Shown here: positions 1 to 64,000 of the stretch, one piece after another
Numbering within the stretch: the stretch's first letter is position 1
Layout of the letters: every line of letters starts with the position of its first letter
Source: Chitinophaga terrae (ex Kim and Jung 2007)
Lineage (GTDB): Bacteria; Bacteroidota; Bacteroidia; Chitinophagales; Chitinophagaceae
Reading direction: 5' to 3'
DNA: 64,000 bases
NCBI RefSeq assembly: GCF_900107795.1
Contig: NZ_FNRL01000012.1
Coordinates: 124,001-188,000 of the forward strand
The notes under the pieces: generated by a model
Database searches by the model: none
Seen by the model: only the letters and a program-made list of their open reading frames with translations
What the model was told of the DNA's origin: nothing
Program-made: the position numbers and the translations under genes

Positions 1-2163
1 CTGCGCCAGGAGGTTATCGCCAATATACATGGCAAACAGTTCTGCACTCCATCCATGTTTAAACTGGAATTCATTGTACAGGGAGCCGCCCCAGGTATTC
101 ATGGAAGTATTCAGGTTTCCTTCATCCGGCAGCGTTGATTTGTAAGTCCTGTAAATATCCTGCATATAGAGCGTTGCCCTCCACCAGGCGGTAAGGTCAA
201 GCGAACTGTTTATAATAATCCCTGTACCGGTATTCCTGCCTATATTAGAGCTGCGGGAAATAAAAATATTTCCTTCCTGTTCTATAGTCTCCCTGATCTC
301 CCCTCTTGTAACATTGTATAAAAAGGTTGCGGAGAATATGCTTTTATACCTGTAAGACAATTCAAGGTTATTGGCATACTGTGGTTTCAGGAAAGGGTTA
401 CCGGCGCGATAGGAGAATTTATCACTAAAGAACAGGAAAGGATTCAGGTTATTATAAGCTGGCCGGTCGATCCGCCGGCCATAAGATAAAACCAGGGTAT
501 TATGTCCTGCAGAGTCCAACTTATAGGTAAGATAAGCAGTAGGAAACAGGTCTGTATATTTCCGGCGGAACGAGGAATCGGGATGCGTAGGATTTCCCAA
601 CTGGCGCCCTTTGGCAACAGTATTTTCTGCCCTTAAACCTGCCTGCATGCCCCATTTGGGGAACTCCTTACGGAAACTGATATACGCCGCATTAATATTT
701 TCCTGGTACCTGAACCTGTTGGTTTTATCATAATCCGGCAGCGCTATTCCGTTGCTGACATTAAAATATTCGGCAGCGTTATCGGTTCTCACGTAACTCG
801 CTTTTGCGCCAAAGTCGACCCTTGCTTTATTTTTCAGGGGATGTACATAATCCGCTTTTGCGCTGTATACGTCGAAGTTCCCGGGTAAGCGGCCCAACAA
901 GTTATCCTGGTTTTTGAAAACGTTTCCCGGCAGGTATACCGTATTCTGGAATTGCTGAAAGCCGTTGGAGCTGTACCTGATATAATCCAGGTCGGCTGTC
1001 AGCTCCCTGCCGGTGCTGTCGAAGCGTTGCTGAAGATTCAGGTTTATACCTCCGTTCTTCCATTTATACCTGCCATCAAGATACCCTGCAACTGCAGAAT
1101 CGGTTATTTCCGCCGCATCGTACAACCTGCTGTTGGTATATTTCTTTTCGCCATTTGGCCGGGTTAACCCGTTCACTACAATGCCCAAAGTGGTTTTTTC
1201 CGTAACCAGGTAGTCTAACCCTAACCGGAGATTAACGCCATCGCTGGTATTTTTATTGAAGATGTTCATCTGAACGCCTGAAGACAATGCGCCATCCGGT
1301 TTTTCATAGCGCCTGGATATATCTGTCCGTACATAATTGCGATCTCCGGAATATCCCAGGTTGCCGAAGAAGTTGATCTTATTATTACGGTAGTTGAAAT
1401 TCACTGCGTTGTTCGATTTCCAGTATACAGCCTGTGTGTAACCCAGGCTCAGGTTGCCATTGAAACCTTTGACAGTGCTTTTTTTCATGCGGATGTTGAT
1501 CACGCCTGCATTGCCTGAAGCCTCGTATTTAGCGGGTGGATTGGTCATTAATTCAATCTTCTCAAGAGTGCTGCCGGGCAGGGATTTGAGGTAATTGGCC
1601 AGGTCATTGCCGGCCAGGTAAGTAGAACGGCCATTGATCAGCACCAGCACCCCCTCTTTTCCATTTAAACTGATTGCACCATTGCCTGTTACCATTACGC
1701 CGGGCGATCTTGACAATACTTCCAGGGCGTTGGAAGCAGCGCCGGAGATCATTGCATCCACGTTTACCACGATCCTGTCTACCTGCTGTTCTATCAAAGG
1801 TTTCTTTGCTGTAACAGAAATGGTTCTAAGCTCCCTGGCGTCGGCAACTCTTAGTTGAAGATCCGGCAAGCTGGTATTGATGTGCTGTGTATCCAGCGTA
1901 AACGGCTTGCTTTGATAAGGTTCGTACCCCAGCATGTTAATAAGCAACTGCCAGTCGCCGGGCCGGGAAAAGGATATAGAGAATCGGCCATCCGGCCCGG
2001 AGACCGCTGTTTTTACGATAACAGTATCGCCAGCTTTTACCAATAAGATACTGGCGCCGGGAACAGGAGCTTTCTGCATATCTGTTATTCTTCCCCTTAT
2101 TTCCTGGGCCAGCACGGGAAACGTGGCGACAAGGCAGGTGATTAAAAGTATAAAACGTTTCAT
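1..2163 (-). CDS. Outer-membrane beta-barrel / TonB-dependent receptor-like protein (partial)
   Basis: The frame is open from an ATG at 2163 to the left edge, giving 721 codons with no stop, so the C-terminal end lies outside. The protein starts with a signal peptide (MKRFILLITCLVATFPVLAQ) and a carboxypeptidase-regulatory-like beta-sandwich of about 80 residues. A plug-like region follows (ending around LINGRSTYLAGNDL and NPPAKYEASGNAGVINIRM), then a long stretch of beta-barrel strands. This matches the outer-membrane beta-barrel family of Bacteroidetes related to TonB receptors but distinct from SusC. The substrate cannot be told from sequence. The gap to the M56 gene upstream is about 120 bp, so co-transcription is possible but unproven. 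Other TonB receptor subfamilies are the alternative. Confidence 0.85.
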   Translation of the reverse strand, partial: MKRFILLITCLVATFPVLAQEIRGRITDMQKAPVPGASILLVKAGDTVIVKTAVSGPDGRFSISFSRPGDWQLLINMLGYEPYQSKPFTLDTQHINTSLPDLQLRVADARELRTISVTAKKPLIEQQVDRIVVNVDAMISGAASNALEVLSRSPGVMVTGNGAISLNGKEGVLVLINGRSTYLAGNDLANYLKSLPGSTLEKIELMTNPPAKYEASGNAGVINIRMKKSTVKGFNGNLSLGYTQAVYWKSNNAVNFNYRNNKINFFGNLGYSGDRNYVRTDISRRYEKPDGALSSGVQMNIFNKNTSDGVNLRLGLDYLVTEKTTLGIVVNGLTRPNGEKKYTNSRLYDAAEITDSAVAGYLDGRYKWKNGGINLNLQQRFDSTGRELTADLDYIRYSSNGFQQFQNTVYLPGNVFKNQDNLLGRLPGNFDVYSAKADYVHPLKNKARVDFGAKASYVRTDNAAEYFNVSNGIALPDYDKTNRFRYQENINAAYISFRKEFPKWGMQAGLRAENTVAKGRQLGNPTHPDSSFRRKYTDLFPTAYLTYKLDSAGHNTLVLSYGRRIDRPAYNNLNPFLFFSDKFSYRAGNPFLKPQYANNLELSYRYKSIFSATFLYNVTRGEIRETIEQEGNIFISRSSNIGRNTGTGIIINSSLDLTAWWRATLYMQDIYRTYKSTLPDEGNLNTSMNTWGGSLYNEFQFKHGWSAELFAMYIGDNLLAQ

Positions 2164-2285
2164 CGTAATTAATTTTGGATCGCAGGGGCACGACATGGCC
2201 GTTCCTCATGATCGGATGAGAAAAAAGGGATCGTCGCTGTACCAGCGTGTTATTGTAAAAGGAAAATATTGTTTATCGTGTAAGC

Positions 2286-3764
2286 CTAATTGTTAGTGCT
2301 GCGCGGTTTAACCGGAGAAACAGGAGCTATGGCGTTTACAGGTTTGGTGGGAGGAACATCGCGCGATACATTCCGGCTGGTGTCGCCGCTTCGTTGCCGG
2401 ATCTCTTCTTCCCGTTGCAGGACTTCGCGTTCGCGTTTGGCATCTGCAGCCTGTCTGGCAAGACCTGTAGCATACCTGATGCTATCAAGCCGGTTGCGTT
2501 CCTGCTGCTGTTGTTCATGCACCTGTTGCAGTTTATCCCTCTCCTGCTGTTGCAGTTCACGCATCGCCTGTTCCTGTTGCCGGCGAAGCAGCATGGTATC
2601 ATTCCCACGGGTGTGCGCAGGAGTAACGCTGCCTTCCGTTATATGTTGTTGCCTGTTGTCTGGCTTGATGGCGGGAACCTGGTACCTGATGGGTTGAATA
2701 ACGCCTTTAATGGTATCGGCGGGGGGCCATATGCCGTGTTTCTGCGCCTGTGTTTTAGCAACAGGCGCCAATGCAATGGCTGCAAGAATGAATACACCCG
2801 TTGCCAGGAAAAGTTTTTCTTTGATATTTAAGTTCTTATTGTGATTATAAACCATCCTCTTAACCCTCTCCAGCAACTGGTGTTTGCTCTCTGCAAAAGC
2901 CAGGGCTGCCGGGTTATCGTTTACCCCTAACCGGTATTCCTGGAATGCTACCAATGCTTTGATATAGGTTGCTTTATTGTTGCTGCCATGCACTGCCAGG
3001 TCGTCGCAACAATGTTCCCTTTCTTCCCGCAACAAGGCAGAAAGCCAGTAGACAGCAGGATTAAAGAAGAAAAATATCTCAACAAAGCTTTGCAGCAGGT
3101 TGACGAAATAATCTTTACGGCGTATATGCGCCAACTCATGCAACAGGATAGCTTCCACCTGGTCTTCAGGCAATTCGGCCATTAGCCCTAACGGAAGCAT
3201 GATCACAGGTTTTAGCCACCCGGTAACTACAGGTACTTTAACCAACATGGATTCGAGCAACTTTACCGGGGCGCTGATCTGAAGTTTTCCGGCCAGCTCT
3301 TTTACTTTATTATTCCAGTGATCGCCCGGCGGATATACGCCATAACTCCGTATGCGCCTGATATATGCCAAACCTGCTATCATCTTGAGGAACTTGATCA
3401 TAAATATGATAAACCAGCACAACACAAGCAAGGGAGCATTGCTGTCGCAATATGCCGCAAACTGTTGCCGGAAGCTGGCAGCCACGGTTGCAGCCTGGCC
3501 GGTAACCAGCGGCGCAGCTGCTGCAGGCGCTGTTGTACCAGGGAACAACAGGTACATGGTTACGCCTGTTGTAGCAACAAAACAAAGAAGTATTAAGGCG
3601 ATGAGATTATAACGCAGTGCGGGAGCCGAACGCCTGGTAAGCAACAGAACGGCGCCAGCGGCCAGTGAGTATCCCAATCCCTGCCAAAGGGAATGAATGA
3701 AAGTCCAGCAAAGCGCCTTCAGCACTGACTCTCCCCATCCTGCATTTACTAATAGCATTTCCAT
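2286..3764 (-). CDS. M56 family (BlaR1-like) membrane metallopeptidase
   Basis: This 492-residue protein has several N-terminal membrane helices, a zinc-protease motif HELAH at residues 209-213 and a downstream acidic/His cluster (EREHCCDD, about 246-253), the arrangement seen in BlaR1/MecR1-type M56 peptidases. After the last membrane helix (about 325-345) comes a periplasmic tail very rich in Gln, Glu and Arg (about 395-470), predicted coiled coil. No penicillin-binding domain replaces it, so the sensed signal is unlikely to be a beta-lactam. It starts 9 bp after the stop of a BlaI-type repressor and is surely its operon partner. In the family, the activated protease leads to repressor cleavage. 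Confidence 0.9.
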   Translation of the reverse strand: MEMLLVNAGWGESVLKALCWTFIHSLWQGLGYSLAAGAVLLLTRRSAPALRYNLIALILLCFVATTGVTMYLLFPGTTAPAAAAPLVTGQAATVAASFRQQFAAYCDSNAPLLVLCWFIIFMIKFLKMIAGLAYIRRIRSYGVYPPGDHWNNKVKELAGKLQISAPVKLLESMLVKVPVVTGWLKPVIMLPLGLMAELPEDQVEAILLHELAHIRRKDYFVNLLQSFVEIFFFFNPAVYWLSALLREEREHCCDDLAVHGSNNKATYIKALVAFQEYRLGVNDNPAALAFAESKHQLLERVKRMVYNHNKNLNIKEKLFLATGVFILAAIALAPVAKTQAQKHGIWPPADTIKGVIQPIRYQVPAIKPDNRQQHITEGSVTPAHTRGNDTMLLRRQQEQAMRELQQQERDKLQQVHEQQQQERNRLDSIRYATGLARQAADAKREREVLQREEEIRQRSGDTSRNVSRDVPPTKPVNAIAPVSPVKPRSTNN

Positions 3765-3773
3765 AAGCCGGGT

Positions 3774-4172
3774 TTATTTGAATCCATCGAGTTTACCAAG
3801 CATGTCTTTCACCATTTCCAGTTCCTCCTTAGCAGTATTCTTATCTGCCAGCAATTGCAATATCAGCTTGCCCGCAGAGCCGTTAAAAGTAGTGTTGACG
3901 AAACAGTTGAGCAGGTAACTTTTAGTGGCCGTTTCATCCAGGCAGGCGGTGTATATATGCTTCATGCCCGATTCATCTTTTTCCAACATTCCTTTTTCGG
4001 CCATCAACTGCATAAGTTTTAACGTAGACGTATAAACGACCTGTTTCGCCTCGTTCAGTTTATCATTGATAAACCGGACAGTGGATGGACCATATTGCCA
4101 GAGCACCTGTAAGATCTCCAGCTCCCCGTTTGTGGGTCTTAATACCATGGAATCGTTTTCGTAGTGCTTCAT
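3774..4172 (-). CDS. BlaI/MecI/CopY family transcriptional repressor
   Basis: The protein is 132 residues with an N-terminal winged helix (about 10-75; EILQVLW, STVRFINDKL, YTSTLKLMQLMAEKGML) and a C-terminal dimerisation helix region, the usual size for the family. It lies directly upstream of the M56 peptidase gene. A -7 promoter box (4177-4184) ends only 4 bp before the ATG at 4172, so the message is either leaderless or starts at the in-frame ATG at 4148 (MVLRPTNGEL). Repeated GTAYGAAAC words in the promoter suggest autoregulation. Function is inferred from family and neighbourhood. Confidence 0.92.
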   Translation of the reverse strand: MKHYENDSMVLRPTNGELEILQVLWQYGPSTVRFINDKLNEAKQVVYTSTLKLMQLMAEKGMLEKDESGMKHIYTACLDETATKSYLLNCFVNTTFNGSAGKLILQLLADKNTAKEELEMVKDMLGKLDGFK

Positions 4173-4176
4173 AATT

Positions 4177-4184
4177 CAAAGGTA
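4177..4184 (-). promoter_or_regulatory. -7 promoter element of the blaI-type/M56 operon
   Basis: The plus strand reads CAAAGGTA, which is TACCTTTG on the minus strand, an exact match to the Bacteroidetes -7 consensus TAnnTTTG. It sits 4 bp upstream of the regulator ATG. Confidence 0.6.
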
Positions 4185-4204
4185 TGAAACTTTTCGTACG
4201 AAAC
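4182..4204. promoter_or_regulatory. Candidate operator for the BlaI-type repressor
   Basis: GTATGAAAC (4182-4190) and GTACGAAAC (4196-4204) are direct repeats 14 bp apart. The second lies within a perfect 12-bp palindrome TTTCGTACGAAA (4192-4203). The first overlaps the -7 box, so binding would block the promoter. Assignment to this repressor is inferred from position. Confidence 0.5.
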
Positions 4205-4269
4205 AAGTATTAGGATATAAAAAATTTTAAATGTTACAAATCAAATAGTTACAAAATGGGTAAGTAAAC

Positions 4270-4848
4270 TCAGGCATATTGATACCGGGTAATTAGTACT
4301 CCACCGGCTGTGGTTAACGACGTTTGCAGTTTCAGCCTGGCGTAGCGGCGATCGCCAGTAAAGAACCGGCGGCCCTCTCCTAACACTACCGGATGTATCA
4401 TGAGTACAAATTCATCTACCAGGTTGTATTCTTTCAGCGCTTGTACCAATTCACCGCTGCCAAAGATGATCAGTGTTTTATCGTGTTCCTTCTTCAACTG
4501 TGCGACGGTATCCGTCGCCTCGCCTTCCAGCAGTACCGAATTACTCCAGGGCAGGTGAGCGGAAGACCTGGACACCACGAACTTGGTCACCTTGTTCAGT
4601 GCGTCGGTCATCGGGTTAGGTGGCTGATTTGGCCAAAAACCATACAGATCTTCATAGGTAATGCGGCCTGTCAGCAGCGACCATGGCCCTCCCATAGCCT
4701 CGCCAATTACCTGTTGCATTTCCGGTGCGTTACCTGCCGATGCCCATCCTCCGTGAGCAAATCCATCCCGCGTATCTTCATCCGGCCTTGCAGGCCCCTG
4801 GTATACGCCATCCAGGCTCAAATGTTCAATGGCAATTATCTTACTCAT
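4270..4848 (-). CDS. RibD C-terminal / dihydrofolate reductase-like protein
   Basis: A 192-residue single-domain protein with the fold of the RibD C-terminal domain: SLDGVYQGP near the N terminus, a central TGRITYEDLYGFWP segment, a GSGELVQAL nucleotide-binding turn (about 129-137) and HPVVLGEGRRFF. Such stand-alone proteins bind NADPH, but few have a known substrate, and they are not the housekeeping DHFR. An SRPBCC gene lies 81 bp upstream on the same strand and the two may be co-transcribed. No signal peptide or membrane segment is seen. Confidence 0.88.
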   Translation of the reverse strand: MSKIIAIEHLSLDGVYQGPARPDEDTRDGFAHGGWASAGNAPEMQQVIGEAMGGPWSLLTGRITYEDLYGFWPNQPPNPMTDALNKVTKFVVSRSSAHLPWSNSVLLEGEATDTVAQLKKEHDKTLIIFGSGELVQALKEYNLVDEFVLMIHPVVLGEGRRFFTGDRRYARLKLQTSLTTAGGVLITRYQYA

Positions 4849-4929
4849 AAAAAATTTGTTGGTTTCTTAAAAGTAAAACGCCGCTGGTAAAAATAATGGG
4901 GCAATTAAGACAATCAAGGGGTGTAACTG

Positions 4930-5337
4930 CTACACTTCCTCCGCAATCCGTTTTACTTCGCTCAGCGCCTCTTCCCATCCAGTTACTGCATCATCATAGG
5001 CGGCATCATCCAATGGCTGGGCCATGTCTTCGCGGCCAGTCAGCACCGTCTGCGTTCCATCTTCCTCAAAGGTATAAGTGACCTCCGAAATCGCCTCAGC
5101 TGTTGCCTCATCGAACAAACTATGCCTGATGATGCGCATAGGTTGAAATTCCAGCAACTTCCCGTTCGTTACAACTGTGCCGTCGGGCCGCCTGAAACCA
5201 AATGAACTGCCAACCTTCCAATCAGTTTCATAATAACCGCCTAACTGTTTGGTGATCTCCGGGTCGGTGAATACCTTCCACACCTGCTGGATAGGCGCAT
5301 TTATTTCAATCCTTTTCTGGATATACTGGTTTTCCAT
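4930..5337 (-). CDS. SRPBCC (AHSA1/START-like) domain protein
   Basis: With the ATG at 5337 (MENQYIQKRIEINAP) the protein is 135 residues, the size of a single AHSA1 domain. Typical marks are the opening strand ending APIQQVWKVFTDPE and the segment EVTYTFEEDGTQTVL. An in-frame ATG at 5361 would add eight residues not conserved in the family, so the inner start is preferred. It binds an unknown hydrophobic ligand or acts as a co-chaperone; nothing here decides which. It precedes the RibD-C-like gene on the same strand. Confidence 0.85.
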   Translation of the reverse strand: MENQYIQKRIEINAPIQQVWKVFTDPEITKQLGGYYETDWKVGSSFGFRRPDGTVVTNGKLLEFQPMRIIRHSLFDEATAEAISEVTYTFEEDGTQTVLTGREDMAQPLDDAAYDDAVTGWEEALSEVKRIAEEV

Positions 5338-5471
5338 CTGGGAGCGTATTATGGTTATCAATTACTGTAAGTTAACAAAAAATGGGCAGCGGAAAGACGG
5401 CGGCTCAGCCTGTAAAAAAGCAAATTCGTGAAATTTTTATTAGTATATAAACGTTTACTTACTATTTTTAC

Positions 5472-5479
5472 TACCTTTG
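5472..5479 (+). promoter_or_regulatory. -7 promoter element of the TetR/TetX-like operon
   Basis: TACCTTTG matches TAnnTTTG exactly and lies 24 bp before the ATG at 5504. A TTG codon inside it (5477-5479) is in frame with the regulator but cannot be its start if this is the promoter. Confidence 0.65.
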
Positions 5480-5503
5480 CCTCATAGTTTAGAAAACAAG
5501 GTT

Positions 5504-6100
5504 ATGAGACCAAAAAATTTAGAAAAGGAAAAGGCCATACGCGCGGTTGCATTGCAGATCATTGCCGAAGAAGGACTGGAAAACCTCTCGATGCAGAAAC
5601 TGGCCGCAGCAGCCAACATTTCTCCCCGTACTATCTACATAAAATACAGAGACAAAGAAGACCTGCTGATCAAACTCTTTATTGAAGAGGTGCTCGTTAA
5701 CTTCGAAAAAGCGGCTATGGCGGGATTTGATGATAAAATGGATTTTGCCACGGGCATCAAAACCCTCTGGTCAAACGTCTTCACGTACATGACAAAGCAT
5801 CGCCATGAATTTTCGTTGCTGCGTTATGGTCAGTCTTCTCCCCTCCTCAACAAAGCTTATGCAGAACGGGGCATCAAAGAGGGCGACTACTTCAAACCAT
5901 TCCTGGCATTTTTAAAAGCACATATAACGAAAGGGCATATACGCAATTACCCGCCGGATATTTACAGGGCGCTTCTTTTTGCGCCGCTATTCAACCTGCT
6001 GAACGAGTACTTCGATTACCTGGAAAGGCCCAAACAGATCATTACTAAAAAAGTAGTGGATGAATGCTGTGAAATGGTTATCAAAGGCATCTTAAAATAA
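5504..6100 (+). CDS. TetR/AcrR family transcriptional regulator
   Basis: The 198-residue protein begins MRPKNLEKEKAIRAVALQII and has a TetR helix-turn-helix at about residues 25-47 (LSMQKLAAAANISPRTIYI). The remaining helices form the ligand-binding and dimerisation domain. The start is set by the promoter box at 5472-5479. The gene ends 7 bp before a TetX-like monooxygenase gene on the same strand, so the pair is almost certainly one transcript, with the regulator probably controlling itself and the enzyme. The inducer is unknown. Confidence 0.9.
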   Translation: MRPKNLEKEKAIRAVALQIIAEEGLENLSMQKLAAAANISPRTIYIKYRDKEDLLIKLFIEEVLVNFEKAAMAGFDDKMDFATGIKTLWSNVFTYMTKHRHEFSLLRYGQSSPLLNKAYAERGIKEGDYFKPFLAFLKAHITKGHIRNYPPDIYRALLFAPLFNLLNEYFDYLERPKQIITKKVVDECCEMVIKGILK

Positions 6101-6107
6101 ATGACAA

Positions 6108-7250
6108 ATGAATATTTTAAACAATAAGAAGATCGCCATTATAGGCGGAGGACCAGGAGGTTTAACGCTGGCCCGGTTGCTGCAAAACGCAGGAGCAAAT
6201 GTTGCCATCTGGGAACGCGACGAACATGAAAATGCCAGGCCTAAAGGTGCAACGCTCGACCTGCATGAAGAGTCAGGACTCAAAGCCCTGGAAATGGCCG
6301 GCCTGATAAATGAATTCTGGAGAGATCACCGGCCCGGCGCCGACAGAATGCGGCTGGTCGACATCCATGCGCAAATCAAATTCGATGATCATACCAATGA
6401 AGGCGAAGACCGGTTACGCCCGGAAATCGACCGGGGACCGCTGCTGAAGTTATTATTAACATCGTTAAAGGAAGGCTCTGTTCACTGGAACAAGCAATTT
6501 GTTTCACTCGCCCCACAAGATAAGGGCTGGACTATTACGTTCAAAGACGGCAGTACAACATATGCCGACCTGGTTATCGGCGCCGACGGGGCCAACTCCA
6601 GGGTCCGCCCCTATTTAACCCCTATAAAGCCATTCTATTCAGGCTTCACTATGGTGGAAGGAACGGTGAAAGATGCAGCGCAACAGATTCCCCGGATCAG
6701 CGCCTTGCTGAAAAACGGGAAGATATTTGCATTGGGGAACAGCCAAAGCCTGATCGTAAGTTCCAAAGGAGATGGCAGCCTGGTGTTTTACACCGGCGGC
6801 CGTAAAACAGAGAACTGGTACAAGGAAAGCGGTATAGATTTCGGCGATCAACAACAGGTACTGGCCTGGTTTAAAGAAGAATATGCAGCATGGGACCCTA
6901 TCTGGCAATCGCTTTTCGAAAAAGCAACCCTTCCTTTTGTTCCACGCCCGCAATACTGTATGCCGTTTGATCAATATTGGAAGGCCTCTTCCAACCTCAC
7001 GCTTTTGGGAGACGCCGCTCATTTGATGCCCCCTTACGCCGGCGAAGGCGTTAATATGGCAATGCAGGATGCCGCAGAACTGTATGAATGGCTGACCAAA
7101 GAAGGCATAGCAGACCTGGAAACCGCTATCAGTGGCTATGAAAATCAAATGAGAGCCCGGGCATCTGCAGCCGCGCAAATGTCGATGGATTCAACGATAG
7201 CCCTGCATTCACAGGAGGCAATAGAGTGGATGCTCGGTATATTCCGGTAG
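6108..7250 (+). CDS. FAD-dependent monooxygenase, TetX-like
   Basis: This 380-residue protein has the class A flavoprotein hydroxylase layout: an FAD dinucleotide motif (AIIGGGPGGLTLARLL, about 9-24), ERDEHENARPKGATLDLH (about 36-53), a DG motif (VIGADGANSRVR, about 154-165) and GDAAHLMPPYAGEGVN at about 299-314. Length, the ATLDLH segment and the GDAAHLMPP block recall Tet(X), which hydroxylates and inactivates tetracyclines with NADPH and oxygen. Related proteins also oxidise other aromatic substrates, so resistance is possible but not shown. No membrane segment is seen. It is co-transcribed with the TetR-type regulator immediately upstream. Confidence 0.87.
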   Translation: MNILNNKKIAIIGGGPGGLTLARLLQNAGANVAIWERDEHENARPKGATLDLHEESGLKALEMAGLINEFWRDHRPGADRMRLVDIHAQIKFDDHTNEGEDRLRPEIDRGPLLKLLLTSLKEGSVHWNKQFVSLAPQDKGWTITFKDGSTTYADLVIGADGANSRVRPYLTPIKPFYSGFTMVEGTVKDAAQQIPRISALLKNGKIFALGNSQSLIVSSKGDGSLVFYTGGRKTENWYKESGIDFGDQQQVLAWFKEEYAAWDPIWQSLFEKATLPFVPRPQYCMPFDQYWKASSNLTLLGDAAHLMPPYAGEGVNMAMQDAAELYEWLTKEGIADLETAISGYENQMRARASAAAQMSMDSTIALHSQEAIEWMLGIFR

Positions 7251-7277
7251 GTTTATACCCCGTTCTTTGTTACGCGG

Positions 7278-9176
7278 TTACTGAATTTTACCGGTTGCGG
7301 CAGCCGGTGTTTCCTTTAAATAAATACGATAAAGCTCAAAGAATGTCGGGGCATCCAGCAGCTCGATGGATGGATCCAGTTTCTTCAACTCTTCTACCAC
7401 ACTTACGTACCAGGCGGGACTCTTCAGGATATTCCTGAACCAGTGAAATGGAAGCAATGCTTTCCGTTGCTGTACCCGCGCCAATATGTGCCTGGCAGCG
7501 GCATGCGGATCTTCTTCATTCACATCATCATCCGATCTTAATACCGGCATATTGTTATGCAGTAAAGTGAGTGGAGATTTCTGGGGAATGATGCCGTTAG
7601 GGCTGAAAGATGCGTAAGCATCCAGTCCTTTAGCGTTCAGGCCAGGCGCCAGGCCGTCGATAATAAATCCTGTAACGGTAACGCCCCAACGTTTATAATA
7701 GGGTTTGTTATGCGCCGCCCATGCATCCAGCCCATCGGGCAAACCGGAAACAGGACGCGGCGCCTGCAACATTCCCGGCATCAGGTAACCGGCGCCATTA
7801 TCCGCTGCTGCAAAATAATCATTGGCTGTTGCTGTTTCCCGGCGGTAATCCAGCGCCATAGGAACCCGTTCTTCCAATACAGGGCTGATACTCCACATCA
7901 GGGGAACTTTGCCCCGCATAGGATGATCCCAGATCACAGGCGTAGTTTGATACACCCAGGACGAGGCGTCATAATCGCCAACGTAGAAGATGATAAAATT
8001 TCGCTTGTTAATATTCACCCGTCCCTCGCCGGTAAGGTAACCGCGGGCTTTCAGCGAATCTGCATTTATCCAGGACTGCGGATATTTATCCTTTAACGGG
8101 AAATGTTGCCAGAAGGAAGCATTGGCCAATGCGCCGTAGTTAATAGCGTCAGCATCTTTAAACGCATTGTAAGCGCTGATGATCCGCGAGTACTCCCATT
8201 CCGTTGCCACATCTTCATGCGCTCCATTTGCATGCTTTGTGTATTTGAAAGCCCATGGCGGAAATCCGCCGATATAGGCATATTTCTTTCCTTTGTTCTG
8301 TTTATAGGCTGTCAGCAGGATTTCTTTCATAGTTTGCAGGTCTCTGCCTTGCTGCTGCCCCGGATCGTCGGTGGCCGGTTCATCCCCCCATGGACTTAGG
8401 TCGAAGAAGAAACCCCTCCGGCTTACAAAGAAATCATGGTTAGTCAGCGTATGATGGTTCCTTGCCGCAATGCCCGGATGTTTCATCCATGCCTGGTCGA
8501 TATAATAAGCGCCGTAAGCAGTGTTGCATTTCCCTTTAGCCAGGTAATGTGTGAGCAACCATATATAGGCATCGTTCTTTGCCGAGCCGGTAGAAGACCG
8601 TTTAGCGCCTGGTATCATACCCTGGCCGGTAAACAGTGATGTACCGTTCTTATTCAGCAGCCATACTTTTACCGGCAAACGGGGGCCCGACAACACCACG
8701 CGCGAGTAGAGGCTGCCGGGAGCAGTGTCGTACCGGATAGCCACCAGGTCTTCCACTCCTGCTACACAGGAAGCGATATTGCTGGTTGCCGCCACTGCCG
8801 GATCATATACTACCGCGCCCTTAACCTGGTTCCGGTATGCAGTGAGCACTGCAACAACATCGTTGTACCGTACCGTGTCCCTGTTGGCCAGCCATTTACC
8901 CTGCTGCCTGTATTTATCCCACCAATACCTGTCGATATTCTTTCCTTCATTTTCTACCAGGAAGATATATAGCTGCGGATGTGTCCTGTTCACTATCCCT
9001 TGCAGGGTAGCGATGGCATGAGTATGGTCCCAGGCTATCCTGGTACTGTCCGGATCGCGAAGATTGTATTTCACTGTATAGCTCATGTCCAAAACGCCTA
9101 ACAGTTGTTTGCTTTGTGCAGCAGCATAAAAGGCGCTGATCAACCATAGCCCGGTAACGAGGAATTTTCTTTTCAT
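7278..9176 (-). CDS. Secreted GxGYxYP-type putative glycoside hydrolase
   Basis: With the ATG at 9176 the protein is 632 residues and opens with a signal peptide (MKRKFLVTGLWLISAFYAAAQ). Early segments such as HAIATLQGIVNRTHPQLYIF and the later NGAGYLMPG block (about residue 475) match the GxGYxYP family found beside carbohydrate genes; here the second Tyr of the motif is Met. The activity of the family is not established. An in-frame ATG at 9341 would add 55 residues ahead of a clear signal peptide and is rejected. It stands alone, convergent with the TetX-like gene and divergent from an alcohol dehydrogenase. Confidence 0.8.
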   Translation of the reverse strand: MKRKFLVTGLWLISAFYAAAQSKQLLGVLDMSYTVKYNLRDPDSTRIAWDHTHAIATLQGIVNRTHPQLYIFLVENEGKNIDRYWWDKYRQQGKWLANRDTVRYNDVVAVLTAYRNQVKGAVVYDPAVAATSNIASCVAGVEDLVAIRYDTAPGSLYSRVVLSGPRLPVKVWLLNKNGTSLFTGQGMIPGAKRSSTGSAKNDAYIWLLTHYLAKGKCNTAYGAYYIDQAWMKHPGIAARNHHTLTNHDFFVSRRGFFFDLSPWGDEPATDDPGQQQGRDLQTMKEILLTAYKQNKGKKYAYIGGFPPWAFKYTKHANGAHEDVATEWEYSRIISAYNAFKDADAINYGALANASFWQHFPLKDKYPQSWINADSLKARGYLTGEGRVNINKRNFIIFYVGDYDASSWVYQTTPVIWDHPMRGKVPLMWSISPVLEERVPMALDYRRETATANDYFAAADNGAGYLMPGMLQAPRPVSGLPDGLDAWAAHNKPYYKRWGVTVTGFIIDGLAPGLNAKGLDAYASFSPNGIIPQKSPLTLLHNNMPVLRSDDDVNEEDPHAAARHILARVQQRKALLPFHWFRNILKSPAWYVSVVEELKKLDPSIELLDAPTFFELYRIYLKETPAAATGKIQ

Positions 9177-9538
9177 GTACGACTCTTTGGTAAGGCCAGG
9201 TGTAATAATAATAATTTCATTTTTGATTTGCTGATTAATTAAGGCCGATTGCGGTTCTGCCAGCCTTGCCAGGTTGGGGATCGCAGCAGTAGCAGCTGTT
9301 TCCGGCTCTCTACACCAAAGCGCAGGCAGCCCTGCCGGCATCTCTATCCATTCACTCCCTGAAGCTCTTTATGGGTAAGGGTTTGCAAAGGCTTTTCTCC
9401 GCCGCAGACCAGATATTAAGCGAATCGGAACGATTGTAGCCAAATACCTGCCATACCTGCAACTGTAAGAAACAAGCCTGTCAAACAGGCCGGTTGCTCA
9501 TATTTACCTGTAATTCCATCAATGCTAACCCAAAAATT
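9177..9538. other. Divergent intergenic region with a small palindrome
   Basis: This 362-bp gap separates the divergent GxGYxYP and alcohol dehydrogenase genes. I see no credible ORF and no exact TAnnTTTG box on either strand. A perfect palindrome, GCCTGT-CAA-ACAGGC (9476-9490), lies about 50 bp before the dehydrogenase start and could be an operator. Confidence 0.4.
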
Positions 9539-10609
9539 ATGATCATGGAAGAAAAGATGAAAGCGGCAGTAAAGACAGCCGACGGAGAATTTGAAATGTG
9601 CGAAGTGGACATACCGCAACTAAGCCAGCCCGACTGGGTATTGGCAAGAGTGAAGGTAGCGGGGATCTGTGGAACAGATCTTCGTCACTGGAAGAAAAAA
9701 GAACCCAGCCTGGAAGGAAAAATCATGGGGCATGAACTGGCGGGAGAAGTAGTAAAAGTTGGCGAAGCGGTTAAGAACGTTAAACCCGGCGACCGGGTAG
9801 TGATCGAAACCCTGCTGGGCGACGGAACTTGCGACTGGTGCCGCATCCAGCAATACAATCTCTGTCCCAATCTCTATGAAGTGCGTATGAAAACTATTTC
9901 GCAGGCCTTTGCGGGATATGTTGCCGGTCCATCCAACAAATTCTATAAGCTGCCCGATCATGTCAGCTACGAAGAGGCGACACTGTTAGATACTTTTTCC
10001 GTTTGCATGCATGCCATTCAACTCAGCGGTTTAAAACTGAACGATAAAGTAGTGGTAATCGGCGCCGGGCCTATCGGCTTGGGGCAACTTCAACTGGCTA
10101 AGATCTGCGGTGCAGATGTTCTCGTAACAGATGTGGTAGACCACTCCCTGCAGGTTGCAAAAGAGCTAGGCGCCGACGAAGTGGTGAATGCGAAAACAAA
10201 CGAAGATGTGCTGAAAGCCGTGAAGGAGTTCACCAATGGCAGAGGCGCGGATGTAGTGTTCGAATGCGCAGGCGGCGCTTCGATGCCTGCTACCCTACCG
10301 CAGGCCACATCGTTTGCCCGAATTGGTGGTAAAGTATTAATAGTTGGAGGGTTTGATGAAGACACCTCAATTGATCTTAAATGGCAGGAGATCCAGAAAG
10401 CGGAGATCAAACTGATCCCTAGTGCGAGCTACTCGTTCTGGGGCATCTATCCTGAAATGCAGATGTCGCTCGACTTGCTTGCAAAAGGTAAGCTGAATGC
10501 AAAAAAACTGATCACTCACCGGTATAAGCTGGATGACATCAACCAAGCATTTGACGTCGATTTCAATAAGGAGAAGACCGGCGCCATCTTCATCGCCCTC
10601 GAAGTTTGA
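9539..10609 (+). CDS. Zinc-dependent alcohol/polyol dehydrogenase (MDR family)
   Basis: A medium-chain dehydrogenase of about 356 residues. Visible marks are the catalytic-zinc motif CGTDLRHW, GHELAGEV, GDRV and the NAD-binding GAGPIGLGQLQLAKICGADV. The structural-zinc loop reads DGTCDWCRIQQYNLC, so the usual first Cys is Asp and only three of the four cysteines remain. The family includes threonine, sorbitol and butanediol dehydrogenases, and the substrate is not recognisable. ATGs at 9539, 9545 and 9557 are all possible starts. The gene is followed by a repeat region and a bidirectional terminator. Confidence 0.87.
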   Translation: MIMEEKMKAAVKTADGEFEMCEVDIPQLSQPDWVLARVKVAGICGTDLRHWKKKEPSLEGKIMGHELAGEVVKVGEAVKNVKPGDRVVIETLLGDGTCDWCRIQQYNLCPNLYEVRMKTISQAFAGYVAGPSNKFYKLPDHVSYEEATLLDTFSVCMHAIQLSGLKLNDKVVVIGAGPIGLGQLQLAKICGADVLVTDVVDHSLQVAKELGADEVVNAKTNEDVLKAVKEFTNGRGADVVFECAGGASMPATLPQATSFARIGGKVLIVGGFDEDTSIDLKWQEIQKAEIKLIPSASYSFWGIYPEMQMSLDLLAKGKLNAKKLITHRYKLDDINQAFDVDFNKEKTGAIFIALEV

Positions 10610-10838
10610 TGGCACGCAATGTTTCTCGCAAAGGCGCAAGGTTGGCAAAGAGGCTAAGATTTTAAGGAGTGAATTGGATTATAAGAAGGGGAAGAAGAAG
10701 GATTGTGGTAGGTTGATAAGACAAAGACCCAAATTTTTGACGGATTTGGCGCTTTCTGAAGAAGAAGGATTGTGGCAGGTTGATAAGGCGTACTACGACG
10801 ATATATTTTTGAGTGGAACACGACGATGTGTGAATAGT
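10610..10838. repeat. Intergenic repeat region with a 30-bp near-perfect direct repeat
   Basis: No believable gene is present. Two 30-bp copies at 10691-10720 and 10758-10787 differ at one base (GGATTGTGG then T or C, then AGG). A 13-bp word, TTTCTCGCAAAGG (10622-10634), occurs again in inverse orientation at 51718-51730 next to a long palindromic element, suggesting a dispersed intergenic repeat family. Confidence 0.6.
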
Positions 10839-10865
10839 AAATAGCCCGGTTATGCCGGGCTATTT
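10839..10865. terminator. Bidirectional terminator
   Basis: A stem AAATAGCCCGG with a 5-nt loop (TTATG) pairs with CCGGGCTATTT, flanked by A and T runs, between the convergent alcohol dehydrogenase and small membrane-protein genes. Confidence 0.8.
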
Positions 10866-10867
10866 TA

Positions 10868-11362
10868 TTATCTGTGTTTTCGTTTACGCGCCTTTGTAAC
10901 CGTGAAGATCACTGCGGCGCCGATAGCTGCGTATATCAATCCTTTACGGATCATTGCCATACGGTTATACTTCCATTCTGCGGGGTAACCACGTTCACGA
11001 TAGAAATCGGGAAAGTGCCCATTGCCGATGTCCTGTATCAATCCTTCTATCATTTGTATCCTGTCGGCCAGTATTAATGGCAGCCAATGGCCAAAGCTGC
11101 CTTCACTATAGCGGAAAGCGTAACGCCTGATTGCGCCGCTGAGGCCTGCAGGCGGCTGTCCTGTTCCGAATACCGCGGTGAGGCCCGGCCGTTCATTCGA
11201 ATGTAGTACCTCCACGCTTTCCCGCTGCAATTGGGGCCGCCGGTAATTGAGGCGACGATGGTCATCTCCGGTATATTTCTTTATCGGGTAGGTTGGTTCA
11301 TTGGCAGGGTTGGCGTCTGAATTCCAACCTTTAATATTGTTGTGCAATTCATTATTTTCCAT
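10868..11362 (-). CDS. Hypothetical protein with C-terminal membrane helix
   Basis: I do not recognise this 164-residue protein. It is hydrophilic and rich in Arg, Asn and Tyr for the first 130 residues (many YR, RR and PAN words), followed by one predicted membrane helix (LIYAAIGAAVIFTV, about 142-156) and a basic tail ending KARKRKHR. There is no signal peptide, so it is probably tail-anchored with the body in the cytoplasm. It starts 16 bp after the stop of the upstream formaldehyde-dehydrogenase-like gene on the same strand, so the two are likely co-transcribed. Confidence 0.75.
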   Translation of the reverse strand: MENNELHNNIKGWNSDANPANEPTYPIKKYTGDDHRRLNYRRPQLQRESVEVLHSNERPGLTAVFGTGQPPAGLSGAIRRYAFRYSEGSFGHWLPLILADRIQMIEGLIQDIGNGHFPDFYRERGYPAEWKYNRMAMIRKGLIYAAIGAAVIFTVTKARKRKHR

Positions 11363-11378
11363 GATCAGGTATTTTATT

Positions 11379-12521
11379 TTATGGAATTAATACTGTTTTG
11401 ATGCAATTATCGAGTTTGGAAGAAAATATCCGATAGGCATCCGAAACTTCCGCCAATGGAATACGATGTGTGATCAGGGCTTTGGGTTCTATATGCCCCT
11501 GCTGTATATGCTCTATCAGTTTTGGCAACAGCCTGATCACAGATGCCTGGTTGGCGCGGATGGTCAGTCCTTTATTCACTACATTACCGATAGGCACCAT
11601 GTTAAACGTAGGACCATATACGCCAACTATGGATATAATGCCTCCTTTTTTCACTGAATTGATAGCCCATTGCAGGGCCGTAGCTGCACCCGCCTGCAAC
11701 AGCAGGTTCCGGCCTGTCAGTGTTTGCAGGGCGCTTCCTTCCGCTTCGCAGCCTACCGCATCGATACATACATCGGCGCCGAAGTAATCCGTTGTTTTCT
11801 TGATGAATAGTACCGGGTCCTGCATGGATTTGAAATTGTACGCTTCACAGTGCGCAAACTCCCGGGCAAATTCCAGGCGGTATTCAATATGGTCGATAAT
11901 GATCACCCTTGCAGCGCCAAAAAACCAGGCGCACCTGGCAGCCATAATACCAATGGGACCTGCCCCAAACACAACAACAGTATCGCCGGTTTTAATGCCT
12001 CCCATTTCGGCAGCCTGGTAACCGGTAGGGAATACATCTGTCAGCATTACGGCATCTTCTGTATCCATCCACTCGGGGATCACATAAGGGCCTACATCCG
12101 CAAACGGCACGCGAACATACTCTGCCTGGCCGCCGCTATGGCCGCCGGCTGTATGCGAATACCCGAATATCCCTCCAACAGCTGTAGCTTCAGGATTGGA
12201 TTCATGGCAGTTTCCATACAACTCCTGTTTGCAGAACGGACATACTCCGCAGGCAATATTGAAGGGCACCAATACCCGGTCGCCCTCTTTCAACCTCGTA
12301 ACGTCGCGCCCCACATCCATAACGATCCCGGTGAATTCGTGACCAAACGTGGAGCCTATACGCGTGTCAGGTACCAGGCCATGATAAAGATGAAGATCTG
12401 ATCCGCAGATGCAGGACCTTGTTACTTTTACTATCGCATCGCCCGGATGCTGTATCTCGGGGTACGGCATATTATGATCCGCACGTACGCGGTAGGGACC
12501 GCGGTAGTTCATCGCTAGCAT
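11379..12521 (-). CDS. Zinc-dependent alcohol dehydrogenase, formaldehyde dehydrogenase-like
   Basis: This 380-residue medium-chain dehydrogenase has the catalytic-zinc segment CGSDLHLYHG, GHEFTGIV, a full structural-zinc loop (CGVCPFCKQELYGNC) and the coenzyme motif GAGPIGIMAARCAWFFGA. An insert between the zinc loop and the coenzyme domain (NPEATAVGGIFGYSHTAGG, about 109-127) resembles glutathione-independent formaldehyde dehydrogenases. The exact substrate is uncertain. A small membrane protein follows 16 bp downstream. A TonB receptor lies divergently upstream across 248 bp in which no exact TAnnTTTG box is seen. Confidence 0.88.
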   Translation of the reverse strand: MLAMNYRGPYRVRADHNMPYPEIQHPGDAIVKVTRSCICGSDLHLYHGLVPDTRIGSTFGHEFTGIVMDVGRDVTRLKEGDRVLVPFNIACGVCPFCKQELYGNCHESNPEATAVGGIFGYSHTAGGHSGGQAEYVRVPFADVGPYVIPEWMDTEDAVMLTDVFPTGYQAAEMGGIKTGDTVVVFGAGPIGIMAARCAWFFGAARVIIIDHIEYRLEFAREFAHCEAYNFKSMQDPVLFIKKTTDYFGADVCIDAVGCEAEGSALQTLTGRNLLLQAGAATALQWAINSVKKGGIISIVGVYGPTFNMVPIGNVVNKGLTIRANQASVIRLLPKLIEHIQQGHIEPKALITHRIPLAEVSDAYRIFSSKLDNCIKTVLIP

Positions 12522-12769
12522 ATTTCCCTTTTTTAAAAATTAGAGTATGGCTGCGTCTTTAATGGCGCCGTATTTCTCCGTTTGCTGTAAGATTATCGTG
12601 CCAAATAACAATGTACAGCCTGCCGGCAGCGGCTTTGAGGCACACTGATATTCAGGTTCGTTGACGTTCCTAACCATGTTGACGAGGCCCGAAAAAATTC
12701 CGGATTGCGTAAACTTTTCCCTTTTCGTCGGCAGACCTTTGCAAAGTTTAATCAACCAGTCGCAATCCG

Positions 12770-15193
12770 ATGTCCAGATTCCTGTTTTTGCTGACCGCTC
12801 TTTTCTGCACGGCAGCAGCATACGCCCAAAACGGTACCATTACGGGTACTGTCACAACCAGCGATGGCCAGCCGGCCATCAATGTAACCATCAGTATCGA
12901 GCATACGAAACTCGGTGGTATCAGTAATGAAAAAGGTGAGTATAGCATTAAGAATATCAAGCCAGGTAACTGGACCTTGCGCATCACTTCCGTGGGCGCT
13001 GCTACCCAGTTGAAACAGGTAACGGTATCTTCCGGCCAGGTACAGGAACTGAACTTTACATTAAATGAAAGCGCCGCCCAGCTGAACGAGATCACAATAT
13101 CTTCCCGCCAGATGAATAAAGAGGATAAGAGTGTTGCCAAGATGCCTCTAAAGAACCTGGAGAACCCGCAGGTCTATACTACTGTATCTGCCGAACTCAT
13201 GAAACAACAGGGCATTACCAATTACGATGATATTATGCGTAATGTTCCCGGATTGTCTCAAACCTGGCAATCGACAGGCCGCGAAGGCGATGGCGCTTCT
13301 TACTTCGCTCTCCGCGGTTTTGAGGCACAGCCGGTACTGATGAATGGTCTTCCGGGCCTGACCAGCGGCAACCTGGATCCATCAGATATCGAATCTGTAC
13401 AGGTGATGAAAGGACCCTCAGGAACCTTATTCGGCGGCAGTTTCCTCAGTTATGGAGGCATTATCAATACCATCACTAAAAAACCTTATTACGGGTTTGG
13501 CGGAGAGGTAGCTTATAATATCGGAAGCTTCGGCCTGAACCGTGTAACCGCCGACGTTAATACACTGCTCAGCAAAAAGCAGAAAATTGCAATGCGCTTA
13601 AATGCTGCATATACTACGGAGAATTCATTCCAGAACGCAGGCTTCAGGAAATCATTCTTTGTAGCTCCTTCGGTTTCCTACGAAGTGAACAATCGCCTTA
13701 CCTTACAGGTAATGGCGGAAATACTGGAAGAAAAGAGGGCTGTTCCTCCTGTATTCTTCCATAACAACCGCAGTGCGCCATTAGACTTTAAGAACATCGA
13801 AGAACTTAACCTGAACGTAAAAGAGTCATTTACCAGCAACGATCTTACTATCAAAAATCCCCGCATCAATGTAAAGGCCGAGGCCCTGTATAAGTTGTCC
13901 GGCAACTGGAGTTCGCAGACCGTATTCTCCTATGGCCGTACCAGGTCCGACGGCATATACACCTATATATGGGATGAAGATCCCGGCAACAACTGGTTCG
14001 GTCAGGATTTCCATAAAGAAAATGCCACAACCAGCACCATCGACATTCAACAGAACTTCAATGGCGATTTCAAAATAGGCAACCTGCGCAACCGCCTGGT
14101 GGCAGGACTTGACTTCTTCAGGCGAAATGCAGTTGATAAAGGATCCGGATGGATCATCGGCAGAAATGTAAATCCACAGGGCGGTGTTGCTGATGTTACA
14201 GATCCTGAGACCCACGAAGTCATTCAACCTGCCCTGCCGCTGACGAAAGATGCAATATACGGCGCACTGGCGGGTACAGAAGGCAGCAACTCAAATATCA
14301 CCAATGGTTATTACAGCGCATATGTTTCGGATGTATTGAACATTACGCCGAACTTCCTTGTCATGGCGAGCCTGCGGGCCGATTACTTTCATACAAAAGG
14401 AGATAAAAATGCAAAGGAAGACAAAGGCTACAACCAGTTTGCCTTATCACCGAAGTTCGGGTTGGTATACCAGGTAGTGCCTGAAAAAGTATCTGTCTTT
14501 GCAAGTTATATGAATGCTTTCCTGAATGTAGCGCCTTCTCCGCATTACGATACAACAGGAAAACTGGAATACACAGCTGTATTCAAACCAGAACATGCAA
14601 ACCAATGGGAGTTAGGAGTGAAAGCAGATATCCTGGCGGAGAAATTATATGCAACTGTTTCAGTGTACGATATTAAAGTCGGCAATAAAGTAATACCCGA
14701 TGCCCGCAATCCACGCAACTCCACGCAAGGCGGTAAAGTGGGCAGCCGCGGGTTTGAAATAGAGCTGAACGCTCACCCCATTCCCCAACTGAACATTATT
14801 GCAGGTTATGCATATAACCATATTGAAATCCTGGAAGGCTATGGAACAGATTTTTATAGCGAACCGGGCAGAACACCGGGAGGACAAGGCCCTTCGAGCC
14901 TTGCTAATTTCTGGGCCACTTATAAAATATTGGGTGGAACGTTTAAAAACCTGGGTATTGGAGCAGGCGGGAATTATGCCGGCAGGTACAAGGTAATCGA
15001 TAACAGTGTAACAGGGGTATTTTATCTTCCAAGCTATGCCTTGTTAAACGCCGGCCTGTTTTATAATGCAAAGCATTTCAGGTTATCATTCAACCTAAAC
15101 AATATCAACAACAAGCAATACTACACCGGTTATTGGTCTGTCAACCCCCAGAAACCAAGGAACTTTGTGGCAAGTGCGGCATTTAAGTTTTAG
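12770..15193 (+). CDS. TonB-dependent siderophore-type receptor
   Basis: The 807-residue protein has a signal peptide (MSRFLFLLTALFCTAAAYAQ), a carboxypeptidase-regulatory-like domain (about 22-100), a plug (about 130-245; IMRNVPGLSQTW, FALRGFEAQPVLMNGLPG, ESVQVMKGPSGTLFG) and a 22-strand-type barrel ending in Phe (ASAAFKF). The plug wording and length fit ferric-siderophore receptors rather than SusC, and no SusD follows. It would act at the outer membrane with TonB-ExbBD. The ligand is not identifiable. A GACCTTTG word about 35 bp before the start is only a near match to the promoter consensus. Confidence 0.9.
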   Translation: MSRFLFLLTALFCTAAAYAQNGTITGTVTTSDGQPAINVTISIEHTKLGGISNEKGEYSIKNIKPGNWTLRITSVGAATQLKQVTVSSGQVQELNFTLNESAAQLNEITISSRQMNKEDKSVAKMPLKNLENPQVYTTVSAELMKQQGITNYDDIMRNVPGLSQTWQSTGREGDGASYFALRGFEAQPVLMNGLPGLTSGNLDPSDIESVQVMKGPSGTLFGGSFLSYGGIINTITKKPYYGFGGEVAYNIGSFGLNRVTADVNTLLSKKQKIAMRLNAAYTTENSFQNAGFRKSFFVAPSVSYEVNNRLTLQVMAEILEEKRAVPPVFFHNNRSAPLDFKNIEELNLNVKESFTSNDLTIKNPRINVKAEALYKLSGNWSSQTVFSYGRTRSDGIYTYIWDEDPGNNWFGQDFHKENATTSTIDIQQNFNGDFKIGNLRNRLVAGLDFFRRNAVDKGSGWIIGRNVNPQGGVADVTDPETHEVIQPALPLTKDAIYGALAGTEGSNSNITNGYYSAYVSDVLNITPNFLVMASLRADYFHTKGDKNAKEDKGYNQFALSPKFGLVYQVVPEKVSVFASYMNAFLNVAPSPHYDTTGKLEYTAVFKPEHANQWELGVKADILAEKLYATVSVYDIKVGNKVIPDARNPRNSTQGGKVGSRGFEIELNAHPIPQLNIIAGYAYNHIEILEGYGTDFYSEPGRTPGGQGPSSLANFWATYKILGGTFKNLGIGAGGNYAGRYKVIDNSVTGVFYLPSYALLNAGLFYNAKHFRLSFNLNNINNKQYYTGYWSVNPQKPRNFVASAAFKF

Positions 15194-15212
15194 AAGTAAG
15201 CTGCTATAAAAT

Positions 15213-15255
15213 AAGGGCGTCCTGGTTGGTTCCGGGACGCCCTTCGTATTTTTTT
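15213..15255. terminator. Terminator between convergent TonB receptor and GH144 genes
   Basis: A 10-bp perfect stem AAGGGCGTCC / GGACGCCCTT (15213-15222 and 15235-15244) is followed by a T-rich run. An A-rich stretch on the other side allows it to serve both strands. Confidence 0.85.
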
Positions 15256-15257
15256 CG

Positions 15258-16571
15258 CTACTTCAGCCATGGGCTGCTGAAATCAAGCTGCTTTAATGCC
15301 CGCTGGATGTCGGGATTCGACATGAACAATTTCCAGAGTAAACCGCTGCGGTAATTTTCTATCATCACAACGATGGGTCCCTGGTCAATAGCCACGTATT
15401 GGTTGTCATACCAATTGGTAGTTTCGCTGAAGGCGTCATAAAAACCATATTCTCCCCAGAGCCTATCTCCTACCCTGTTGTAAAAGTAGCGAAGCGCCTG
15501 CATAGAATATTCAGGCGTATAGGGGAAAGATGAAAGCGCTGCGCTGGGCGTGATCACTCCCAGGTCGTTGGTTGGCGAATGCGCATCATAGGAATTATGA
15601 CTATCACTGGCTGTTAATCCCCAGCAATCAGCACTATAGCCCTTGAATTTCTTCGGGTTCTCTATACAATACTGGCGGTTGATCAGCGTATGGTTCTTAT
15701 TTTGTTCCCAATAATCGGCATACCGGTCTTTCAATCCATTGGGGTCCAGCCCCAGGAAGGAATAATGGGCAAAGAACAGGGGGCCGCCATATTCGAAACC
15801 GAGTGGTAGTTTGATACCAAAGTATTCTTTCCCGTTATTGAAGTAATTGCTCATTGCCCAGCCCTGGTGATAAACCTTCGGGGATACAGGGTAATTGGGA
15901 GAAGCCACAGCAAGTATGTAAGCGATCAGGCATTCGTTCCAGCCATGGATCTGGTGGTTCATACCCCAGCCATTATTGGGCGACCAGTGCCAGTACAGTA
16001 CATTCTGTCCGCCCTGGGTGAACCAGCTCCATTCCGCATCGTTCCACATCCATCCGATCTTGTCGCGGAGTTCTCTTTCTTTCGGAGTATCCTGGTTGAA
16101 ATACTGGCGTACTGCCAACAGTCCCTGGAACATAAATGCGCTTTCTACTACGTCGGCGCCATCGTCTTTTCGGCTGAAGGGAATAGTTTTCCCTGTGGCG
16201 CCATTCATCCAATGAGGCCACATACCGTGGTAGCTGTCGGCCCTCCAGAGGAAGTTCACGATCTTAAGCAACCTGTCCAATCCTTCTTCCCTTGTAATAA
16301 AACCCCGCTCGATGCCAACCAGTATGGCCATTACGCCAAACCCCGAGCCCCCGATCGTAACTGTATCGGGCGTGGTGCTTCGTTCGCGGGTCAAACCGGA
16401 TACCGGGTGCGCAAATTTCCAGAAGTAATTGAATGTTCGTTTCTGCACTTCCGTTAGCAGTGCCGAATCGCCTAACTGTGGCCGTGCCGCCAGGCGCTTG
16501 CGTTGTGCAGGCGCCTCGGTTATGAAAATAAGGAAGCAAATCCCTGTAATAATAATTCTCTGTATATTCAT
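15258..16571 (-). CDS. GH144-type endo-beta-1,2-glucanase (glucoamylase-fold family)
   Basis: A 437-residue secreted protein with signal peptide (MNIQRIIITGICFLIFITEAPAQ) and the alpha/alpha-barrel glucoamylase-like family pattern: QKRTFNYFWKFAHP, GGSGFGVMAILVGIERGF, WPHWMNGATG, HGWNECLIAYILAVASP, YSADCWGLTASD and AIDQGPIVVMIENYRSG. Length and motifs match GH144, whose characterised member from Chitinophaga hydrolyses linear beta-1,2-glucan. From memory, the catalytic acid lies in a segment like HGWNE, here Glu213. It follows susD by 18 bp in the same operon. The end product would be sophorooligosaccharides; no beta-glucosidase is next to it. Confidence 0.85.
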   Translation of the reverse strand: MNIQRIIITGICFLIFITEAPAQRKRLAARPQLGDSALLTEVQKRTFNYFWKFAHPVSGLTRERSTTPDTVTIGGSGFGVMAILVGIERGFITREEGLDRLLKIVNFLWRADSYHGMWPHWMNGATGKTIPFSRKDDGADVVESAFMFQGLLAVRQYFNQDTPKERELRDKIGWMWNDAEWSWFTQGGQNVLYWHWSPNNGWGMNHQIHGWNECLIAYILAVASPNYPVSPKVYHQGWAMSNYFNNGKEYFGIKLPLGFEYGGPLFFAHYSFLGLDPNGLKDRYADYWEQNKNHTLINRQYCIENPKKFKGYSADCWGLTASDSHNSYDAHSPTNDLGVITPSAALSSFPYTPEYSMQALRYFYNRVGDRLWGEYGFYDAFSETTNWYDNQYVAIDQGPIVVMIENYRSGLLWKLFMSNPDIQRALKQLDFSSPWLK

Positions 16572-16589
16572 TTGTACTCAAATTATCCG

Positions 16590-18095
16590 TCAATATCCCG
16601 GGTTCTGTTGCAGTTTTCCTTCGCTGAACTGTATCTGGGTGAAAGGAATAGGAAATACTTCATGCTTGCCGGCCACAAATGTTTTACCGTGTTTGCGGAA
16701 AGCTGCAGCCGCCGTACCTGGCGCCAGTTTATCCTCTCTTACCAGCTCAAAGTAGCGGTCATGTTCCATCGCCATTTCCACGCGCCTTTCATGCCATATA
16801 TCCGCTCTTGTTACGCTGTTTTTACCAGTGAGCCCCGCCCGTTCCCGAAGTGCGTTGATATCTGCGACGGCTGCATTGGCATTTCCCAGCGCCAGGGCAG
16901 CTTCCGCATGTATAAGCAGTATTTCGCCCAACCTCAATACCCGCAGGTTTTTAGGCAGGCGGTCCAGGTTGCCGCAGAACTGCTCCCGGGTCCGGCTATG
17001 GTATGCTTTGTAATTATAGCGGTCATTTTGCACACTATCTTTGCCGGGCACACGAAAACCATCCCATAACACGGTTCCGGCCCGGGTTATAAAGATAATA
17101 GTTGCAGCCTCTCTTTTATCTCCCGGTTCGTATTCATCCACCAGGCTCTGCGAAGGCCCGCCAAATCCCCATCCCAGGTCAGCCCATCCGCCTTTACCGC
17201 CCGCTCTTGGCCCCTGGCTGTTGCTGTATACCTCTATAGCCGCGTCGCAAGTAGCATTTATGCCTGTTTGCACTTCAAAAATAGATTCTGCATTGTTGGC
17301 CCCTGATTGCCGCCATATCGATGCATAATCATCTGCGAGGCTGTAGCTGCCCACTTTGCCTGTTATAACCGAATCAGAAAGACTATATGCCCGCTGCCAG
17401 TTCTGGCGGTACAAAAATACTTTCGCCAGCATGCCTGCTGCGGCGCCCTTTGTAGCCCTTCCAACCTGGCTGCCGCTGCCTCCTTTAGGCGGCAGATTGG
17501 TCAATGCAAACTCCAGGTCCGAAATGATCAGCTGGTAGATCTCGTCGGCGCCCGCACGGGTCTGGTACTGGTCCGACGCTGCCTCGGGCGGGGTAAGCAC
17601 TTTATCTACCTTCGGCACTCCTCCAAATATCCTTACAAGGTTAAAATAAAAATATCCTCTCAGGAAATGCGCTTCACCCAAGAGGTGCGATTTCATATCC
17701 TGGTCCAGCGAAGTAGAAGATTCCAGCGCCTGCAGCGCCCTGTTGGCCCTGGAAATCGCCTGGTAATAGCCGGACCAGATGTCGTTGAACACAGTGTTAT
17801 TCGCATCCATGGTGAGATTATCGAGTTGTCCCTGTGTTGGTGCAGCATCATCCTCAAAGCTTCCTTTGTCGGCATCGTCTGATGCAATGTTGGTTACCCC
17901 GATAAACGGGAAACCATGCACCTTCCCCAGCCACATGTTATTATACACGCCGGTTACCAGGTTTTGTGCAGAACCAGGGTCGTCGGCTGCAGCTTCTTCA
18001 TCAATTTGTCCTTGCGGTTTTACATCCAGGTACCTGTTGCAGGCAAACATTCCTGCAATCAACATGGCGCCTGTTACTGCATATATCTTTCTCAT
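16590..18095 (-). CDS. SusD/RagB-family surface glycan-binding lipoprotein
   Basis: Starting at the ATG at 18095 the protein is 501 residues with a lipoprotein signal (MRKIYAVTGAMLIAGMFAC). Family marks include RYLDVKPQGQ at the mature start, HFLRGYFYFNLVRIFGGVP (about 130-148), a TPR-like helical core, and LRLGEILLIHAEAALALGN followed by INALRERAGL. SusD proteins sit over the SusC pore and help capture the ligand. A longer reading frame begins at 18158 but would overlap susC and lacks a signal sequence. It is 10 bp downstream of susC and 18 bp upstream of the GH144 gene. Confidence 0.95.
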   Translation of the reverse strand: MRKIYAVTGAMLIAGMFACNRYLDVKPQGQIDEEAAADDPGSAQNLVTGVYNNMWLGKVHGFPFIGVTNIASDDADKGSFEDDAAPTQGQLDNLTMDANNTVFNDIWSGYYQAISRANRALQALESSTSLDQDMKSHLLGEAHFLRGYFYFNLVRIFGGVPKVDKVLTPPEAASDQYQTRAGADEIYQLIISDLEFALTNLPPKGGSGSQVGRATKGAAAGMLAKVFLYRQNWQRAYSLSDSVITGKVGSYSLADDYASIWRQSGANNAESIFEVQTGINATCDAAIEVYSNSQGPRAGGKGGWADLGWGFGGPSQSLVDEYEPGDKREAATIIFITRAGTVLWDGFRVPGKDSVQNDRYNYKAYHSRTREQFCGNLDRLPKNLRVLRLGEILLIHAEAALALGNANAAVADINALRERAGLTGKNSVTRADIWHERRVEMAMEHDRYFELVREDKLAPGTAAAAFRKHGKTFVAGKHEVFPIPFTQIQFSEGKLQQNPGY

Positions 18096-18105
18096 AACTG
18101 TTTTT

Positions 18106-21100
18106 TTAGAATGAAACATTGACGCCAAAGGCAAACGTACGGGTGATCGGGTAAGCATTCAGTTCAATACCTGCATCCAGTATGCCGCTGGAATTGTTGG
18201 TCAGATTGGTTGCAGTATTGACCCTGTTGCTGATGGTATTGTCAAAGTCGATGGTACCGCCTGGCAATTCAGGGCTAAAGCCGCTGAACCTCATCAGGGT
18301 AAATAAGTTCTGCGAGGTGAAATAAACCCTTAGCCTGGTGAAGCCGATAGATTTCAATGTTTTATCCGGCAACGTATAGCCAATAGTCAGGTTATTGCAA
18401 CGAAGGAAGTTTCCTGACTCCAGGAAATAAGTGGAAGCCGGAAGATCAGTAGTAATAAGCCTTGGATCAGTAGATGAAGGGCGCTCGCTGGTCCAGCGGC
18501 TATTTGCATAGCCGGATTCTATATTATCCGTATTCGCGAACCGGTATGCTTTCTTACCGTTATAGATCTTGGCTCCGCTGCTTCCATAGAAATCGGCCGA
18601 CAGGTCAAAACCTTTGTAATTTAGTCCGAGGTTGAATCCATAATACATTTTGGGTTGGTAAGAGCCTACAAACTGCCGGTCGTCTGCATTGATCACCCCA
18701 TCTCCCGTTATATCCTTATACCGCAGATCTCCGGGCCGGATACTGGATTTCCGCGGATCGTTGGCGATATTAGGGTCTGAATCGATCTCTCCCTGGTCGC
18801 GGTATACGCCTAACGATTCCAGCATATAGAAGCTCGCCACAGGCTGCCCGTTATCTGTTCTCGTAACATAGCTTTGATTGCCAACGCCTCCACCAAGGAG
18901 GGCTTGTCCTCCGCTCAGGTTAGTAACTTCATTCTTATTGAATGTGATGTTGCCGCCTACTGAATAGCTCAGGTCATCAGTGATCTTATCTTTCCAGTTC
19001 AGTGAAAATTCAAAGCCTGTATTCCTGAACGATGCGGCGTTGGTGATATAGGTATTGTCCGGGTCGCCCAGGATACTTGGAATATTCACAACGATCAATG
19101 CGTCCTTTGTCTTCTTGTTATAGTAATCCATCTCACCACGCAGTCTTTCATCCAGCAAACTGAATTCAAAACCTACATCAAACTGCATAGTAGTTTCCCA
19201 TTTGAGGTTGTTGTCTTTTGTATCCTGCAGCGCGATTCCCTGTGTAATGCTGTTGTCGAAGAAGTATGGAAGATTGACGGTAGCAGTGTTGATGTAGGCA
19301 TTCGTCGGGATATTGTCGTTACCCAGCTGTCCCCAGCTGCCACGCAGTTTCAGGAAGTTGAAAAACTTCTGGTTCTTCATAAATTCTTCCTGGCTGATCA
19401 CCCAGCCTACACCTACTGTTGGAAAGTATCCCCAACGTTCCCTGAATTTGGAGCTGCCATCTGCGCGGATAGAGGCGCTGACCAGGTACTTTTCATCGTA
19501 CCCGTAATTGACGCGTCCGACAAACGATTGCCTGGCGTATTTATCGCCCCTGTTATAAAGGGTCGATTGCACGTTGGGATCGCCGAGATCGAGGTACCAG
19601 AGATCTTTGTTCTCAGGCACGTTAATACGTTGTCCTAACAGGAAGGTGCTGTAAAATCCTTCTGTCACAGAACCTCCAAGGATCGTGAGCGAATGTTTGC
19701 CAAAAGTCTGGTCGAAGGTAATGGTGTTATCCCAAACCCAGCCCTGTTGCCGGGAATCGTTGATCGCCAGTTTGCTGTTATCCTGGCGTTGGTTACCACC
19801 CGCCGAAAGGAAGGTCTTTTCATCGTTGAGGTACTTGTAATTGTAAACCCTGTCGTATCCCCAGCGGAGATCTGCGTTGAAAGCGGAACGCAGTTTCAGG
19901 GACTTGATGGGAGAAAATTCCAGCGCCAGGTTGCCCTGCAGGCGGTTATCCTGTTGCAGGTAATTCCTTTTATCGATCTGTAACAACGGGTTGGCTACGT
20001 TACCCCAGGCAGAAGTATTGCCATAACGGCCGTTTTCTTCTACCGGCACTACCGGCGCCGCCCGGTAGATGTTACCGTAAATATCGAAGAGCGAAACGTT
20101 TTGACCGCCGCCGCGGGAATACGACAATTGAGAGGTCAGCTTCCATTTATCGGATATGTTGAAATCGTTGTTCGCCCTGAATGTAAACCGCCTGAAGGTG
20201 TTGGTTTTCACTATACCGTCGTCTTGCAGAAAACCGGCGCTATAGAAGTAAGTATACTTATCTGTACCTCCCGACATGGACAGGTTGTGATTCATCTGGA
20301 AAGCCTTGCGGAGTACAGCATCGTACCAGTTGGTAGACCCTTTATAGGTCGCTGCATCATTGTCCGGATCTTTGCTGGGAGCTGCTTCTTTAAGATAGGA
20401 TATATATTGGTTCCTGTCGGCCATTTTCACCAGGTGAGCGGCTTCCCTGAAACCAGCCTGTCCATCGTAGCGGATCTCCATTTTACCTGACCTTCCTTTA
20501 CGGGTAGTGATGATCACAACGCCATTGGCTGCACGAACACCATAGATAGCGGCGGAAGCGTCTTTCAGTACGTCCATGCTTACAATATCCGCGTTGTTGA
20601 TATTGCGGATATCATCGGTAAGCACTCCATCTACCACGTATAATGGGTTGGCGCCTCCCATTACAGAACCGGTACCACGTACCCTCACCTGTGGTTGCGT
20701 ATTGGGTTGACCTGAATTAATGATCTGCACACCTGCTACCTTTCCCTGCATGGCCTGTGTAGCCGTCAGCACCGGTTGTTTAGCGAGGTCTTCCCCTTTT
20801 ACTGTAGCAATGGAACCGGTTAGATCTCTTTTCCGCTGGGTACCATATCCTACAACCACAACCTGTTCCAACTGGCTTTGAGAAGTGCTGAGCGTGATAT
20901 TCAGGTTCGTTTGGGCACCGGTCACCGGCACTTCCTTCGTAACATATCCCAGGTAAGTGATGACCAGCGTTGCGTTTTGCCCCTGCAGCCGCAGGGTAAA
21001 ACTGCCATCCGGTCCGGTAGTGGTGCCAAGGCTGGTACCTTTTACGCGGATGGTAACACCGATCAGCGGTTCCGCGGAGGCAGAGTCCTTCACGGTTCCA

Positions 21101-21237
21101 CGGATGGGCTCTGTTTGCCGTGGTTCGGCATAACTGGATGTCGATGTACTTGCGATGTCTTTGTTGCGTGCCGAAACAATGATGGTCAGCACGAGGCACA
21201 GAACAGTACCACACAGCTTCGTAACTGTAACTTTCAT
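18106..21237 (-). CDS. SusC/RagA-family TonB-dependent transporter
   Basis: A 1043-residue protein with a signal peptide, a carboxypeptidase-like domain (IRGTVKDSASAEPLIGVTIR, about 45-120), the SusC signature VVVGYGTQRKRDLTGS (about 133-148), a plug with RGTGSVMGGANPLYVVDGV and MDVLKDASAAIYGVRAANGV, and a long barrel ending in an aromatic strand (FAFGVNVSF). It pairs with the SusD gene downstream, and the GH144 enzyme suggests beta-1,2-glucooligosaccharides as cargo (inference). No sigma or anti-sigma pair is adjacent, so control of this locus is not evident here. Confidence 0.95.
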   Translation of the reverse strand: MKVTVTKLCGTVLCLVLTIIVSARNKDIASTSTSSYAEPRQTEPIRGTVKDSASAEPLIGVTIRVKGTSLGTTTGPDGSFTLRLQGQNATLVITYLGYVTKEVPVTGAQTNLNITLSTSQSQLEQVVVVGYGTQRKRDLTGSIATVKGEDLAKQPVLTATQAMQGKVAGVQIINSGQPNTQPQVRVRGTGSVMGGANPLYVVDGVLTDDIRNINNADIVSMDVLKDASAAIYGVRAANGVVIITTRKGRSGKMEIRYDGQAGFREAAHLVKMADRNQYISYLKEAAPSKDPDNDAATYKGSTNWYDAVLRKAFQMNHNLSMSGGTDKYTYFYSAGFLQDDGIVKTNTFRRFTFRANNDFNISDKWKLTSQLSYSRGGGQNVSLFDIYGNIYRAAPVVPVEENGRYGNTSAWGNVANPLLQIDKRNYLQQDNRLQGNLALEFSPIKSLKLRSAFNADLRWGYDRVYNYKYLNDEKTFLSAGGNQRQDNSKLAINDSRQQGWVWDNTITFDQTFGKHSLTILGGSVTEGFYSTFLLGQRINVPENKDLWYLDLGDPNVQSTLYNRGDKYARQSFVGRVNYGYDEKYLVSASIRADGSSKFRERWGYFPTVGVGWVISQEEFMKNQKFFNFLKLRGSWGQLGNDNIPTNAYINTATVNLPYFFDNSITQGIALQDTKDNNLKWETTMQFDVGFEFSLLDERLRGEMDYYNKKTKDALIVVNIPSILGDPDNTYITNAASFRNTGFEFSLNWKDKITDDLSYSVGGNITFNKNEVTNLSGGQALLGGGVGNQSYVTRTDNGQPVASFYMLESLGVYRDQGEIDSDPNIANDPRKSSIRPGDLRYKDITGDGVINADDRQFVGSYQPKMYYGFNLGLNYKGFDLSADFYGSSGAKIYNGKKAYRFANTDNIESGYANSRWTSERPSSTDPRLITTDLPASTYFLESGNFLRCNNLTIGYTLPDKTLKSIGFTRLRVYFTSQNLFTLMRFSGFSPELPGGTIDFDNTISNRVNTATNLTNNSSGILDAGIELNAYPITRTFAFGVNVSF

Positions 21238-21645
21238 AACTGAAGTTCTATTTTTGGGTTATTCATTCCGGCAACGATCGATACGCTCTTCTACAATAAC
21301 GGCTACACATTCAGCAGGTCTTTTGTATCCAATGGTTTCAGGTTAAAATCAATAGTTAACAATGGAAATTTGTCTTTTGTTACGTATTAGGCCGCTTCAT
21401 TGCAGTAATGAGATGGCCCGATTGCGTGTATGGTTTTGTGTTAGAAGCGTTTCAGAAGGTTGATTGGTGAGAGATGATCATTCAACTGGGCTCTGCAATT
21501 TTTTAGCGGGTTTATAATCACATCTCTCGTTGCCGCTTGAGAGTTATCGAACCCAGGATTTAATATTCCAGGCTATACTTTATTGCATGCCTTTTGTTGC
21601 TAATAGTCGTTCCGCCATCAATGTTAAACCCTCAATTTCAAAAAA
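21238..21645. other. Divergent promoter region between susC and epoxide hydrolase genes
   Basis: This 408-bp AT-rich gap should hold promoters for both flanking genes. I found no exact TAnnTTTG match on either strand and no convincing ORF. Confidence 0.4.
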
Positions 21646-22785
21646 ATGAGTCAACCATTCACTATTAACATCGATCAATCGCTCCTCGACGAACTTCATC
21701 AACGACTGGCAGCTACCCGCTGGATCAATGAAGTCGCGAATGCCGACTGGAAAGCAGGAACCAACAAAGCATACCTGCAACAACTTTGCGATTACTGGCA
21801 GAAAGATTTCGATTGGGCTAAGCAACAGGAGTATCTCAATAGCTTTCATCATTATATCACGGAGATCCGGGATCAAACTATTCATTTCATCCATGAAAAA
21901 GGACAGGGCCGGTCTTCCTTCCCTATCTTGCTCACTCATGGTTACCCCGATAGCTTTGTACGATTTCTTAAACTGATCCCGCTGTTGGTAGCGGCAGACG
22001 AAGACGGTTTTTCCTTTGATGTTGTAGTGCCATCCATACCAGGTTATGGTTTTTCCGGTATCCCAACAACTCCGGGCATGAACCCGGCTAAGATTGCGGA
22101 ACTGTTTGCCCGGCTGATGACGAATGAATTGGGTTATGAGAAATTTGTGGCACAGGGCGGCGACTGGGGAAGTACGATCACGGAAACACTGGCAAGGAAC
22201 GAACAGGAGATTGTGTCGGCCATTCACCTGACTGATATTCCTTTTATTCATCTCTTCGAAATCCCGGAGGGTGAATTATCACAGGAAGAAAAAGACTACC
22301 TTGATAGAGGCAAACAATGGCAGCAACAGGAAGGAGCTTATGCAATGATCCAAAGCACCAAGCCACAAACGCTGGGATATGGGCTCAATGATTCGCCAGC
22401 CGGATTAGCAGCATGGATCATTGAAAAATTTTATCGTTGGAGCGATAACAAAGGCGACCTGGAAAGCGCTTTCAGCAAAGACGAACTGCTTACCAACCTG
22501 ACTATTTACTGGGCAACGGGAACTATCAATTCAGCCAACCGGCTCTATTACGAATATGCACAGAGCATGTTTACATCCCAACGCGGCCAGACATCCAGGC
22601 TGGAAACGCCTGCAGGAGCAGCTATCTTCCCTAAAGATCTTATTCCTGCACCCAGGGCCTATGCGGATCGTTTTTTCAATATCCGGCATTGGACAGAATT
22701 TGATAAGGGCGGTCACTTTGCCGCGATGGAAGCACCGGAATTGCTGGCAGCGGATATACGGAGCTTTGTGAAAAAGGTATTATAG
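21646..22785 (+). CDS. Epoxide hydrolase (alpha/beta-hydrolase with EHN domain)
   Basis: The 379-residue cytosolic protein begins with an epoxide-hydrolase N-terminal region (about 1-105, ending TATRWINE-like helices and DWAKQQEYLNSFHHYIT) and continues as an alpha/beta-hydrolase. The oxyanion motif HGYP is at 98-101, the nucleophile Asp173 lies in GGDWGS, and the catalytic His357 lies in GGHFAAME. Epoxide hydrolases of this branch open epoxides through an Asp-ester intermediate; the substrate is unknown. No signal peptide is present. It appears monocistronic, since the next feature is on the opposite strand 8 bp away. Confidence 0.9.
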   Translation: MSQPFTINIDQSLLDELHQRLAATRWINEVANADWKAGTNKAYLQQLCDYWQKDFDWAKQQEYLNSFHHYITEIRDQTIHFIHEKGQGRSSFPILLTHGYPDSFVRFLKLIPLLVAADEDGFSFDVVVPSIPGYGFSGIPTTPGMNPAKIAELFARLMTNELGYEKFVAQGGDWGSTITETLARNEQEIVSAIHLTDIPFIHLFEIPEGELSQEEKDYLDRGKQWQQQEGAYAMIQSTKPQTLGYGLNDSPAGLAAWIIEKFYRWSDNKGDLESAFSKDELLTNLTIYWATGTINSANRLYYEYAQSMFTSQRGQTSRLETPAGAAIFPKDLIPAPRAYADRFFNIRHWTEFDKGGHFAAMEAPELLAADIRSFVKKVL

Positions 22786-22792
22786 CCGCCTG

Positions 22793-23461
22793 TTATTCAG
22801 CCCGCAGGCTTTTAACCGGGTTGATGGTAGAAGCACGGATTGCCTGGAAACTTACTGTCCCCAATGCAACCAGCAAGGCTCCCATGTATACAACGGGGAA
22901 AAGCCACCAGGGTATCGGCGCATGGTATGGGTAATGCGACAACCAGTTTTGCATGGCGAAATAAGCGACAGGCGTTGCAATACCGGCAGCAACCAGGATC
23001 AGCACTACAAACTGTTTGGTCAGCAAACGCCAGAGAGTTAATACCGAAGCTCCCAATACTTTCCTTACCCCTATTTCCTTTACACGTTGTTCAACCGCAA
23101 AAGAAGCCATCCCGAATAAGCCGATGCAACTGATAAAAATTGCCAGCATGGCCCAGTAACCAGATAGTTTCCCCATACGTTCTTCATTCCCGAATTTCTT
23201 GTCATACTCCTGGCTGACAAAACTATATTCAAACGGCTCATTGGCATTATAGTTCTTCATCACGGCTTCAATTTTAGCAAGCGCCCCGGAAGCAGGAATG
23301 GCAGGGTTAAGTTTTAATACCACGAAATTCCCTTTCTCCCTGTTCAGCATAAATACCGATGGTTTTGCTGGTTCGTAGGGAGATTCCATTACCATGTCTT
23401 TAATTAGCCCGAAAAAAAGGATAGGGAATATTGTTTTCATAGCACAGGATTTATGTTGCAT
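22793..23461 (-). pseudogene. MacB-like FtsX-family permease, 5'-truncated remnant
   Basis: The frame encodes only the last 200 or so residues of a family normally about 790-800 long. It contains GLIKDMVMESPYEPAKPSVF, then the final FtsX membrane domain (AMLAIFISCIGLFGMASFA, EIGVRKVLGAS) and the usual C-terminal AIRASTINPVKSLRAE. The full-length relative at 56928-59321 ends in the same way. The first 20 residues (MQHKSCAMKTIFPILFF) do not resemble the family and the frame abuts the RluF stop by 6 bp, so about 600 codons appear deleted. No ATPase gene is nearby. It is probably non-functional. Confidence 0.75.
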
Positions 23462-23467
23462 TGTCTT

Positions 23468-24214
23468 CTATTCGTCCATTCCGCCTGCATCCTGGTTGCC
23501 TTTCTCTGTTTTACTGCTGTTGGCAACGAGCGCGTTCATGCTGTTGATCTCTTCTTTGGTAAAATATCTCCACTTTCCGGGGGCAAGATCTTTCAGGGTC
23601 ATATTCATGATTCGTACGCGCTTCAACGTTACAACATCGTAGCCCAGCGCTTCGCACATCCGCCTGATCTGGCGGTTCAGTCCCTGGGTCAGGATGATCC
23701 TGAACCTGTTGGAGCCTTCCTGCTGCACGAAACATTTCTGGGTAACGGTGCCGAGTATACGTACGCCGTTACGCATGGCTTTAACAAATTCCAGGTCTAT
23801 AGGTTTATCTACCGTTACTATGTATTCTTTCTCGTGGTTGTTGCCCGCTCTCAGTATCTTATTCACGATATCGCCATCGTTGGTGAGGAAGATAAGACCT
23901 TCCGATCTTTTATCCAGCCGCCCGATCGGGAAGATGCGGGAGGGGTAGTTCATGTAATCGATGATATTTGTCTTGTCCTTCAGATCTGTAGTGCAGGTAA
24001 CTCCCTTGGGTTTATTGAGGGCAATGTAAACAGTTGATTTCTTCTTTTTTAATGGCTCCCCGTCAATTTCAACAACATCCCCTGCTTTCACCCGATTACC
24101 TTTGGAAGCGATGTTGTCGTTGATTGTCACCCTACCCTGCTCTATATATTTATCGGCCTCCCTGCGGCTGCAGAAACCTGTTTCACTGATATATTTGTTG
24201 ATACTGATGTCCAT
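23468..24214 (-). CDS. rluF: 23S rRNA pseudouridine synthase, RluF type
   Basis: With the ATG at 24214 (MDISINKYISETGFCSRREA) the protein is 248 residues: an S4 RNA-binding domain (about 1-60), then an RsuA/RluF catalytic domain with the active-site Asp in GRLDKRSEGLIFLTNDGD (about 97-114). ILRAGNNHEKEYIVTVDKP and GLNRQIRRMCEALGY are typical of RluF, which modifies U2604 of 23S rRNA. A Lys/Gly-rich tail of 15-20 residues extends past the domain. The in-frame ATG at 24256 adds non-conserved residues and is not preferred. The S4 domain separates it from the RluA type. Confidence 0.9.
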   Translation of the reverse strand: MDISINKYISETGFCSRREADKYIEQGRVTINDNIASKGNRVKAGDVVEIDGEPLKKKKSTVYIALNKPKGVTCTTDLKDKTNIIDYMNYPSRIFPIGRLDKRSEGLIFLTNDGDIVNKILRAGNNHEKEYIVTVDKPIDLEFVKAMRNGVRILGTVTQKCFVQQEGSNRFRIILTQGLNRQIRRMCEALGYDVVTLKRVRIMNMTLKDLAPGKWRYFTKEEINSMNALVANSSKTEKGNQDAGGMDE

Positions 24215-24337
24215 ATTTCTCTTAAAATCACCCGCAAAATAGTTAAATCGGGGCATAAAACTGTTTTGATGTTACAGATCAACACCGTAACTTGTTATAA
24301 GTAACCAACAGCAAATCCGGGGGTATGACCCGCTGAT

Positions 24338-26281
24338 ATGAAAATTATATACATCCTGGCCAGCTTTATGCTCGCGTTCATGGCTGTTCCACTTTATGGT
24401 CAGGGACTTCTCCCCTATATTTTGAACGGGTCTGCTACTCAAACCAGTTGCAACTGCTATGTACTGACGCCCGACGCCAACACTACCAGCGGTACGGCCT
24501 GGAATAAGAACAAGATCAACCTGAACCAGTCTTTTAATTATGTTTTTGATGTATACCTGGGCTGTAAAGATGCTAACGGGGCGGATGGTATCGGCTTTAT
24601 CCTGCAAACTAAAGGCACTAACCTGGGCGCTACAGGCCAGGGTCTTGGTTTTAAAGGCATCTCTCCCTCTTTGGGCGTATTGATCGATACCTACCAGAAC
24701 AACGACGAAAATGATCCGGCCTACGACCATATCGCCATCCAGATGAACGGGATGTCGGACCATCTTAGCAGCGGGAACCTCGCCGGCCCTGTTACCGCCC
24801 TGGTAAACAGCGATAACATCGAAGACTGCCAATGGCACCTTTTCAGGATCAACTGGGATGCTACTGCCAAACATATGGAAGTAAGCGTGGATAACCAGGT
24901 CAGGCTCACACTTGACAAGGATATTGTAAATGATATTTTCGGCGGGGACCCGGAAGTTTTCTGGGGCTTCGCCGGCAGCACCGGCGGCTCGTCTAACCTC
25001 CAGCAGTTCTGCGCCGCCCTGCGGCCCGACTTCGGCTTTAATCCAAGGCAGATATACTGCGATGGTATTCCTATTCAATTCCTGGACAAATCCAGCTCCT
25101 TCGGCGATATCACCCGCTGGTGGTGGGATTTCGGCGATGGTACCCAAACCACTGCCCCCCAGCCTGCCCCGCACACCTACCCGGGCGCCGGCAATTACAC
25201 AGTGAAGCTGGTCATCGAAGATAACAGCGGTTGCATTTCCGATACGCTTAAAGCTCCCTTTACCATAGGCTCCTACCCGGAAGTGGATTTTGGCCCTACT
25301 CCCTTTTGCCTGGGCACCAACCAGGCGATGGAAAATAAAACACGTATAGCAGTAGGCGCCGCCCAGCAATGGTTATGGGAATGGGGTGATGGTACAACCA
25401 GCACCGGCAGCGATCCTGCACCGCCATACACCATACCCGGCCCGCGGTCTATCCAGCTAACCGTAACTTCCGACCGCGGATGCAGCGGTTCTGCTGTCAG
25501 GAATATCCTCTTCAGCAGCACACCCGATGTTACCGGCGCCGGTATAGACGCCTGCCTGGGCACTCCCAATGCTTTCCGCGGCACCAATCAAACTTCCAAC
25601 ATCCATCTTTCTGCCTGGAAATGGGATTTTGGAGATGGCGGGAGCAGCCTGGGACAAACAGCCAGTCACATATATGCAGATACGGGCGTATACCACGCCA
25701 GCCTGTATGGGATCAGCACCGAAGGTTGCCTGTCGCCCGTTGTAGATGTTCCTGTACGGGTAACCAGCGTTCATGCACGCGCAGGGAAAGATACCATTAT
25801 AGCAGCCGGACAACCATTGCAACTACAGGCCGGCTGGCTGAACGACCGGGTAACATACCAGTGGTCGCCGGCTACGGGGTTAAACGACCCGTTCAGCGAT
25901 CATCCCGTGGCAGTGCTGCAACGCGACCAAACCTACCGCCTTACCCTCATTTCGCCCGAAGGATGTACGGATACTGACGATGTTACCGTTAAAGTTTATA
26001 AAGGCCCCGAATTTTATGTGCCCAATGCCTTTACTCCCAATGGCGACGGAAAAAATGATGTGTTCCGCGTAATAGCGCCCGGCGTCCCGAAACTGGACTT
26101 CTTCTGCATCTGGAACAGGTGGGGACAGGAAATTTACAGGTCTAACGACCTGCCAGGCGGATGGGATGGCAAGATCCAGGGACAACCAGCGCCGGCAGAT
26201 ACCTATGTCTGGATGGTGCAGGGAGTGGATTATACGGGAAGGAAATTCAGCAGGAAGGGTTTTGTGACCTTGATCCGGTAA
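24338..26281 (+). CDS. Secreted lectin/PKD protein with T9SS type B (CHU_C) sorting domain
   Basis: This 647-residue protein has a signal peptide (MKIIYILASFMLAFMAVPLYGQ) and a legume-lectin-like beta-sandwich (about 23-235; GADGIGFILQ, LGVLIDTYQN, CQWHLFRINWD). Three PKD-type repeats follow with WWWDFGDGTQTT, WLWEWGDGTTST and WKWDFGDGGSSL, then a C-terminal domain of about 90 residues (FYVPNAFTPNGDGKNDVFRV to KGFVTLIR). The last is the gliding-motility-associated type B signal that directs export through the type IX system. It is likely cell-surface or released and may bind glycans. It stands alone, so its partner is unknown. Confidence 0.9.
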   Translation: MKIIYILASFMLAFMAVPLYGQGLLPYILNGSATQTSCNCYVLTPDANTTSGTAWNKNKINLNQSFNYVFDVYLGCKDANGADGIGFILQTKGTNLGATGQGLGFKGISPSLGVLIDTYQNNDENDPAYDHIAIQMNGMSDHLSSGNLAGPVTALVNSDNIEDCQWHLFRINWDATAKHMEVSVDNQVRLTLDKDIVNDIFGGDPEVFWGFAGSTGGSSNLQQFCAALRPDFGFNPRQIYCDGIPIQFLDKSSSFGDITRWWWDFGDGTQTTAPQPAPHTYPGAGNYTVKLVIEDNSGCISDTLKAPFTIGSYPEVDFGPTPFCLGTNQAMENKTRIAVGAAQQWLWEWGDGTTSTGSDPAPPYTIPGPRSIQLTVTSDRGCSGSAVRNILFSSTPDVTGAGIDACLGTPNAFRGTNQTSNIHLSAWKWDFGDGGSSLGQTASHIYADTGVYHASLYGISTEGCLSPVVDVPVRVTSVHARAGKDTIIAAGQPLQLQAGWLNDRVTYQWSPATGLNDPFSDHPVAVLQRDQTYRLTLISPEGCTDTDDVTVKVYKGPEFYVPNAFTPNGDGKNDVFRVIAPGVPKLDFFCIWNRWGQEIYRSNDLPGGWDGKIQGQPAPADTYVWMVQGVDYTGRKFSRKGFVTLIR

Positions 26282-26310
26282 AAAAAGCAACCCGGTAGAA
26301 ACCGGGCTGC
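26280..26310. terminator. Terminator between convergent PKD-protein and LLM genes
   Basis: GCAACCCGGT and ACCGGGCTGC (26287-26296, 26301-26310) form a stem with a 4-nt loop and one mismatch. The preceding A run becomes U-rich at the 3' side of a minus-strand hairpin, so it best serves the LLM gene. Confidence 0.7.
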
Positions 26311-26387
26311 TATTGCAATTTGGAATAAAAATTTTATTTTTTTCTGCCTCGTTATACAACGTCTCTTCTCACTTCTTTGAACGACAT

Positions 26388-27386
26388 CTAAGCAAACAAG
26401 CTGCGTAAAAGCTCGTATGATTTCAGGCGGGCATCCTGGTCATACACGTTTGCAGTAACAATAATTTCATCAACCGCCGTAACATCAATAAACTGGCGGA
26501 TTTGCGTATCAACAGTCGCTTTGCTTCCTATAAAAGTACAGGTAAGCATTTGTTGAAGATGCGCGTATTCGTATTCATTCCAGATACCGTCCATACTATC
26601 GACAGGCGGCGGAAGTTTGCGAAGTTTTCCCCTGATCACTCCCAGGAACATCTGGTAAAACGAAGTGGCAAGCCTGTTGGCTTCTGCATCCGTATCGGCG
26701 GCGATCACGTTTACACAAGCCATGGTATAAGGCTTATCCAGGTATTCAGATGGTTTGAACTGTTGCCGGTAGATCTTTAAGGCGGCATGCAGCTGCGCCG
26801 GTGCAAAATGACTGGCGAATGCATAAGGCAAACCCATAACGGCCGCCAGGTAGGCGCTGTCGGTGCTGGAACCTAATATCCAGATCGGGATGTCCAGGCC
26901 TTCGCCGGGAACCGCCCTGACAGGACCTGTATTATCGGCGGAGAGGTAGTGTTGCAGTTCCTGGATCTGTTCAGGAAATTCATGCGCTGCCGCCACATGA
27001 TCACGGCGCAGGGCGCGGGCGGTGATCTGGTCGGTACCGGGAGCGCGTCCCAGCCCCAGGTCGATCCGGCCAGGGTACAGCGATTCCAGCGTGCCAAATT
27101 GTTCTGCTACTACCAGGGGCGCATGATTGGGAAGCATGACTCCTCCCGATCCTACCCGGATGGTTTTAGTACCGCCGGCAATATATCCTAATAACACGGC
27201 TGTAGCGGAACTGGCCACGCTGATCATACTGTGATGTTCTGCCATCCAGAATCTCTTATATCCCAGTTTCTCTACATGCTGTGCAAGTCTCAAACTATTG
27301 TGAAAAGCATCTGCAGGTGTCTGTCCTTCCAGCACGGTAGCCAGGTCCAGTACAGATAAAGGTCGGTTTATTCCTGTCGTATTCAT
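26388..27386 (-). CDS. LLM class flavin-dependent oxidoreductase (luciferase-like)
   Basis: From the ATG at 27386 (MNTTGINRPLSVLDLATV) the protein is 332 residues with a bacterial-luciferase-type barrel: RFWMAEHHSM (about 45-54), VGSGGVMLPNHAPLVVAEQFGTL-like text, and GRIDLGLGRAPGTD (about 104-117). These are hallmarks of the group that uses reduced flavin and oxygen on unknown substrates. The reading frame extends to 27416, but that upstream codon overlaps the -7 box at 27414-27421, so the shorter start is chosen. It is monocistronic. Confidence 0.9.
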   Translation of the reverse strand: MNTTGINRPLSVLDLATVLEGQTPADAFHNSLRLAQHVEKLGYKRFWMAEHHSMISVASSATAVLLGYIAGGTKTIRVGSGGVMLPNHAPLVVAEQFGTLESLYPGRIDLGLGRAPGTDQITARALRRDHVAAAHEFPEQIQELQHYLSADNTGPVRAVPGEGLDIPIWILGSSTDSAYLAAVMGLPYAFASHFAPAQLHAALKIYRQQFKPSEYLDKPYTMACVNVIAADTDAEANRLATSFYQMFLGVIRGKLRKLPPPVDSMDGIWNEYEYAHLQQMLTCTFIGSKATVDTQIRQFIDVTAVDEIIVTANVYDQDARLKSYELLRSLFA

Positions 27387-27413
27387 AGCTGATCTGTTAG
27401 TTTTTAGTTCGTG

Positions 27414-27421
27414 CAAAGGTA
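27414..27421 (-). promoter_or_regulatory. -7 promoter element of the LLM oxidoreductase gene
   Basis: CAAAGGTA on the plus strand is TACCTTTG on the minus strand, an exact TAnnTTTG match 27 bp before the chosen ATG. Confidence 0.65.
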
Positions 27422-27878
27422 CGACAATGCCTGGTGGCTAACGGCCCGATTACCTTTAGGTAAGCAGAAGTGAAGCATTCAGTATTTTCCCGAAAGAGTA
27501 GCAAAATTAATAATGTTACTAAACAGCCTTCTTTCTAAAATGGCCTGTTTTCAGGAAAATACATCTAAACATAAATTATATATATATTTTCACCAATAAA
27601 GCAATTTGGTTGAGCGAACCGGCATGCTTAGGATAACCCATATACCTGTTACTATGAAACAACAGTATGCTGAATTCAGGACCTCAGTAGTTATTTTATC
27701 CGAATAATGTTTTACAAAAATATATGAAAACCAAAGTGCAGAAATAATATGAATGCTGAAACAAGCGTGAGAAGCCGTGTAAGCAAAACTAATCTTACGG
27801 CTGTAAGGTCAATGAATCTTGACTAATTGCGGGTGTTAAATGAAATTATCTTGTACAAACATCTGCCAGTATAAAAAC

Positions 27879-27936
27879 AAAAAAAGGGTGGCAAGACTAC
27901 CTCCCTTTAATATTTTAACCATATCCTATGAAAAAC
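27879..27936 (-). ncRNA. Candidate small RNA with its own promoter and terminator
   Basis: On the minus strand TTTTG (27969-27973) is followed after 18 nt by TACCTTTG (27943-27950), which fits the Bacteroidetes promoter spacing. About 28 nt after the predicted start near 27936 comes a hairpin (27883-27908: AAAGGG and CCCTTT with an inner GG/CC pair and 8-nt loop) ending in seven U residues. The product would be about 58 nt. A 28-codon frame (27836-27922, starting MVKILKGGSLATLFLF) overlaps it but would need read-through of the hairpin. Confidence 0.4.
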
Positions 27937-27942
27937 CTGAAC

Positions 27943-27973
27943 CAAAGGTATATTCATCTGCGTTAGGTCAAAA
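27943..27973 (-). promoter_or_regulatory. Promoter (-33 and -7 boxes) for the candidate small RNA
   Basis: TTTTG, an 18-nt spacer and TACCTTTG on the minus strand give both consensus boxes. It is the only promoter in the window where I could see both at the expected spacing. Confidence 0.55.
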
Positions 27974-28070
27974 CCTTTTTTTGGTGAATGCATCATTATT
28001 TTCCGTGAATGACGCAAATAGATGGCTGTTAACCTTCAATTAACAAAAATAGGTGTGGCGCCATATTTTT

Positions 28071-29258
28071 TTAATTGCCTAAAGTTTTTAACGCGATGAA
28101 TGCCATCAGCCCAGGCCCTGTTTCAAGGGAAGTTTCATCTGCATCAAATGTAGCGGTATGCAAACCGGAGGTAATGCCACGATCCTCGTTTGCCACGCCC
28201 AGTCGATAAAAGCAGGCATCTGCTACCTGGGAATAAGAGGCGAAATCTTCCGCCGCCATCCAGATGTCGAGATCTACTACCTGCTCTTCGCCCAGGTATT
28301 CCACTGCATACGCCCGGGTGTTGGCTGTCAGCACCTCTTCATTGACCAGCACGGGATACCCTCTTTCGATCTCTATTTCGCAACTGCCATCCATACTTTC
28401 TGCAAGGGATACGGCCAGTTTCTTAATTTTTTCATGCGCTTTATTTCTCCAGGTTTCGTCCATCGACCTGAAAGTGCCTTCCAGCTTCACTTCATCAGGA
28501 ATTACATTCCTGGCGCCGTTTGCAATAATTTTACCAAAAGATAATACAGAAGGCAGGGAAGGATTGGCACGGCGGCTCACTATCTGCTGCAACGCCACTA
28601 CTATATGTGAAGCAATGAGGATAGGATCCACTCCCAGGTGCGGCATAGCGCCATGACCTCCTTTTCCTTTTACGGTAATATTGATCTCGTCGTTGCTTGC
28701 CATATAACGACCCGACCTGAAACCCACTTTTCCGGCTTCCAGTTCAGGCATCACATGCTGCCCAATCATGTACCGGGGCCTTGGATTTTCCAATACGCCG
28801 GCTGCAATCATTAAACTGGCGCCGCCAGGGATCACTTCCTCTGCCGGTTGAAATACAAATTTCACCGTACCCGAAAATTCAGATTGCATCTGTGCGAGAA
28901 TCTCTGCCACACCCAGCAGCGAAGCGGTATGTACGTCGTGCCCGCAGGCATGCATAACACCGTCGTTGGTTGAACGGTAAGGTACCGCGTTCAGTTCAGT
29001 AATGGGCAATGCATCTATATCTGCACGCAGGGCGATCACCTGGTCGGATGGTGCAGCCTTGCCTTGCAGCAAAGCCACCACACCGGTATTGGCCATTCTT
29101 TCATAAGGGATACCCAACGCTTTCAGTTTATCTTCGATAAATATAGCGGTGTTATATTCCTGGTACGAAAGTTCAGGATGCATATGCAGATGCCTGCGAT
29201 TTGCAATTGCATTTTCCCTGACAACTTTGGCCAACTGCCGGATCCTCTCTTTAAGCAT
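28071..29258 (-). CDS. M20 family amidohydrolase (N-acyl-amino-acid hydrolase type)
   Basis: The 395-residue protein follows the M20D/amidohydrolase pattern: RRHLHMHPELSYQE (21-34), metal ligands in MHACGHDVHTA (102-112) and QPAEEVIPGGA (137-147), a dimerisation insert (about 190-300) and a final His region (GLHTATFDADE). Members remove acyl groups from N-acylated amino acids and related amides, using two metal ions. It has no signal peptide. It is the last gene of the long operon and its start overlaps the DHDPS-like gene by 8 bp, which points to translational coupling. Its presence suggests that the operon substrate carries an amide. Confidence 0.92.
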   Translation of the reverse strand: MLKERIRQLAKVVRENAIANRRHLHMHPELSYQEYNTAIFIEDKLKALGIPYERMANTGVVALLQGKAAPSDQVIALRADIDALPITELNAVPYRSTNDGVMHACGHDVHTASLLGVAEILAQMQSEFSGTVKFVFQPAEEVIPGGASLMIAAGVLENPRPRYMIGQHVMPELEAGKVGFRSGRYMASNDEINITVKGKGGHGAMPHLGVDPILIASHIVVALQQIVSRRANPSLPSVLSFGKIIANGARNVIPDEVKLEGTFRSMDETWRNKAHEKIKKLAVSLAESMDGSCEIEIERGYPVLVNEEVLTANTRAYAVEYLGEEQVVDLDIWMAAEDFASYSQVADACFYRLGVANEDRGITSGLHTATFDADETSLETGPGLMAFIALKTLGN

Positions 29259-30324
29259 GTTGCAATAATTTTTGATTGCGGTCTTCTGACAAAAATTCTT
29301 TTACAAAACTATCATCTGTCAGGTGCGGGTAAGCGGCTGCAACACGGGTGATCTCTTCCGCCTGGCCAGGAGATAATACCTCATGGTCTTCCAGGCACCA
29401 GGCGCCTTCCAGTAAGCCCTGCCTTTTCAGTACTTCGTGTATACCGGCAATAGACCCACGGAATGCGTTGGCCGGATCAAAGATGGCCGCATTCATATCT
29501 GTAACGGCTATCCCTTCTGTGAGCAACTCTCCCGCCCCTTTGTAATTATCGTTAATACAGGCTTTTACCCTGCTGAACAGGCCGGCTACTTTTTGCGTCC
29601 ATACAGCCCAGTGACCCAGTAAACCTCCTGCATATTGTTTTTCCACTACACGGCCATTTACATTGAAACGATAAGTAGTGAGCAGATCTGCCACTATATT
29701 ATCGTCATTTCCTGTATACAGCGCAATATCGTCTTTCCTGGAAGAACAGGCAACTGCCCTTACTACATCCAGGGTCTGGTAACGGTTAAAAGGCGCCGTT
29801 TTAATGGCTTTCACACCCGGTATTTCAACAAACTGTTCCCAGAAACGGTAGCTAAAGATACGGCCTCCTACTGAAGGTTGCAGATAAAATCCGAAAACCG
29901 GGATCACTGCAGCCACCTGGCGCACATGATCCAACAACTGGTCTTCTGATAAGTCCTTCAATCCTCCCAGGCTTACCAGCCCTAAATGATATCCGTATTT
30001 CAGCGCCAGCCGGGCTTCCGACAAGGCCTGGGCTGTTGGTCCGCAGATCCCTGCCACCTTTATGAAAGGTTTGTCCAGCTTTGCCGCTTCAATTTCTTCT
30101 GCAGCCAAACGCAGCACTGTTTCCAGCAGGTTAAATTCGGGATGGCGGATGGCAAATTGAGTAGTGTGTACGCCTACTGCTACGCCTCCTACTCCGCTTG
30201 CTATGTAATACCTGGTGAGTAACCGCTGCCTTTTCTCATCCAGTTTTTTTTGTTCAGTAATGGCCAGCGGATGGGCGGGAATGATAGTGCCTTTATATAG
30301 TAACTGTTCTACTGCTGTTTCCAT
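29251..30324 (-). CDS. DHDPS/N-acetylneuraminate lyase-family aldolase
   Basis: This 357-residue protein has the class I aldolase barrel of the DapA/NanA superfamily, somewhat longer than the usual 290-310. The Schiff-base Lys175 is in GVKAIKTAPFNRY and the catalytic Tyr147 in VFGFYLQPSVGG; an N-terminal stretch of about 30 residues precedes the barrel. GGVAVGVHTTQF corresponds to the carboxylate-binding loop, with HTT in place of the usual G-T-T/S. The family forms or splits 2-keto-3-deoxy acids with pyruvate as partner, so it fits downstream of the enolase-superfamily dehydratase in this operon. Substrate unassigned. Confidence 0.88.
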   Translation of the reverse strand: METAVEQLLYKGTIIPAHPLAITEQKKLDEKRQRLLTRYYIASGVGGVAVGVHTTQFAIRHPEFNLLETVLRLAAEEIEAAKLDKPFIKVAGICGPTAQALSEARLALKYGYHLGLVSLGGLKDLSEDQLLDHVRQVAAVIPVFGFYLQPSVGGRIFSYRFWEQFVEIPGVKAIKTAPFNRYQTLDVVRAVACSSRKDDIALYTGNDDNIVADLLTTYRFNVNGRVVEKQYAGGLLGHWAVWTQKVAGLFSRVKACINDNYKGAGELLTEGIAVTDMNAAIFDPANAFRGSIAGIHEVLKRQGLLEGAWCLEDHEVLSPGQAEEITRVAAAYPHLTDDSFVKEFLSEDRNQKLLQHA

Positions 30325-30345
30325 TGTTCATACTTTAATATGTAA

Positions 30346-31362
30346 TTAAAATTTGCCTTCTCTCTCCTGGAAGTGCGTATCTTTCGAGATAGTTTTGCCG
30401 CCTTCTTCCATCCATGCGGCGGTTAAACGGATCATTTGCAGCAACGGCACTTTCGGATAACCGAACAGGCGGAAGCTCTCTGCTGCATTGCTCAGCAAGG
30501 CGGTAGACTGTTCTTCTCCCACAAAGCGGGGTTGCTTACCGAATATCTTCCCGAATTCGGATGCGATCCATCTCACGGAGGCGGTTTCAGGACCTGTAAT
30601 GTTTAAGAACTTAGCCGGCGCACTGGCATGCAGCAAACTGCGGATGGCATACTCGTTTGCATCGCCCTGCCAGATCACGTTCACATGGCCCATACGCAGA
30701 TCCAGCTCCCTTTCTTCCCTTACTGCTTTTGCTATTTCCAGCAATACGCCGTAACGCAGATCATTCGCATAGTTTAAGCGATAAATGAGGACCGGCGTCT
30801 GGTATTGATTGCTGAAGTGCTGGAACATTCTTTCCCTTCCCAGGCAGGACTGGCCGTATTCGCCAACCGGCGAAGGCGCTACGCTTTCATCTGCTCCGCC
30901 TGCAAACACCGGCGTTAACGGGTATACGTTGCCGGTAGAATAAACAACAATACGGGAGTTCTTATACTTCTCAGCTACACGGCCCGGAAGATAAGCGTTC
31001 ATCGCCCAGGTGAAAGCTTCTTTCCCAGTAGTACCGAATTTGGTACCTGCCAGGTACAATACATTCTTTACATCAGGCAAAGACTGCAAATCGGCGTCGT
31101 TCAACAGGTCGGCGGCAATGGTTTCTACTCCATTGCTTTCCAGTTCTTCTTTCAGCCCTGGTTCTGTTAACCTGGATACGCCTATCACGCGTTTCTTCAG
31201 GCCCGCGCGATCTATCGCCTGTTTTAATAATTTAGCAAGGCTGGGACCCACTTTACCCCCAATGCCCAGGATCAGAAAATCCCCGTCCAGTTTAGTTACA
31301 TCAGCAATCAATGCCTCAGAAGGTTGCAGCAGGCTGTCAACCAATTGTTCCAGTTGCGTCAT
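30346..31362 (-). CDS. NAD-dependent epimerase/dehydratase-like protein
   Basis: A 338-residue extended-SDR protein with a Rossmann motif (LILGIGGKVGPSLAKLL, about 30-46), NVLYLAGTKFGTTGKEAFTWA-like text, and VVYSTGNVYPLTPV (about 139-152). The usual catalytic YxxxK reads YGQSC (about 168-172), so the Lys is Cys. The NAD site looks intact, but the catalytic mechanism may differ from classic epimerases. It lies 21 bp upstream of the DHDPS-like gene and 120 bp after the Gfo/Idh/MocA gene, the largest gap inside the operon. The substrate is unknown. Confidence 0.85.
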   Translation of the reverse strand: MTQLEQLVDSLLQPSEALIADVTKLDGDFLILGIGGKVGPSLAKLLKQAIDRAGLKKRVIGVSRLTEPGLKEELESNGVETIAADLLNDADLQSLPDVKNVLYLAGTKFGTTGKEAFTWAMNAYLPGRVAEKYKNSRIVVYSTGNVYPLTPVFAGGADESVAPSPVGEYGQSCLGRERMFQHFSNQYQTPVLIYRLNYANDLRYGVLLEIAKAVREERELDLRMGHVNVIWQGDANEYAIRSLLHASAPAKFLNITGPETASVRWIASEFGKIFGKQPRFVGEEQSTALLSNAAESFRLFGYPKVPLLQMIRLTAAWMEEGGKTISKDTHFQEREGKF

Positions 31363-31482
31363 ATTGAGTTTATTTACAAGTATCTGTTAACTACTGTTTG
31401 CCGCCTGCGATCACGGTACGATACAACGATATCATCATCCTTTCCAACGCCGGCCTGGTCTTTTTACCAGTGAACAAAATGA

Positions 31483-32520
31483 TTATTTCAGTTGCTTATG
31501 CGCCCGTTTATAGATCTCAGACAGCTTTACCGTTGCCCCGTTCCTTCGTTTGCTTTCTTCTGCGGCTTCCATGAATGCCAGTATCTCCAGCGTTTCCTCC
31601 GGCCGGACCGGCGACTCGCCTGTTCTAAAAAAGGCTGCTATCTGTTGCAGCAACGGTTCATATCCTTTGAAAGGGCCCAACACCATATTCCCTTTTTCGC
31701 CGAATACCCTCCCGCCAAAATCATCAGGCCCCTTGCGCGTTCCCCTGAACGTGCCTATTCTTTCGCCGGCCCAGCGGCCTACTACTACATCCGCATCCGG
31801 GCTGAAGAAGCGGGTTACCGACTGGCAGCCAACGCCCATTACGGTAAACAGTGTTTCTACTCCGTGTATCCCATACCAGAAAAGATCAGGATGTGTTTTT
31901 TCCAGCGCGGCCGGACTGAAGGTATCGGCGCCCAATACAGCGCCTATTACCTGCTCTTTTGCCACTTTCTGCGCACTTTCCATGAAACGCAGCGAGGAGG
32001 CGGAAAAAACAGGGGTATTATATTTCTTTGCAGCCTCAAAAATGCGCATCCCATCTGCCAATGAAGCTGCCAAAGGTTTGTCTATAAATATCTTTTTGCC
32101 TGCTTTTAAAACCGGTAAGGTCTGGGCCAGGTGCGGTCTTCCATCATTGGATTCCAGCAATACCACATCAACTTTCGCCAATAACGCATCAATGCTGTCT
32201 ACTATCTCCACGCCCATATTTCTTACCTGTTCGGTGAAACCTGGCAGGCGTTGCTGGTTCAGGGCAATGTCGGGACTGGCCTGCGGAAATGCGGCCACTA
32301 CTTTCATACCTTCCAGCCCCGCAACCGGCGTGGCGCTGTTAAATGCTTTTGTAAATGCAATGGCATGGGTTGTATCCAAACCAATGATGCCGATCTTAAT
32401 AACCATATCGGATACACGTTTTTCTGCGGCATACAGCGGGCGCAGACCGGACATTACGCCCATTCCTATACCGGCCAGCGCTGAATTACGGATAAATTTA
32501 CGTCGCTTAAGATCTGTCAT
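31483..32520 (-). CDS. Gfo/Idh/MocA family oxidoreductase with Tat-type leader
   Basis: The 345-residue protein starts with a twin-arginine leader (KRRKFIRNSALAGIGMG, residues 5-21), suggesting folded export to the periplasm. It continues with an NAD(P)-binding fold (IKIGIIGLDTTHAIAFTKAF) and the family Lys in KKIFIDKPLAAS. The dinucleotide loop is GLDTTH rather than the classic GxGxxG. Family members oxidise or epimerise sugars and cyclitols. The gene is 17 bp downstream of a second, leaderless member. Exported forms often keep a tightly bound cofactor; that is inferred here, not seen. Confidence 0.88.
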   Translation of the reverse strand: MTDLKRRKFIRNSALAGIGMGVMSGLRPLYAAEKRVSDMVIKIGIIGLDTTHAIAFTKAFNSATPVAGLEGMKVVAAFPQASPDIALNQQRLPGFTEQVRNMGVEIVDSIDALLAKVDVVLLESNDGRPHLAQTLPVLKAGKKIFIDKPLAASLADGMRIFEAAKKYNTPVFSASSLRFMESAQKVAKEQVIGAVLGADTFSPAALEKTHPDLFWYGIHGVETLFTVMGVGCQSVTRFFSPDADVVVGRWAGERIGTFRGTRKGPDDFGGRVFGEKGNMVLGPFKGYEPLLQQIAAFFRTGESPVRPEETLEILAFMEAAEESKRRNGATVKLSEIYKRAHKQLK

Positions 32521-32537
32521 AGCTTCCTGGTTTTAGT

Positions 32538-33818
32538 TCACCTGCCAGCCTTTTCACGGGCCTGCGTGGTGGTATAATATTTTGCCAGCATAGCGCTAAT
32601 TTCCCAGGCCGGCATTTCTCCAGCCTGTACATATTGAAGGAACCGCTTCATTACCCTGGCAAATAATTGCTCGTGTACTTCTATCAGTGCCGCTGGTACT
32701 ATTACCTCCCATTTATCTCCTGCTTCCCGCAGGGCGACGCCGGGGTATTGTTTATTCAGCAGCGCAAACTGTTCGTGCAATATTTTCGTGTATGCGGCGC
32801 TGTTCTCTACTGGTTGTATGTAAAGTGTTGGCCGGTATTGTTGTTCTTTATCCTGCAGGACCAGGAGGGCAGCCTTGCTGCCTTTGAGCAGGGAGTAGTG
32901 CGTATCGCCTCCGCCTTCCGGCGCTTCATAATCCCATTGTACAGTGATCCTGGCATGCAGGCCCCGAATGTTATAATCAAAAGACCCGTTCGCGTAAACC
33001 GGCAGCAAACCATCTTTTCCTACCACCGACTGCAAAGCAGCGTTGTACTCCGTTTCGCCTGTTATCGCGGCATATTGTGTTTTATTCAGCATCGTAGGCC
33101 AGGCCCGGGCGCTGTTGATGGAAATATCTTTCAAATAATCAAGCTCCTGTTCCGGGAAGCAGGTCCATTGCACCAGGTCTACCAGGTGAGTGGTTACATC
33201 TGTGATCCCTTCTCCCTGTTCTCTTGTATCCATGTACCAGGCGGGTCTTACCAGCGGTTTGCCTGCTACTGTTTTTTTGAAGTGATGTATACTTTTTTTG
33301 ATCACAGCCGGGTTGCCTGGTTCGCCTTTTTCCGGTGTTCCAAAAATTGCAGGGATCTGCGATAAGGCTTTCTGCAACACGTTATGAATTTCATAACGTT
33401 CTGTCATGATATCATAAAGCTGTGTATGATTAGCCGCCGCTGTTGCGAATGCCGCCTTCAGCGAATCAAAACCTGCCGCATCAATAGCCATAGGCTTATC
33501 TGCCAATACGTGCATTCCTGCCCTTGTTGCCGCCTGGATATAAGCAGGCTTCAACCGGTTGTTTCCTGCCAGTATCACGATACTTCCCCGTTCGCATTGC
33601 AACATGCGCTGCAGGTAACCGGGCCCGGTGTATACATCCGTTGCCCAGTAAACTTTCGGGCTATCCTTCTGGTTATAATTAGCTACCTGTTGGAGATATT
33701 GTTCGACCTCTTTTCCTGCCGGCGCAAATACTTTGATGGTAGTATCCACACCCGGGTATTGTTCCTGTTGTACTAATGAAGCATGGAAATGTCCCGGGTC
33801 TAAAGCTATCAACTGCAT
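32538..33818 (-). CDS. Gfo/Idh/MocA-like oxidoreductase with C-terminal oxidoreductase domain
   Basis: From the ATG at 33818 (MQLIALDPGHFHASLVQQEQ) the protein is 426 residues; an ATG at 33845 would add nine. ALDPGHFHA replaces the usual GxGxxG at the nucleotide fold, and MHVLADKPMAID carries the family Lys-Pro pair. The C-terminal half matches the putative oxidoreductase domain often seen in Bacteroidetes sugar loci (GITDVTTHLVDLVQWTCFPEQ, LHARITVQWDYEAPEGGGDTH). It is cytoplasmic. The gap to the upstream PQQ-type gene is 58-85 bp. The substrate is unknown. Confidence 0.85.
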   Translation of the reverse strand: MQLIALDPGHFHASLVQQEQYPGVDTTIKVFAPAGKEVEQYLQQVANYNQKDSPKVYWATDVYTGPGYLQRMLQCERGSIVILAGNNRLKPAYIQAATRAGMHVLADKPMAIDAAGFDSLKAAFATAAANHTQLYDIMTERYEIHNVLQKALSQIPAIFGTPEKGEPGNPAVIKKSIHHFKKTVAGKPLVRPAWYMDTREQGEGITDVTTHLVDLVQWTCFPEQELDYLKDISINSARAWPTMLNKTQYAAITGETEYNAALQSVVGKDGLLPVYANGSFDYNIRGLHARITVQWDYEAPEGGGDTHYSLLKGSKAALLVLQDKEQQYRPTLYIQPVENSAAYTKILHEQFALLNKQYPGVALREAGDKWEVIVPAALIEVHEQLFARVMKRFLQYVQAGEMPAWEISAMLAKYYTTTQAREKAGR

Positions 33819-33903
33819 AGATGATTTTTTAGTGAATGGGAACATGACAGTATTGTCATCGCTATTCCATTAAAGATAAAATTTTGCCTCATCAGTACTC
33901 CCT

Positions 33904-35433
33904 TTATTTTGATGAACGTAAACGGGATATTGCAGCAACAGGAACGCTATCTGCACGGTTGTTCCAACTGCCACGGATATACGTTAATAAAGCTGCTATT
34001 TCATCATCCTTCAGGAATGCGAACGCGGGCATTTGTTCGCCCGGGTTAGCGCCGGTCTTGCCATTCAGCACTGTTCTGATCAATGCGGCAGCCGGACCAT
34101 TTACCACGGCGCTTTGATCAAGCGACGGGAAAGATCCCGGCACTCCTTTACCATCCGGTTTATGGCAGGATTCACAATAGTTTTTATAAAGAGATTGTCC
34201 CTTGCTGATGCCAGCAGCCTGCGGAGCCGCCGCTTTCAGTATCTCTGCCGTTGCGGGTATCTTCGTTCCCCGCTGAAGCGCAGACAAACGGATGATCCTG
34301 TCGTCGTGCGGTAACGGGAAACCTTTACCCGGATTCCAGTCGCGGTTGCTGGTGGCAATATAGATATCGCCGTTCGGGGCAACGCAGATATCGCGCAGGC
34401 GACCGAATTTACCGGCGAAATATATTTCTTCTTTCAGGATACTGTCCTGTGCTTCGTTCAGGGAGAGCACCCGCAAACTTGCCGCTTTCAGTGTTCCCAG
34501 CAATATGCTGTTATGCCATTCAGGGATCTGCCTGCTGCCGTAATAATCTACTCCTGCGGGCGCTATTGTTGGCGTCCAGGAGCGCATTGGCGCAGTGAAT
34601 GCAAAGGAGTCTGCATGGGCTTTTTCAGCCGGCAGATCTGCCGGTCCTTCAATAAAAGGCCAGCCGTAATAATGCCTGCGTTGTATGTAGTTCACTTCAT
34701 CTTCAATGGCATCTCCATGCTCGCTGGCAAACAGGTGTCCTTTATCTGAAAATACCAGTCCCTGGATATTGCGATGGCCGGAAGACCAAACAGGACTGTT
34801 CCTGTAGGGATTATCTGCCGGTATGCTGCCATCGAAATTGAAGCGCAGGGTTTTGCCGTTGATGCTGGCGGTATCGGGAGCATTCAAGCCATTGGCGGCG
34901 TCGCCGGTCGACAGGAAAACTTTACCGTCGGGCGCTATAGCTACCCTTGAACCGTTATGGCCAGTGTTGCCCGGCAGTTCGATAAGGGTGAACGGATCTT
35001 TCAGCGTATCTGCCGTATAGGTATATCTTACCAGGCGGGAAACGATTGAAGAATCAGCGTTCATATGTGTGTAATCAACGAATACATAGGGTTGTTCCGG
35101 ATCTTTGGATACGGCCATTCCCAGAAGACCAAGGCTACGTTGCCGGTATACTTCCGGGATAGCGATCAATTGTTTCTTTATCCCTGTTTTCGGATCTACT
35201 TTACTGACGGTACCACTTTGCTCGGTGAACCAGATCTGGTCGTCCGGCCCCCAGGCGATCTCCCATGGCACGTTAAGATCGGAAATAAGAGTAGAGACGC
35301 CTACCCGGGTAGAATCCAGTTCCAACACCGCCTCGACGGGCAGTTCACGTTGTTGCGCCGCCGGTTTGCATTGCATATTAACGCCGGCAAACATCATCAA
35401 CATTAAACATGATCCTATGATCTCCTTTTTCAT
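33904..35433 (-). CDS. PQQ-dependent sugar dehydrogenase fused to cytochrome c (lipoprotein)
   Basis: This 509-residue protein has a lipoprotein signal (lipid Cys in FAGVNMQC), a six-bladed soluble glucose/sorbosone dehydrogenase-type propeller (about 45-390; LNVPWEIAWGPDDQIWFTEQ, NTGHNGSRVAIAPDGK, HRNIQGLVF) and a C-terminal cytochrome c domain with heme site CESCH (about 418-422) and axial Met in EQMPAFAF. The layout predicts periplasmic oxidation of a sugar or polyol with electrons passed to heme. It is 17 bp downstream of the Nramp-like gene and belongs to the operon. Confidence 0.9.
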   Translation of the reverse strand: MKKEIIGSCLMLMMFAGVNMQCKPAAQQRELPVEAVLELDSTRVGVSTLISDLNVPWEIAWGPDDQIWFTEQSGTVSKVDPKTGIKKQLIAIPEVYRQRSLGLLGMAVSKDPEQPYVFVDYTHMNADSSIVSRLVRYTYTADTLKDPFTLIELPGNTGHNGSRVAIAPDGKVFLSTGDAANGLNAPDTASINGKTLRFNFDGSIPADNPYRNSPVWSSGHRNIQGLVFSDKGHLFASEHGDAIEDEVNYIQRRHYYGWPFIEGPADLPAEKAHADSFAFTAPMRSWTPTIAPAGVDYYGSRQIPEWHNSILLGTLKAASLRVLSLNEAQDSILKEEIYFAGKFGRLRDICVAPNGDIYIATSNRDWNPGKGFPLPHDDRIIRLSALQRGTKIPATAEILKAAAPQAAGISKGQSLYKNYCESCHKPDGKGVPGSFPSLDQSAVVNGPAAALIRTVLNGKTGANPGEQMPAFAFLKDDEIAALLTYIRGSWNNRADSVPVAAISRLRSSK

Positions 35434-35450
35434 GATTACAGGTATATTGA

Positions 35451-36668
35451 CTAAAAGAATAAAGTAACAGCGCTATTGACAGCCAATCCCAGCATCAGCA
35501 ATAATCCCAGTACTGCAGCTATATTGGCGAACAGCCCGTTCTTCATCGGTCCCATTATCTTTTCGTCGTTGGCTACCAGGAACAGGGCAATGCCTATGAA
35601 CGGAACAATGAAGATGGTCACAGCCTGCGCCAATACGATCAGCTGCAAAGGCAATTTGCCGAACGTGATAGCAACAGTGGCTCCTATCAGCATAATAACG
35701 GCAATGAATACACGTACCATGCCGGAGCTCAGGTGGCCGCCAAACCCTAATGCATCGCCCAGCAGGGTACCGCCTAAGGAAGCGTTGCCAAGGAGCGACG
35801 AGAAAGAAGCGCCGAACAAACCAACCAGGAAAAGGCCTGCAGCCGCGTTGCCGAAAACAGGCTCCAATGCTTTTGCCATATCCGTAGCCGTAGTGATCTT
35901 AATACCGGCAGGATGCAAGACCATTGCTGCGCAGATCATTACTGTAGCGCTCATGAAGCCCAGGATCAGCATGCCGGGGATAGATTCTTTACCCGTTAGT
36001 TTGGCATCAGGGTTGATCCGTTTTCTCTCCTGCACCAGGTACGACTGGTAGATGGCGCCAACGATGGAGAAACAGGAAGCGGTGAAAGCAATGATAAGAC
36101 CCATGGAGCCTTTGGGAACCCCAGGAACAAATCCGCCAGCGATGTCGCCTACCGAAGGTTTAGACATCACCATGGTTATGATAAAAGCAAAGAGCATCAT
36201 AATAATGAGGGTGATCATTATCTTCTCCAGTATCTTATAAAAACCCCGCACCAGGAGAATCCCGATCCCTAAAAGGTTGCAGACAATGATCCATATCACT
36301 TTAGGCGTATGCGTAGCCTCGGCCAGCGTGATACCGGCGCCTATCGAGTTGCCCGCCTGGAAGGATGCTGTTACCAGGAACACGCCTACCCCGATAGCAA
36401 TACGGGCAATATTCCCGTATTTATGGCTAATAGTGGTGAGCAGCGACTGGTTAGTGGCAATACCTACCCTGGCAGCCATGGTTGTAAATATGATCATGAA
36501 AAAGATGGCCACTACCACCAGCCAGAGTAAGGAGAACCCGTAATCTGCTCCCATGATGGAAGCGATAGTTACCTTACTCGGACCAAATACCAGTGCGGCG
36601 GTAATGAGCCCGGGACCCAGGGCATGCAGCCAGGCTAATGATCTGCTTTTTTTTGCGTTTGTTGACAT
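35451..36668 (-). CDS. Nramp-fold transporter lacking the metal-binding motifs
   Basis: A 405-residue membrane protein with about 11 hydrophobic helices and clear Nramp similarity (LGPGLITAALVFGPSK, YGFSLLWLVV, YQSYLVQER). In TM1 the canonical DPGN is GPSK (29-32) and in TM6 MPHN is SIVG (201-204), so the Asp, Asn and Met that bind divalent metal are all absent. Metal transport is therefore doubtful. Its place between a sodium symporter and a PQQ dehydrogenase in a catabolic operon suggests an organic or other solute. 13 bp separate it from the symporter gene. Confidence 0.85.
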   Translation of the reverse strand: MSTNAKKSRSLAWLHALGPGLITAALVFGPSKVTIASIMGADYGFSLLWLVVVAIFFMIIFTTMAARVGIATNQSLLTTISHKYGNIARIAIGVGVFLVTASFQAGNSIGAGITLAEATHTPKVIWIIVCNLLGIGILLVRGFYKILEKIMITLIIMMLFAFIITMVMSKPSVGDIAGGFVPGVPKGSMGLIIAFTASCFSIVGAIYQSYLVQERKRINPDAKLTGKESIPGMLILGFMSATVMICAAMVLHPAGIKITTATDMAKALEPVFGNAAAGLFLVGLFGASFSSLLGNASLGGTLLGDALGFGGHLSSGMVRVFIAVIMLIGATVAITFGKLPLQLIVLAQAVTIFIVPFIGIALFLVANDEKIMGPMKNGLFANIAAVLGLLLMLGLAVNSAVTLFF

Positions 36669-36681
36669 AGCGGTTGATATC

Positions 36682-38253
36682 TTAAGCGAAACGGATATAG
36701 AAAAACAGTACGATTGCAGTGATCAGCGCCCACCAGATAGTAGGATTGCGCCATCCCTGCTGCAAAGCCTTTTCGCCGGGCGGTAACGAAAGACTGGACC
36801 TGTTCCAGATCAACCCTTTCAATTCTGCTTCCGGCTTAGGTTTTGTTACTAAGCTGACCAGCACACAAAGTACAATGCAGCTCCAGAATACGATGCCCGT
36901 CCTGTTGAAGAAAGGCATAGCCGGGTACATTATTTCCATGGCGATAGACAGCGGGATGGTAAGAATACCGGCGGCCAGCGCACCTGCATGCGTGGTACGC
37001 TTCCATAAAATACCGAGTAAGAACATAGCGGCAATACCGGGCGTAAATAACCCGTATGCGTTCATGAGGTAAAGGAATACCGGCTTTTTAGATTGTGTAA
37101 GGAATAAACCTGTGCAAAGGATGCCTATCATGATGATCACGGCCCCGGCTATACGCCCGAACCTTACAGCTTCTTTTTCAGTGGCCTGCTTACGGAAATA
37201 CGGCAGGTAAACATCTACTGTGAGTATAGTAGTGCAGGAGTTAATGGCGCCCGAGAGGTGCGACATCACCGCTGCGATCAGTCCTGCCATCACCAGCCCT
37301 ACCAGGCCCGAAGGGAGCAATTTCTCTACCAGCGTAGGAAACAGCAGATCCGGTTTCTCCAGGTTCGGGAACAATTTAGGTGCAACGAGGGCGGGAACGG
37401 TGATAATGATAGGAACCAGGAATTTCAGGTAATCGCCAAATACTACTCCCATCCGGGCATGCCACTCATTTTTAGAGGCCATTACCCGTTGTACGATAAA
37501 CTGGTTGGTAGCGCAATAAAAAACGCTGATACAGAGTACGCCGCCCAGGTACATGGTCCAGGGAAAATCGGGATCATTGGCCGGGAGAATAAGATCCCAA
37601 TCCTTCATGGTATCCGTAATGGCAGATACCCCGCCGGCCGCATGCACGGTAGCAATGGTAAGCGCAATGCCTCCCATTACCAGTACGCCCAACTGCAGCA
37701 TCTCCGTCCATATTACCGCTCTCAGACCTCCGGCAATCGTGTAAACACCGGTAATGAGGGCCAGGATAACGACACTGGACATTACGGAAATGCCCAGCAG
37801 AGAGTGCAACGACAAGGCGCCCAGGTATAGTACGGCGCTGATCTCTACGAGGATATAAGTTAACAGGATCAGACCTGCGTAAGTAGTTCTTGCAGCGGCG
37901 CCGAACCTCCGTTCAAGAAATTCGGGCACTGTATAAAACCCGTTGCGGATATAAAACGGAAGGAATATCCATAACAGGGCGTTGAAGCCCATAAGAATGG
38001 CGCCCCATTCCATAGCTATGGCAACAAATCCGCGGCTGTAGGCAACGCCCATAGCACCTACCAGGTGATGACTGCTGATATTGGCGGCAATGATGCTGCC
38101 TCCTATCATCCACCAGGGTAATTTGTCGCCCGCCAGGAAATAATCTCTTTTGGTTTGCTGCCCTTTGCGGGAAGCATACAAACCCAGTGCAATTACACCC
38201 AGGATGTAGATCCCAAAAATGGCAGCGTCTAAAGCAGTTAGGTTCAAATTCAT
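36682..38253 (-). CDS. Sodium:solute symporter (SSS/SGLT family)
   Basis: The 523-residue protein has roughly 14 membrane helices with family patterns DYFLAGDKLPWWMIGGSIIA (about 36-55), PEFLERRFG (about 111-119) and a cluster around SHLSGAINSCTTILTVDVY (about 330-348). It should import the periplasmic product of the SusCD step across the inner membrane with sodium; the solute is not predictable. The start overlaps the stop of the ceramidase-like gene by 4 bp (ATGA), a sign of coupled translation. Confidence 0.92.
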   Translation of the reverse strand: MNLNLTALDAAIFGIYILGVIALGLYASRKGQQTKRDYFLAGDKLPWWMIGGSIIAANISSHHLVGAMGVAYSRGFVAIAMEWGAILMGFNALLWIFLPFYIRNGFYTVPEFLERRFGAAARTTYAGLILLTYILVEISAVLYLGALSLHSLLGISVMSSVVILALITGVYTIAGGLRAVIWTEMLQLGVLVMGGIALTIATVHAAGGVSAITDTMKDWDLILPANDPDFPWTMYLGGVLCISVFYCATNQFIVQRVMASKNEWHARMGVVFGDYLKFLVPIIITVPALVAPKLFPNLEKPDLLFPTLVEKLLPSGLVGLVMAGLIAAVMSHLSGAINSCTTILTVDVYLPYFRKQATEKEAVRFGRIAGAVIIMIGILCTGLFLTQSKKPVFLYLMNAYGLFTPGIAAMFLLGILWKRTTHAGALAAGILTIPLSIAMEIMYPAMPFFNRTGIVFWSCIVLCVLVSLVTKPKPEAELKGLIWNRSSLSLPPGEKALQQGWRNPTIWWALITAIVLFFYIRFA

Positions 38254-39638
38254 TTCGACAGGATCATTCGTTGGGAAATTGCTGTAGCTGCGGCTGTCAG
38301 CAGTTCAAGAGAACCAGGCGCAAACGGCGTTTGCCATACTGCATAACTCTGGTCGTGGTACGAGGCTGCCGGCGGCAGGTAGCCTGCATACCCGTTCACA
38401 ATATTAATTACCGCTACAGCAGCAGGAGCCAGTGCAGCCCTTAGCTGTTGCTGGAAAGCGGCATAGGCTTCATTGGGTTGTCCTACGAGGATAGCGTCTC
38501 CCAGTTGCCATACCCATAAAGGCATGTTTGAAGTATCGCCATCCCCAACGGTTTTGCGGATACCCCGCTGGCGCCATAAACGTTCTTTTACCACGTGGTC
38601 TTCGCAGGCTTCCCAGGCGGCTTCTATGGCCGCCAGGGAAGGGAGATCTTTTAATGGAAGAGATACGGGTTGCATTTCCGCCTGCTTTACAGCCGAAGGA
38701 CTGAAACCTGTTTTATTCCACATTGCCAGCGTGGCCCCCGATTCTACCACGCCGGTAAATTCCAGGGCTGTAGCAGGAGATTGCATTGCTTCCAGCGCTG
38801 CCAGGGTTGCATACCCTAACTGGCGACCATATTGATCTGCCAGGGAAGTATCCCCGCTGTATTGTTCTGCGGGCGCCAGTTCGCCGGAGGCTCCCTGGAG
38901 GAATAAACACGGCGCATGGGTAGCGCCTTCCACCACTTCTCTCAACGCCCCGATGTAATCGGGCGAGATCAGTTGGTTGTCGGCTCCCAACGTGGTTGGA
39001 TGACAGGCATAGTTGACCACAACGCCTATCACCGCGCCTTCTTCATTTGTTACCCTTCCCACGAGCAGCGTATCATCTGCCTGTTTTGTTGAATTAAGAC
39101 CTGTGAGTATCCTTGCTGTTTCCTTCTCCGGCAGCTCCCTGTTCTTAGCCAGGTCGCATTTACTGTAATGCCAGGAGAGGGTTGCTGTACGGGCATTTGC
39201 GAGTGCGTTTTTGCAGGCGGAGATAGCCGCCTGCTTCACCTTTTCCAGGTAAGGGGCAATGAAGTGCCCGCCTGGTTTGCCCGCATCTTCAGTGAAGGTA
39301 CTGGGCCCTGCATGCGTATGCGTGAGGCAGAACATCAACTGATCAGGATGTATAGACAATGCTTCCAGGATGCCTTCCCTCAGGTTGCGCTCATCGGCAG
39401 CGCTTTTCCACCAGCCAAGATCGGCGGAGATAAGGAAAAGCGGCGTATCGTTGGCTGCTGATTGAAAAGAGAAACAGGTCAGCGTCAGCGGGCGGTGTAT
39501 GCCTGCCGATACTTCATGTTTGGCAGCGCCCCAGTTGCGGGCGTAGATCCCTACCGGAGGGGTAATGTCTTCTCTCCCTGTTCCTATCCATCCACGGAAT
39601 GAAGGATCTTTAAACGGCGTATACATTTGCTGCTCCAT
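38250..39638 (-). CDS. Neutral ceramidase-like hydrolase (N-terminal domain only, cytoplasmic)
   Basis: Using the ATG at 39638 (MEQQMYTPFKDPSFRGWIGTG) the protein is 462 residues. It shows the neutral/alkaline ceramidase N-terminal domain: GREDITPPVGIYARNWG, the metal/catalytic block THTHAGPST (about 104-112) and VVVNYACHPTTLG. True ceramidases are secreted and have an extra C-terminal beta domain; here there is no signal peptide and little follows. The operon context suggests hydrolysis of an amide in a small acylated intermediate rather than ceramide (inference). The extended frame to 39722 runs into the SDR gene and is not used. Confidence 0.85.
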   Translation of the reverse strand: MEQQMYTPFKDPSFRGWIGTGREDITPPVGIYARNWGAAKHEVSAGIHRPLTLTCFSFQSAANDTPLFLISADLGWWKSAADERNLREGILEALSIHPDQLMFCLTHTHAGPSTFTEDAGKPGGHFIAPYLEKVKQAAISACKNALANARTATLSWHYSKCDLAKNRELPEKETARILTGLNSTKQADDTLLVGRVTNEEGAVIGVVVNYACHPTTLGADNQLISPDYIGALREVVEGATHAPCLFLQGASGELAPAEQYSGDTSLADQYGRQLGYATLAALEAMQSPATALEFTGVVESGATLAMWNKTGFSPSAVKQAEMQPVSLPLKDLPSLAAIEAAWEACEDHVVKERLWRQRGIRKTVGDGDTSNMPLWVWQLGDAILVGQPNEAYAAFQQQLRAALAPAAVAVINIVNGYAGYLPPAASYHDQSYAVWQTPFAPGSLELLTAAATAISQRMILSK

Positions 39639-39649
39639 GGTTATTTTTT

Positions 39650-40417
39650 CTATCTCACAAGTGAAAGACCACCATCCATTAGCAGGATGCTGCCTGTAAT
39701 ATGTTTGTTGCCCGGATCGCACAGGCGTACTACCTGCGCGGCTATTTCCGCCGGCGTGATCAGCGCCTGTACAGGCACTTTCTTCCTGGCTTCCTCTTTC
39801 TGTTCAGGCGCCAGTTCCCAAACCCTGCGGCTCAGGCCTGCGTCCACATAGCCCGGCGCTATTTCGTTCACCATGATACCATGAGGCGCCAGTTCCAGCG
39901 CCATGCACTGGCAAAGCATGCGCATACCGGCTTTAGATACCGCGTATGCGGGGATGTGCGCATGTACCGCTTCGGCAGCCCAGCTGCCTACAAATACTAC
40001 GCTGCCCCATTGCTGCCGCTCTACCAGGCGACCGGTAACAGCTCTTGATACGTAAAAAGCGCCATCCAGGTTAATCCGTAATTCTTTCGACCACTGTTCG
40101 GGAGTGATCTTATATAAACCGGCAATGGTTACCGTGGCAGCATTGGCCACCGCGATATGTACAGTACCCAGGGCCTCAGTGGCAGCGGCAACCCAGGCGT
40201 CGACCGCCGCGGCATCCGAAACATCTACCTGCGTGTAATGACTGCGAACAGAGAAGCTGTTTAACTCGTCCAACAGAGGAACCGCCATTGCTGCCGGCTG
40301 CACATCCCCGATGGCTACATTCGCCCCCTCCTTTGCAAACGCAATAGCTATGGCGCTTCCGATATCACCCAGCCCTCCGCTGATCAGTACTGTTTTCTCT
40401 TCAAATAATTTCTTCAT
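39650..40417 (-). CDS. Short-chain dehydrogenase/reductase
   Basis: A 255-residue classical SDR with cofactor loop GGLGDIGSAIA (14-24), an Asp at the end of the second strand (IGDVQ) that suggests NAD preference, NAATV, catalytic Ser near 145 and Tyr158-Lys162 in AYAVSKAG, and the C-terminal ITGSILLMDGGLS. It would oxidise or reduce an alcohol group in the pathway. It is 19 bp downstream of the dehydratase gene and 11 bp upstream of the ceramidase-like gene. The exact substrate cannot be read from the sequence. Confidence 0.93.
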   Translation of the reverse strand: MKKLFEEKTVLISGGLGDIGSAIAIAFAKEGANVAIGDVQPAAMAVPLLDELNSFSVRSHYTQVDVSDAAAVDAWVAAATEALGTVHIAVANAATVTIAGLYKITPEQWSKELRINLDGAFYVSRAVTGRLVERQQWGSVVFVGSWAAEAVHAHIPAYAVSKAGMRMLCQCMALELAPHGIMVNEIAPGYVDAGLSRRVWELAPEQKEEARKKVPVQALITPAEIAAQVVRLCDPGNKHITGSILLMDGGLSLVR

Positions 40418-40436
40418 GCCGGTTTATTTTTTATAA

Positions 40437-41615
40437 TTACCAATCTCCTATACTGCCATCTTTATAGAAGGTGCGCTGTAAAACTTCCTGCCGGAAAGGA
40501 TGTTTCTTCACTTCCGCTTCGTTGATCTCGATACCCAGTCCTGGTTTTGAATTAGGTCTTACAATCCTTCCTTTCTTTTCAACAGTAAAGCCTTCGCTCA
40601 CCACTTCTTCCCTCCATGGCACATCATTATGTACGCTTTCACAGATGGCGTAAGATGGTGTTGCAAAGCCCAGCTCAATGGATGCCGCCGTACTTACAGG
40701 CCCCTGCGGGTTATGCGGCGCTACCGCCACACGGTAAGCATCTGCAAGGTTGGCAATTTTACGCGCCTCGCTCAAACCGCCGCAGTGAGTAATATCCGGT
40801 TGGATCACGCTTACCGCCCGCTTCTCCAGCAGGTCGCGGAACGCATGGATACCCACCAATCTTTCGCCGCTGGCAATAGGCGTTTTAACCGCCCGCTGAA
40901 TAAGGGCTATATCCTCCATTGTTTCAGGCCAGCATGGCTCTTCAAAGAAGTAGAGGCCATATGGCTCCAATGCTTTTGCAAACTGCATCCCCATCAAAGG
41001 GCTTGGGCGGGCATGACAATCTACCATGATATCAATATCTTCTCCTACCGCCTCTCTCATTGCCTTTACACAGGCTTCCGCATACCGGATAGGTTTTAAT
41101 CCTTCCAGCGGCATAGTTTCAGGAACAGCCATAGATTTGAAAGCGGTAAAACCATCTTCCACCGCCTTCTGCGCCAGCTCTCCAAACCGGCCCGCATCGT
41201 CAGGGCGCGTCTCGTAAAAATCTTCCATTTTCCCGCCACCCAGGTGACAGTACAGGCGGATATAATCTCTTACCCTTCCTCCCCATAACTGGTGACAGGG
41301 AACATTATGTATTTTACCTAAAATATCCCAAAGTGCAATATCAATTCCACTGATGGCAGTTCCTCTCACAATCCCGTTCCCGTGCCAGAAGTGCTGGCGG
41401 TACATCATTTGCCAGAGGTATTCGATCCTTCTCGGGTCTTCGCCGATAAGAAGCTGGGAGATATCTTCCACGGCTCCCACTACTGCGCGGGTATGCCATT
41501 CCAGCGTAGCTTCTCCCCATCCCCATAACCCGGGTTGATCTGTCACAATTTTAATAAAGATCCAGTTACGCATCCTGGCATGACATACCTGTGTTTCAAT
41601 CGCGGTTATTTTCAT
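40437..41615 (-). CDS. Enolase-superfamily dehydratase (mandelate racemase/galactonate dehydratase type)
   Basis: The 392-residue protein has the MR/MLE capping domain (1-115) and barrel. Metal ligands are visible as Asp199 in [11 protein letters not shown], Glu225 in FFEEPCWPE and Glu251 in SGERLVG. His201, two residues after the first ligand, and His301 in VAPHNPQGP match acid-sugar dehydratases of the galactonate subgroup. Such enzymes turn an aldonate or related acid into a 2-keto-3-deoxy acid, which would feed the DHDPS-like aldolase of this operon. The start overlaps the aminotransferase stop by 4 bp. Confidence 0.9.
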
Positions 41616-42928
41616 AATTGAGCTACGATATTTTTGGTTTTCTCCAATGTTTCTTCAATGTCGTTTACTGTATGGGCAAAGGAAATACTACCCTGCTTGA
41701 TCGGCAGCGGGAAGTTGAAGATGCCGCTCTCAATCAGTTTCAGCCGGTATTGCTTATCGTAATCAAAGTCGTGGTTCTCTACGATATCGTGGAAATCAAC
41801 CGGCGCGTGATCCATGAAATATACACAGAAAGCGGAACCCTGGCGGGCCACGTAGAATTTGCGACCGGTAGCGGCAAAAATATCATTCAAGCCATTCTCC
41901 AGCATCTCTCCCAGTTTATTTACATGTTCATACACCCCGGCGGTCGACAGTTTCTTTAATGTAGCGATAGCGGCTGCCGTAGTGAGCGGATGGGCATTAA
42001 ATGTACCCGCGATGAGTACCCGCCTGCTCTTTTCAGGATGAACGAAATAATCCATATACTTCTTCTTACCTGCGATCACTCCCAGGGGATAACCGTTGGC
42101 AACAGCTTTCCCGAAAGTGCTCAGGTCGGGCGTGACGCCGCAGATCTGCTGGTAGCCGCCCAACGCGTGGCGGAAGCCTGTTTTAACTTCGTCGAAGATC
42201 AGCAGGAAGCCATGCTCGTCTGCCAGTTTGCGCAACCCTTCGAGGTAGCCTGGCTGCGGTTTCAGGATACCCACATTCTGCAGGATGGGTTCCAGCAATA
42301 TACCGGCAACAGGATAACGTTTTAAAATATATTCAACAGAAGCAAGATCGTTGTAGTTCACGATATGCACCAGCGATTTATGCGCCTGGGGTACGCCGGC
42401 AGACAAACTGTCGTAGGGGTACTCGCCCGGGCTCACTCTTGGTCCTATATCGCCAAGGCTGCTGATTACGTTACATGATACATCGTTATGCCATCCGTTA
42501 TAACCGCCCTGCATTACAATGATATGATCCTTTCCTGTAACGGCGCGGGCTATACGTAAAGCATGATAGGTAGCTTCAGAACCGGTCGTAGTGATCTGCA
42601 CACTTTCTGCGGTGGGTACGCATTTGCAGAAAAGGCTGGCAAATTCGCCTTCCAGGTTGGTGGGCCCAGCGCTCATCAGCAAGCTGTCCTGGTTTAATGT
42701 TTGCAACACTGCGGCATTGATATCCGGGTCGTTATGCCCCAGGAATGTTGCTGCAAACCCCGCCTGGTAGTCGATATACTCGTTTCCTTCCAGGTCCCAC
42801 ACGCGGCTTCCCAAACCTTTTTCAAAACAAATATTCGGGTCTGCCTTCCGGTTAAGCGATACCACGCCACCGGGAATCCACTGTTCGTTGTTCTTCAACA
42901 GCGCTGATGATTTTGGCCATGCGTTCAT
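41612..42928 (-). CDS. Class III aminotransferase (glutamate-1-semialdehyde aminomutase-like)
   Basis: This 438-residue PLP enzyme shows [34 protein letters not shown] (phosphate-binding region, about 110-130), [14 protein letters not shown] (the Asp that binds the PLP nitrogen) and the Schiff-base Lys around residue 275 in [13 protein letters not shown]. It resembles glutamate-1-semialdehyde aminomutase, but a heme-pathway role is unlikely inside a SusCD catabolic operon. It more likely removes or moves an amino group on an amino-sugar-like compound (inference). Its stop overlaps the dehydratase start. Confidence 0.88.
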
Positions 42929-42940
42929 AATATGATACTG

Positions 42941-43237
42941 TTAAGATTTTAATTTATTGATTGAAATAGTCACCAGCCTTACTCTCTCTGCAAGCCAGTA
43001 TTGATTATTTTTTATATTAGTGAACAGGCTGCAGAATAAAACAGAGGCGCATGCTTTGTAGCCATGCACCCCGTCTATTTTGATATTGCTCACTTTTCTA
43101 CCTTCGAAAGTATAAATAGCCACAGCTTTTAAAGCCGGGATGGGATCGCAGTTAACGGCCGCTGTTAATTGGGCCCGGGACCTCACTGCACTATACATCA
43201 GCACTAATCCATATGCCAGCAGGATTTTAATTTTCAT
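42941..43237 (-). CDS. Small secreted protein of unknown function
   Basis: I do not recognise this 98-residue protein. From the ATG at 43237 it has a signal peptide (MKIKILLAYGLVLMYSAVRS, cleavage near RAQ) and a mature part of about 75 residues with two or three Cys (AVNCDPIPALKAVAIYTF, GYKACASVLFCSLF) and a basic C terminus. It lies between susD and the aminotransferase gene, with gaps of 64 and 12 bp, so it is transcribed with them. It could assist the SusCD complex at the envelope; that is a guess from position. A short decayed gene is the other possibility. Confidence 0.6.
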   Translation of the reverse strand: MKIKILLAYGLVLMYSAVRSRAQLTAAVNCDPIPALKAVAIYTFEGRKVSNIKIDGVHGYKACASVLFCSLFTNIKNNQYWLAERVRLVTISINKLKS

Positions 43238-43301
43238 TAGCGAGACCCCGGACCTTCTTAACATGTTCCACGTATTAATTCTTACTCAAATCTATCCATC
43301 A

Positions 43302-44756
43302 TCAATAACCGGTGTTCTGTTGTAAAACGCCCGGGTTATAGAGGTCTATCTGGCGTTTAGGAACAGGGAACAGGTTCATGTAGTCTTTAGGCGACAAGGT
43401 AGTGACCAATGGTTGGTTGGTAACGTTGTTGTACAAACGTTCTTCTTTTGTCATAACAGTGGTCATCCTGCCTGTACGCACCAGGTCCAGCCATCTTTCA
43501 TTTTCGTAGGCAAATTCCAGTTGTCTTTCCAGCAACAGCTTATCCAGGAAAGCATCTGCGGATGCAATATCCGCCGCCGTATAATCGTGGCTTGCATCGC
43601 CAAACGCTCTTTCACGCACTTTATTCAACTGGATCAGCGCATTACCTTTATCGCCTGCATTGTATAATGTTTCAGCATACAGGAGCACCACGTCTGCATA
43701 CCGGAGTACCGGGATATCTAACCCCGATGTTCCTATCAGGTGTTTTACCGCGTATTTTGAAACGTATGGGTAAAAGATAGGGGTACCGCCGGTTGCAGGA
43801 ACATACATATCTGAAATAGTAGACGCTTTGCGTTTATCGCCTGCCTCGTATCGTTTATTCAGGCTCCAGGAAGGCAATGCCACTTCGTTACCCCTGTCTA
43901 CAAGCCCATAGATACCTCCATTTGGCGTATAAGCAGTGGAAAGCGTCTGCCCGTTGGAGCTTTCAACATATTTCATTGTAAAGATCACTTCATTGTTATC
44001 TTCAGTGGCCAGGCTCCAGAGCGTTGAGAAATTAGGCTCAAGGATAAAACTGAATTCGCTGTTGATCCTTTCGAAACAGGTTTTCGCATTTGGCCAGTCT
44101 TTACGGTATACATATACTTTACCCAGCATCCCCAAGGCGGCGGCTTTGGAAGCCCTGCCCTTTGCAATGGTTTTCGGAAGTTTCTCTACCGCATCTTTCA
44201 GGTCGGAAATGATCAAAGCATAGATATCATCAGCGCTGGACCTGGCCATGGTTTTAGCTTCAGCGATCGACAGGGATGTCGTCACTTTAGGCACTCCGCC
44301 AAACAGGCGTACCAGGTCGAAGTAAAAACATGCCCGCATAAACTCTGCTTCCCCGGTGTACTGGTCTTTCATATTGGCCGGGTAATCCGTAGGCACGTTG
44401 ATATTTTCCAGGATGGCGTTGGCCCTGCCAATACCCGTGTAAGTAGCTTCCCAAAAGTCGGCTACGATATTGTTATCCTGGTTCACTGCCAGGGCATCCA
44501 TTTCCGAGCCCCCTGCTACCGCGGTATTATTACCCAGGTAAAGGTTATCGGACGGCAGTTCCATGATGAGGTAATCTGTCTGCTTGCGTTGCTGCAACGC
44601 GTTGTATACGCCCAGCACCGCCAGGTTCATATCATTGGCAGTTTTATAGTAGTTCCCTGTGGTCAGGGTATCTTCAGGTTTCAGATTGAGCAGTTTGTCT
44701 GTACAACTGGCCGCACCAAACAAAAGTAACATCGAAGCAATGATTGTCTTTTTCAT
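43302..44756 (-). CDS. SusD/RagB-family lipoprotein of the long catabolic operon
   Basis: The 484-residue protein has a lipoprotein signal ending at Cys in LLFGAASC, then DKLLNLKPEDTLT, EAEFMRACFYFDLVRLFGGVP (about 128-148), a TPR-like core and VLRYADVVLLYAETLYN followed by LNKVRERAF. The end, GVLQQNTGY, is usual for SusD. It lies 18 bp downstream of its SusC partner. Together they should capture and import the operon's substrate at the outer membrane. Confidence 0.95.
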   Translation of the reverse strand: MKKTIIASMLLLFGAASCTDKLLNLKPEDTLTTGNYYKTANDMNLAVLGVYNALQQRKQTDYLIMELPSDNLYLGNNTAVAGGSEMDALAVNQDNNIVADFWEATYTGIGRANAILENINVPTDYPANMKDQYTGEAEFMRACFYFDLVRLFGGVPKVTTSLSIAEAKTMARSSADDIYALIISDLKDAVEKLPKTIAKGRASKAAALGMLGKVYVYRKDWPNAKTCFERINSEFSFILEPNFSTLWSLATEDNNEVIFTMKYVESSNGQTLSTAYTPNGGIYGLVDRGNEVALPSWSLNKRYEAGDKRKASTISDMYVPATGGTPIFYPYVSKYAVKHLIGTSGLDIPVLRYADVVLLYAETLYNAGDKGNALIQLNKVRERAFGDASHDYTAADIASADAFLDKLLLERQLEFAYENERWLDLVRTGRMTTVMTKEERLYNNVTNQPLVTTLSPKDYMNLFPVPKRQIDLYNPGVLQQNTGY

Positions 44757-44774
44757 CTCTTTTCTGTTTGCGGA

Positions 44775-47700
44775 TTAAAAATTAAAGTTGAAGCCCAGTG
44801 CATAAGAACGGTTCAGTGGTTCAGAGCCTGTGTTATAGCCTGGCTTGCTGTTCACTCCCCCGATCTCTCCATTCGTATAACCTTCAGGGTTATAACCGTG
44901 GAAGCCTTTTTTGGTGAGGATAAGGGCATTGCTTACAGAGAAGTAAACGCGGCAGGAGTTCATGCGCAACTTGCTGGTAAAGGATTCAGGTATCGTGTAG
45001 CCGAAGTTGATGTTGCGGAGAGCGAGGAACGAAGCATCTTCTACCAGCACATCAGTTGCTCCCCAGGAAGCGATGTTGTTTAAAGAGATAGCAGGTGTTT
45101 TACCGTTGCCGGGGCTGGCTTCGGACCACCACTGGTTTTCGACCAGCGAACGTCTCATGGCTCCCAACAGGGTGCCTGAGTAATATTCATTTTCGAAGTT
45201 GTAGATCCTGGCGCCAACAGAAGCCTGCATAGCGATGCTCAGATCGAAGCTTTTCCAGGAGAAATTGTTCACCATTCCAAATATTGCCTTAGGCTGGAAA
45301 TTGCCTAAGATCATTTTATCGTCTGAATTGATCGTCTTGTTGCCGTCGCGGTCGAATATGATAGGCTGACCAGGTTTGGTATTGCCTAAAGCAGGCGTAT
45401 TGGCGATCTGGTTAGCATTCTGGAATACGCCGGTAGTTTTGTAACCATAGTAAGAGAACATGGGCTCTCCTACCCTGAGGATCCACGACATGCCGAACTG
45501 GTCTGTCACTATCCTTTCCTTCACATCGCCCAGGTCTTCTACCTTGTTCACGTTCTTAGAGAAGTTGAAGGAGGTTGACCAGTTGAATTTACCTACCAGG
45601 TTGCGGGTAGTTAATTCCAGCTCAATACCCTTGTTGCTCACAGAACCGATGTTAGACAAACCGGTAGTGAAGCCGGTGGTGATAGGAACGGAAACTTCGT
45701 ATAACAGGTCTTTGGTTTTCTTGCTGTAGTAATCGAAGTTCAAATTGATGCGGTTATCCAATACGCCGAGTTCGAAGCCCAGGTCGATACCCGCGGTTTT
45801 TTCCCAGGTCAGATCGGGGTTTCCGTAGTTGCCCTGCGCCTGGCCTTTAACGGTAGAATTGTTGGGAGAATACAGCGCATCTTTCATTTTGCCGAGATAG
45901 GCAAAGTCGCCGATGTTGAAGTTGCCCGTTACACCGTAGCTGGCGCGGAGTTTCAGGTCGCTGATAGCCCTGATATCCTGCATGAATTCTTCCTGTTTCA
46001 CTCTCCATGCCAATGAAGCGGATGGGAAATATCCCCATTTGGAATTCGGACCAAACCTGGAGCTGCCGTCTGTCCTAATGGAAGCGGAAACCAGGTATTT
46101 ATCTTTGTAGGCATAGTTTACGCGGCTGAAGTAGGAAACCAGTCCCCAGCTCGATTTGGTGAAAGTGCTGGCAGCTGCGTTTATAGTAGCGTTGCTTAAT
46201 GTATGAATGATATCATTATTGAAAGAACCGGTTACGGCATAGATGCCGGAAGCCTCTCCCCAGTTGCGTTGGAGCGACATGCCTGCAATAGCGGCGAGAT
46301 CATGGCCTCCGCGGAAGGTAGTATTGTAGCTTAGAACGTTTTCGTTGATCACATTGATAGTGGAAGACTTGCGCTGGCTGCCTGTAGAGCCGGCAGCATT
46401 GCCCCAGGAAGTCTGGTAGTTATCAATAGTATTGTAAGCAATGTTTGTTCCTACAGAAGATCTTAAGCTCAAACCTTTGGCCAGGTTCAGTTTCAGGTAC
46501 ATATCGCTGATGTTGGCAAAAGTAGAGCTGAAATTTTCTGTACCGTCGAGCGTGGCAAGCGGGTTTAACTGCCCGCTGACAACGGCGCCCCAGTAGTCCC
46601 GTGCTTTAGGATAGGAACCGTCTGCACGGCGGGTTTGCACGAAGCTTGGGTATTTGGAGAAGTTGGCAATGTCGACAGACGGAGAGCGAAGTTTAGAATA
46701 AGATGGAGTGAGCATGAATCCCAGTTCCACTACTTTGCTGGCTTTTACGTCTACGTTGGCGCGGAGACCATAGGTTTTAAACCAGGTATTGCGCAGGGTT
46801 CCTTTTTCATCTTTATAGGTACCTGCTACGTAGTAAGTAACTTTATCGGTACCTCCGCTGGCAGACAGGTTATAGCTTTGAATAGGGGCGGTAGACAACA
46901 CGGCATCCTGCCAGATCACGGGATTGGGAGAAATGATGGTATCATTCACCTGGTAGCTGGCGGGTCTTCTCGGATCGCCCCATACGGGGATGGTCGGATC
47001 GCCGCCGGCCCAGGTATATTCCCTGTTCTGGAATTTCACTGCATAATCATAATATTCCTGTCCGGTGATCCAGTCGTTATGTACGATGGCTTTAGACAAG
47101 CCTGCATAGCCATTGAAGTTGAACTTTGTTTTGCCTGCCACGCCTTTTTTCATGGTCACCATAATTACGCCGCCGGCGGCGCGGGAGCCATAGATGGCAG
47201 CGCTGGAAGCGTCTTTCAGCACTTCGATGGATTGAACGTCGTTCATATTGATGTTGCCGAGGTTGCCGCCGGGTACGCCGTCGATCACTACCAGCGGTTC
47301 GTTGCCGGCGCTGATAGAGCCGGCGCCGCGGATGCGGATATTGGGAGCCTGGCCCGGCTGGCTTCTCGCCTGGGAAATGTTCACCCCTGCCAGGCGGCCT
47401 ACCAATGCGGCTTCCGGCCGGCCGGCCGGCATCTGGTCGAGGTTTGTATTTTCTACTTTTGCGACAGCAGCAGTAACAGACGATTTTTTAACGGTACCGT
47501 AACCAATTACTACTGTTTCGTTCAAGGTTGTTTTTGATGGTTGAAGGGAGATATAGATGTGTTTACCGTTCCCGGCAGCCTGTTCGGCTTTGTCGTAACC
47601 GATGAAGGAGAAAACCAGTATATCCGTTGCCGTTGCACGGATTGAGAACTGGCCTTTGGCGTCGGTAGCTGCGCCTGTTTTGCTTCCTTTGATCATGACA

Positions 47701-47849
47701 GTTACACCGGGGATCGGCGACTGCGTTTGTGCGTCCAGTACAGTACCCTTGATTTCCTGCGCCTCCTGTGCAAACAGGTGAAACGGCCTGCAGAGCATGA
47801 TGGCAAATGAGAACAGCCATACGAAAAGGTAGAGGTTCTTGCCTTTCAT
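44775..47849 (-). CDS. SusC/RagA-family TonB-dependent transporter of the long catabolic operon
   Basis: A 1024-residue protein: signal peptide (MKGKNLYLFVWLFSFAIMLC and following), carboxypeptidase-like domain (IKGTVLDAQTQSPIPGVTVM), SusC signature VVIGYGTVKKSSVTAA (about 116-131), plug (RIRGAGSISAGNEPLVVIDG; IEVLKDASSAAIYGSRAAGG) and a barrel ending SYALGFNFNF. It is the first gene after the regulator in a run of fifteen same-strand genes. A TGTTTACA octamer lies 78 bp upstream of its start and a pair of such octamers lies around the predicted promoter. Confidence 0.95.
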   Translation of the reverse strand: MKGKNLYLFVWLFSFAIMLCRPFHLFAQEAQEIKGTVLDAQTQSPIPGVTVMIKGSKTGAATDAKGQFSIRATATDILVFSFIGYDKAEQAAGNGKHIYISLQPSKTTLNETVVIGYGTVKKSSVTAAVAKVENTNLDQMPAGRPEAALVGRLAGVNISQARSQPGQAPNIRIRGAGSISAGNEPLVVIDGVPGGNLGNINMNDVQSIEVLKDASSAAIYGSRAAGGVIMVTMKKGVAGKTKFNFNGYAGLSKAIVHNDWITGQEYYDYAVKFQNREYTWAGGDPTIPVWGDPRRPASYQVNDTIISPNPVIWQDAVLSTAPIQSYNLSASGGTDKVTYYVAGTYKDEKGTLRNTWFKTYGLRANVDVKASKVVELGFMLTPSYSKLRSPSVDIANFSKYPSFVQTRRADGSYPKARDYWGAVVSGQLNPLATLDGTENFSSTFANISDMYLKLNLAKGLSLRSSVGTNIAYNTIDNYQTSWGNAAGSTGSQRKSSTINVINENVLSYNTTFRGGHDLAAIAGMSLQRNWGEASGIYAVTGSFNNDIIHTLSNATINAAASTFTKSSWGLVSYFSRVNYAYKDKYLVSASIRTDGSSRFGPNSKWGYFPSASLAWRVKQEEFMQDIRAISDLKLRASYGVTGNFNIGDFAYLGKMKDALYSPNNSTVKGQAQGNYGNPDLTWEKTAGIDLGFELGVLDNRINLNFDYYSKKTKDLLYEVSVPITTGFTTGLSNIGSVSNKGIELELTTRNLVGKFNWSTSFNFSKNVNKVEDLGDVKERIVTDQFGMSWILRVGEPMFSYYGYKTTGVFQNANQIANTPALGNTKPGQPIIFDRDGNKTINSDDKMILGNFQPKAIFGMVNNFSWKSFDLSIAMQASVGARIYNFENEYYSGTLLGAMRRSLVENQWWSEASPGNGKTPAISLNNIASWGATDVLVEDASFLALRNINFGYTIPESFTSKLRMNSCRVYFSVSNALILTKKGFHGYNPEGYTNGEIGGVNSKPGYNTGSEPLNRSYALGFNFNF

Positions 47850-47926
47850 AATACGTTGGTTAGATAAAATGTTTAGATAAGTTTTTCCACGTGTACAGAT
47901 ACACTAAAAAAGGCGTACCCGTAATT

Positions 47927-47934
47927 TGTTTACA
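47927..47934. promoter_or_regulatory. Single TGTTTACA octamer upstream of susC
   Basis: An isolated TGTTTACA in the leader, 78 bp before the susC ATG. It is identical to the left octamer of the pair at 48128-48158. Binding by the GntR/FCD regulator is inferred. Confidence 0.4.
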
Positions 47935-48127
47935 TTTTCACTTTTTATGGAGGGCAAATCAATGGGCAAAAACCTGGTACTGACGGGCATAGGTATTCAA
48001 TTCAATTGCAGGTTACAACTGTCAAATACCCGTGTTCACCGGAAGTAAAACAAATCTGAAAAGTCAGCAAGGTTATGATAACCGCTTACAGGCTAAACTT
48101 CATTTACCAGGTGCGCGCTGATCATTA

Positions 48128-48158
48128 TGTTTACAAATATAATGTTGTTTTGTAAACA
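48128..48158. promoter_or_regulatory. Paired operator: TGTTTACA - 15 bp - TGTAAACA
   Basis: Two octamers in inverted orientation with centres 23 bp apart. The inner side continues the symmetry (AAA/TTT). The left one overlaps a -7 box at 48134-48141. The GT-N2-AC core fits operator types known for the FadR branch of GntR regulators. Confidence 0.55.
48134..48141 (-). promoter_or_regulatory. Candidate -7 element of the catabolic operon
   Basis: CAAATATA on plus, TATATTTG on minus, an exact TAnnTTTG match that overlaps an octamer. A TTTG word lies upstream at a spacing of 15 nt, shorter than usual. Confidence 0.4.
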
Positions 48159-48223
48159 AAAAAATATTTTTCAGGAAAACATGAAGAAATTATTAAGTCA
48201 GTGTGCGGGCAGATAAAAAGGGG

Positions 48224-48859
48224 TTAATCGATTTCCAGAGTAGTAAGTTCTCCTCTTACCAAATGCTTGATCAGGGCTTCTTCAGCCATTCTGAGGTCTC
48301 TTGCTTTCAGGGCGTTAACGATCTGGCGGTGTTCTTCATCTGTCTGTTCATAATCATCCATCTGCAGCATTTTACCCAGTTTCATATGGAAAAGGGGGAT
48401 ATTGCTGAACTGGTACAGTTCCATCAGTTTAGGGTTAACGGCGCTGGCAACCAGGGTTTCATGGAACTTGACGTCTGCTTCGCAGGCGCCGCCCAGGTAC
48501 CCGTTCTTCACCATATTGCTGAAATCCTCGCAGATCCGCTCCAGGGCACTGATATGCTCGTCGGTACAATGCTGGATGGCCAGCCGGATCGCTCCCAGTT
48601 CCAGCAGCTCCCTTAACTGGCGGATCTGTTTGATATCTTCGGCATTCATCGTCTTGACAAAATACCCGCCTTTTTCCCCGAACACTACCAGGTTTTCGCC
48701 CAGCAACCGGGTAAGCGCTTCCCGCACGGCCATGCGGCTTACTTCCATTTTTTTGGCCCATACATCTTCCTTCAGGCGCATCCCCGGCACCAGTTGATTA
48801 GCAAGGATCTTACGGCGCAGTTCTACGTACACTTTATTGGCTAAGGAGTCTGTCTTCAT
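48224..48859 (-). CDS. GntR family regulator with FCD domain
   Basis: The 211-residue protein has a GntR winged helix (about 5-72; VYVELRRKILANQLVPGMRL, EVSRMAVREALTRLLGENLV) and an all-helical FCD ligand domain with likely metal ligands in DVKFHETLV (about 129-137) and DEEHRQIV (about 173-180). FCD regulators usually sense organic acids such as gluconate, glucuronate or related keto acids, which suits the enzymes downstream. It is transcribed toward the susC operon. An octamer pair at its own promoter suggests autoregulation. Confidence 0.93.
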   Translation of the reverse strand: MKTDSLANKVYVELRRKILANQLVPGMRLKEDVWAKKMEVSRMAVREALTRLLGENLVVFGEKGGYFVKTMNAEDIKQIRQLRELLELGAIRLAIQHCTDEHISALERICEDFSNMVKNGYLGGACEADVKFHETLVASAVNPKLMELYQFSNIPLFHMKLGKMLQMDDYEQTDEEHRQIVNALKARDLRMAEEALIKHLVRGELTTLEID

Positions 48860-48868
48860 AGTTAATTA

Positions 48869-48899
48869 TGTAAACGAAATTTTTTGGCAAAAGTAAACA
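48869..48899. promoter_or_regulatory. Paired operator at the GntR gene promoter
   Basis: TGTAAACG (48869-48876) and AGTAAACA (48892-48899) are direct near-copies with centres 23 bp apart, the same distance as at 48128-48158. The second overlaps the -7 box at 48888-48895. Confidence 0.5.
48888..48895 (-). promoter_or_regulatory. -7 promoter element of the GntR regulator gene
   Basis: CAAAAGTA on plus is TACTTTTG on minus, an exact TAnnTTTG match 28 bp before the ATG at 48859. Confidence 0.55.
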
Positions 48900-49221
48900 T
48901 TTTTTAGAGATCCGATAATATATATACCAGCAGGCTGATGATTGGCAAACAAATTACGTGGTCTCTTTCTCAGTCTCTATGGATCGGTTGACCCAACAAA
49001 TTTATATTCAAAATCCGGATTTTACATTTTCCTGCCTTTTCAATATCGCCATTTTCCGGGGTAATCCTGTACTTTTTCAACCAATTATACTACTCTTCTA
49101 TCCTTTTAACAATGAATTGGCTACAAAAAAGCACAGATTTTCTATATTTATTGCCTTTTAAAATCGTTTTAGCTAAAGTGATGCAGTTCAATTCCCGTTT
49201 ATTTACTTTAAATACCGAACA
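48900..49221. other. Divergent intergenic region between gntR and the GMC operon
   Basis: About 320 bp of AT-rich sequence. Apart from the regulator promoter at its left edge I see no exact -7 box for the plus-strand genes, no octamer copies and no convincing ORF. Confidence 0.4.
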
Positions 49222-49770
49222 ATGGCAGTAGACAGAAGATCCGCGATAAAGCAACTGTTGTTTGTATCTGCAGGATTTGCGATTTTGCCGTCCTGCCTGC
49301 AAAAAACAACCCGTTCGTCGATGGCTATCAAAAATTTCAGCATCGACGCCGACCAGGAAAAGATCCTGGCCGAACTCACAGACACCATCATTCCTCCTAC
49401 TTCCACCCCGGGCGCCAAGTCATTAGGCGCTCCGTTGTTTACGGTAGTAATGTTGGATGACTGTTACACAAAAGATGAACAGAAAAGATGGGTAAAAGGC
49501 CTGAAAGCCTTTGAAGAAGCCTGTAAGGACATGAATGGTCTGGGCTTTGTTCAATGCAATACCGCCCAGAGGAACGCCCTGGTAAAATCGCTGGAAGAAA
49601 GCAAAGAGGATAATGCCCTCAACTACTTTTACCGGACTACCAAGCGAGAAACCATTCACGCTTACACGACTTCCAAGTACTTCCTGACGAATGTGGACAT
49701 TTACGAACTGGTGCCCGGAAGATATAAAGGCGCCGTACCGTATAAACCGCAAGCCAGGAAACTTTCCTAA
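49222..49770 (+). CDS. Gluconate 2-dehydrogenase subunit 3-family protein (small subunit of GMC enzyme)
   Basis: The 182-residue protein opens with a twin-arginine motif and lipobox-like end (VDRRSAIKQLLFVSAGFAIL then PSC, residues 3-25), so it is probably a Tat-exported lipoprotein. The mature part (ILAELTDTIIPPTSTPGAKSLGA and GYF-type helices) matches the small subunit of three-part membrane dehydrogenases. Such subunits carry their GMC partner through the Tat system, and the GMC gene indeed follows 23 bp downstream. No cytochrome subunit is adjacent; the PQQ-cytochrome fusion of the nearby operon might substitute (speculative). Confidence 0.88.
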   Translation: MAVDRRSAIKQLLFVSAGFAILPSCLQKTTRSSMAIKNFSIDADQEKILAELTDTIIPPTSTPGAKSLGAPLFTVVMLDDCYTKDEQKRWVKGLKAFEEACKDMNGLGFVQCNTAQRNALVKSLEESKEDNALNYFYRTTKRETIHAYTTSKYFLTNVDIYELVPGRYKGAVPYKPQARKLS

Positions 49771-49793
49771 CCCACAGTCTAACTTTTAATTGT

Positions 49794-51503
49794 ATGAGTA
49801 TTAATAATAAAAGCGCTCAATCCCGCACCTTCGACGCCATCGTGATCGGTTCCGGCATCAGCGGCGGATGGGCAGCCAAAGAATTTACCGAAAAAGGCCT
49901 GAAAACACTGGTATTGGAAAGAGGCCGGGATGTGAAACATATCAAAGACTACCCTACCACGTCGATGTTTCCATGGGAATTTCCTCACCGCAACCAGGTG
50001 CCCCGCGCCATTAAAGAAGCCAACCCGGTGATCAGCCGTTGCTATGCCTTCAACGAAGATGCACAACACTTCTTTGTAAAAGATACTGAACACCCCTACG
50101 GCCAGCCCAAACCTTTCGACTGGATCCGCGGTTACCAGGTAGGCGGAAAATCGCTTATGTGGGCGCGCCAGACCCAGCGCTGGAGCGACTATGACTTTGA
50201 AGGCCCGGCCCGCGACGGTTTCGCTGTTGACTGGCCTATCCGTTATAAAGATCTTGCTCCCTGGTATAGCTATGTAGAAAAATTTGTAGGCATCTCCGGC
50301 AACAAAGATGGTCTTGACCACCTGCCCGACGGCGAGTTCCTGCCTGCAATGGAACTGAACGTAGTAGAATCTTTCTTCCAGGAAGCAGTAAAAAAGAACT
50401 ATGCCGACAGGCACGTAATCTATGCCCGTTGCGCCCATCTTACCCAACCACAAAAGGTACACCTGGACCAGGGAAGAGGGCAATGCCAGAAAAGGGACAT
50501 GTGTCAACGCGGCTGCCCATTCGGCGGGTATTTCAGCAGCAACTCCTCTACCCTTCCATGGGCCGAAAAAACAGGCAACCTTACCCTGCGCCCCTTTTCC
50601 GTTGTACACTCTATCATTTACGACGAACAAAAAGGAAAAGCTACAGGCGTGAGGGTTGTTGATACTATCAGCAAAGAAATGATAGAATTCTACGCCAATG
50701 TGATCTTTGTAAACGCGGCTGCCGTCAATACAAACCTCATCCTGCTGAATTCTACCTCTCACCGCTTCCCTAATGGACTGGGTAACGACAGCGGCGTACT
50801 CGGCAAATACTTCGCTTTCCACAACTACAGGGGCCATATTTCAGCCCAGGTAGAAGGATTCAGGGATATGACCACAGAAGGACGCCGTCCTACAAGCGCA
50901 TATATACCAAGGTTCCGCAACGTAAAGAAACAGGAAACTGACTTCCTCAGGGGATACGCCGCCGGCTTCGGCGCATGGCGCGGCTCTCATGTGAATACCG
51001 ACGGGTTTGGAAAAGACCTGAAAGATCAGCTCTTCAACCGGGAAGTAGATGGTTGGTACGTTGGCTCTCATATGATGGGCGAAACCATCCCTAAAGAGAC
51101 TAACCAACTGACCCTCGATCCTCATCGCAAAGATGAATGGGGCATCCCCCAGATCAATATCGACGTAGCATACGACGATAATGATGAAAAAATGCTGAAT
51201 GACTTCTTTGAGCAAATGACAGAGATGTATACTAAAGCAGGGTTCACCAATATCAGCACCGGCGACTCTAAACAGGCGCCCGGCCTGGATATCCACGAAA
51301 TGGGAGGAGCGAGGATGGGTAAAGACCCTAAAACTTCTATCCTCAATGAATGGAACCAGATGCATGCCTGCAAGAACGTATTCGTTACCGACGGCGCTTG
51401 TATGACGTCTACATCCACACAGAACCCCTCCCTTACTTACATGGCGCTTACCGCCAGGGCCGTTGACCACGCGGTGAGCGAGCTAAAAAAAGGAGAGATC
51501 TAG
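49794..51503 (+). CDS. GMC family oxidoreductase (FAD-dependent)
   Basis: A 569-residue flavoprotein with the N-terminal FAD motif VIGSGISGGWAAKEF followed by TLVLERG, the GMC loop GGKSLMWARQTQRWSD (about 115-130), a Cys-rich stretch (CQKRDMCQRGCPFGG, about 234-248), and the C-terminal domain with IHEMGGARMG (about 498-507) and STQNPSLTYMALTARA. There is no leader of its own; the preceding small subunit likely carries it to the periplasm. Related pairs oxidise sugars, including the 3-hydroxyl of glycosides. Which sugar is oxidised here is unknown. Confidence 0.9.
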   Translation: MSINNKSAQSRTFDAIVIGSGISGGWAAKEFTEKGLKTLVLERGRDVKHIKDYPTTSMFPWEFPHRNQVPRAIKEANPVISRCYAFNEDAQHFFVKDTEHPYGQPKPFDWIRGYQVGGKSLMWARQTQRWSDYDFEGPARDGFAVDWPIRYKDLAPWYSYVEKFVGISGNKDGLDHLPDGEFLPAMELNVVESFFQEAVKKNYADRHVIYARCAHLTQPQKVHLDQGRGQCQKRDMCQRGCPFGGYFSSNSSTLPWAEKTGNLTLRPFSVVHSIIYDEQKGKATGVRVVDTISKEMIEFYANVIFVNAAAVNTNLILLNSTSHRFPNGLGNDSGVLGKYFAFHNYRGHISAQVEGFRDMTTEGRRPTSAYIPRFRNVKKQETDFLRGYAAGFGAWRGSHVNTDGFGKDLKDQLFNREVDGWYVGSHMMGETIPKETNQLTLDPHRKDEWGIPQINIDVAYDDNDEKMLNDFFEQMTEMYTKAGFTNISTGDSKQAPGLDIHEMGGARMGKDPKTSILNEWNQMHACKNVFVTDGACMTSTSTQNPSLTYMALTARAVDHAVSELKKGEI

Positions 51504-51504
51504 T

Positions 51505-51717
51505 TTCACGCAGAGGGGCATAAGGAGCAAAGAAGCATAAGGATTTTTTTTAAGTGAAATAAGAAAGCAAAGGGAGCGAAGATTGTGCTAAATAACATAA
51601 TCTTCGCTTCCTTTGCTTTCTTAAATCCACTACAATCAAATTCAATTGATCCTTGCTTTCTTAATATTCTTAAAAAAATCCTTATGCTTCTTTGCTCCTT
51701 ATGCCCCTCTGCGTGAA
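51505..51717. repeat. Nested long palindromic intergenic element
   Basis: An outer inverted repeat of about 50 bp (51505-51554 and 51669-51717) matches except for one base of length difference in a T run. Inside lies a second inverted repeat of 25 bp (51560-51584 and 51599-51623) with one mismatch. The unit ends next to a CCTTTGCGAGAAA word shared with 10622-10634. It contains no ORF. It may be a MITE-like or REP-like element and could also stop transcription after the GMC gene. Confidence 0.8.
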
Positions 51718-51733
51718 CCTTTGCGAGAAACCT

Positions 51734-51741
51734 TAACTTTG
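51734..51741 (+). promoter_or_regulatory. -7 promoter element of the DUF2625 gene
   Basis: TAACTTTG is an exact TAnnTTTG match lying only 4 bp before the ATG at 51746, so the message may be leaderless. Confidence 0.5.
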
Positions 51742-51745
51742 CGGC

Positions 51746-52372
51746 ATGAAATCGTTACAAGAACTGGTTAATATAAATGAGAGTAACTGGAAGAACCTGG
51801 AAGCCATTATCCTGTCTGCCAGCAATGATGTTGCGGTGTTGCCTAAAAATGAGGGACAGGCGGCTACCGCGTTGTATGAAGCGCAGCTGTCTGTCAAATC
51901 TCCTATTGGTGCATTGATATACGAAACAGGAGGATTATTGGTAGATCATGGATGGCTGAGAGTGCTGGGTTCGGGCAATGAGCGGTTGAGCAGGAGTTTG
52001 CCTGCCTGGAACCTGGGTAAATCGTATAGGCGCTTCGGTGATGCCCCATTATTTCTTTTAATAGCTGATGATGTGCTGGGAGGTTTCTATGCCATTAATG
52101 CCGGCGGCTTAGCCGAACAGGAGGGCTTAGGCAGCGTGTTTTATTATGCCCCCGATGCCGGGGAATGGGAGAATATGGAGATAGGATATACGGATTTCAT
52201 CGGCTTCTGTTGCACCGGTGATATCGCCGGTTTTTATGAAGATTTCAGGGAGCCGGACTGGAAAGAAAAGATAGCGGAAGTAGATAGTCAGTCGGTACTT
52301 TCGGGAGGGGAAATTATTTCCGTGGAAGAAGCATGGACCATTGCTGCCGACGCAATCGATCCGCATCATTAG
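51746..52372 (+). CDS. DUF2625 family protein
   Basis: This 208-residue soluble protein shows the DUF2625 pattern: ELVNINESNWKNLEAII at the N terminus, SPIGALIYETGGLLVDHGWLRVLGSG (about 53-78) and PLFLLIADDVLGGFYAINAGG (about 101-121), followed by YTDFIGFCCTGDIAGFYEDFR. The function of the family is unknown. It has no signal peptide or membrane helix and stands alone between a palindromic repeat and an AraC-type regulator gene. The start is the first ATG after the promoter box. Confidence 0.85.
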   Translation: MKSLQELVNINESNWKNLEAIILSASNDVAVLPKNEGQAATALYEAQLSVKSPIGALIYETGGLLVDHGWLRVLGSGNERLSRSLPAWNLGKSYRRFGDAPLFLLIADDVLGGFYAINAGGLAEQEGLGSVFYYAPDAGEWENMEIGYTDFIGFCCTGDIAGFYEDFREPDWKEKIAEVDSQSVLSGGEIISVEEAWTIAADAIDPHH

Positions 52373-52551
52373 CTGGTTGCCCGGCATAAAGGAGCGGGGA
52401 ACGGGAGTAAGGGAACAAGCTGCATACCGGGGGCAGACAGGCCAACAGGAGAATAGATGACGTTTGTATGCATTACCCTATCGTTTGTCGACGAACCATG
52501 GAGACGCGGGGCAAATGATCTATTTTGCGCCCGGTTAGTTTTCCTTTTTCC

Positions 52552-53757
52552 ATGTACCCGATTGCTTTATTTCAATATTTTGTTGTAGCGGGGCTGGTTA
52601 ATACCGGCTTTTTTACGTTGATGTTAATTTCCCGGAAAAGAAATACCGCGCCTGTGGTTATATTGATCACGCTGATGTTGCTGCTCAGTTTCCAGGCGCT
52701 GCTCAATGCTTTTGACACCCGGTCGTTCTTCCTTGCCTTTCCTCACCTGAGCCGGATCTCATGGCTGCTGCCAACGGTTTTTGGCCCGCTTATCTACCTG
52801 CTGACATACTATCTTACCACAGGCAAAAAACAATTACAGCGACGGGACGTCATCCATTTTATTCCATTTTTCGTATATCTGCTGCTGTTATTACCCTGGT
52901 ACCTGCAGGCAGCGGCCGACAAACGCCGATTGCTTGACGATTTTGAAGCAGCCAGTACAAACGACTTTGGCTGGATGAACCAATTCAGCATTGCCTGGAT
53001 ATTGCTATACCTCATACTCGCCCTCGTCCAGTTACAACGGTACAGGAAAACGCTGCAATCCGTTCATGCTGCCTTCAATGTGTTCCAGCTTCAGTGGTTA
53101 CGCAGGTTTATCTATATCTTCCTGCTGATCCTTGTAGTTTCAGGGCTGGCTTTTTACGGACGCAAGTTTGGCCTACCCCTTCTCTCCCATCTCTATCACT
53201 ACAATTATGCGCTGGTCGTATTGGCTTTATACTGGGTTGCCGGCAAGTGCATTACACAACCCCAATTGTTTGAACATTGTCAACCCGTTGCTGAGCCACC
53301 GGCCTGTGAAGCGCCGGTAAAAACACTTGTTTTCGGTTCTGCCGGTTACGATGATACACAGGGCAGCGCTGCGAGGAAATATGCGAAATCGGGGCTCGAC
53401 GATGCGGCAACCGATCAGTTGACAGAACGCCTGCTTCAATATATGGATAATGAAAAGCCATACCTCGACCGTGCCCTGACCATTTCTTCACTGGCAGCTG
53501 CGCTTGGCGTAAGCCGGCATCATTTATCGCAGGTTATTAATGCGCGCCTGGCCCTGAGTTTCTTCGACTTTATCAATAGTTACCGCATCAGGGCAGTACA
53601 ATCCCAAATGCTTGCACCCGGCGCCAGGTCTTTGAGCCTCTTGGGAATTGCATATGAATGCGGGTTTAATTCTAAAGCGACCTTTAATACCTCTTTCAAG
53701 AAATTTACAGGTATGACCCCGTCGGCATACCTTAAAACCCAGCTTCAACAGGGATGA
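52552..53757 (+). CDS. Membrane-anchored AraC family regulator
   Basis: From the ATG at 52552 (MYPIALFQYFVVAGLVNTGF) the protein is 401 residues with seven predicted membrane helices in the first 235, a linker of about 60, and an AraC-type DNA-binding domain (about 305-400; LTISSLAAALGVSRHHLSQV and LLGIAYECGFNSKATFNTSF). This layout is common in Bacteroidetes and suggests sensing at the inner membrane. A TTG at 52525 is in frame but less likely. The next gene, an S41 peptidase, has its own promoter. Confidence 0.9.
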   Translation: MYPIALFQYFVVAGLVNTGFFTLMLISRKRNTAPVVILITLMLLLSFQALLNAFDTRSFFLAFPHLSRISWLLPTVFGPLIYLLTYYLTTGKKQLQRRDVIHFIPFFVYLLLLLPWYLQAAADKRRLLDDFEAASTNDFGWMNQFSIAWILLYLILALVQLQRYRKTLQSVHAAFNVFQLQWLRRFIYIFLLILVVSGLAFYGRKFGLPLLSHLYHYNYALVVLALYWVAGKCITQPQLFEHCQPVAEPPACEAPVKTLVFGSAGYDDTQGSAARKYAKSGLDDAATDQLTERLLQYMDNEKPYLDRALTISSLAAALGVSRHHLSQVINARLALSFFDFINSYRIRAVQSQMLAPGARSLSLLGIAYECGFNSKATFNTSFKKFTGMTPSAYLKTQLQQG

Positions 53758-53794
53758 TCCGGTCGGCTCAGGCGATGCAGCCAGGACTGAACAA

Positions 53795-53802
53795 TACTTT
53801 TG
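53795..53802 (+). promoter_or_regulatory. -7 promoter element of the S41 peptidase gene
   Basis: TACTTTTG is an exact TAnnTTTG match 17 bp before the ATG at 53820. It supports that start over the in-frame one at 53754. Confidence 0.6.
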
Positions 53803-53819
53803 CACGCAAAAAACAGTAC

Positions 53820-55241
53820 ATGAAACGACCTGGAGGAATACTGACAGCCTTATTATTCGCTACAAACCTCATCGCGCAGCAAGCGCCTGTAAATATTTCA
53901 ACTACCAGCCTGAAAAAGGATTTTTCAATTTTCCGTGCTGCACTAACAGAGGCGCATCCCGGCCTTTATACCTATCATGATAGCAGTTACTGGACAAAAA
54001 GATTTAAAGAGACAGCAGAGCAGTTGACACATCCGCTGACGGAGCTGGCGTTCTACCGCCTCCTGGCCCCCCTGGTTGCCGACATCAAATGCGGGCACAC
54101 CAAATGGCACCGCAACGGCCACCCCGAGGATCTATATGCTTTTTATCAAACCGGGTTATTTCCACTCAAATTATATTTCAGGGACGCGAAAGCATATGTC
54201 GTAGGTGAATACAGGAAAACAAACATTCCGCAGGGTGCAGAGATCATCGGTATTAATAATAATGATATGGCAACTGTGGCCGCCCGTCTCAAAACCAACA
54301 TACCCGCCGATGGCGTTGTAGAGAGTGCGCGCCGGCAAATGCTTGGGGAACAGTTTGCCGGTTACTATGCCAGTTTTATCGGCCCCTCTTTCTCATTCAC
54401 TATCAATTACCGCTTAAAGAACGGCACTGTAAAAACAACGGTAGTGCCTTCAGTGGATGTTGCCACTATTCGTAATCACAATACTCCGGCTACTCATGAT
54501 ACTTTAAGTGTCAGTTTTCCGGCCAAAGGCGTTGCCCTGATGCGCATACCTGTATTTATGCCACAGGAAGGAGGTCCGGAGTGGGAATCATTTCTCGCAA
54601 CTGCCTTTCATCGTATCCGGCAGGCAAATGCAGAGAGCCTGATCCTCGACCTTCGTAATAATGAAGGCGGCATTGATCAATGGGGCGCCCGGCTATTTGC
54701 CTGGTTTACCGACAAGCCATTCAGGTATTACAACAGGCTTACAGTAGTTTCGGACAGGGACTTCAGTTTCAGGCAATACGCCTCCTTGCCTGAACAATAT
54801 GACCAGCTTAAAGCCTTTATCAAAAAACAGGGCAATGAATACATCTTTACGCTCCATCCGAACCTGGATATCCAGCAGCCCCAGCAAGATCCGTTTAAAG
54901 GGAAATTATATGTGCTGATAAACGGTCGCAGCTTCTCGGTAACCAGCGAATTTGCAGCTATTGCCAGGGATCAGCACCGTGCTGTTTTTGTAGGAGAAGA
55001 AAGCGGCGGCACTATCGAAGGCAACAATAGCGGCGGCTTTGTAATTGTAAAGCTCCCCAACACGGGGCTTACACTTGGCATTCCGCTGCTCCGTTATCAT
55101 ATGTCGCTAAATGAAAAATACCCACTTGGCCGCGGCATTATACCTGACCATATAGTTGCCTCCCAACCCGCGGATATTATCAAAGGCAAGGATGCCGTAT
55201 TAGAGAAAACGCTGTCATTGATCCGGGATCAAGGCAAATAG
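53820..55241 (+). CDS. Secreted S41 family (tail-specific) peptidase
   Basis: The 473-residue protein has a signal peptide (MKRPGGILTALLFATNLIAQ), an N-terminal helical region (DFSIFRAALTEAHPGLYTYH), a PDZ-like part (about 120-170; IPQGAEIIGINNNDMATVAA) and the S41 protease core. The core shows LILDLRNNEGGIDQW (about 275-290) and the likely nucleophile Ser in INGRSFSVTSEF (about 367-378), followed by FVGEESGGTIEGN. It would act in the periplasm or at the surface. Its substrate is unknown. It ends at a terminator shared with the YbhB gene. Confidence 0.9.
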   Translation: MKRPGGILTALLFATNLIAQQAPVNISTTSLKKDFSIFRAALTEAHPGLYTYHDSSYWTKRFKETAEQLTHPLTELAFYRLLAPLVADIKCGHTKWHRNGHPEDLYAFYQTGLFPLKLYFRDAKAYVVGEYRKTNIPQGAEIIGINNNDMATVAARLKTNIPADGVVESARRQMLGEQFAGYYASFIGPSFSFTINYRLKNGTVKTTVVPSVDVATIRNHNTPATHDTLSVSFPAKGVALMRIPVFMPQEGGPEWESFLATAFHRIRQANAESLILDLRNNEGGIDQWGARLFAWFTDKPFRYYNRLTVVSDRDFSFRQYASLPEQYDQLKAFIKKQGNEYIFTLHPNLDIQQPQQDPFKGKLYVLINGRSFSVTSEFAAIARDQHRAVFVGEESGGTIEGNNSGGFVIVKLPNTGLTLGIPLLRYHMSLNEKYPLGRGIIPDHIVASQPADIIKGKDAVLEKTLSLIRDQGK

Positions 55242-55263
55242 TATCAATCCGCATGCCCTGGTA

Positions 55264-55301
55264 CTTACCTATCCCCAGCCGGCGGGCTAAGGATAGGTAA
55301 G
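55264..55301. terminator. Bidirectional terminator
   Basis: A perfect 11-bp stem CTTACCTATCC / GGATAGGTAAG with an inner AGCC/GGCT pairing lies between the convergent S41 peptidase and YbhB-type genes. T-runs are weak. Confidence 0.65.
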
Positions 55302-55314
55302 CAGCGGACCTTCA

Positions 55315-55824
55315 TTACTTTCCCTCCTGTTGGGCATATACCAGCAGCGACGCTTTTTCTATAGTGTGCATGTTGAGCATAAACCCGATTATAGCGGCGC
55401 TGGAATTTTCAGCGTCCTCCAGTTGTTCGCGGAGTGCATGCACCGTAATGATATAACGATGCAACTGGCCTGCGGGCGGGCATGGGCCATAGTAGCCCCT
55501 GACGCCCAGGTCGCTCAACCCTCCGATTGCACCCTGCGGGAGTTGACCGGCAGTAAGGTTGCCTGCATCGGCAGGCAGGGAGGTAACGGAAACGGGAATA
55601 TTATATACCACCCAGTGCCATAGCCCGCTGCCGGTTGGCGCATCAAGATCGTACATCGTTACGGCAAAGGATTTTGTACCTGCTGGCGCATTTTCCCAGT
55701 GCAGTTCGGGTGAAATATTTCCCCCCTGGCAATCGGGTCCTATTCCAAAATGTTTCTTAGTGAACTGACCTCCCAGGTCATTGCTTTTTAAAGTGAACGT
55801 TGCTTCTACTGTTTTGTTTTCCAT
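55315..55824 (-). CDS. YbhB/YbcL (PEBP, Raf kinase inhibitor-like) protein
   Basis: Starting at the ATG at 55824 (MENKTVEATFTLKSNDLGGQ) the protein is 169 residues with the phosphatidylethanolamine-binding fold: GGNISPELHWENAPAGTKSFAVTM-type text (about 36-60), YDLDAPTGSGLWHWVVYNIP and GVRGYYGPCPPAGQLHRYI (about 113-131). The in-frame ATG at 55845 overlaps the promoter box and is rejected. The role of bacterial members is unknown. There is no signal peptide, so it should be cytosolic. Confidence 0.9.
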   Translation of the reverse strand: MENKTVEATFTLKSNDLGGQFTKKHFGIGPDCQGGNISPELHWENAPAGTKSFAVTMYDLDAPTGSGLWHWVVYNIPVSVTSLPADAGNLTAGQLPQGAIGGLSDLGVRGYYGPCPPAGQLHRYIITVHALREQLEDAENSSAAIIGFMLNMHTIEKASLLVYAQQEGK

Positions 55825-55842
55825 CTTTGTATTGATTTTATG

Positions 55843-55850
55843 CAAAGGTA
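55843..55850 (-). promoter_or_regulatory. -7 promoter element of the YbhB-type gene
   Basis: CAAAGGTA on plus is TACCTTTG on minus, an exact TAnnTTTG match 18 bp before the ATG at 55824. Confidence 0.65.
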
Positions 55851-55905
55851 GAAGCGGCGCCGCCGGCGGCTTATAGCCAATCAGTCAAAGACTGTTGCCG
55901 GAAGT

Positions 55906-56727
55906 TCATCTTTTGTTTTGAAAAGCTTTAGGACTTATTCCATACACCTGTTTGAACGATTGGGAGAAGCTGGAATGGTTTTCATATCCTACTTTATAAA
56001 ACACTTCGCCTGGGTTTTCATTTTGCAACAACAACGAAGTTGCGATCTCCATTCTTCTCTGTAAAAAATACTGCCTGGGCGGCAGCTTATAAAGTTTCAG
56101 GAATTTCCTTTTAAACGTTGAAATGCTGGTATGACAAAGGAATGCCAGTTCTTCCAGGGTAAGATTGTTAGTAATATTCTGTTCCACCACTTTCCTGATC
56201 TCCAGGTCTGAATATTCTTCCTGCGATCTTAGCTGGAAAGAAAGGATCTCGCGGGGATATTTTTCCAGCAGGAACATCATCAGTTCTTCAAACTTCAGTT
56301 CCAGTTTTTCATAAGAGAAAACGGAATGCTGTTCCTGTATGTATTTAAGGGAAACGATATAATTCCTGATAAATTCGTCTTTCTCAAAAACAAGGAACGG
56401 TTGTTCGCCTGCCGTTGGTTTGGAAGGAATTTTGTCGATGACCGACGCGTATTTTACAAAAAAATTCGTCAACACTGTATTATCAAAGAACCACATTGTG
56501 CTTTTATAAACCTCGTTAACAGAGAGTTTTTCCGTCATCAGGCAATTGCCTGAAGTAAGCAACGCAAACTGGTTATCGCTGATAATGGTTTTGCCTTTGT
56601 CGTAGTGTACAACCTTTTCTCCCTGTTCTAGCAGGCTGATGAGATTTTGTTGCAGAAATATTTTATTCCGCTGTGCTTTCTCATTCGAAACATAGGTATA
56701 TAATTTCAGAACTTCATTGTTGCTCAT
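55906..56727 (-). CDS. AraC family transcriptional regulator (soluble)
   Basis: A 273-residue protein with an N-terminal cupin-like sensing part (about 10-150) and a C-terminal AraC DNA-binding domain (about 175-272; LTLEELAFLCHTSISTFKRK and GEVFYKVGYENHSSFSQSF). The size and the ExsA-like N-terminal text (VHYDKGKTIISDNQFALLTS) set it apart from the membrane-anchored AraC at 52552. It is encoded just upstream of the YbhB-type gene on the same strand, 81 bp away, but the latter has its own promoter. The target is unknown. Confidence 0.9.
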   Translation of the reverse strand: MSNNEVLKLYTYVSNEKAQRNKIFLQQNLISLLEQGEKVVHYDKGKTIISDNQFALLTSGNCLMTEKLSVNEVYKSTMWFFDNTVLTNFFVKYASVIDKIPSKPTAGEQPFLVFEKDEFIRNYIVSLKYIQEQHSVFSYEKLELKFEELMMFLLEKYPREILSFQLRSQEEYSDLEIRKVVEQNITNNLTLEELAFLCHTSISTFKRKFLKLYKLPPRQYFLQRRMEIATSLLLQNENPGEVFYKVGYENHSSFSQSFKQVYGISPKAFQNKR

Positions 56728-56816
56728 GCGTTGTAAATATTTCGTCCGCTAAAAATGAGTTATATATATCCGGGGCGGGTAAAACAACTGGATGGCAGCT
56801 ATGGGTTTATTTCCTG

Positions 56817-56824
56817 CAAAGATA
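56817..56824 (-). promoter_or_regulatory. Candidate -7 element of the soluble AraC gene
   Basis: CAAAGATA on plus is TATCTTTG on minus, an exact TAnnTTTG match about 90 bp before the ATG at 56727. Confidence 0.45.
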
Positions 56825-56853
56825 GGGAATGCAGGTTATCTTTTTGGGCAGAG

Positions 56854-56920
56854 GCAGAAACAGGAAACGGGAAGGCGAAATGGTTGTTTGCCGTTTCACC
56901 TTCCCGTTTCCTGTTTCTGC
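56854..56920. repeat. 27-bp inverted repeat hairpin after the ABC permease gene
   Basis: Arms 56854-56880 and 56894-56920 match at 26 of 27 positions with a 13-bp loop. It begins 8 bp past the permease stop. No T run follows on the minus strand, so it is not a textbook terminator, though the stem could block read-through into the AraC gene or protect the 3' end. Confidence 0.7.
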
Positions 56921-56927
56921 AATATTA

Positions 56928-59321
56928 TTATTCGCTTCTTAAACTTTTAACCGGGTTTGCCAATGCTGCTTTCACCGCCTGGAAGCTTACCGTAAAAATT
57001 GCAATGAGGGTAACCAGCAACGCCGCATAACCGAAAATGGTCCAGCCGAAGGTGATACGGTACGGGTAATTATCGAGCCATTTCTTACCAGCAAACCAGG
57101 CCAGCGGCATAGCGATAAGCAATGCGATCATTACCAGCTTCACAAATTCTATAGACAGAACCGTGGCAATATTCTGAACGGATGCACCCAATACTTTGCG
57201 TATGCCTATCTCTTTTGTCCGTTTCTCTGCAGCTAATACCGACAAGCCAAACAAGCCTATGCAGGAAATAAAGATGGTAAGGATAGCGCCGAAAAAGATG
57301 ATCTTTTTCCAACGGGCTTCCGATTCATACCTGTTCCGGTTCAATTCGTCCATGAATACATAAGAATAAGGTGTTAACGGGAAGAACTGCCTGAACTTCC
57401 GCTCAATAAAACTTAGACTGGAAGCGGCGGTATTTGGACGGATCTTTATATAAAAAGTTCCGTAAGGATTGTAGTTTGCCATTGTAAAGACCTGTGGACG
57501 GATCTTTTCATTCAGCGCCCTGAAATGGTAATCCTTTACAACACCGATCACCTGGTAAGTCCGGTCCCTGTAATTAAAGAAGACGGATTTGCCTATAGGA
57601 TCTTTCCATCCTGCTTCCTTCGCAAAGGTTTCATTTATCAGGATAGATTGAGCAGAATCGCCGGGAAAATCTGCCGAGAAATTGCGGCCTTTTACAATAG
57701 GCAATTTCAACGTTTGCAGGTAAGATTCGTCAATTGTTTCCCACGCGAACATGATGGATGAGTCATTGGGCAGCTTTGCCCCAGTGCCCCAGTAGCCGCC
57801 GTTTTTAGGCGCCACAGATTGAATATCGTGAGACGTAAGCAACTCGTTTTTAAAAGCCGCCGCCTCTTCGTGGGTCATATTATCCTTGTTTACCACTACC
57901 AGGTTGCTGTCGTCAAACCCCAGGTCTGCTTTCGTAAGATATTCGAATTGGAAGTAAACCGTGAACGTGGCTATGATCAGGAAAGAGGCGAGTGTGAACT
58001 GGAGCACGACCAGTGATTTTTGCAGGATGCCTTTGCCTTTTAATGTAAAGCGGCTGTACAGGGTTTCAACAGGTTTATAGCCCGATAGCACCATTGCCGG
58101 GTAAAAGCCGGCCAACAGGCCTGCAAGCAGGTACAGAACAATATAGCTGGCAACCAACTTTGCATCCAGCAGGTAGCTTAAGGACAGCTTTTTATTAGCC
58201 AGTTCGTTGAATACCGGCAACACTACAAAGGCTAACAGGACAGCCAATGAGAAGGCGATGGTACACAATATAAAAGATTCGCCCAGGAACTGGATGATCA
58301 ACTGTTTCCTGTCGCTGCCTACCGCCTTCCGGATCCCTATCTCCTTTGCCCGCCTTACCGACCTGGCAACTGTCAGGTTCACAAAATTGATATTGGCAAT
58401 AAGCAGCACAAACAGCGCTATCCCTGAAAGAATATAGGCATAGATAGGATTGCTGGCATGTTGCAGCCCATTTTGCGCCGAAAGCGTAGTACTCATATGT
58501 ATATCCAGCATAGGCTGAAGGGAATACGTACTTAAATTTCTATTTTTATTCCCATACCTGGCAGACAGCATCCTGAAGGTTTCTCCTGCGTCCTTTTCAT
58601 AGAACCGCTGCATCTGGGCTATAACCGCCCTGGGATCCGCTTTATCATCCAACACCACGAAGGTGTTAAGGAATGCGGAAAACCAGTTTTCTGTATTTAA
58701 GAGATCACCTGGTTTTTCTCTCATAGGCAACAGCATTCTATATTGAATAGTTGAATTTTCGGGGCAGTTTTCGGTTATAGCTGTAACCTGGTAAGGAACA
58801 AATTTGCCCTGCTCTTCCAGCATCAGCATCTTACCTACTGCATTCGTAGTACCAAATCGTTTTTTTGCCTCGTCTTTTGTGAGCACCACCGAATGCGGTT
58901 CTTTGAGGCAGCTTTTTGGGTCGCCGTCTATCACATCAAAACTGAACACAGAAAAGAAAGAAGGGTCCACGAACAAGAGATCCTGGCTTACCACATCAGG
59001 TCCATTTTTCAGGTTTACCCGGCCATCCTGCACCCGGACATAAGACTTTATGCCGGCAACATTCTGTGAAAACCGGGGCCCTTCCAGTAACCCTGTGCTG
59101 CTGCCTCCACGTACTTCACCATTGGATTCAGACCTGAAAACGACCCTGTAAATAGAGGCGCCTTTTTTATGGAAACGGTCAAAGCTCACTTCGTCTTTTA
59201 CATAAAGCAAGATGAGCATAGCACAGGTAAGGCCAATGGTAAGTCCTACAATATTGATAAGGGAATAAACTTTGTTATTCCGGAGATTGCGAAGCGCAAT
59301 TTTGATATAGTTCCTGATCAT
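56928..59321 (-). CDS. ABC transporter permease, MacB-like FtsX family
   Basis: With the ATG at 59321 (MIRNYIKIALRNLRNNKVYS) the protein is 797 residues, the normal size. It has an N-terminal helix and large periplasmic MacB domain (about 45-285), FtsX-type helices (about 290-440), a second periplasmic domain (about 460-670) and a last FtsX block (FISCIGLFGLSVLAAEKRTK, EIGIRKVLGAS) ending AALANPVKSLRSE. It would work with an ATPase encoded elsewhere, probably in export or envelope stress. The frame to 59450 adds non-family residues and is not used. Confidence 0.92.
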   Translation of the reverse strand: MIRNYIKIALRNLRNNKVYSLINIVGLTIGLTCAMLILLYVKDEVSFDRFHKKGASIYRVVFRSESNGEVRGGSSTGLLEGPRFSQNVAGIKSYVRVQDGRVNLKNGPDVVSQDLLFVDPSFFSVFSFDVIDGDPKSCLKEPHSVVLTKDEAKKRFGTTNAVGKMLMLEEQGKFVPYQVTAITENCPENSTIQYRMLLPMREKPGDLLNTENWFSAFLNTFVVLDDKADPRAVIAQMQRFYEKDAGETFRMLSARYGNKNRNLSTYSLQPMLDIHMSTTLSAQNGLQHASNPIYAYILSGIALFVLLIANINFVNLTVARSVRRAKEIGIRKAVGSDRKQLIIQFLGESFILCTIAFSLAVLLAFVVLPVFNELANKKLSLSYLLDAKLVASYIVLYLLAGLLAGFYPAMVLSGYKPVETLYSRFTLKGKGILQKSLVVLQFTLASFLIIATFTVYFQFEYLTKADLGFDDSNLVVVNKDNMTHEEAAAFKNELLTSHDIQSVAPKNGGYWGTGAKLPNDSSIMFAWETIDESYLQTLKLPIVKGRNFSADFPGDSAQSILINETFAKEAGWKDPIGKSVFFNYRDRTYQVIGVVKDYHFRALNEKIRPQVFTMANYNPYGTFYIKIRPNTAASSLSFIERKFRQFFPLTPYSYVFMDELNRNRYESEARWKKIIFFGAILTIFISCIGLFGLSVLAAEKRTKEIGIRKVLGASVQNIATVLSIEFVKLVMIALLIAMPLAWFAGKKWLDNYPYRITFGWTIFGYAALLVTLIAIFTVSFQAVKAALANPVKSLRSE

Positions 59322-59461
59322 AGTGCAGTAAAATGCCTGTTGGGCCCCAATGCGTATGCCAAATAAAACAATATTGGCTGTCAATAACTTACAAGAATGC
59401 ATTATAGAAAACTGTCCGCTAAAGAACAACTGATGTACGGCTGCGGGCAATCTGACTATGC

Positions 59462-60973
59462 TTATTCATTCAGTACCTGCAACAATTGCCTGTAAAGTTC
59501 ATCGCCCTTTCCCGGCCTGGCAGCCGATCCAACAACAATCCTGCCTGAACGGTCGGCTACCAGGTAGCGGGGGTACGACCATTCCTTTTCCGGCACGCCC
59601 AGCGCATTCCAGATCATGCCTATCTCGCTTTGATTTTTACGTACATGCTCTCCTGTTAGGTTGTTGGCAAAGATAAAGTCCCTCCATTTTTCATCATCCT
59701 TATCTTCATCCTGGGCCAGGTACAGGAATACAATATCTTTTTCTTCCAGTTGCTTTTTAAGCACCGGTTCATATTCCATATCGCTGATGCAGTAGGGGCA
59801 CCATGTGCCCCAGAGGTCTATAAACACTACCTTGCCTTTATAAGGAGCCAGCAGCGAATCCAAGGTCGACACACTCCTGTAATCTTTCCTGATCCTGATA
59901 TTCAAATTGCCGGCATATTGGTCACGGGCTTTCCGGAGGGGGGCATACATTGCTTCTGCATCCTTTACCAGGCGGCCATCACTGCTATGCTTTTGTATAA
60001 ACTGCAGCAGTCCGGCCGCTCCCTGTACCTGCCCCGACATGCAAAGATTATACAGCAGGTTATTCAGCGCTTTTTCCCACGCATACGCCGGTAACAACCC
60101 TTTCAGGCGTTTGCTGAACAACAGCATTTCACTCTCACGTTGCCTTTCCGATTGCAGGACCGCCATGCTAATACCGGTAGTTCGAAGGAACTGGCTGTCG
60201 GCACGGCCCCTGTCCTTGTCTGCCTGGTAAATATAAAATGCTTTCCAGAGCCGCATCCTGAACAGGCGCTCCAGGTACCTGTTGGCAGCAGGGCTTATTG
60301 CCAGCTCTTCTTTTGCTGGTACAGGAAAATAAGCCTGTATGGTATCTATAAAGCGCAGGTGAAAGCCTTCCCGGTTTTGTCCCCGGTTTAACCAATAAGT
60401 AAGATCTCCGGTAACAGCATTGGCATAATGATAGGTCAGCTCCGTTTGTACCGTTCTTTCAACAGCAACAGGCAATCGGGCCTGTTTCACCACGCGCCTG
60501 ACTGAATCCAGCAATTGTATGATCTGCGGAAATTTGAAACGGATCACCGAGTCGATGGGCGACCTGGCATATCCGCCGTCGGAGCCCAGTTCTTTAATGA
60601 AGGGTAATTGTTGCGTACTTTCCAGTTCCAGCCGGGAGATGAGATTATTCTCTTTGGCGGCGGCGCCGGAGAAAAAGAGCGCATTGTTTTTAAGGGTTAC
60701 CTGCAAGGGCCGGCCAGGACTCAGCAGTATGATTTTGCGCCGGGCATCCTCCCCTATCCATAGCCACCTGGTAGCCGCTCCATTAAATGTTTTCACGAAA
60801 TACCCGGAGGCGGCGGGCTGAATAAGTTCAGTTGCCTTTTTCCAGAAATTACCGTCGTAAGTTTGAGTTAATTGTACTTGACCAACAGGTTGAATATACC
60901 CTGAAAGCGTTGTTTGCCGGGCATAGGTTGCCCCGGCCGCCAATAGCAGCCATACCAGTAAATATTTTTTCAT
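59462..60973 (-). CDS. Secreted thioredoxin-like (TlpA family) protein
   Basis: The 503-residue protein has a signal peptide (MKKYLLVWLLLAAGATYA), a long N-terminal domain of unknown type (about 20-360) and a C-terminal thioredoxin fold with the redox pair in WGTWCPYC (about 388-395), followed by YPRYLVADRSGRIV. It should reduce or exchange disulfides in the periplasm. It starts 2 bp after the small membrane-protein gene, last in the sigma-factor operon, and may be its output (inference). Confidence 0.9.
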   Translation of the reverse strand: MKKYLLVWLLLAAGATYARQTTLSGYIQPVGQVQLTQTYDGNFWKKATELIQPAASGYFVKTFNGAATRWLWIGEDARRKIILLSPGRPLQVTLKNNALFFSGAAAKENNLISRLELESTQQLPFIKELGSDGGYARSPIDSVIRFKFPQIIQLLDSVRRVVKQARLPVAVERTVQTELTYHYANAVTGDLTYWLNRGQNREGFHLRFIDTIQAYFPVPAKEELAISPAANRYLERLFRMRLWKAFYIYQADKDRGRADSQFLRTTGISMAVLQSERQRESEMLLFSKRLKGLLPAYAWEKALNNLLYNLCMSGQVQGAAGLLQFIQKHSSDGRLVKDAEAMYAPLRKARDQYAGNLNIRIRKDYRSVSTLDSLLAPYKGKVVFIDLWGTWCPYCISDMEYEPVLKKQLEEKDIVFLYLAQDEDKDDEKWRDFIFANNLTGEHVRKNQSEIGMIWNALGVPEKEWSYPRYLVADRSGRIVVGSAARPGKGDELYRQLLQVLNE

Positions 60974-60975
60974 GA

Positions 60976-61296
60976 TCAGGGTTTAGTTGTTGAAGTATCG
61001 GTTTTTGTAACGAGGTAGTGTAATCCTGCCACCAGCAAAAGCACATATGCGAGTTTGCAAAAAAGCCCGAATGTATCTCCTTCCATCCCCGGTAGCCTGG
61101 TTACAAGCCCGGTTGCCAGCGCGCCTATTACTGCGCCGAGCACAAAAAACAGCCAGGATAATTTCCTGTAACGATGCGAGGCTGTTTTTACCTCCTTCTC
61201 TCTTTGAATTCTCGCCATCGTCCGTTCTTCAAAATCGCTGAACGGAATTTTGAGCCGGCTATGCTCCATCAGCTTCGAGAATTGTTCTTCATTCAT
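60976..61296 (-). CDS. Small two-helix membrane protein, probable anti-sigma partner
   Basis: A 106-residue protein with a cytoplasmic N-terminal part (MNEEQFSKLMEHSRLKIPFS), two membrane helices (about 46-66 and 80-97) and a Thr-rich end. It overlaps the ECF sigma gene by 8 bp, the usual place for an anti-sigma factor, and has the right orientation. No zinc-binding anti-sigma motif is seen and no family is recognised, so the role is inferred from position. Confidence 0.75.
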   Translation of the reverse strand: MNEEQFSKLMEHSRLKIPFSDFEERTMARIQREKEVKTASHRYRKLSWLFFVLGAVIGALATGLVTRLPGMEGDTFGLFCKLAYVLLLVAGLHYLVTKTDTSTTKP

Positions 61297-61828
61297 GTTT
61301 CAGCAGTTTATTAATAACGCCGAGCATACTTTTGCGGGCGCGATGCAGGATCACTTTAACATTAGATTCGGTCCAACCTGTGATCTCACAGACTCCTTTG
61401 ATAGATTCTTCTTCCAGGTAAAACAAACGCAAAACAACCGCTTCACGGTCAGGCAGCCGTTTCAACGCCTCTCCTACCAACCATGCCTGTTCTTCCTGGC
61501 TTTTCCTGCTTAAGGCGCTTTCGTCCACTAATTCTTCGTCATAATCGGCATGAAAATCCAGCAGTTCCTTTTGTTGTTTTTTCCGCCTGAGAAAAGATTC
61601 GTTCAATACAATGCGATAGAACCAGGTTTTATAACTCGAACGCTCAGAAAAAGAAGCCAATGCATTGAATGCTTTCACAAAAGCGTCCTGTACTGCCTCC
61701 TCTGCCAGGAATTCATCTTTCAGGATTGACATAGCGAGGGAGAAAGCCATATCCTGGTATTTCTTCAAAAAATACCGGTATGCTTCCGTATCACCCGACC
61801 GTACTTTGGCCACATACAGGTCATCCAT
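61289..61828 (-). CDS. ECF-type RNA polymerase sigma factor
   Basis: This 179-residue protein has sigma region 2 (about 10-80; YRYFLKKYQDMAFSLAMSIL, AEEAVQDAFVKAFNAL) and region 4 (about 115-170; LPDREAVVLRLFYLEEESIK, GWTESNVKVILHRARKSM). It is encoded 5 bp after a small membrane-protein gene and overlaps a probable anti-sigma gene by 8 bp. No SusCD or FecR gene is adjacent, so it probably belongs to an envelope-stress type circuit rather than polysaccharide uptake. Confidence 0.93.
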   Translation of the reverse strand: MDDLYVAKVRSGDTEAYRYFLKKYQDMAFSLAMSILKDEFLAEEAVQDAFVKAFNALASFSERSSYKTWFYRIVLNESFLRRKKQQKELLDFHADYDEELVDESALSRKSQEEQAWLVGEALKRLPDREAVVLRLFYLEEESIKGVCEITGWTESNVKVILHRARKSMLGVINKLLKHE

Positions 61829-61833
61829 CCAGG

Positions 61834-62163
61834 CTATTTTTTCGATTTAGTTAAAAAATGGGCCAGGAGCAAGCCTCCTCCTCCACTCAGTAACAGAATG
61901 GCAACGGGCGCCACGCCGGGAAGCATACCCAGGTATGCCAGCAATCCAATGAGCCCCACTCCAACCCCCAGGCAAAGCAACACAATACCCAGTGTAAATA
62001 TGAGGGTACGCGCACTGAAAGCAGATGGGTTAATATCAGGATTTATTCCTTTTTCTATCATCAGCAGTCTTTCTTTGTGCCTCGCCCTGTGAGCAAAGAG
62101 CCATGCCAGGAAGAGACAGAAAAAAAATGGCACAACCAGGAAAAAAACGATAATACTAGACAT
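61834..62163 (-). CDS. DUF6249-like small membrane protein
   Basis: The 109-residue protein has one N-terminal helix (VFFLVVPFFFCLFLAWLFA), a short cytoplasmic stretch with HRARHKERLLMIEKGINPD, and two more helices (about 53-75 and 80-100). The motif ERLLMIEKG followed by helices is typical of small proteins encoded next to ECF sigma factors in Bacteroidetes. It is the first gene of the four-gene sigma operon. Function unknown. Confidence 0.8.
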   Translation of the reverse strand: MSSIIVFFLVVPFFFCLFLAWLFAHRARHKERLLMIEKGINPDINPSAFSARTLIFTLGIVLLCLGVGVGLIGLLAYLGMLPGVAPVAILLLSGGGGLLLAHFLTKSKK

Positions 62164-62200
62164 GTTACAAAATGTTTTCTACCTATTTGATCACGGTTTT

Positions 62201-62229
62201 CTCCGGAAGGTTACAAAAACTTTCCGGAG
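62201..62229. promoter_or_regulatory. Palindrome upstream of the sigma operon
   Basis: CTCCGGAAGG (62201-62210) and CTTTCCGGAG (62220-62229) form an inverted repeat with one mismatch and a 9-bp spacer in the divergent region. It could be an operator or a hairpin; its role is unclear. Confidence 0.35.
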
Positions 62230-62388
62230 TCACATAACGGCAGAAGAACAAGATAAGCTGAAGAGCTGGCTTTACCGGCAAGCCGGAATGGAATTTGTTC
62301 CTTCAGATCTATCAGCCGCTGCCCGAGCCGGCTAAATGGGAGGACCAGGTTGACCAGTGAAAAAGATCCAACTTTAAAAATTCCGGAA

Positions 62389-62793
62389 ATGACAAAGAAG
62401 ATATCCATCCATGACACCATGGAACAAGCAAGACAGCTGGAAGCAGAAGGCAAGATGACAGAGGCAATAAAGCCATATACAGCCATTGTGCAACAGGATC
62501 CGTTATACGCAGATGCCTATAACCGGCTGATGATCATCTATCGCAAACAAAAAAGATATAAGGAGGAACTGCAGATCATCAAACAGGCTATCAAAGTGTT
62601 TGAAGAAAGCATAAAAAGCAACCAGTCGGAATGGAAAAAAGGGCATGCAAAAGCAGCCAGGCTAAGCCGCTCGCTTGCTGAATCATTAGGGTTGTTAAAT
62701 AAAAAAGGAATGCCGGTGTATGAAGAGCCTCATGTTACCGCCTGGCGGAAAAGAATGGAAACAGTGAGCAAGAAGATAGAAGCGGCGCACTAA
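62389..62793 (+). CDS. Small TPR-repeat protein
   Basis: From the ATG at 62389 (MTKKISIHDTMEQARQLEAE) the protein is 134 residues. It has about two tetratricopeptide helix pairs (TMEQARQLEAEGKMTEAIKP, DPLYADAYNRLMIIYRKQKR) and a basic helical end. A TTG start at 62350 is also in frame. It has no signal peptide and is likely a cytosolic protein-binding module. It converges with the MocR-type gene, whose stop overlaps its own by 4 bp. Partner unknown. Confidence 0.8.
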   Translation: MTKKISIHDTMEQARQLEAEGKMTEAIKPYTAIVQQDPLYADAYNRLMIIYRKQKRYKEELQIIKQAIKVFEESIKSNQSEWKKGHAKAARLSRSLAESLGLLNKKGMPVYEEPHVTAWRKRMETVSKKIEAAH

Positions 62794-64000
62794 AACTGTT
62801 TCCCCAGCGCTATAATTCCTTCTTCCAGTTCCTTTTCTGAAAGTGATCCATATCCTAACCTGAATCCATTGATCTTTGAATCAAAGCTATAGACGCCAGG
62901 ATTCAGGAATTTTATTCCCTGGTTTTCCAGCTTTGTTGTCACCTGCTGCCAGTCTACTTTTTTCTTTGGCGCTATCCAAATCGCCAACCCGCCATCGGGG
63001 ATATCGAAAGCGGCTTTTTCTTTCAACAGCTTCGTTAATAACGCCGCGGTGAAATCACGTTTTACCCGGTAGTGATTCGTTGCTTTTTTGATATGCCGTT
63101 TAATGGTACCGTCTTTGATCAATTGCAATACCGCCCGCTCCATGATACTATCGCCATTTATATCCACGATCTTCCGCAACGCCCCTATCCGCGTTATCAG
63201 TTCGCTGCTGCTGCTTGTCAGGTAGCCTATGCGCAATACGGGAGAAACTACTTTACTCATGGTGCCTATGTACACGTAGTTCTTCAGTTCCCGGAAACTT
63301 GAGAGCGGCAACACGGGCCGGTAACCGAAATGGAATTCATTATCGTAATCATCTTCAATGATGGTGAAGCCATGATCGTTGGATAACCGGATCAACTCCA
63401 GGCGTCGTTCCAGGTTTAAAGTAACGGTAGTAGGATATTGGTGATGCGGGGTAACATAAATGGCTTTGATCTTTTTCCTTGATTTCAGGCAGGCTATCAC
63501 ATCTTCTATCATCAACCCTTCTTTATCAACTCTTACCGGCAACAACCTGGCGCCGGCGCTTTCAAATGCTTTCCAGGCAGGTTGATACCCGGGGTTTTCT
63601 ACCATAACATAATCACCGGGCGAAAACAGGCATTGAGCAGCCAGGTACATGGCCATCTGGCTGCCACGGGTAACGCAGAGGTTTTGCTCATTTACCTGCA
63701 ATCCGCGCTGGTGATTGAGCATCTGGGCTATTTCCCGGCGCAGTTCAGGATCCCCCAGTTCGCTGCCGTAGCCCATCATCTGCCATCTTAGTTTCAGGTT
63801 GAATATCTGCCTGTATGCCCTGGCCAGTTCGGTAATAGGCGCAATTCTGCTATCAGGATGCCCGTCGTCGAACTGGATATGAAAACGTTTGTCGGGCGTC
63901 TTTTTCATCGCTGCCATCACAGGATTGCTCTTTTCCCTTTCCCTGAATACAGGAAGCCGGTCGGCCACAAAAGTACCCTTTCGTTCTTTCGACACGATCC
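62790..64000 (-). CDS. MocR/GabR-type regulator, aminotransferase part (partial)
   Basis: The frame is open to the right edge; a GTG at 63995 is inside the protein rather than its start. The visible 400 or so residues are a class I aminotransferase domain: GYGSELGDPELRREIAQML, CVTRGSQMAMYLAAQ, NPGYQPAWKAF, TPHHQYPTTVTL, EDDYDNEFHFGYRP and a PLP-Lys in GTMSKVVSPVLRIGYL. KGTFVADRLPV at the beginning is typical of the linker that follows an N-terminal GntR helix-turn-helix, which must lie past 64000. Such proteins use PLP to regulate vitamin B6 or amine genes. Confidence 0.88.
   Translation of the reverse strand, partial: IVSKERKGTFVADRLPVFREREKSNPVMAAMKKTPDKRFHIQFDDGHPDSRIAPITELARAYRQIFNLKLRWQMMGYGSELGDPELRREIAQMLNHQRGLQVNEQNLCVTRGSQMAMYLAAQCLFSPGDYVMVENPGYQPAWKAFESAGARLLPVRVDKEGLMIEDVIACLKSRKKIKAIYVTPHHQYPTTVTLNLERRLELIRLSNDHGFTIIEDDYDNEFHFGYRPVLPLSSFRELKNYVYIGTMSKVVSPVLRIGYLTSSSSELITRIGALRKIVDINGDSIMERAVLQLIKDGTIKRHIKKATNHYRVKRDFTAALLTKLLKEKAAFDIPDGGLAIWIAPKKKVDWQQVTTKLENQGIKFLNPGVYSFDSKINGFRLGYGSLSEKELEEGIIALGKQF

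Follow-up and report, generated by a model that had tools for sequence, protein, structure and literature searches.

Two promoters in a 64,000-nt stretch of Chitinophaga terrae DNA (the window, to which coordinates given without a contig or locus label refer) each carry a pair of GTWWAC boxes with centres exactly 23 bp apart. One pair lies in front of gntR, a gene for a GntR/FCD protein (48224-48859), and the other in front of a susC operon. These pairs are very probably the operators of the GntR/FCD protein, as judged by comparative sequence analysis; two dimers would bind at a fixed distance and repress a regulon for an acidic, presumably heparin-like polysaccharide. A preliminary description had already taken the pairs for operators of the adjacent regulator, and this is the reading best supported by motif conservation. 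The regulator is of a known kind, its strictly spaced double operator is unusual, and its regulon would be wider than the window.

Paired boxes at the gntR and susC promoters

The features of the locus are as follows; promoter positions are relative to the predicted transcription starts.

48892..48899, unstranded: upstream box of the gntR promoter, AGTAAACA, at about -16 to -9, overlapping the -7 element
48888..48895, minus strand: gntR -7 element, TACTTTTG, with the predicted start near 48883
48869..48876, unstranded: downstream box of the gntR promoter, TGTAAACG, in the predicted 5′ leader at about +8 to +15
48224..48859, minus strand: gntR, 211 aa, with a GntR winged helix (PF00392) and an FCD domain (PF07729) by profile matches
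48151..48158, unstranded: upstream box of the susC promoter, TGTAAACA, at about -29 to -22
48134..48141, minus strand: -7 element of the susC operon, TATATTTG, with the predicted start near 48129
48128..48135, unstranded: downstream box of the susC promoter, TGTTTACA, at about -6 to +2, overlapping the -7 element
47927..47934, unstranded: single unpaired octamer, TGTTTACA, 78 bp upstream of susC
44775..47849, minus strand: susC, SusC/RagA outer-membrane receptor
43302..44756, minus strand: susD
41612-42928, minus strand: class-III aminotransferase, found beside gntR homologues in other genera
40437-41615, minus strand: galactonate-dehydratase-like enzyme, found beside gntR homologues in other genera
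39650-40417, minus strand: SDR, found beside gntR homologues in other genera
28071..39722, minus strand: rest of the gene row, namely ceramidase-like, sodium symporter, Nramp-like, sugar dehydrogenase, oxidoreductases, epimerase-like, DHDPS-like and M20 peptidase (Nramp-like and epimerase-like named by eye from the translation, DHDPS-like from a weak nanA match)

Subsets of the 28071..39722 row adjoin gntR homologues elsewhere, and in the C. terrae genome the row presumably forms part of one transcript. The gntR product matches PF00392 with 50.1 bits (cut-off 27) and PF07729 with 89 bits (cut-off 24.3). It has the domain order of the FadR/FCD proteins of the GntR superfamily, an N-terminal winged helix, which begins at residue 7, and a C-terminal FCD domain. 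In 16 aligned sequences E31, R42, R46, D129, H133 and H177 are invariant and H199 is nearly so; we take D129, H133, H177 and H199 to be the FCD metal site. The boxes have the form of FadR/FCD operators, a palindrome with GT and AC 2-3 bp apart, and would be the sites that this protein uses.

The octamer TGTTTACA is found exactly at 47927-47934 and 48128-48135, and TGTAAACA exactly at 48151-48158, while the two gntR promoter boxes each match the octamer in 7 of 8 positions. The box pairs, at 48128-48158 and 48869-48899, are both spaced 23 bp from centre to centre. In each pair an exact minus-strand TAnnTTTG element overlaps one of the boxes (TATATTTG at 48141-48134 in the susC pair, TACTTTTG at 48895-48888 in the gntR pair). 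Both the spacing and the overlap are as first described.

The consensus of the box is TTGTWWACAA, with the core GT-N2-AC. In a set of 116 boxes from 58 distinct pairs, for which the letters GT, WW and AC were the search key, the flanks favour T before and A after the box. The centres, counted within WW, are AA/TT in 86 boxes, AT in 30 and TA in none; the absence of TA suits a read-out of the box centre by the protein. Since the centre is AA/TT or AT and never TA, labels such as inverted and direct are meaningless for box pairs. The preliminary description had called one pair inverted and the other direct, a difference that disappears on inspection: GT-N2-AC is palindromic, and the centres TT, AA and AT interchange, also at corresponding places in relatives. 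Its suggestion of two helical turns, with dimers side by side on one DNA face, likewise needs adjusting; with 10.5 bp to the turn, 23 bp make about 2.2 turns, and the dimers would be rotated by about 70 degrees and lie only roughly on one face.

For a flavobacterium, TAnnTTTG has been placed at -12 to -5 (PMC9723704). By this rule the starts of gntR and susC, both on the minus strand, are predicted near 48883 and 48129, and the predicted susC leader, from the start to the susC ATG, is about 280 nt long (47850-48129). An RNA switch in this leader was considered and set aside, as 47000-49300 matches no Rfam family at the gathering score. The register of the boxes to the promoter shifts by 13 bp between gntR and susC, with identical box spacing. 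The promoters of SusC2, lyase and oxidoreductase genes elsewhere in the same genome (described below) share the susC register, with the final G of TAnnTTTG doubling as the G of the downstream box. Of the 58 distinct pairs, only 32 have TAnnTT[TC]G over a box.

The window has two occurrences of GTWWAC-N17-GTWWAC where 0.03 would be expected by chance, and none of 100 shuffles gives two. The octamer TGTWWACA alone occurs 9 times (3.27 expected), 6 of them away from this locus; being common by itself, it leaves the signal to be carried by the spacing. A simple ORF mask leaves 4,235 predicted non-coding bases in the window, with 12 GTWWAC boxes; 5 belong to this locus, and the remaining 7 all fall short of the full octamer.

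Two additional boxes near susC were considered. The copy at 47927, noted in the preliminary description, has the exact sequence; it is unpaired and weakly conserved: of the 20 orthologous loci, 5, counting that of the window, have a copy at a comparable position. It lies 201 bp from 48128, to be compared with the 190 bp between the sites of Atu1419 (see below), and a looping role is possible; as a looping site proper it was not retained, given the few loci with a copy. A degenerate third box at 48175-48180, 23 bp upstream of the susC pair, was also discarded, as the orthologous position in G003, the one locus compared by eye, is not box-like.

Conservation in Chitinophaga and a second locus

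A set of 79 Chitinophaga genomes was used for comparison. A GntR match at E 1e-10 is present in 39 of these and a close orthologue (at least 73% identity) in 20. The preliminary description had proposed a motif scan of orthologous promoters, and the scan gave the predicted result. The gntR promoter pair has a spacing of 23 bp in 19 of the 20 close orthologues and of 22 bp in one (G059); its downstream box varies among species between GTTTAC and GTATAC, with the spacing constant. The pair downstream of gntR is found in all 20 orthologous loci, in 14 as an exact pair and in 6 with GTAGAC as the second box. G020 and G010, at 59% identity, show one box each. A pattern scan of the genus gave a match in 45 of 79 genomes, i.e., in 20/20 with a close gntR and in 25/59 without, the latter counted irrespective of whether the matches are coding.

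Behind the downstream pair, susC1 was found neither in the 17-kb region of G025 nor in L227, which has the same coordinates as G002; in G038 the sequence region ends too soon behind the pair for susC1 to be judged. The G025 locus (L099) keeps the pair, with GTAGAC as second box, about 1.6 kb before the aminotransferase gene, and susD1 as well as susC1 was not found downstream of gntR in the 17-kb region.

In gntR-bearing genomes the pattern scan showed AT-rich pairs also at another place, a SusC/SusD pair (SusC2/SusD2) that in many species is divergent from the gene of a heparinase-II-like lyase. As this second locus was first found by the motif, a protein-based search was used against circularity. 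SusC2 was thereby found in 21 of the 79 genomes, at 65% identity or more in 20. At least one 23-bp pair lies upstream of the unlinked SusC2 gene in 20/20; the number of pairs per promoter is one or two, and in G043 three, two of them sharing a box. In G008, which has a SusC2 of 51% identity and no gntR, no pair was found upstream of SusC2. The lyase is present at E 1e-100 in 21 of 79 genomes, in G065 only in pieces. The remaining 20 are the same 20 genomes that have SusC2, and 19 of these have a close gntR. Thus the distribution of the lyase among genomes almost equals that of gntR. G013 has gntR and neither SusC2 nor the lyase, and G073 has SusC2 with two pairs and no gntR match at E 1e-10.

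Several individual loci deserve mention. The G073 locus (L199), from an assembly of about 530 contigs, contains SusC2, SusD2, the lyase and two of the box pairs. Three boxes in consecutive 23-bp steps are present in the SusC2 promoter of G043 (L089, 9586-9637) and in the lyase promoter of G048 (L087, 8942-8993), the first box of the latter with one mismatch. G006 (L198) has an additional, more divergent gntR (58% identity) immediately next to a heparinase-II-like gene, and in G065 (L197) a gntR homologue (52%) adjoins such a gene, with lyase, SusC2 and SusD2 in pieces. In G048 an AT-rich 23-bp pair (L086 near 9201; G048:C5:95200) lies upstream of a gene for an FAD-linked oxidase with Fe-S domains, a possible extra regulon member in that species.

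Residues 187-897 of the G048 lyase align to heparinase II (2fuq) with E 1.3e-99. The catalytic His, Glu, Tyr and His of heparinase II are identical in this alignment; we take these to be H202, E205, Y257 and H406 of 2fuq, in a numbering subject to a chain offset. The score of 421.7 bits lies below the NCBIfam HepB equivalog cut-off of 600, and the protein is referred to here as heparinase-II-like.

In the C. terrae genome itself, pairs are found before SusC2 (C40:79596), the lyase gene (C44:420280, one mismatch) and an oxidoreductase gene (C44:114195); the lyase promoter reads GCTTAC-N17-GTTTAC over TATATTTG. The oxidoreductase was rejected as a core member of the regulon, a pair being present in 2 of 30 loci examined, out of 70 genomes that have the gene. 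Over the whole of this genome exact pair patterns show no excess over a reversed control (8 versus 12 rows, and 12 versus 19), and one-mismatch pairs give 24 rows versus 17. Of 12 loci with the N17 spacing, 5 are non-coding (four true pairs, and one with GTGAAC, which is no true box); with the N16 control (22 bp; 6 loci of 12 distinct sites) 0 of 6 are. The signal in this genome lies in which sites are non-coding and not in the total pair count. Beyond the known sites the one-mismatch scan gave the lyase promoter alone as a convincing match. Sixteen one-mismatch loci were inspected and discarded: 8 are non-coding by the simple ORF mask, and no recognisable regulon gene lies beside them as judged by the first residues of the neighbours only.

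The 23-bp spacing in other genera and how it may be read

A scan of named genomes was extended to relatives, of which the best 80 of 125 were analysed. These include Chitinophaga, Dyadobacter, Larkinella, Runella, Spirosoma, Pedobacter, Sphingobacterium, Olivibacter and others. An exact non-coding pair is found in 11/11 Chitinophaga loci, which are partly from genomes already in the genus count, and in 43/69 of the others; the remaining 26 of 69 show no exact non-coding 23-bp pair within the regions examined. In 72 loci (L228-L299, three of them Chitinophaga: L245, L248 and L250), the 111 pairs within 80 bp include 58 spaced by 23 bp, 11 by 22 bp and 6 by 21 bp. The 69 loci left without these three were searched on either side of gntR for spacings of 14-40, with coding DNA unmasked. 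In the 250 bp upstream, exact pairs are confined to two spacings, 23 bp in 12 loci and 22 bp in 10, and in the 500 bp downstream they stand at 23 bp in 26 loci and at 15, 24 and 38 bp in one locus each. In 64 of the 69 non-Chitinophaga loci the 250 bp before gntR contain one box or more. Many of these have a single box there, so one site may serve autoregulation in such loci.

The genes beside gntR are also conserved in part. In Pedobacter loci L249 and L270 the neighbours are the lyase, gntR, aminotransferase, galactonate-dehydratase-like, SDR, ceramidase-like, symporter, Nramp-like, epimerase-like and DHDPS-like genes, and the Pedobacter cluster of L276 adds SusC2 and SusD2; these three clusters have 4 to 5 pairs each. 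Among the best 80 loci the aminotransferase is found in 48, the dehydratase in 30 and the lyase in 11, within flanks that are short in some loci and with a scoring of other-genera neighbourhoods that covered query genes only. Other genera of the window's own family have parts of the same gene set beside gntR. From the Pedobacter clusters and these partial sets, the window operon and the SusC2/lyase locus probably each supply one half of a single pathway. On the other side of gntR, the window has divergent genes for gluconate 2-dehydrogenase subunit 3 and a GMC oxidoreductase (49222-51503), homologues of which lie beside gntR in 3 of the best 80 loci.

The spacing was also counted in loci picked by protein and not by motif. 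Among non-coding box pairs within 80 bp, the 23-bp spacing accounts for 21/29 in 20 gntR loci, 32/36 in 20 SusC2 loci, 16/20 in 20 lyase loci and 8/19 in 10 wider loci from other genera of the same family. The SusC2 and lyase loci partly overlap, and orthologous promoters are related, so that counts across loci are not independent. In the non-coding DNA of control loci no pairs were detected, with 1 box in 7 distant-FCD loci and 13 boxes in 28 oxidoreductase loci. A control motif of the same composition, CAWWTG, gave no 23-bp pair in a wider locus set that includes regions selected by the GTWWAC motif.

We propose that each box is bound by one dimer of the GntR/FCD protein, and that the two dimers, with centres 23 bp apart, bind cooperatively through contact or form a tetramer; the 23-bp distance would then itself be read as a feature of the operator. 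In the C. terrae genome four target promoters have the pair at about -29 to +2, over the -7 element, where a bound protein should keep RNA polymerase out. In the gntR promoter it lies 13 bp further downstream (about -16 to +15), and binding there would bring about autorepression. The repressor would be released by a breakdown product of the substrate, probably a sugar acid that occupies the FCD metal site. The regulon would consist of the susCD/catabolic operon of the window, the separate SusCD locus and the heparinase-II-like lyase gene; with this lyase included, the substrate is probably a uronate-containing polysaccharide. A broader version, which we advance tentatively, is that an FCD regulator family extending over Chitinophagales, Cytophagales and Sphingobacteriales has a built-in DNA ruler, such that two and at times three short palindromes in 23-bp steps form a single operator for a tetramer or for dimers added in a lengthening row.

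Alternatively, the boxes may be operators of this same regulator with the dimers binding independently, the 23 bp reflecting promoter geometry around one -7 element. The common register of the four target promoters is in keeping with this, as are the single box before gntR in many loci and the binding of Atu1419 to a single palindrome, reported in PMC7797058. However, the gntR and target registers differ by 13 bp and the spacing is still 23 bp; 26 of the 58 pairs keep the distance with no recognisable -7 element over a box; and the triple boxes of the G043 SusC2 and G048 lyase promoters (the latter with one mismatch) continue in the same steps. Independent binding is thus considered unlikely. 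It is more doubtful still that the pairs bind another regulator of the same genes, with gntR merely one of its targets. G073, with its SusC2 pairs and no detected gntR, would fit such a regulator, but the box is of the FadR-subfamily kind and lies close upstream of gntR in nearly all of the distant loci (the 64 of 69 above). That the octamers are a chance by-product of AT-rich base composition and the TTTG promoter element can practically be dismissed: the octamers elsewhere in the window and the lack of a genome-wide excess of exact pairs are what it would lead one to expect, but the shuffles, the CAWWTG control and a spacing peak that repeats at several promoters and in other orders stand against it, and the conservation data contradict it.

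The preferred reading, two dimers of the GntR/FCD protein on one spaced operator, provides an operator code that can be tested, and a regulon, for a group of regulators in environmental Bacteroidetes. Control of polysaccharide loci in Bacteroidetes is usually discussed through other regulator types. The catabolic operon of the window is here linked to a heparinase-II-like lyase encoded on another contig, a link pointing towards a uronate-containing polysaccharide, and the conserved 23 bp suggests that FCD proteins may measure a fixed DNA distance.

Comparison with known regulators

The comparisons below draw on the available parts of the cited papers. A literature search on PL21, GntR and polysaccharide utilization gave a match on a Verrucomicrobium. 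Searches for a link between Chitinophaga, GntR and heparinase, or between heparinase II and GntR in Bacteroidetes, found nothing, and in the available texts no FCD regulator with a fixed operator distance of this kind was found, the nearest ruler, BusR, being a non-FCD protein.

In the FadR subfamily GT-N2-AC is an accepted core class, and weaker half-sites occur 7-12 nt from the site centres (PMC4494728). Neither full palindromes at 23 bp nor, in the FadR set of its table, a Bacteroidetes protein were found in the available part of that paper. UxuR and other FadR-subfamily regulators are of the same GT-N2-AC spacing class (PMC4494728). By profile the gntR product is not a UxuR equivalog (31 bits versus a cut-off of 442), nor is it NanR (68.1 bits versus 260).

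AusR of Zobellia galactanivorans is an FCD protein. It is described in PMC8286568 as a GntR repressor of alginate genes, and by this description it is alike in being a GntR-family repressor of a uronate-polysaccharide locus in Bacteroidetes. NanR of E. coli, also an FCD protein, is a GntR-type repressor that binds as side-by-side cooperative dimers (PMC8012715). It differs in that its sites are three adjacent GGTATA repeats, compared with the GTWWAC palindromes here, and its cooperativity depends on a 32-residue N-terminal extension, whereas the winged helix of the gntR product already begins at residue 7.

In fixed distance the nearest system, by analogy, appears to be BusR, whose tetramer acts as a molecular ruler for two motifs at a fixed 22 bp (PMC8517857). 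These 22 bp are the gap between the motifs, whereas the 23 bp here are from centre to centre. BusR belongs to the GntR superfamily, has an RCK_C domain, senses c-di-AMP and regulates a betaine transporter; RCK_C is not found in the gntR product, which has FCD instead.

On sequence grounds, the closest match in box and one of the closer ones in protein is Atu1419 of Agrobacterium fabrum (FCD/VanR group, 6z74), which binds the 10-bp palindrome ATGTATACAT and contacts DNA through E34, R45 and R49 (PMC7797058). The gntR product matches 6z74 with E 1.1e-11, the third of three PDB matches at E 1e-10. The three contact residues align with E31, R42 and R46 of the gntR product, and T46 corresponds to M43. 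Both systems have an FCD domain, the GT-N2-AC core and two palindromes in one promoter region, and Atu1419 represses its own gene and catabolic genes, as the gntR product would do here. The sites of Atu1419 are 190 bp apart and are looped by a tetramer, compared with 23 bp here, and its targets are hydroxycinnamic-acid genes under a folate effector, in contrast to the polysaccharide regulon proposed for Chitinophaga.
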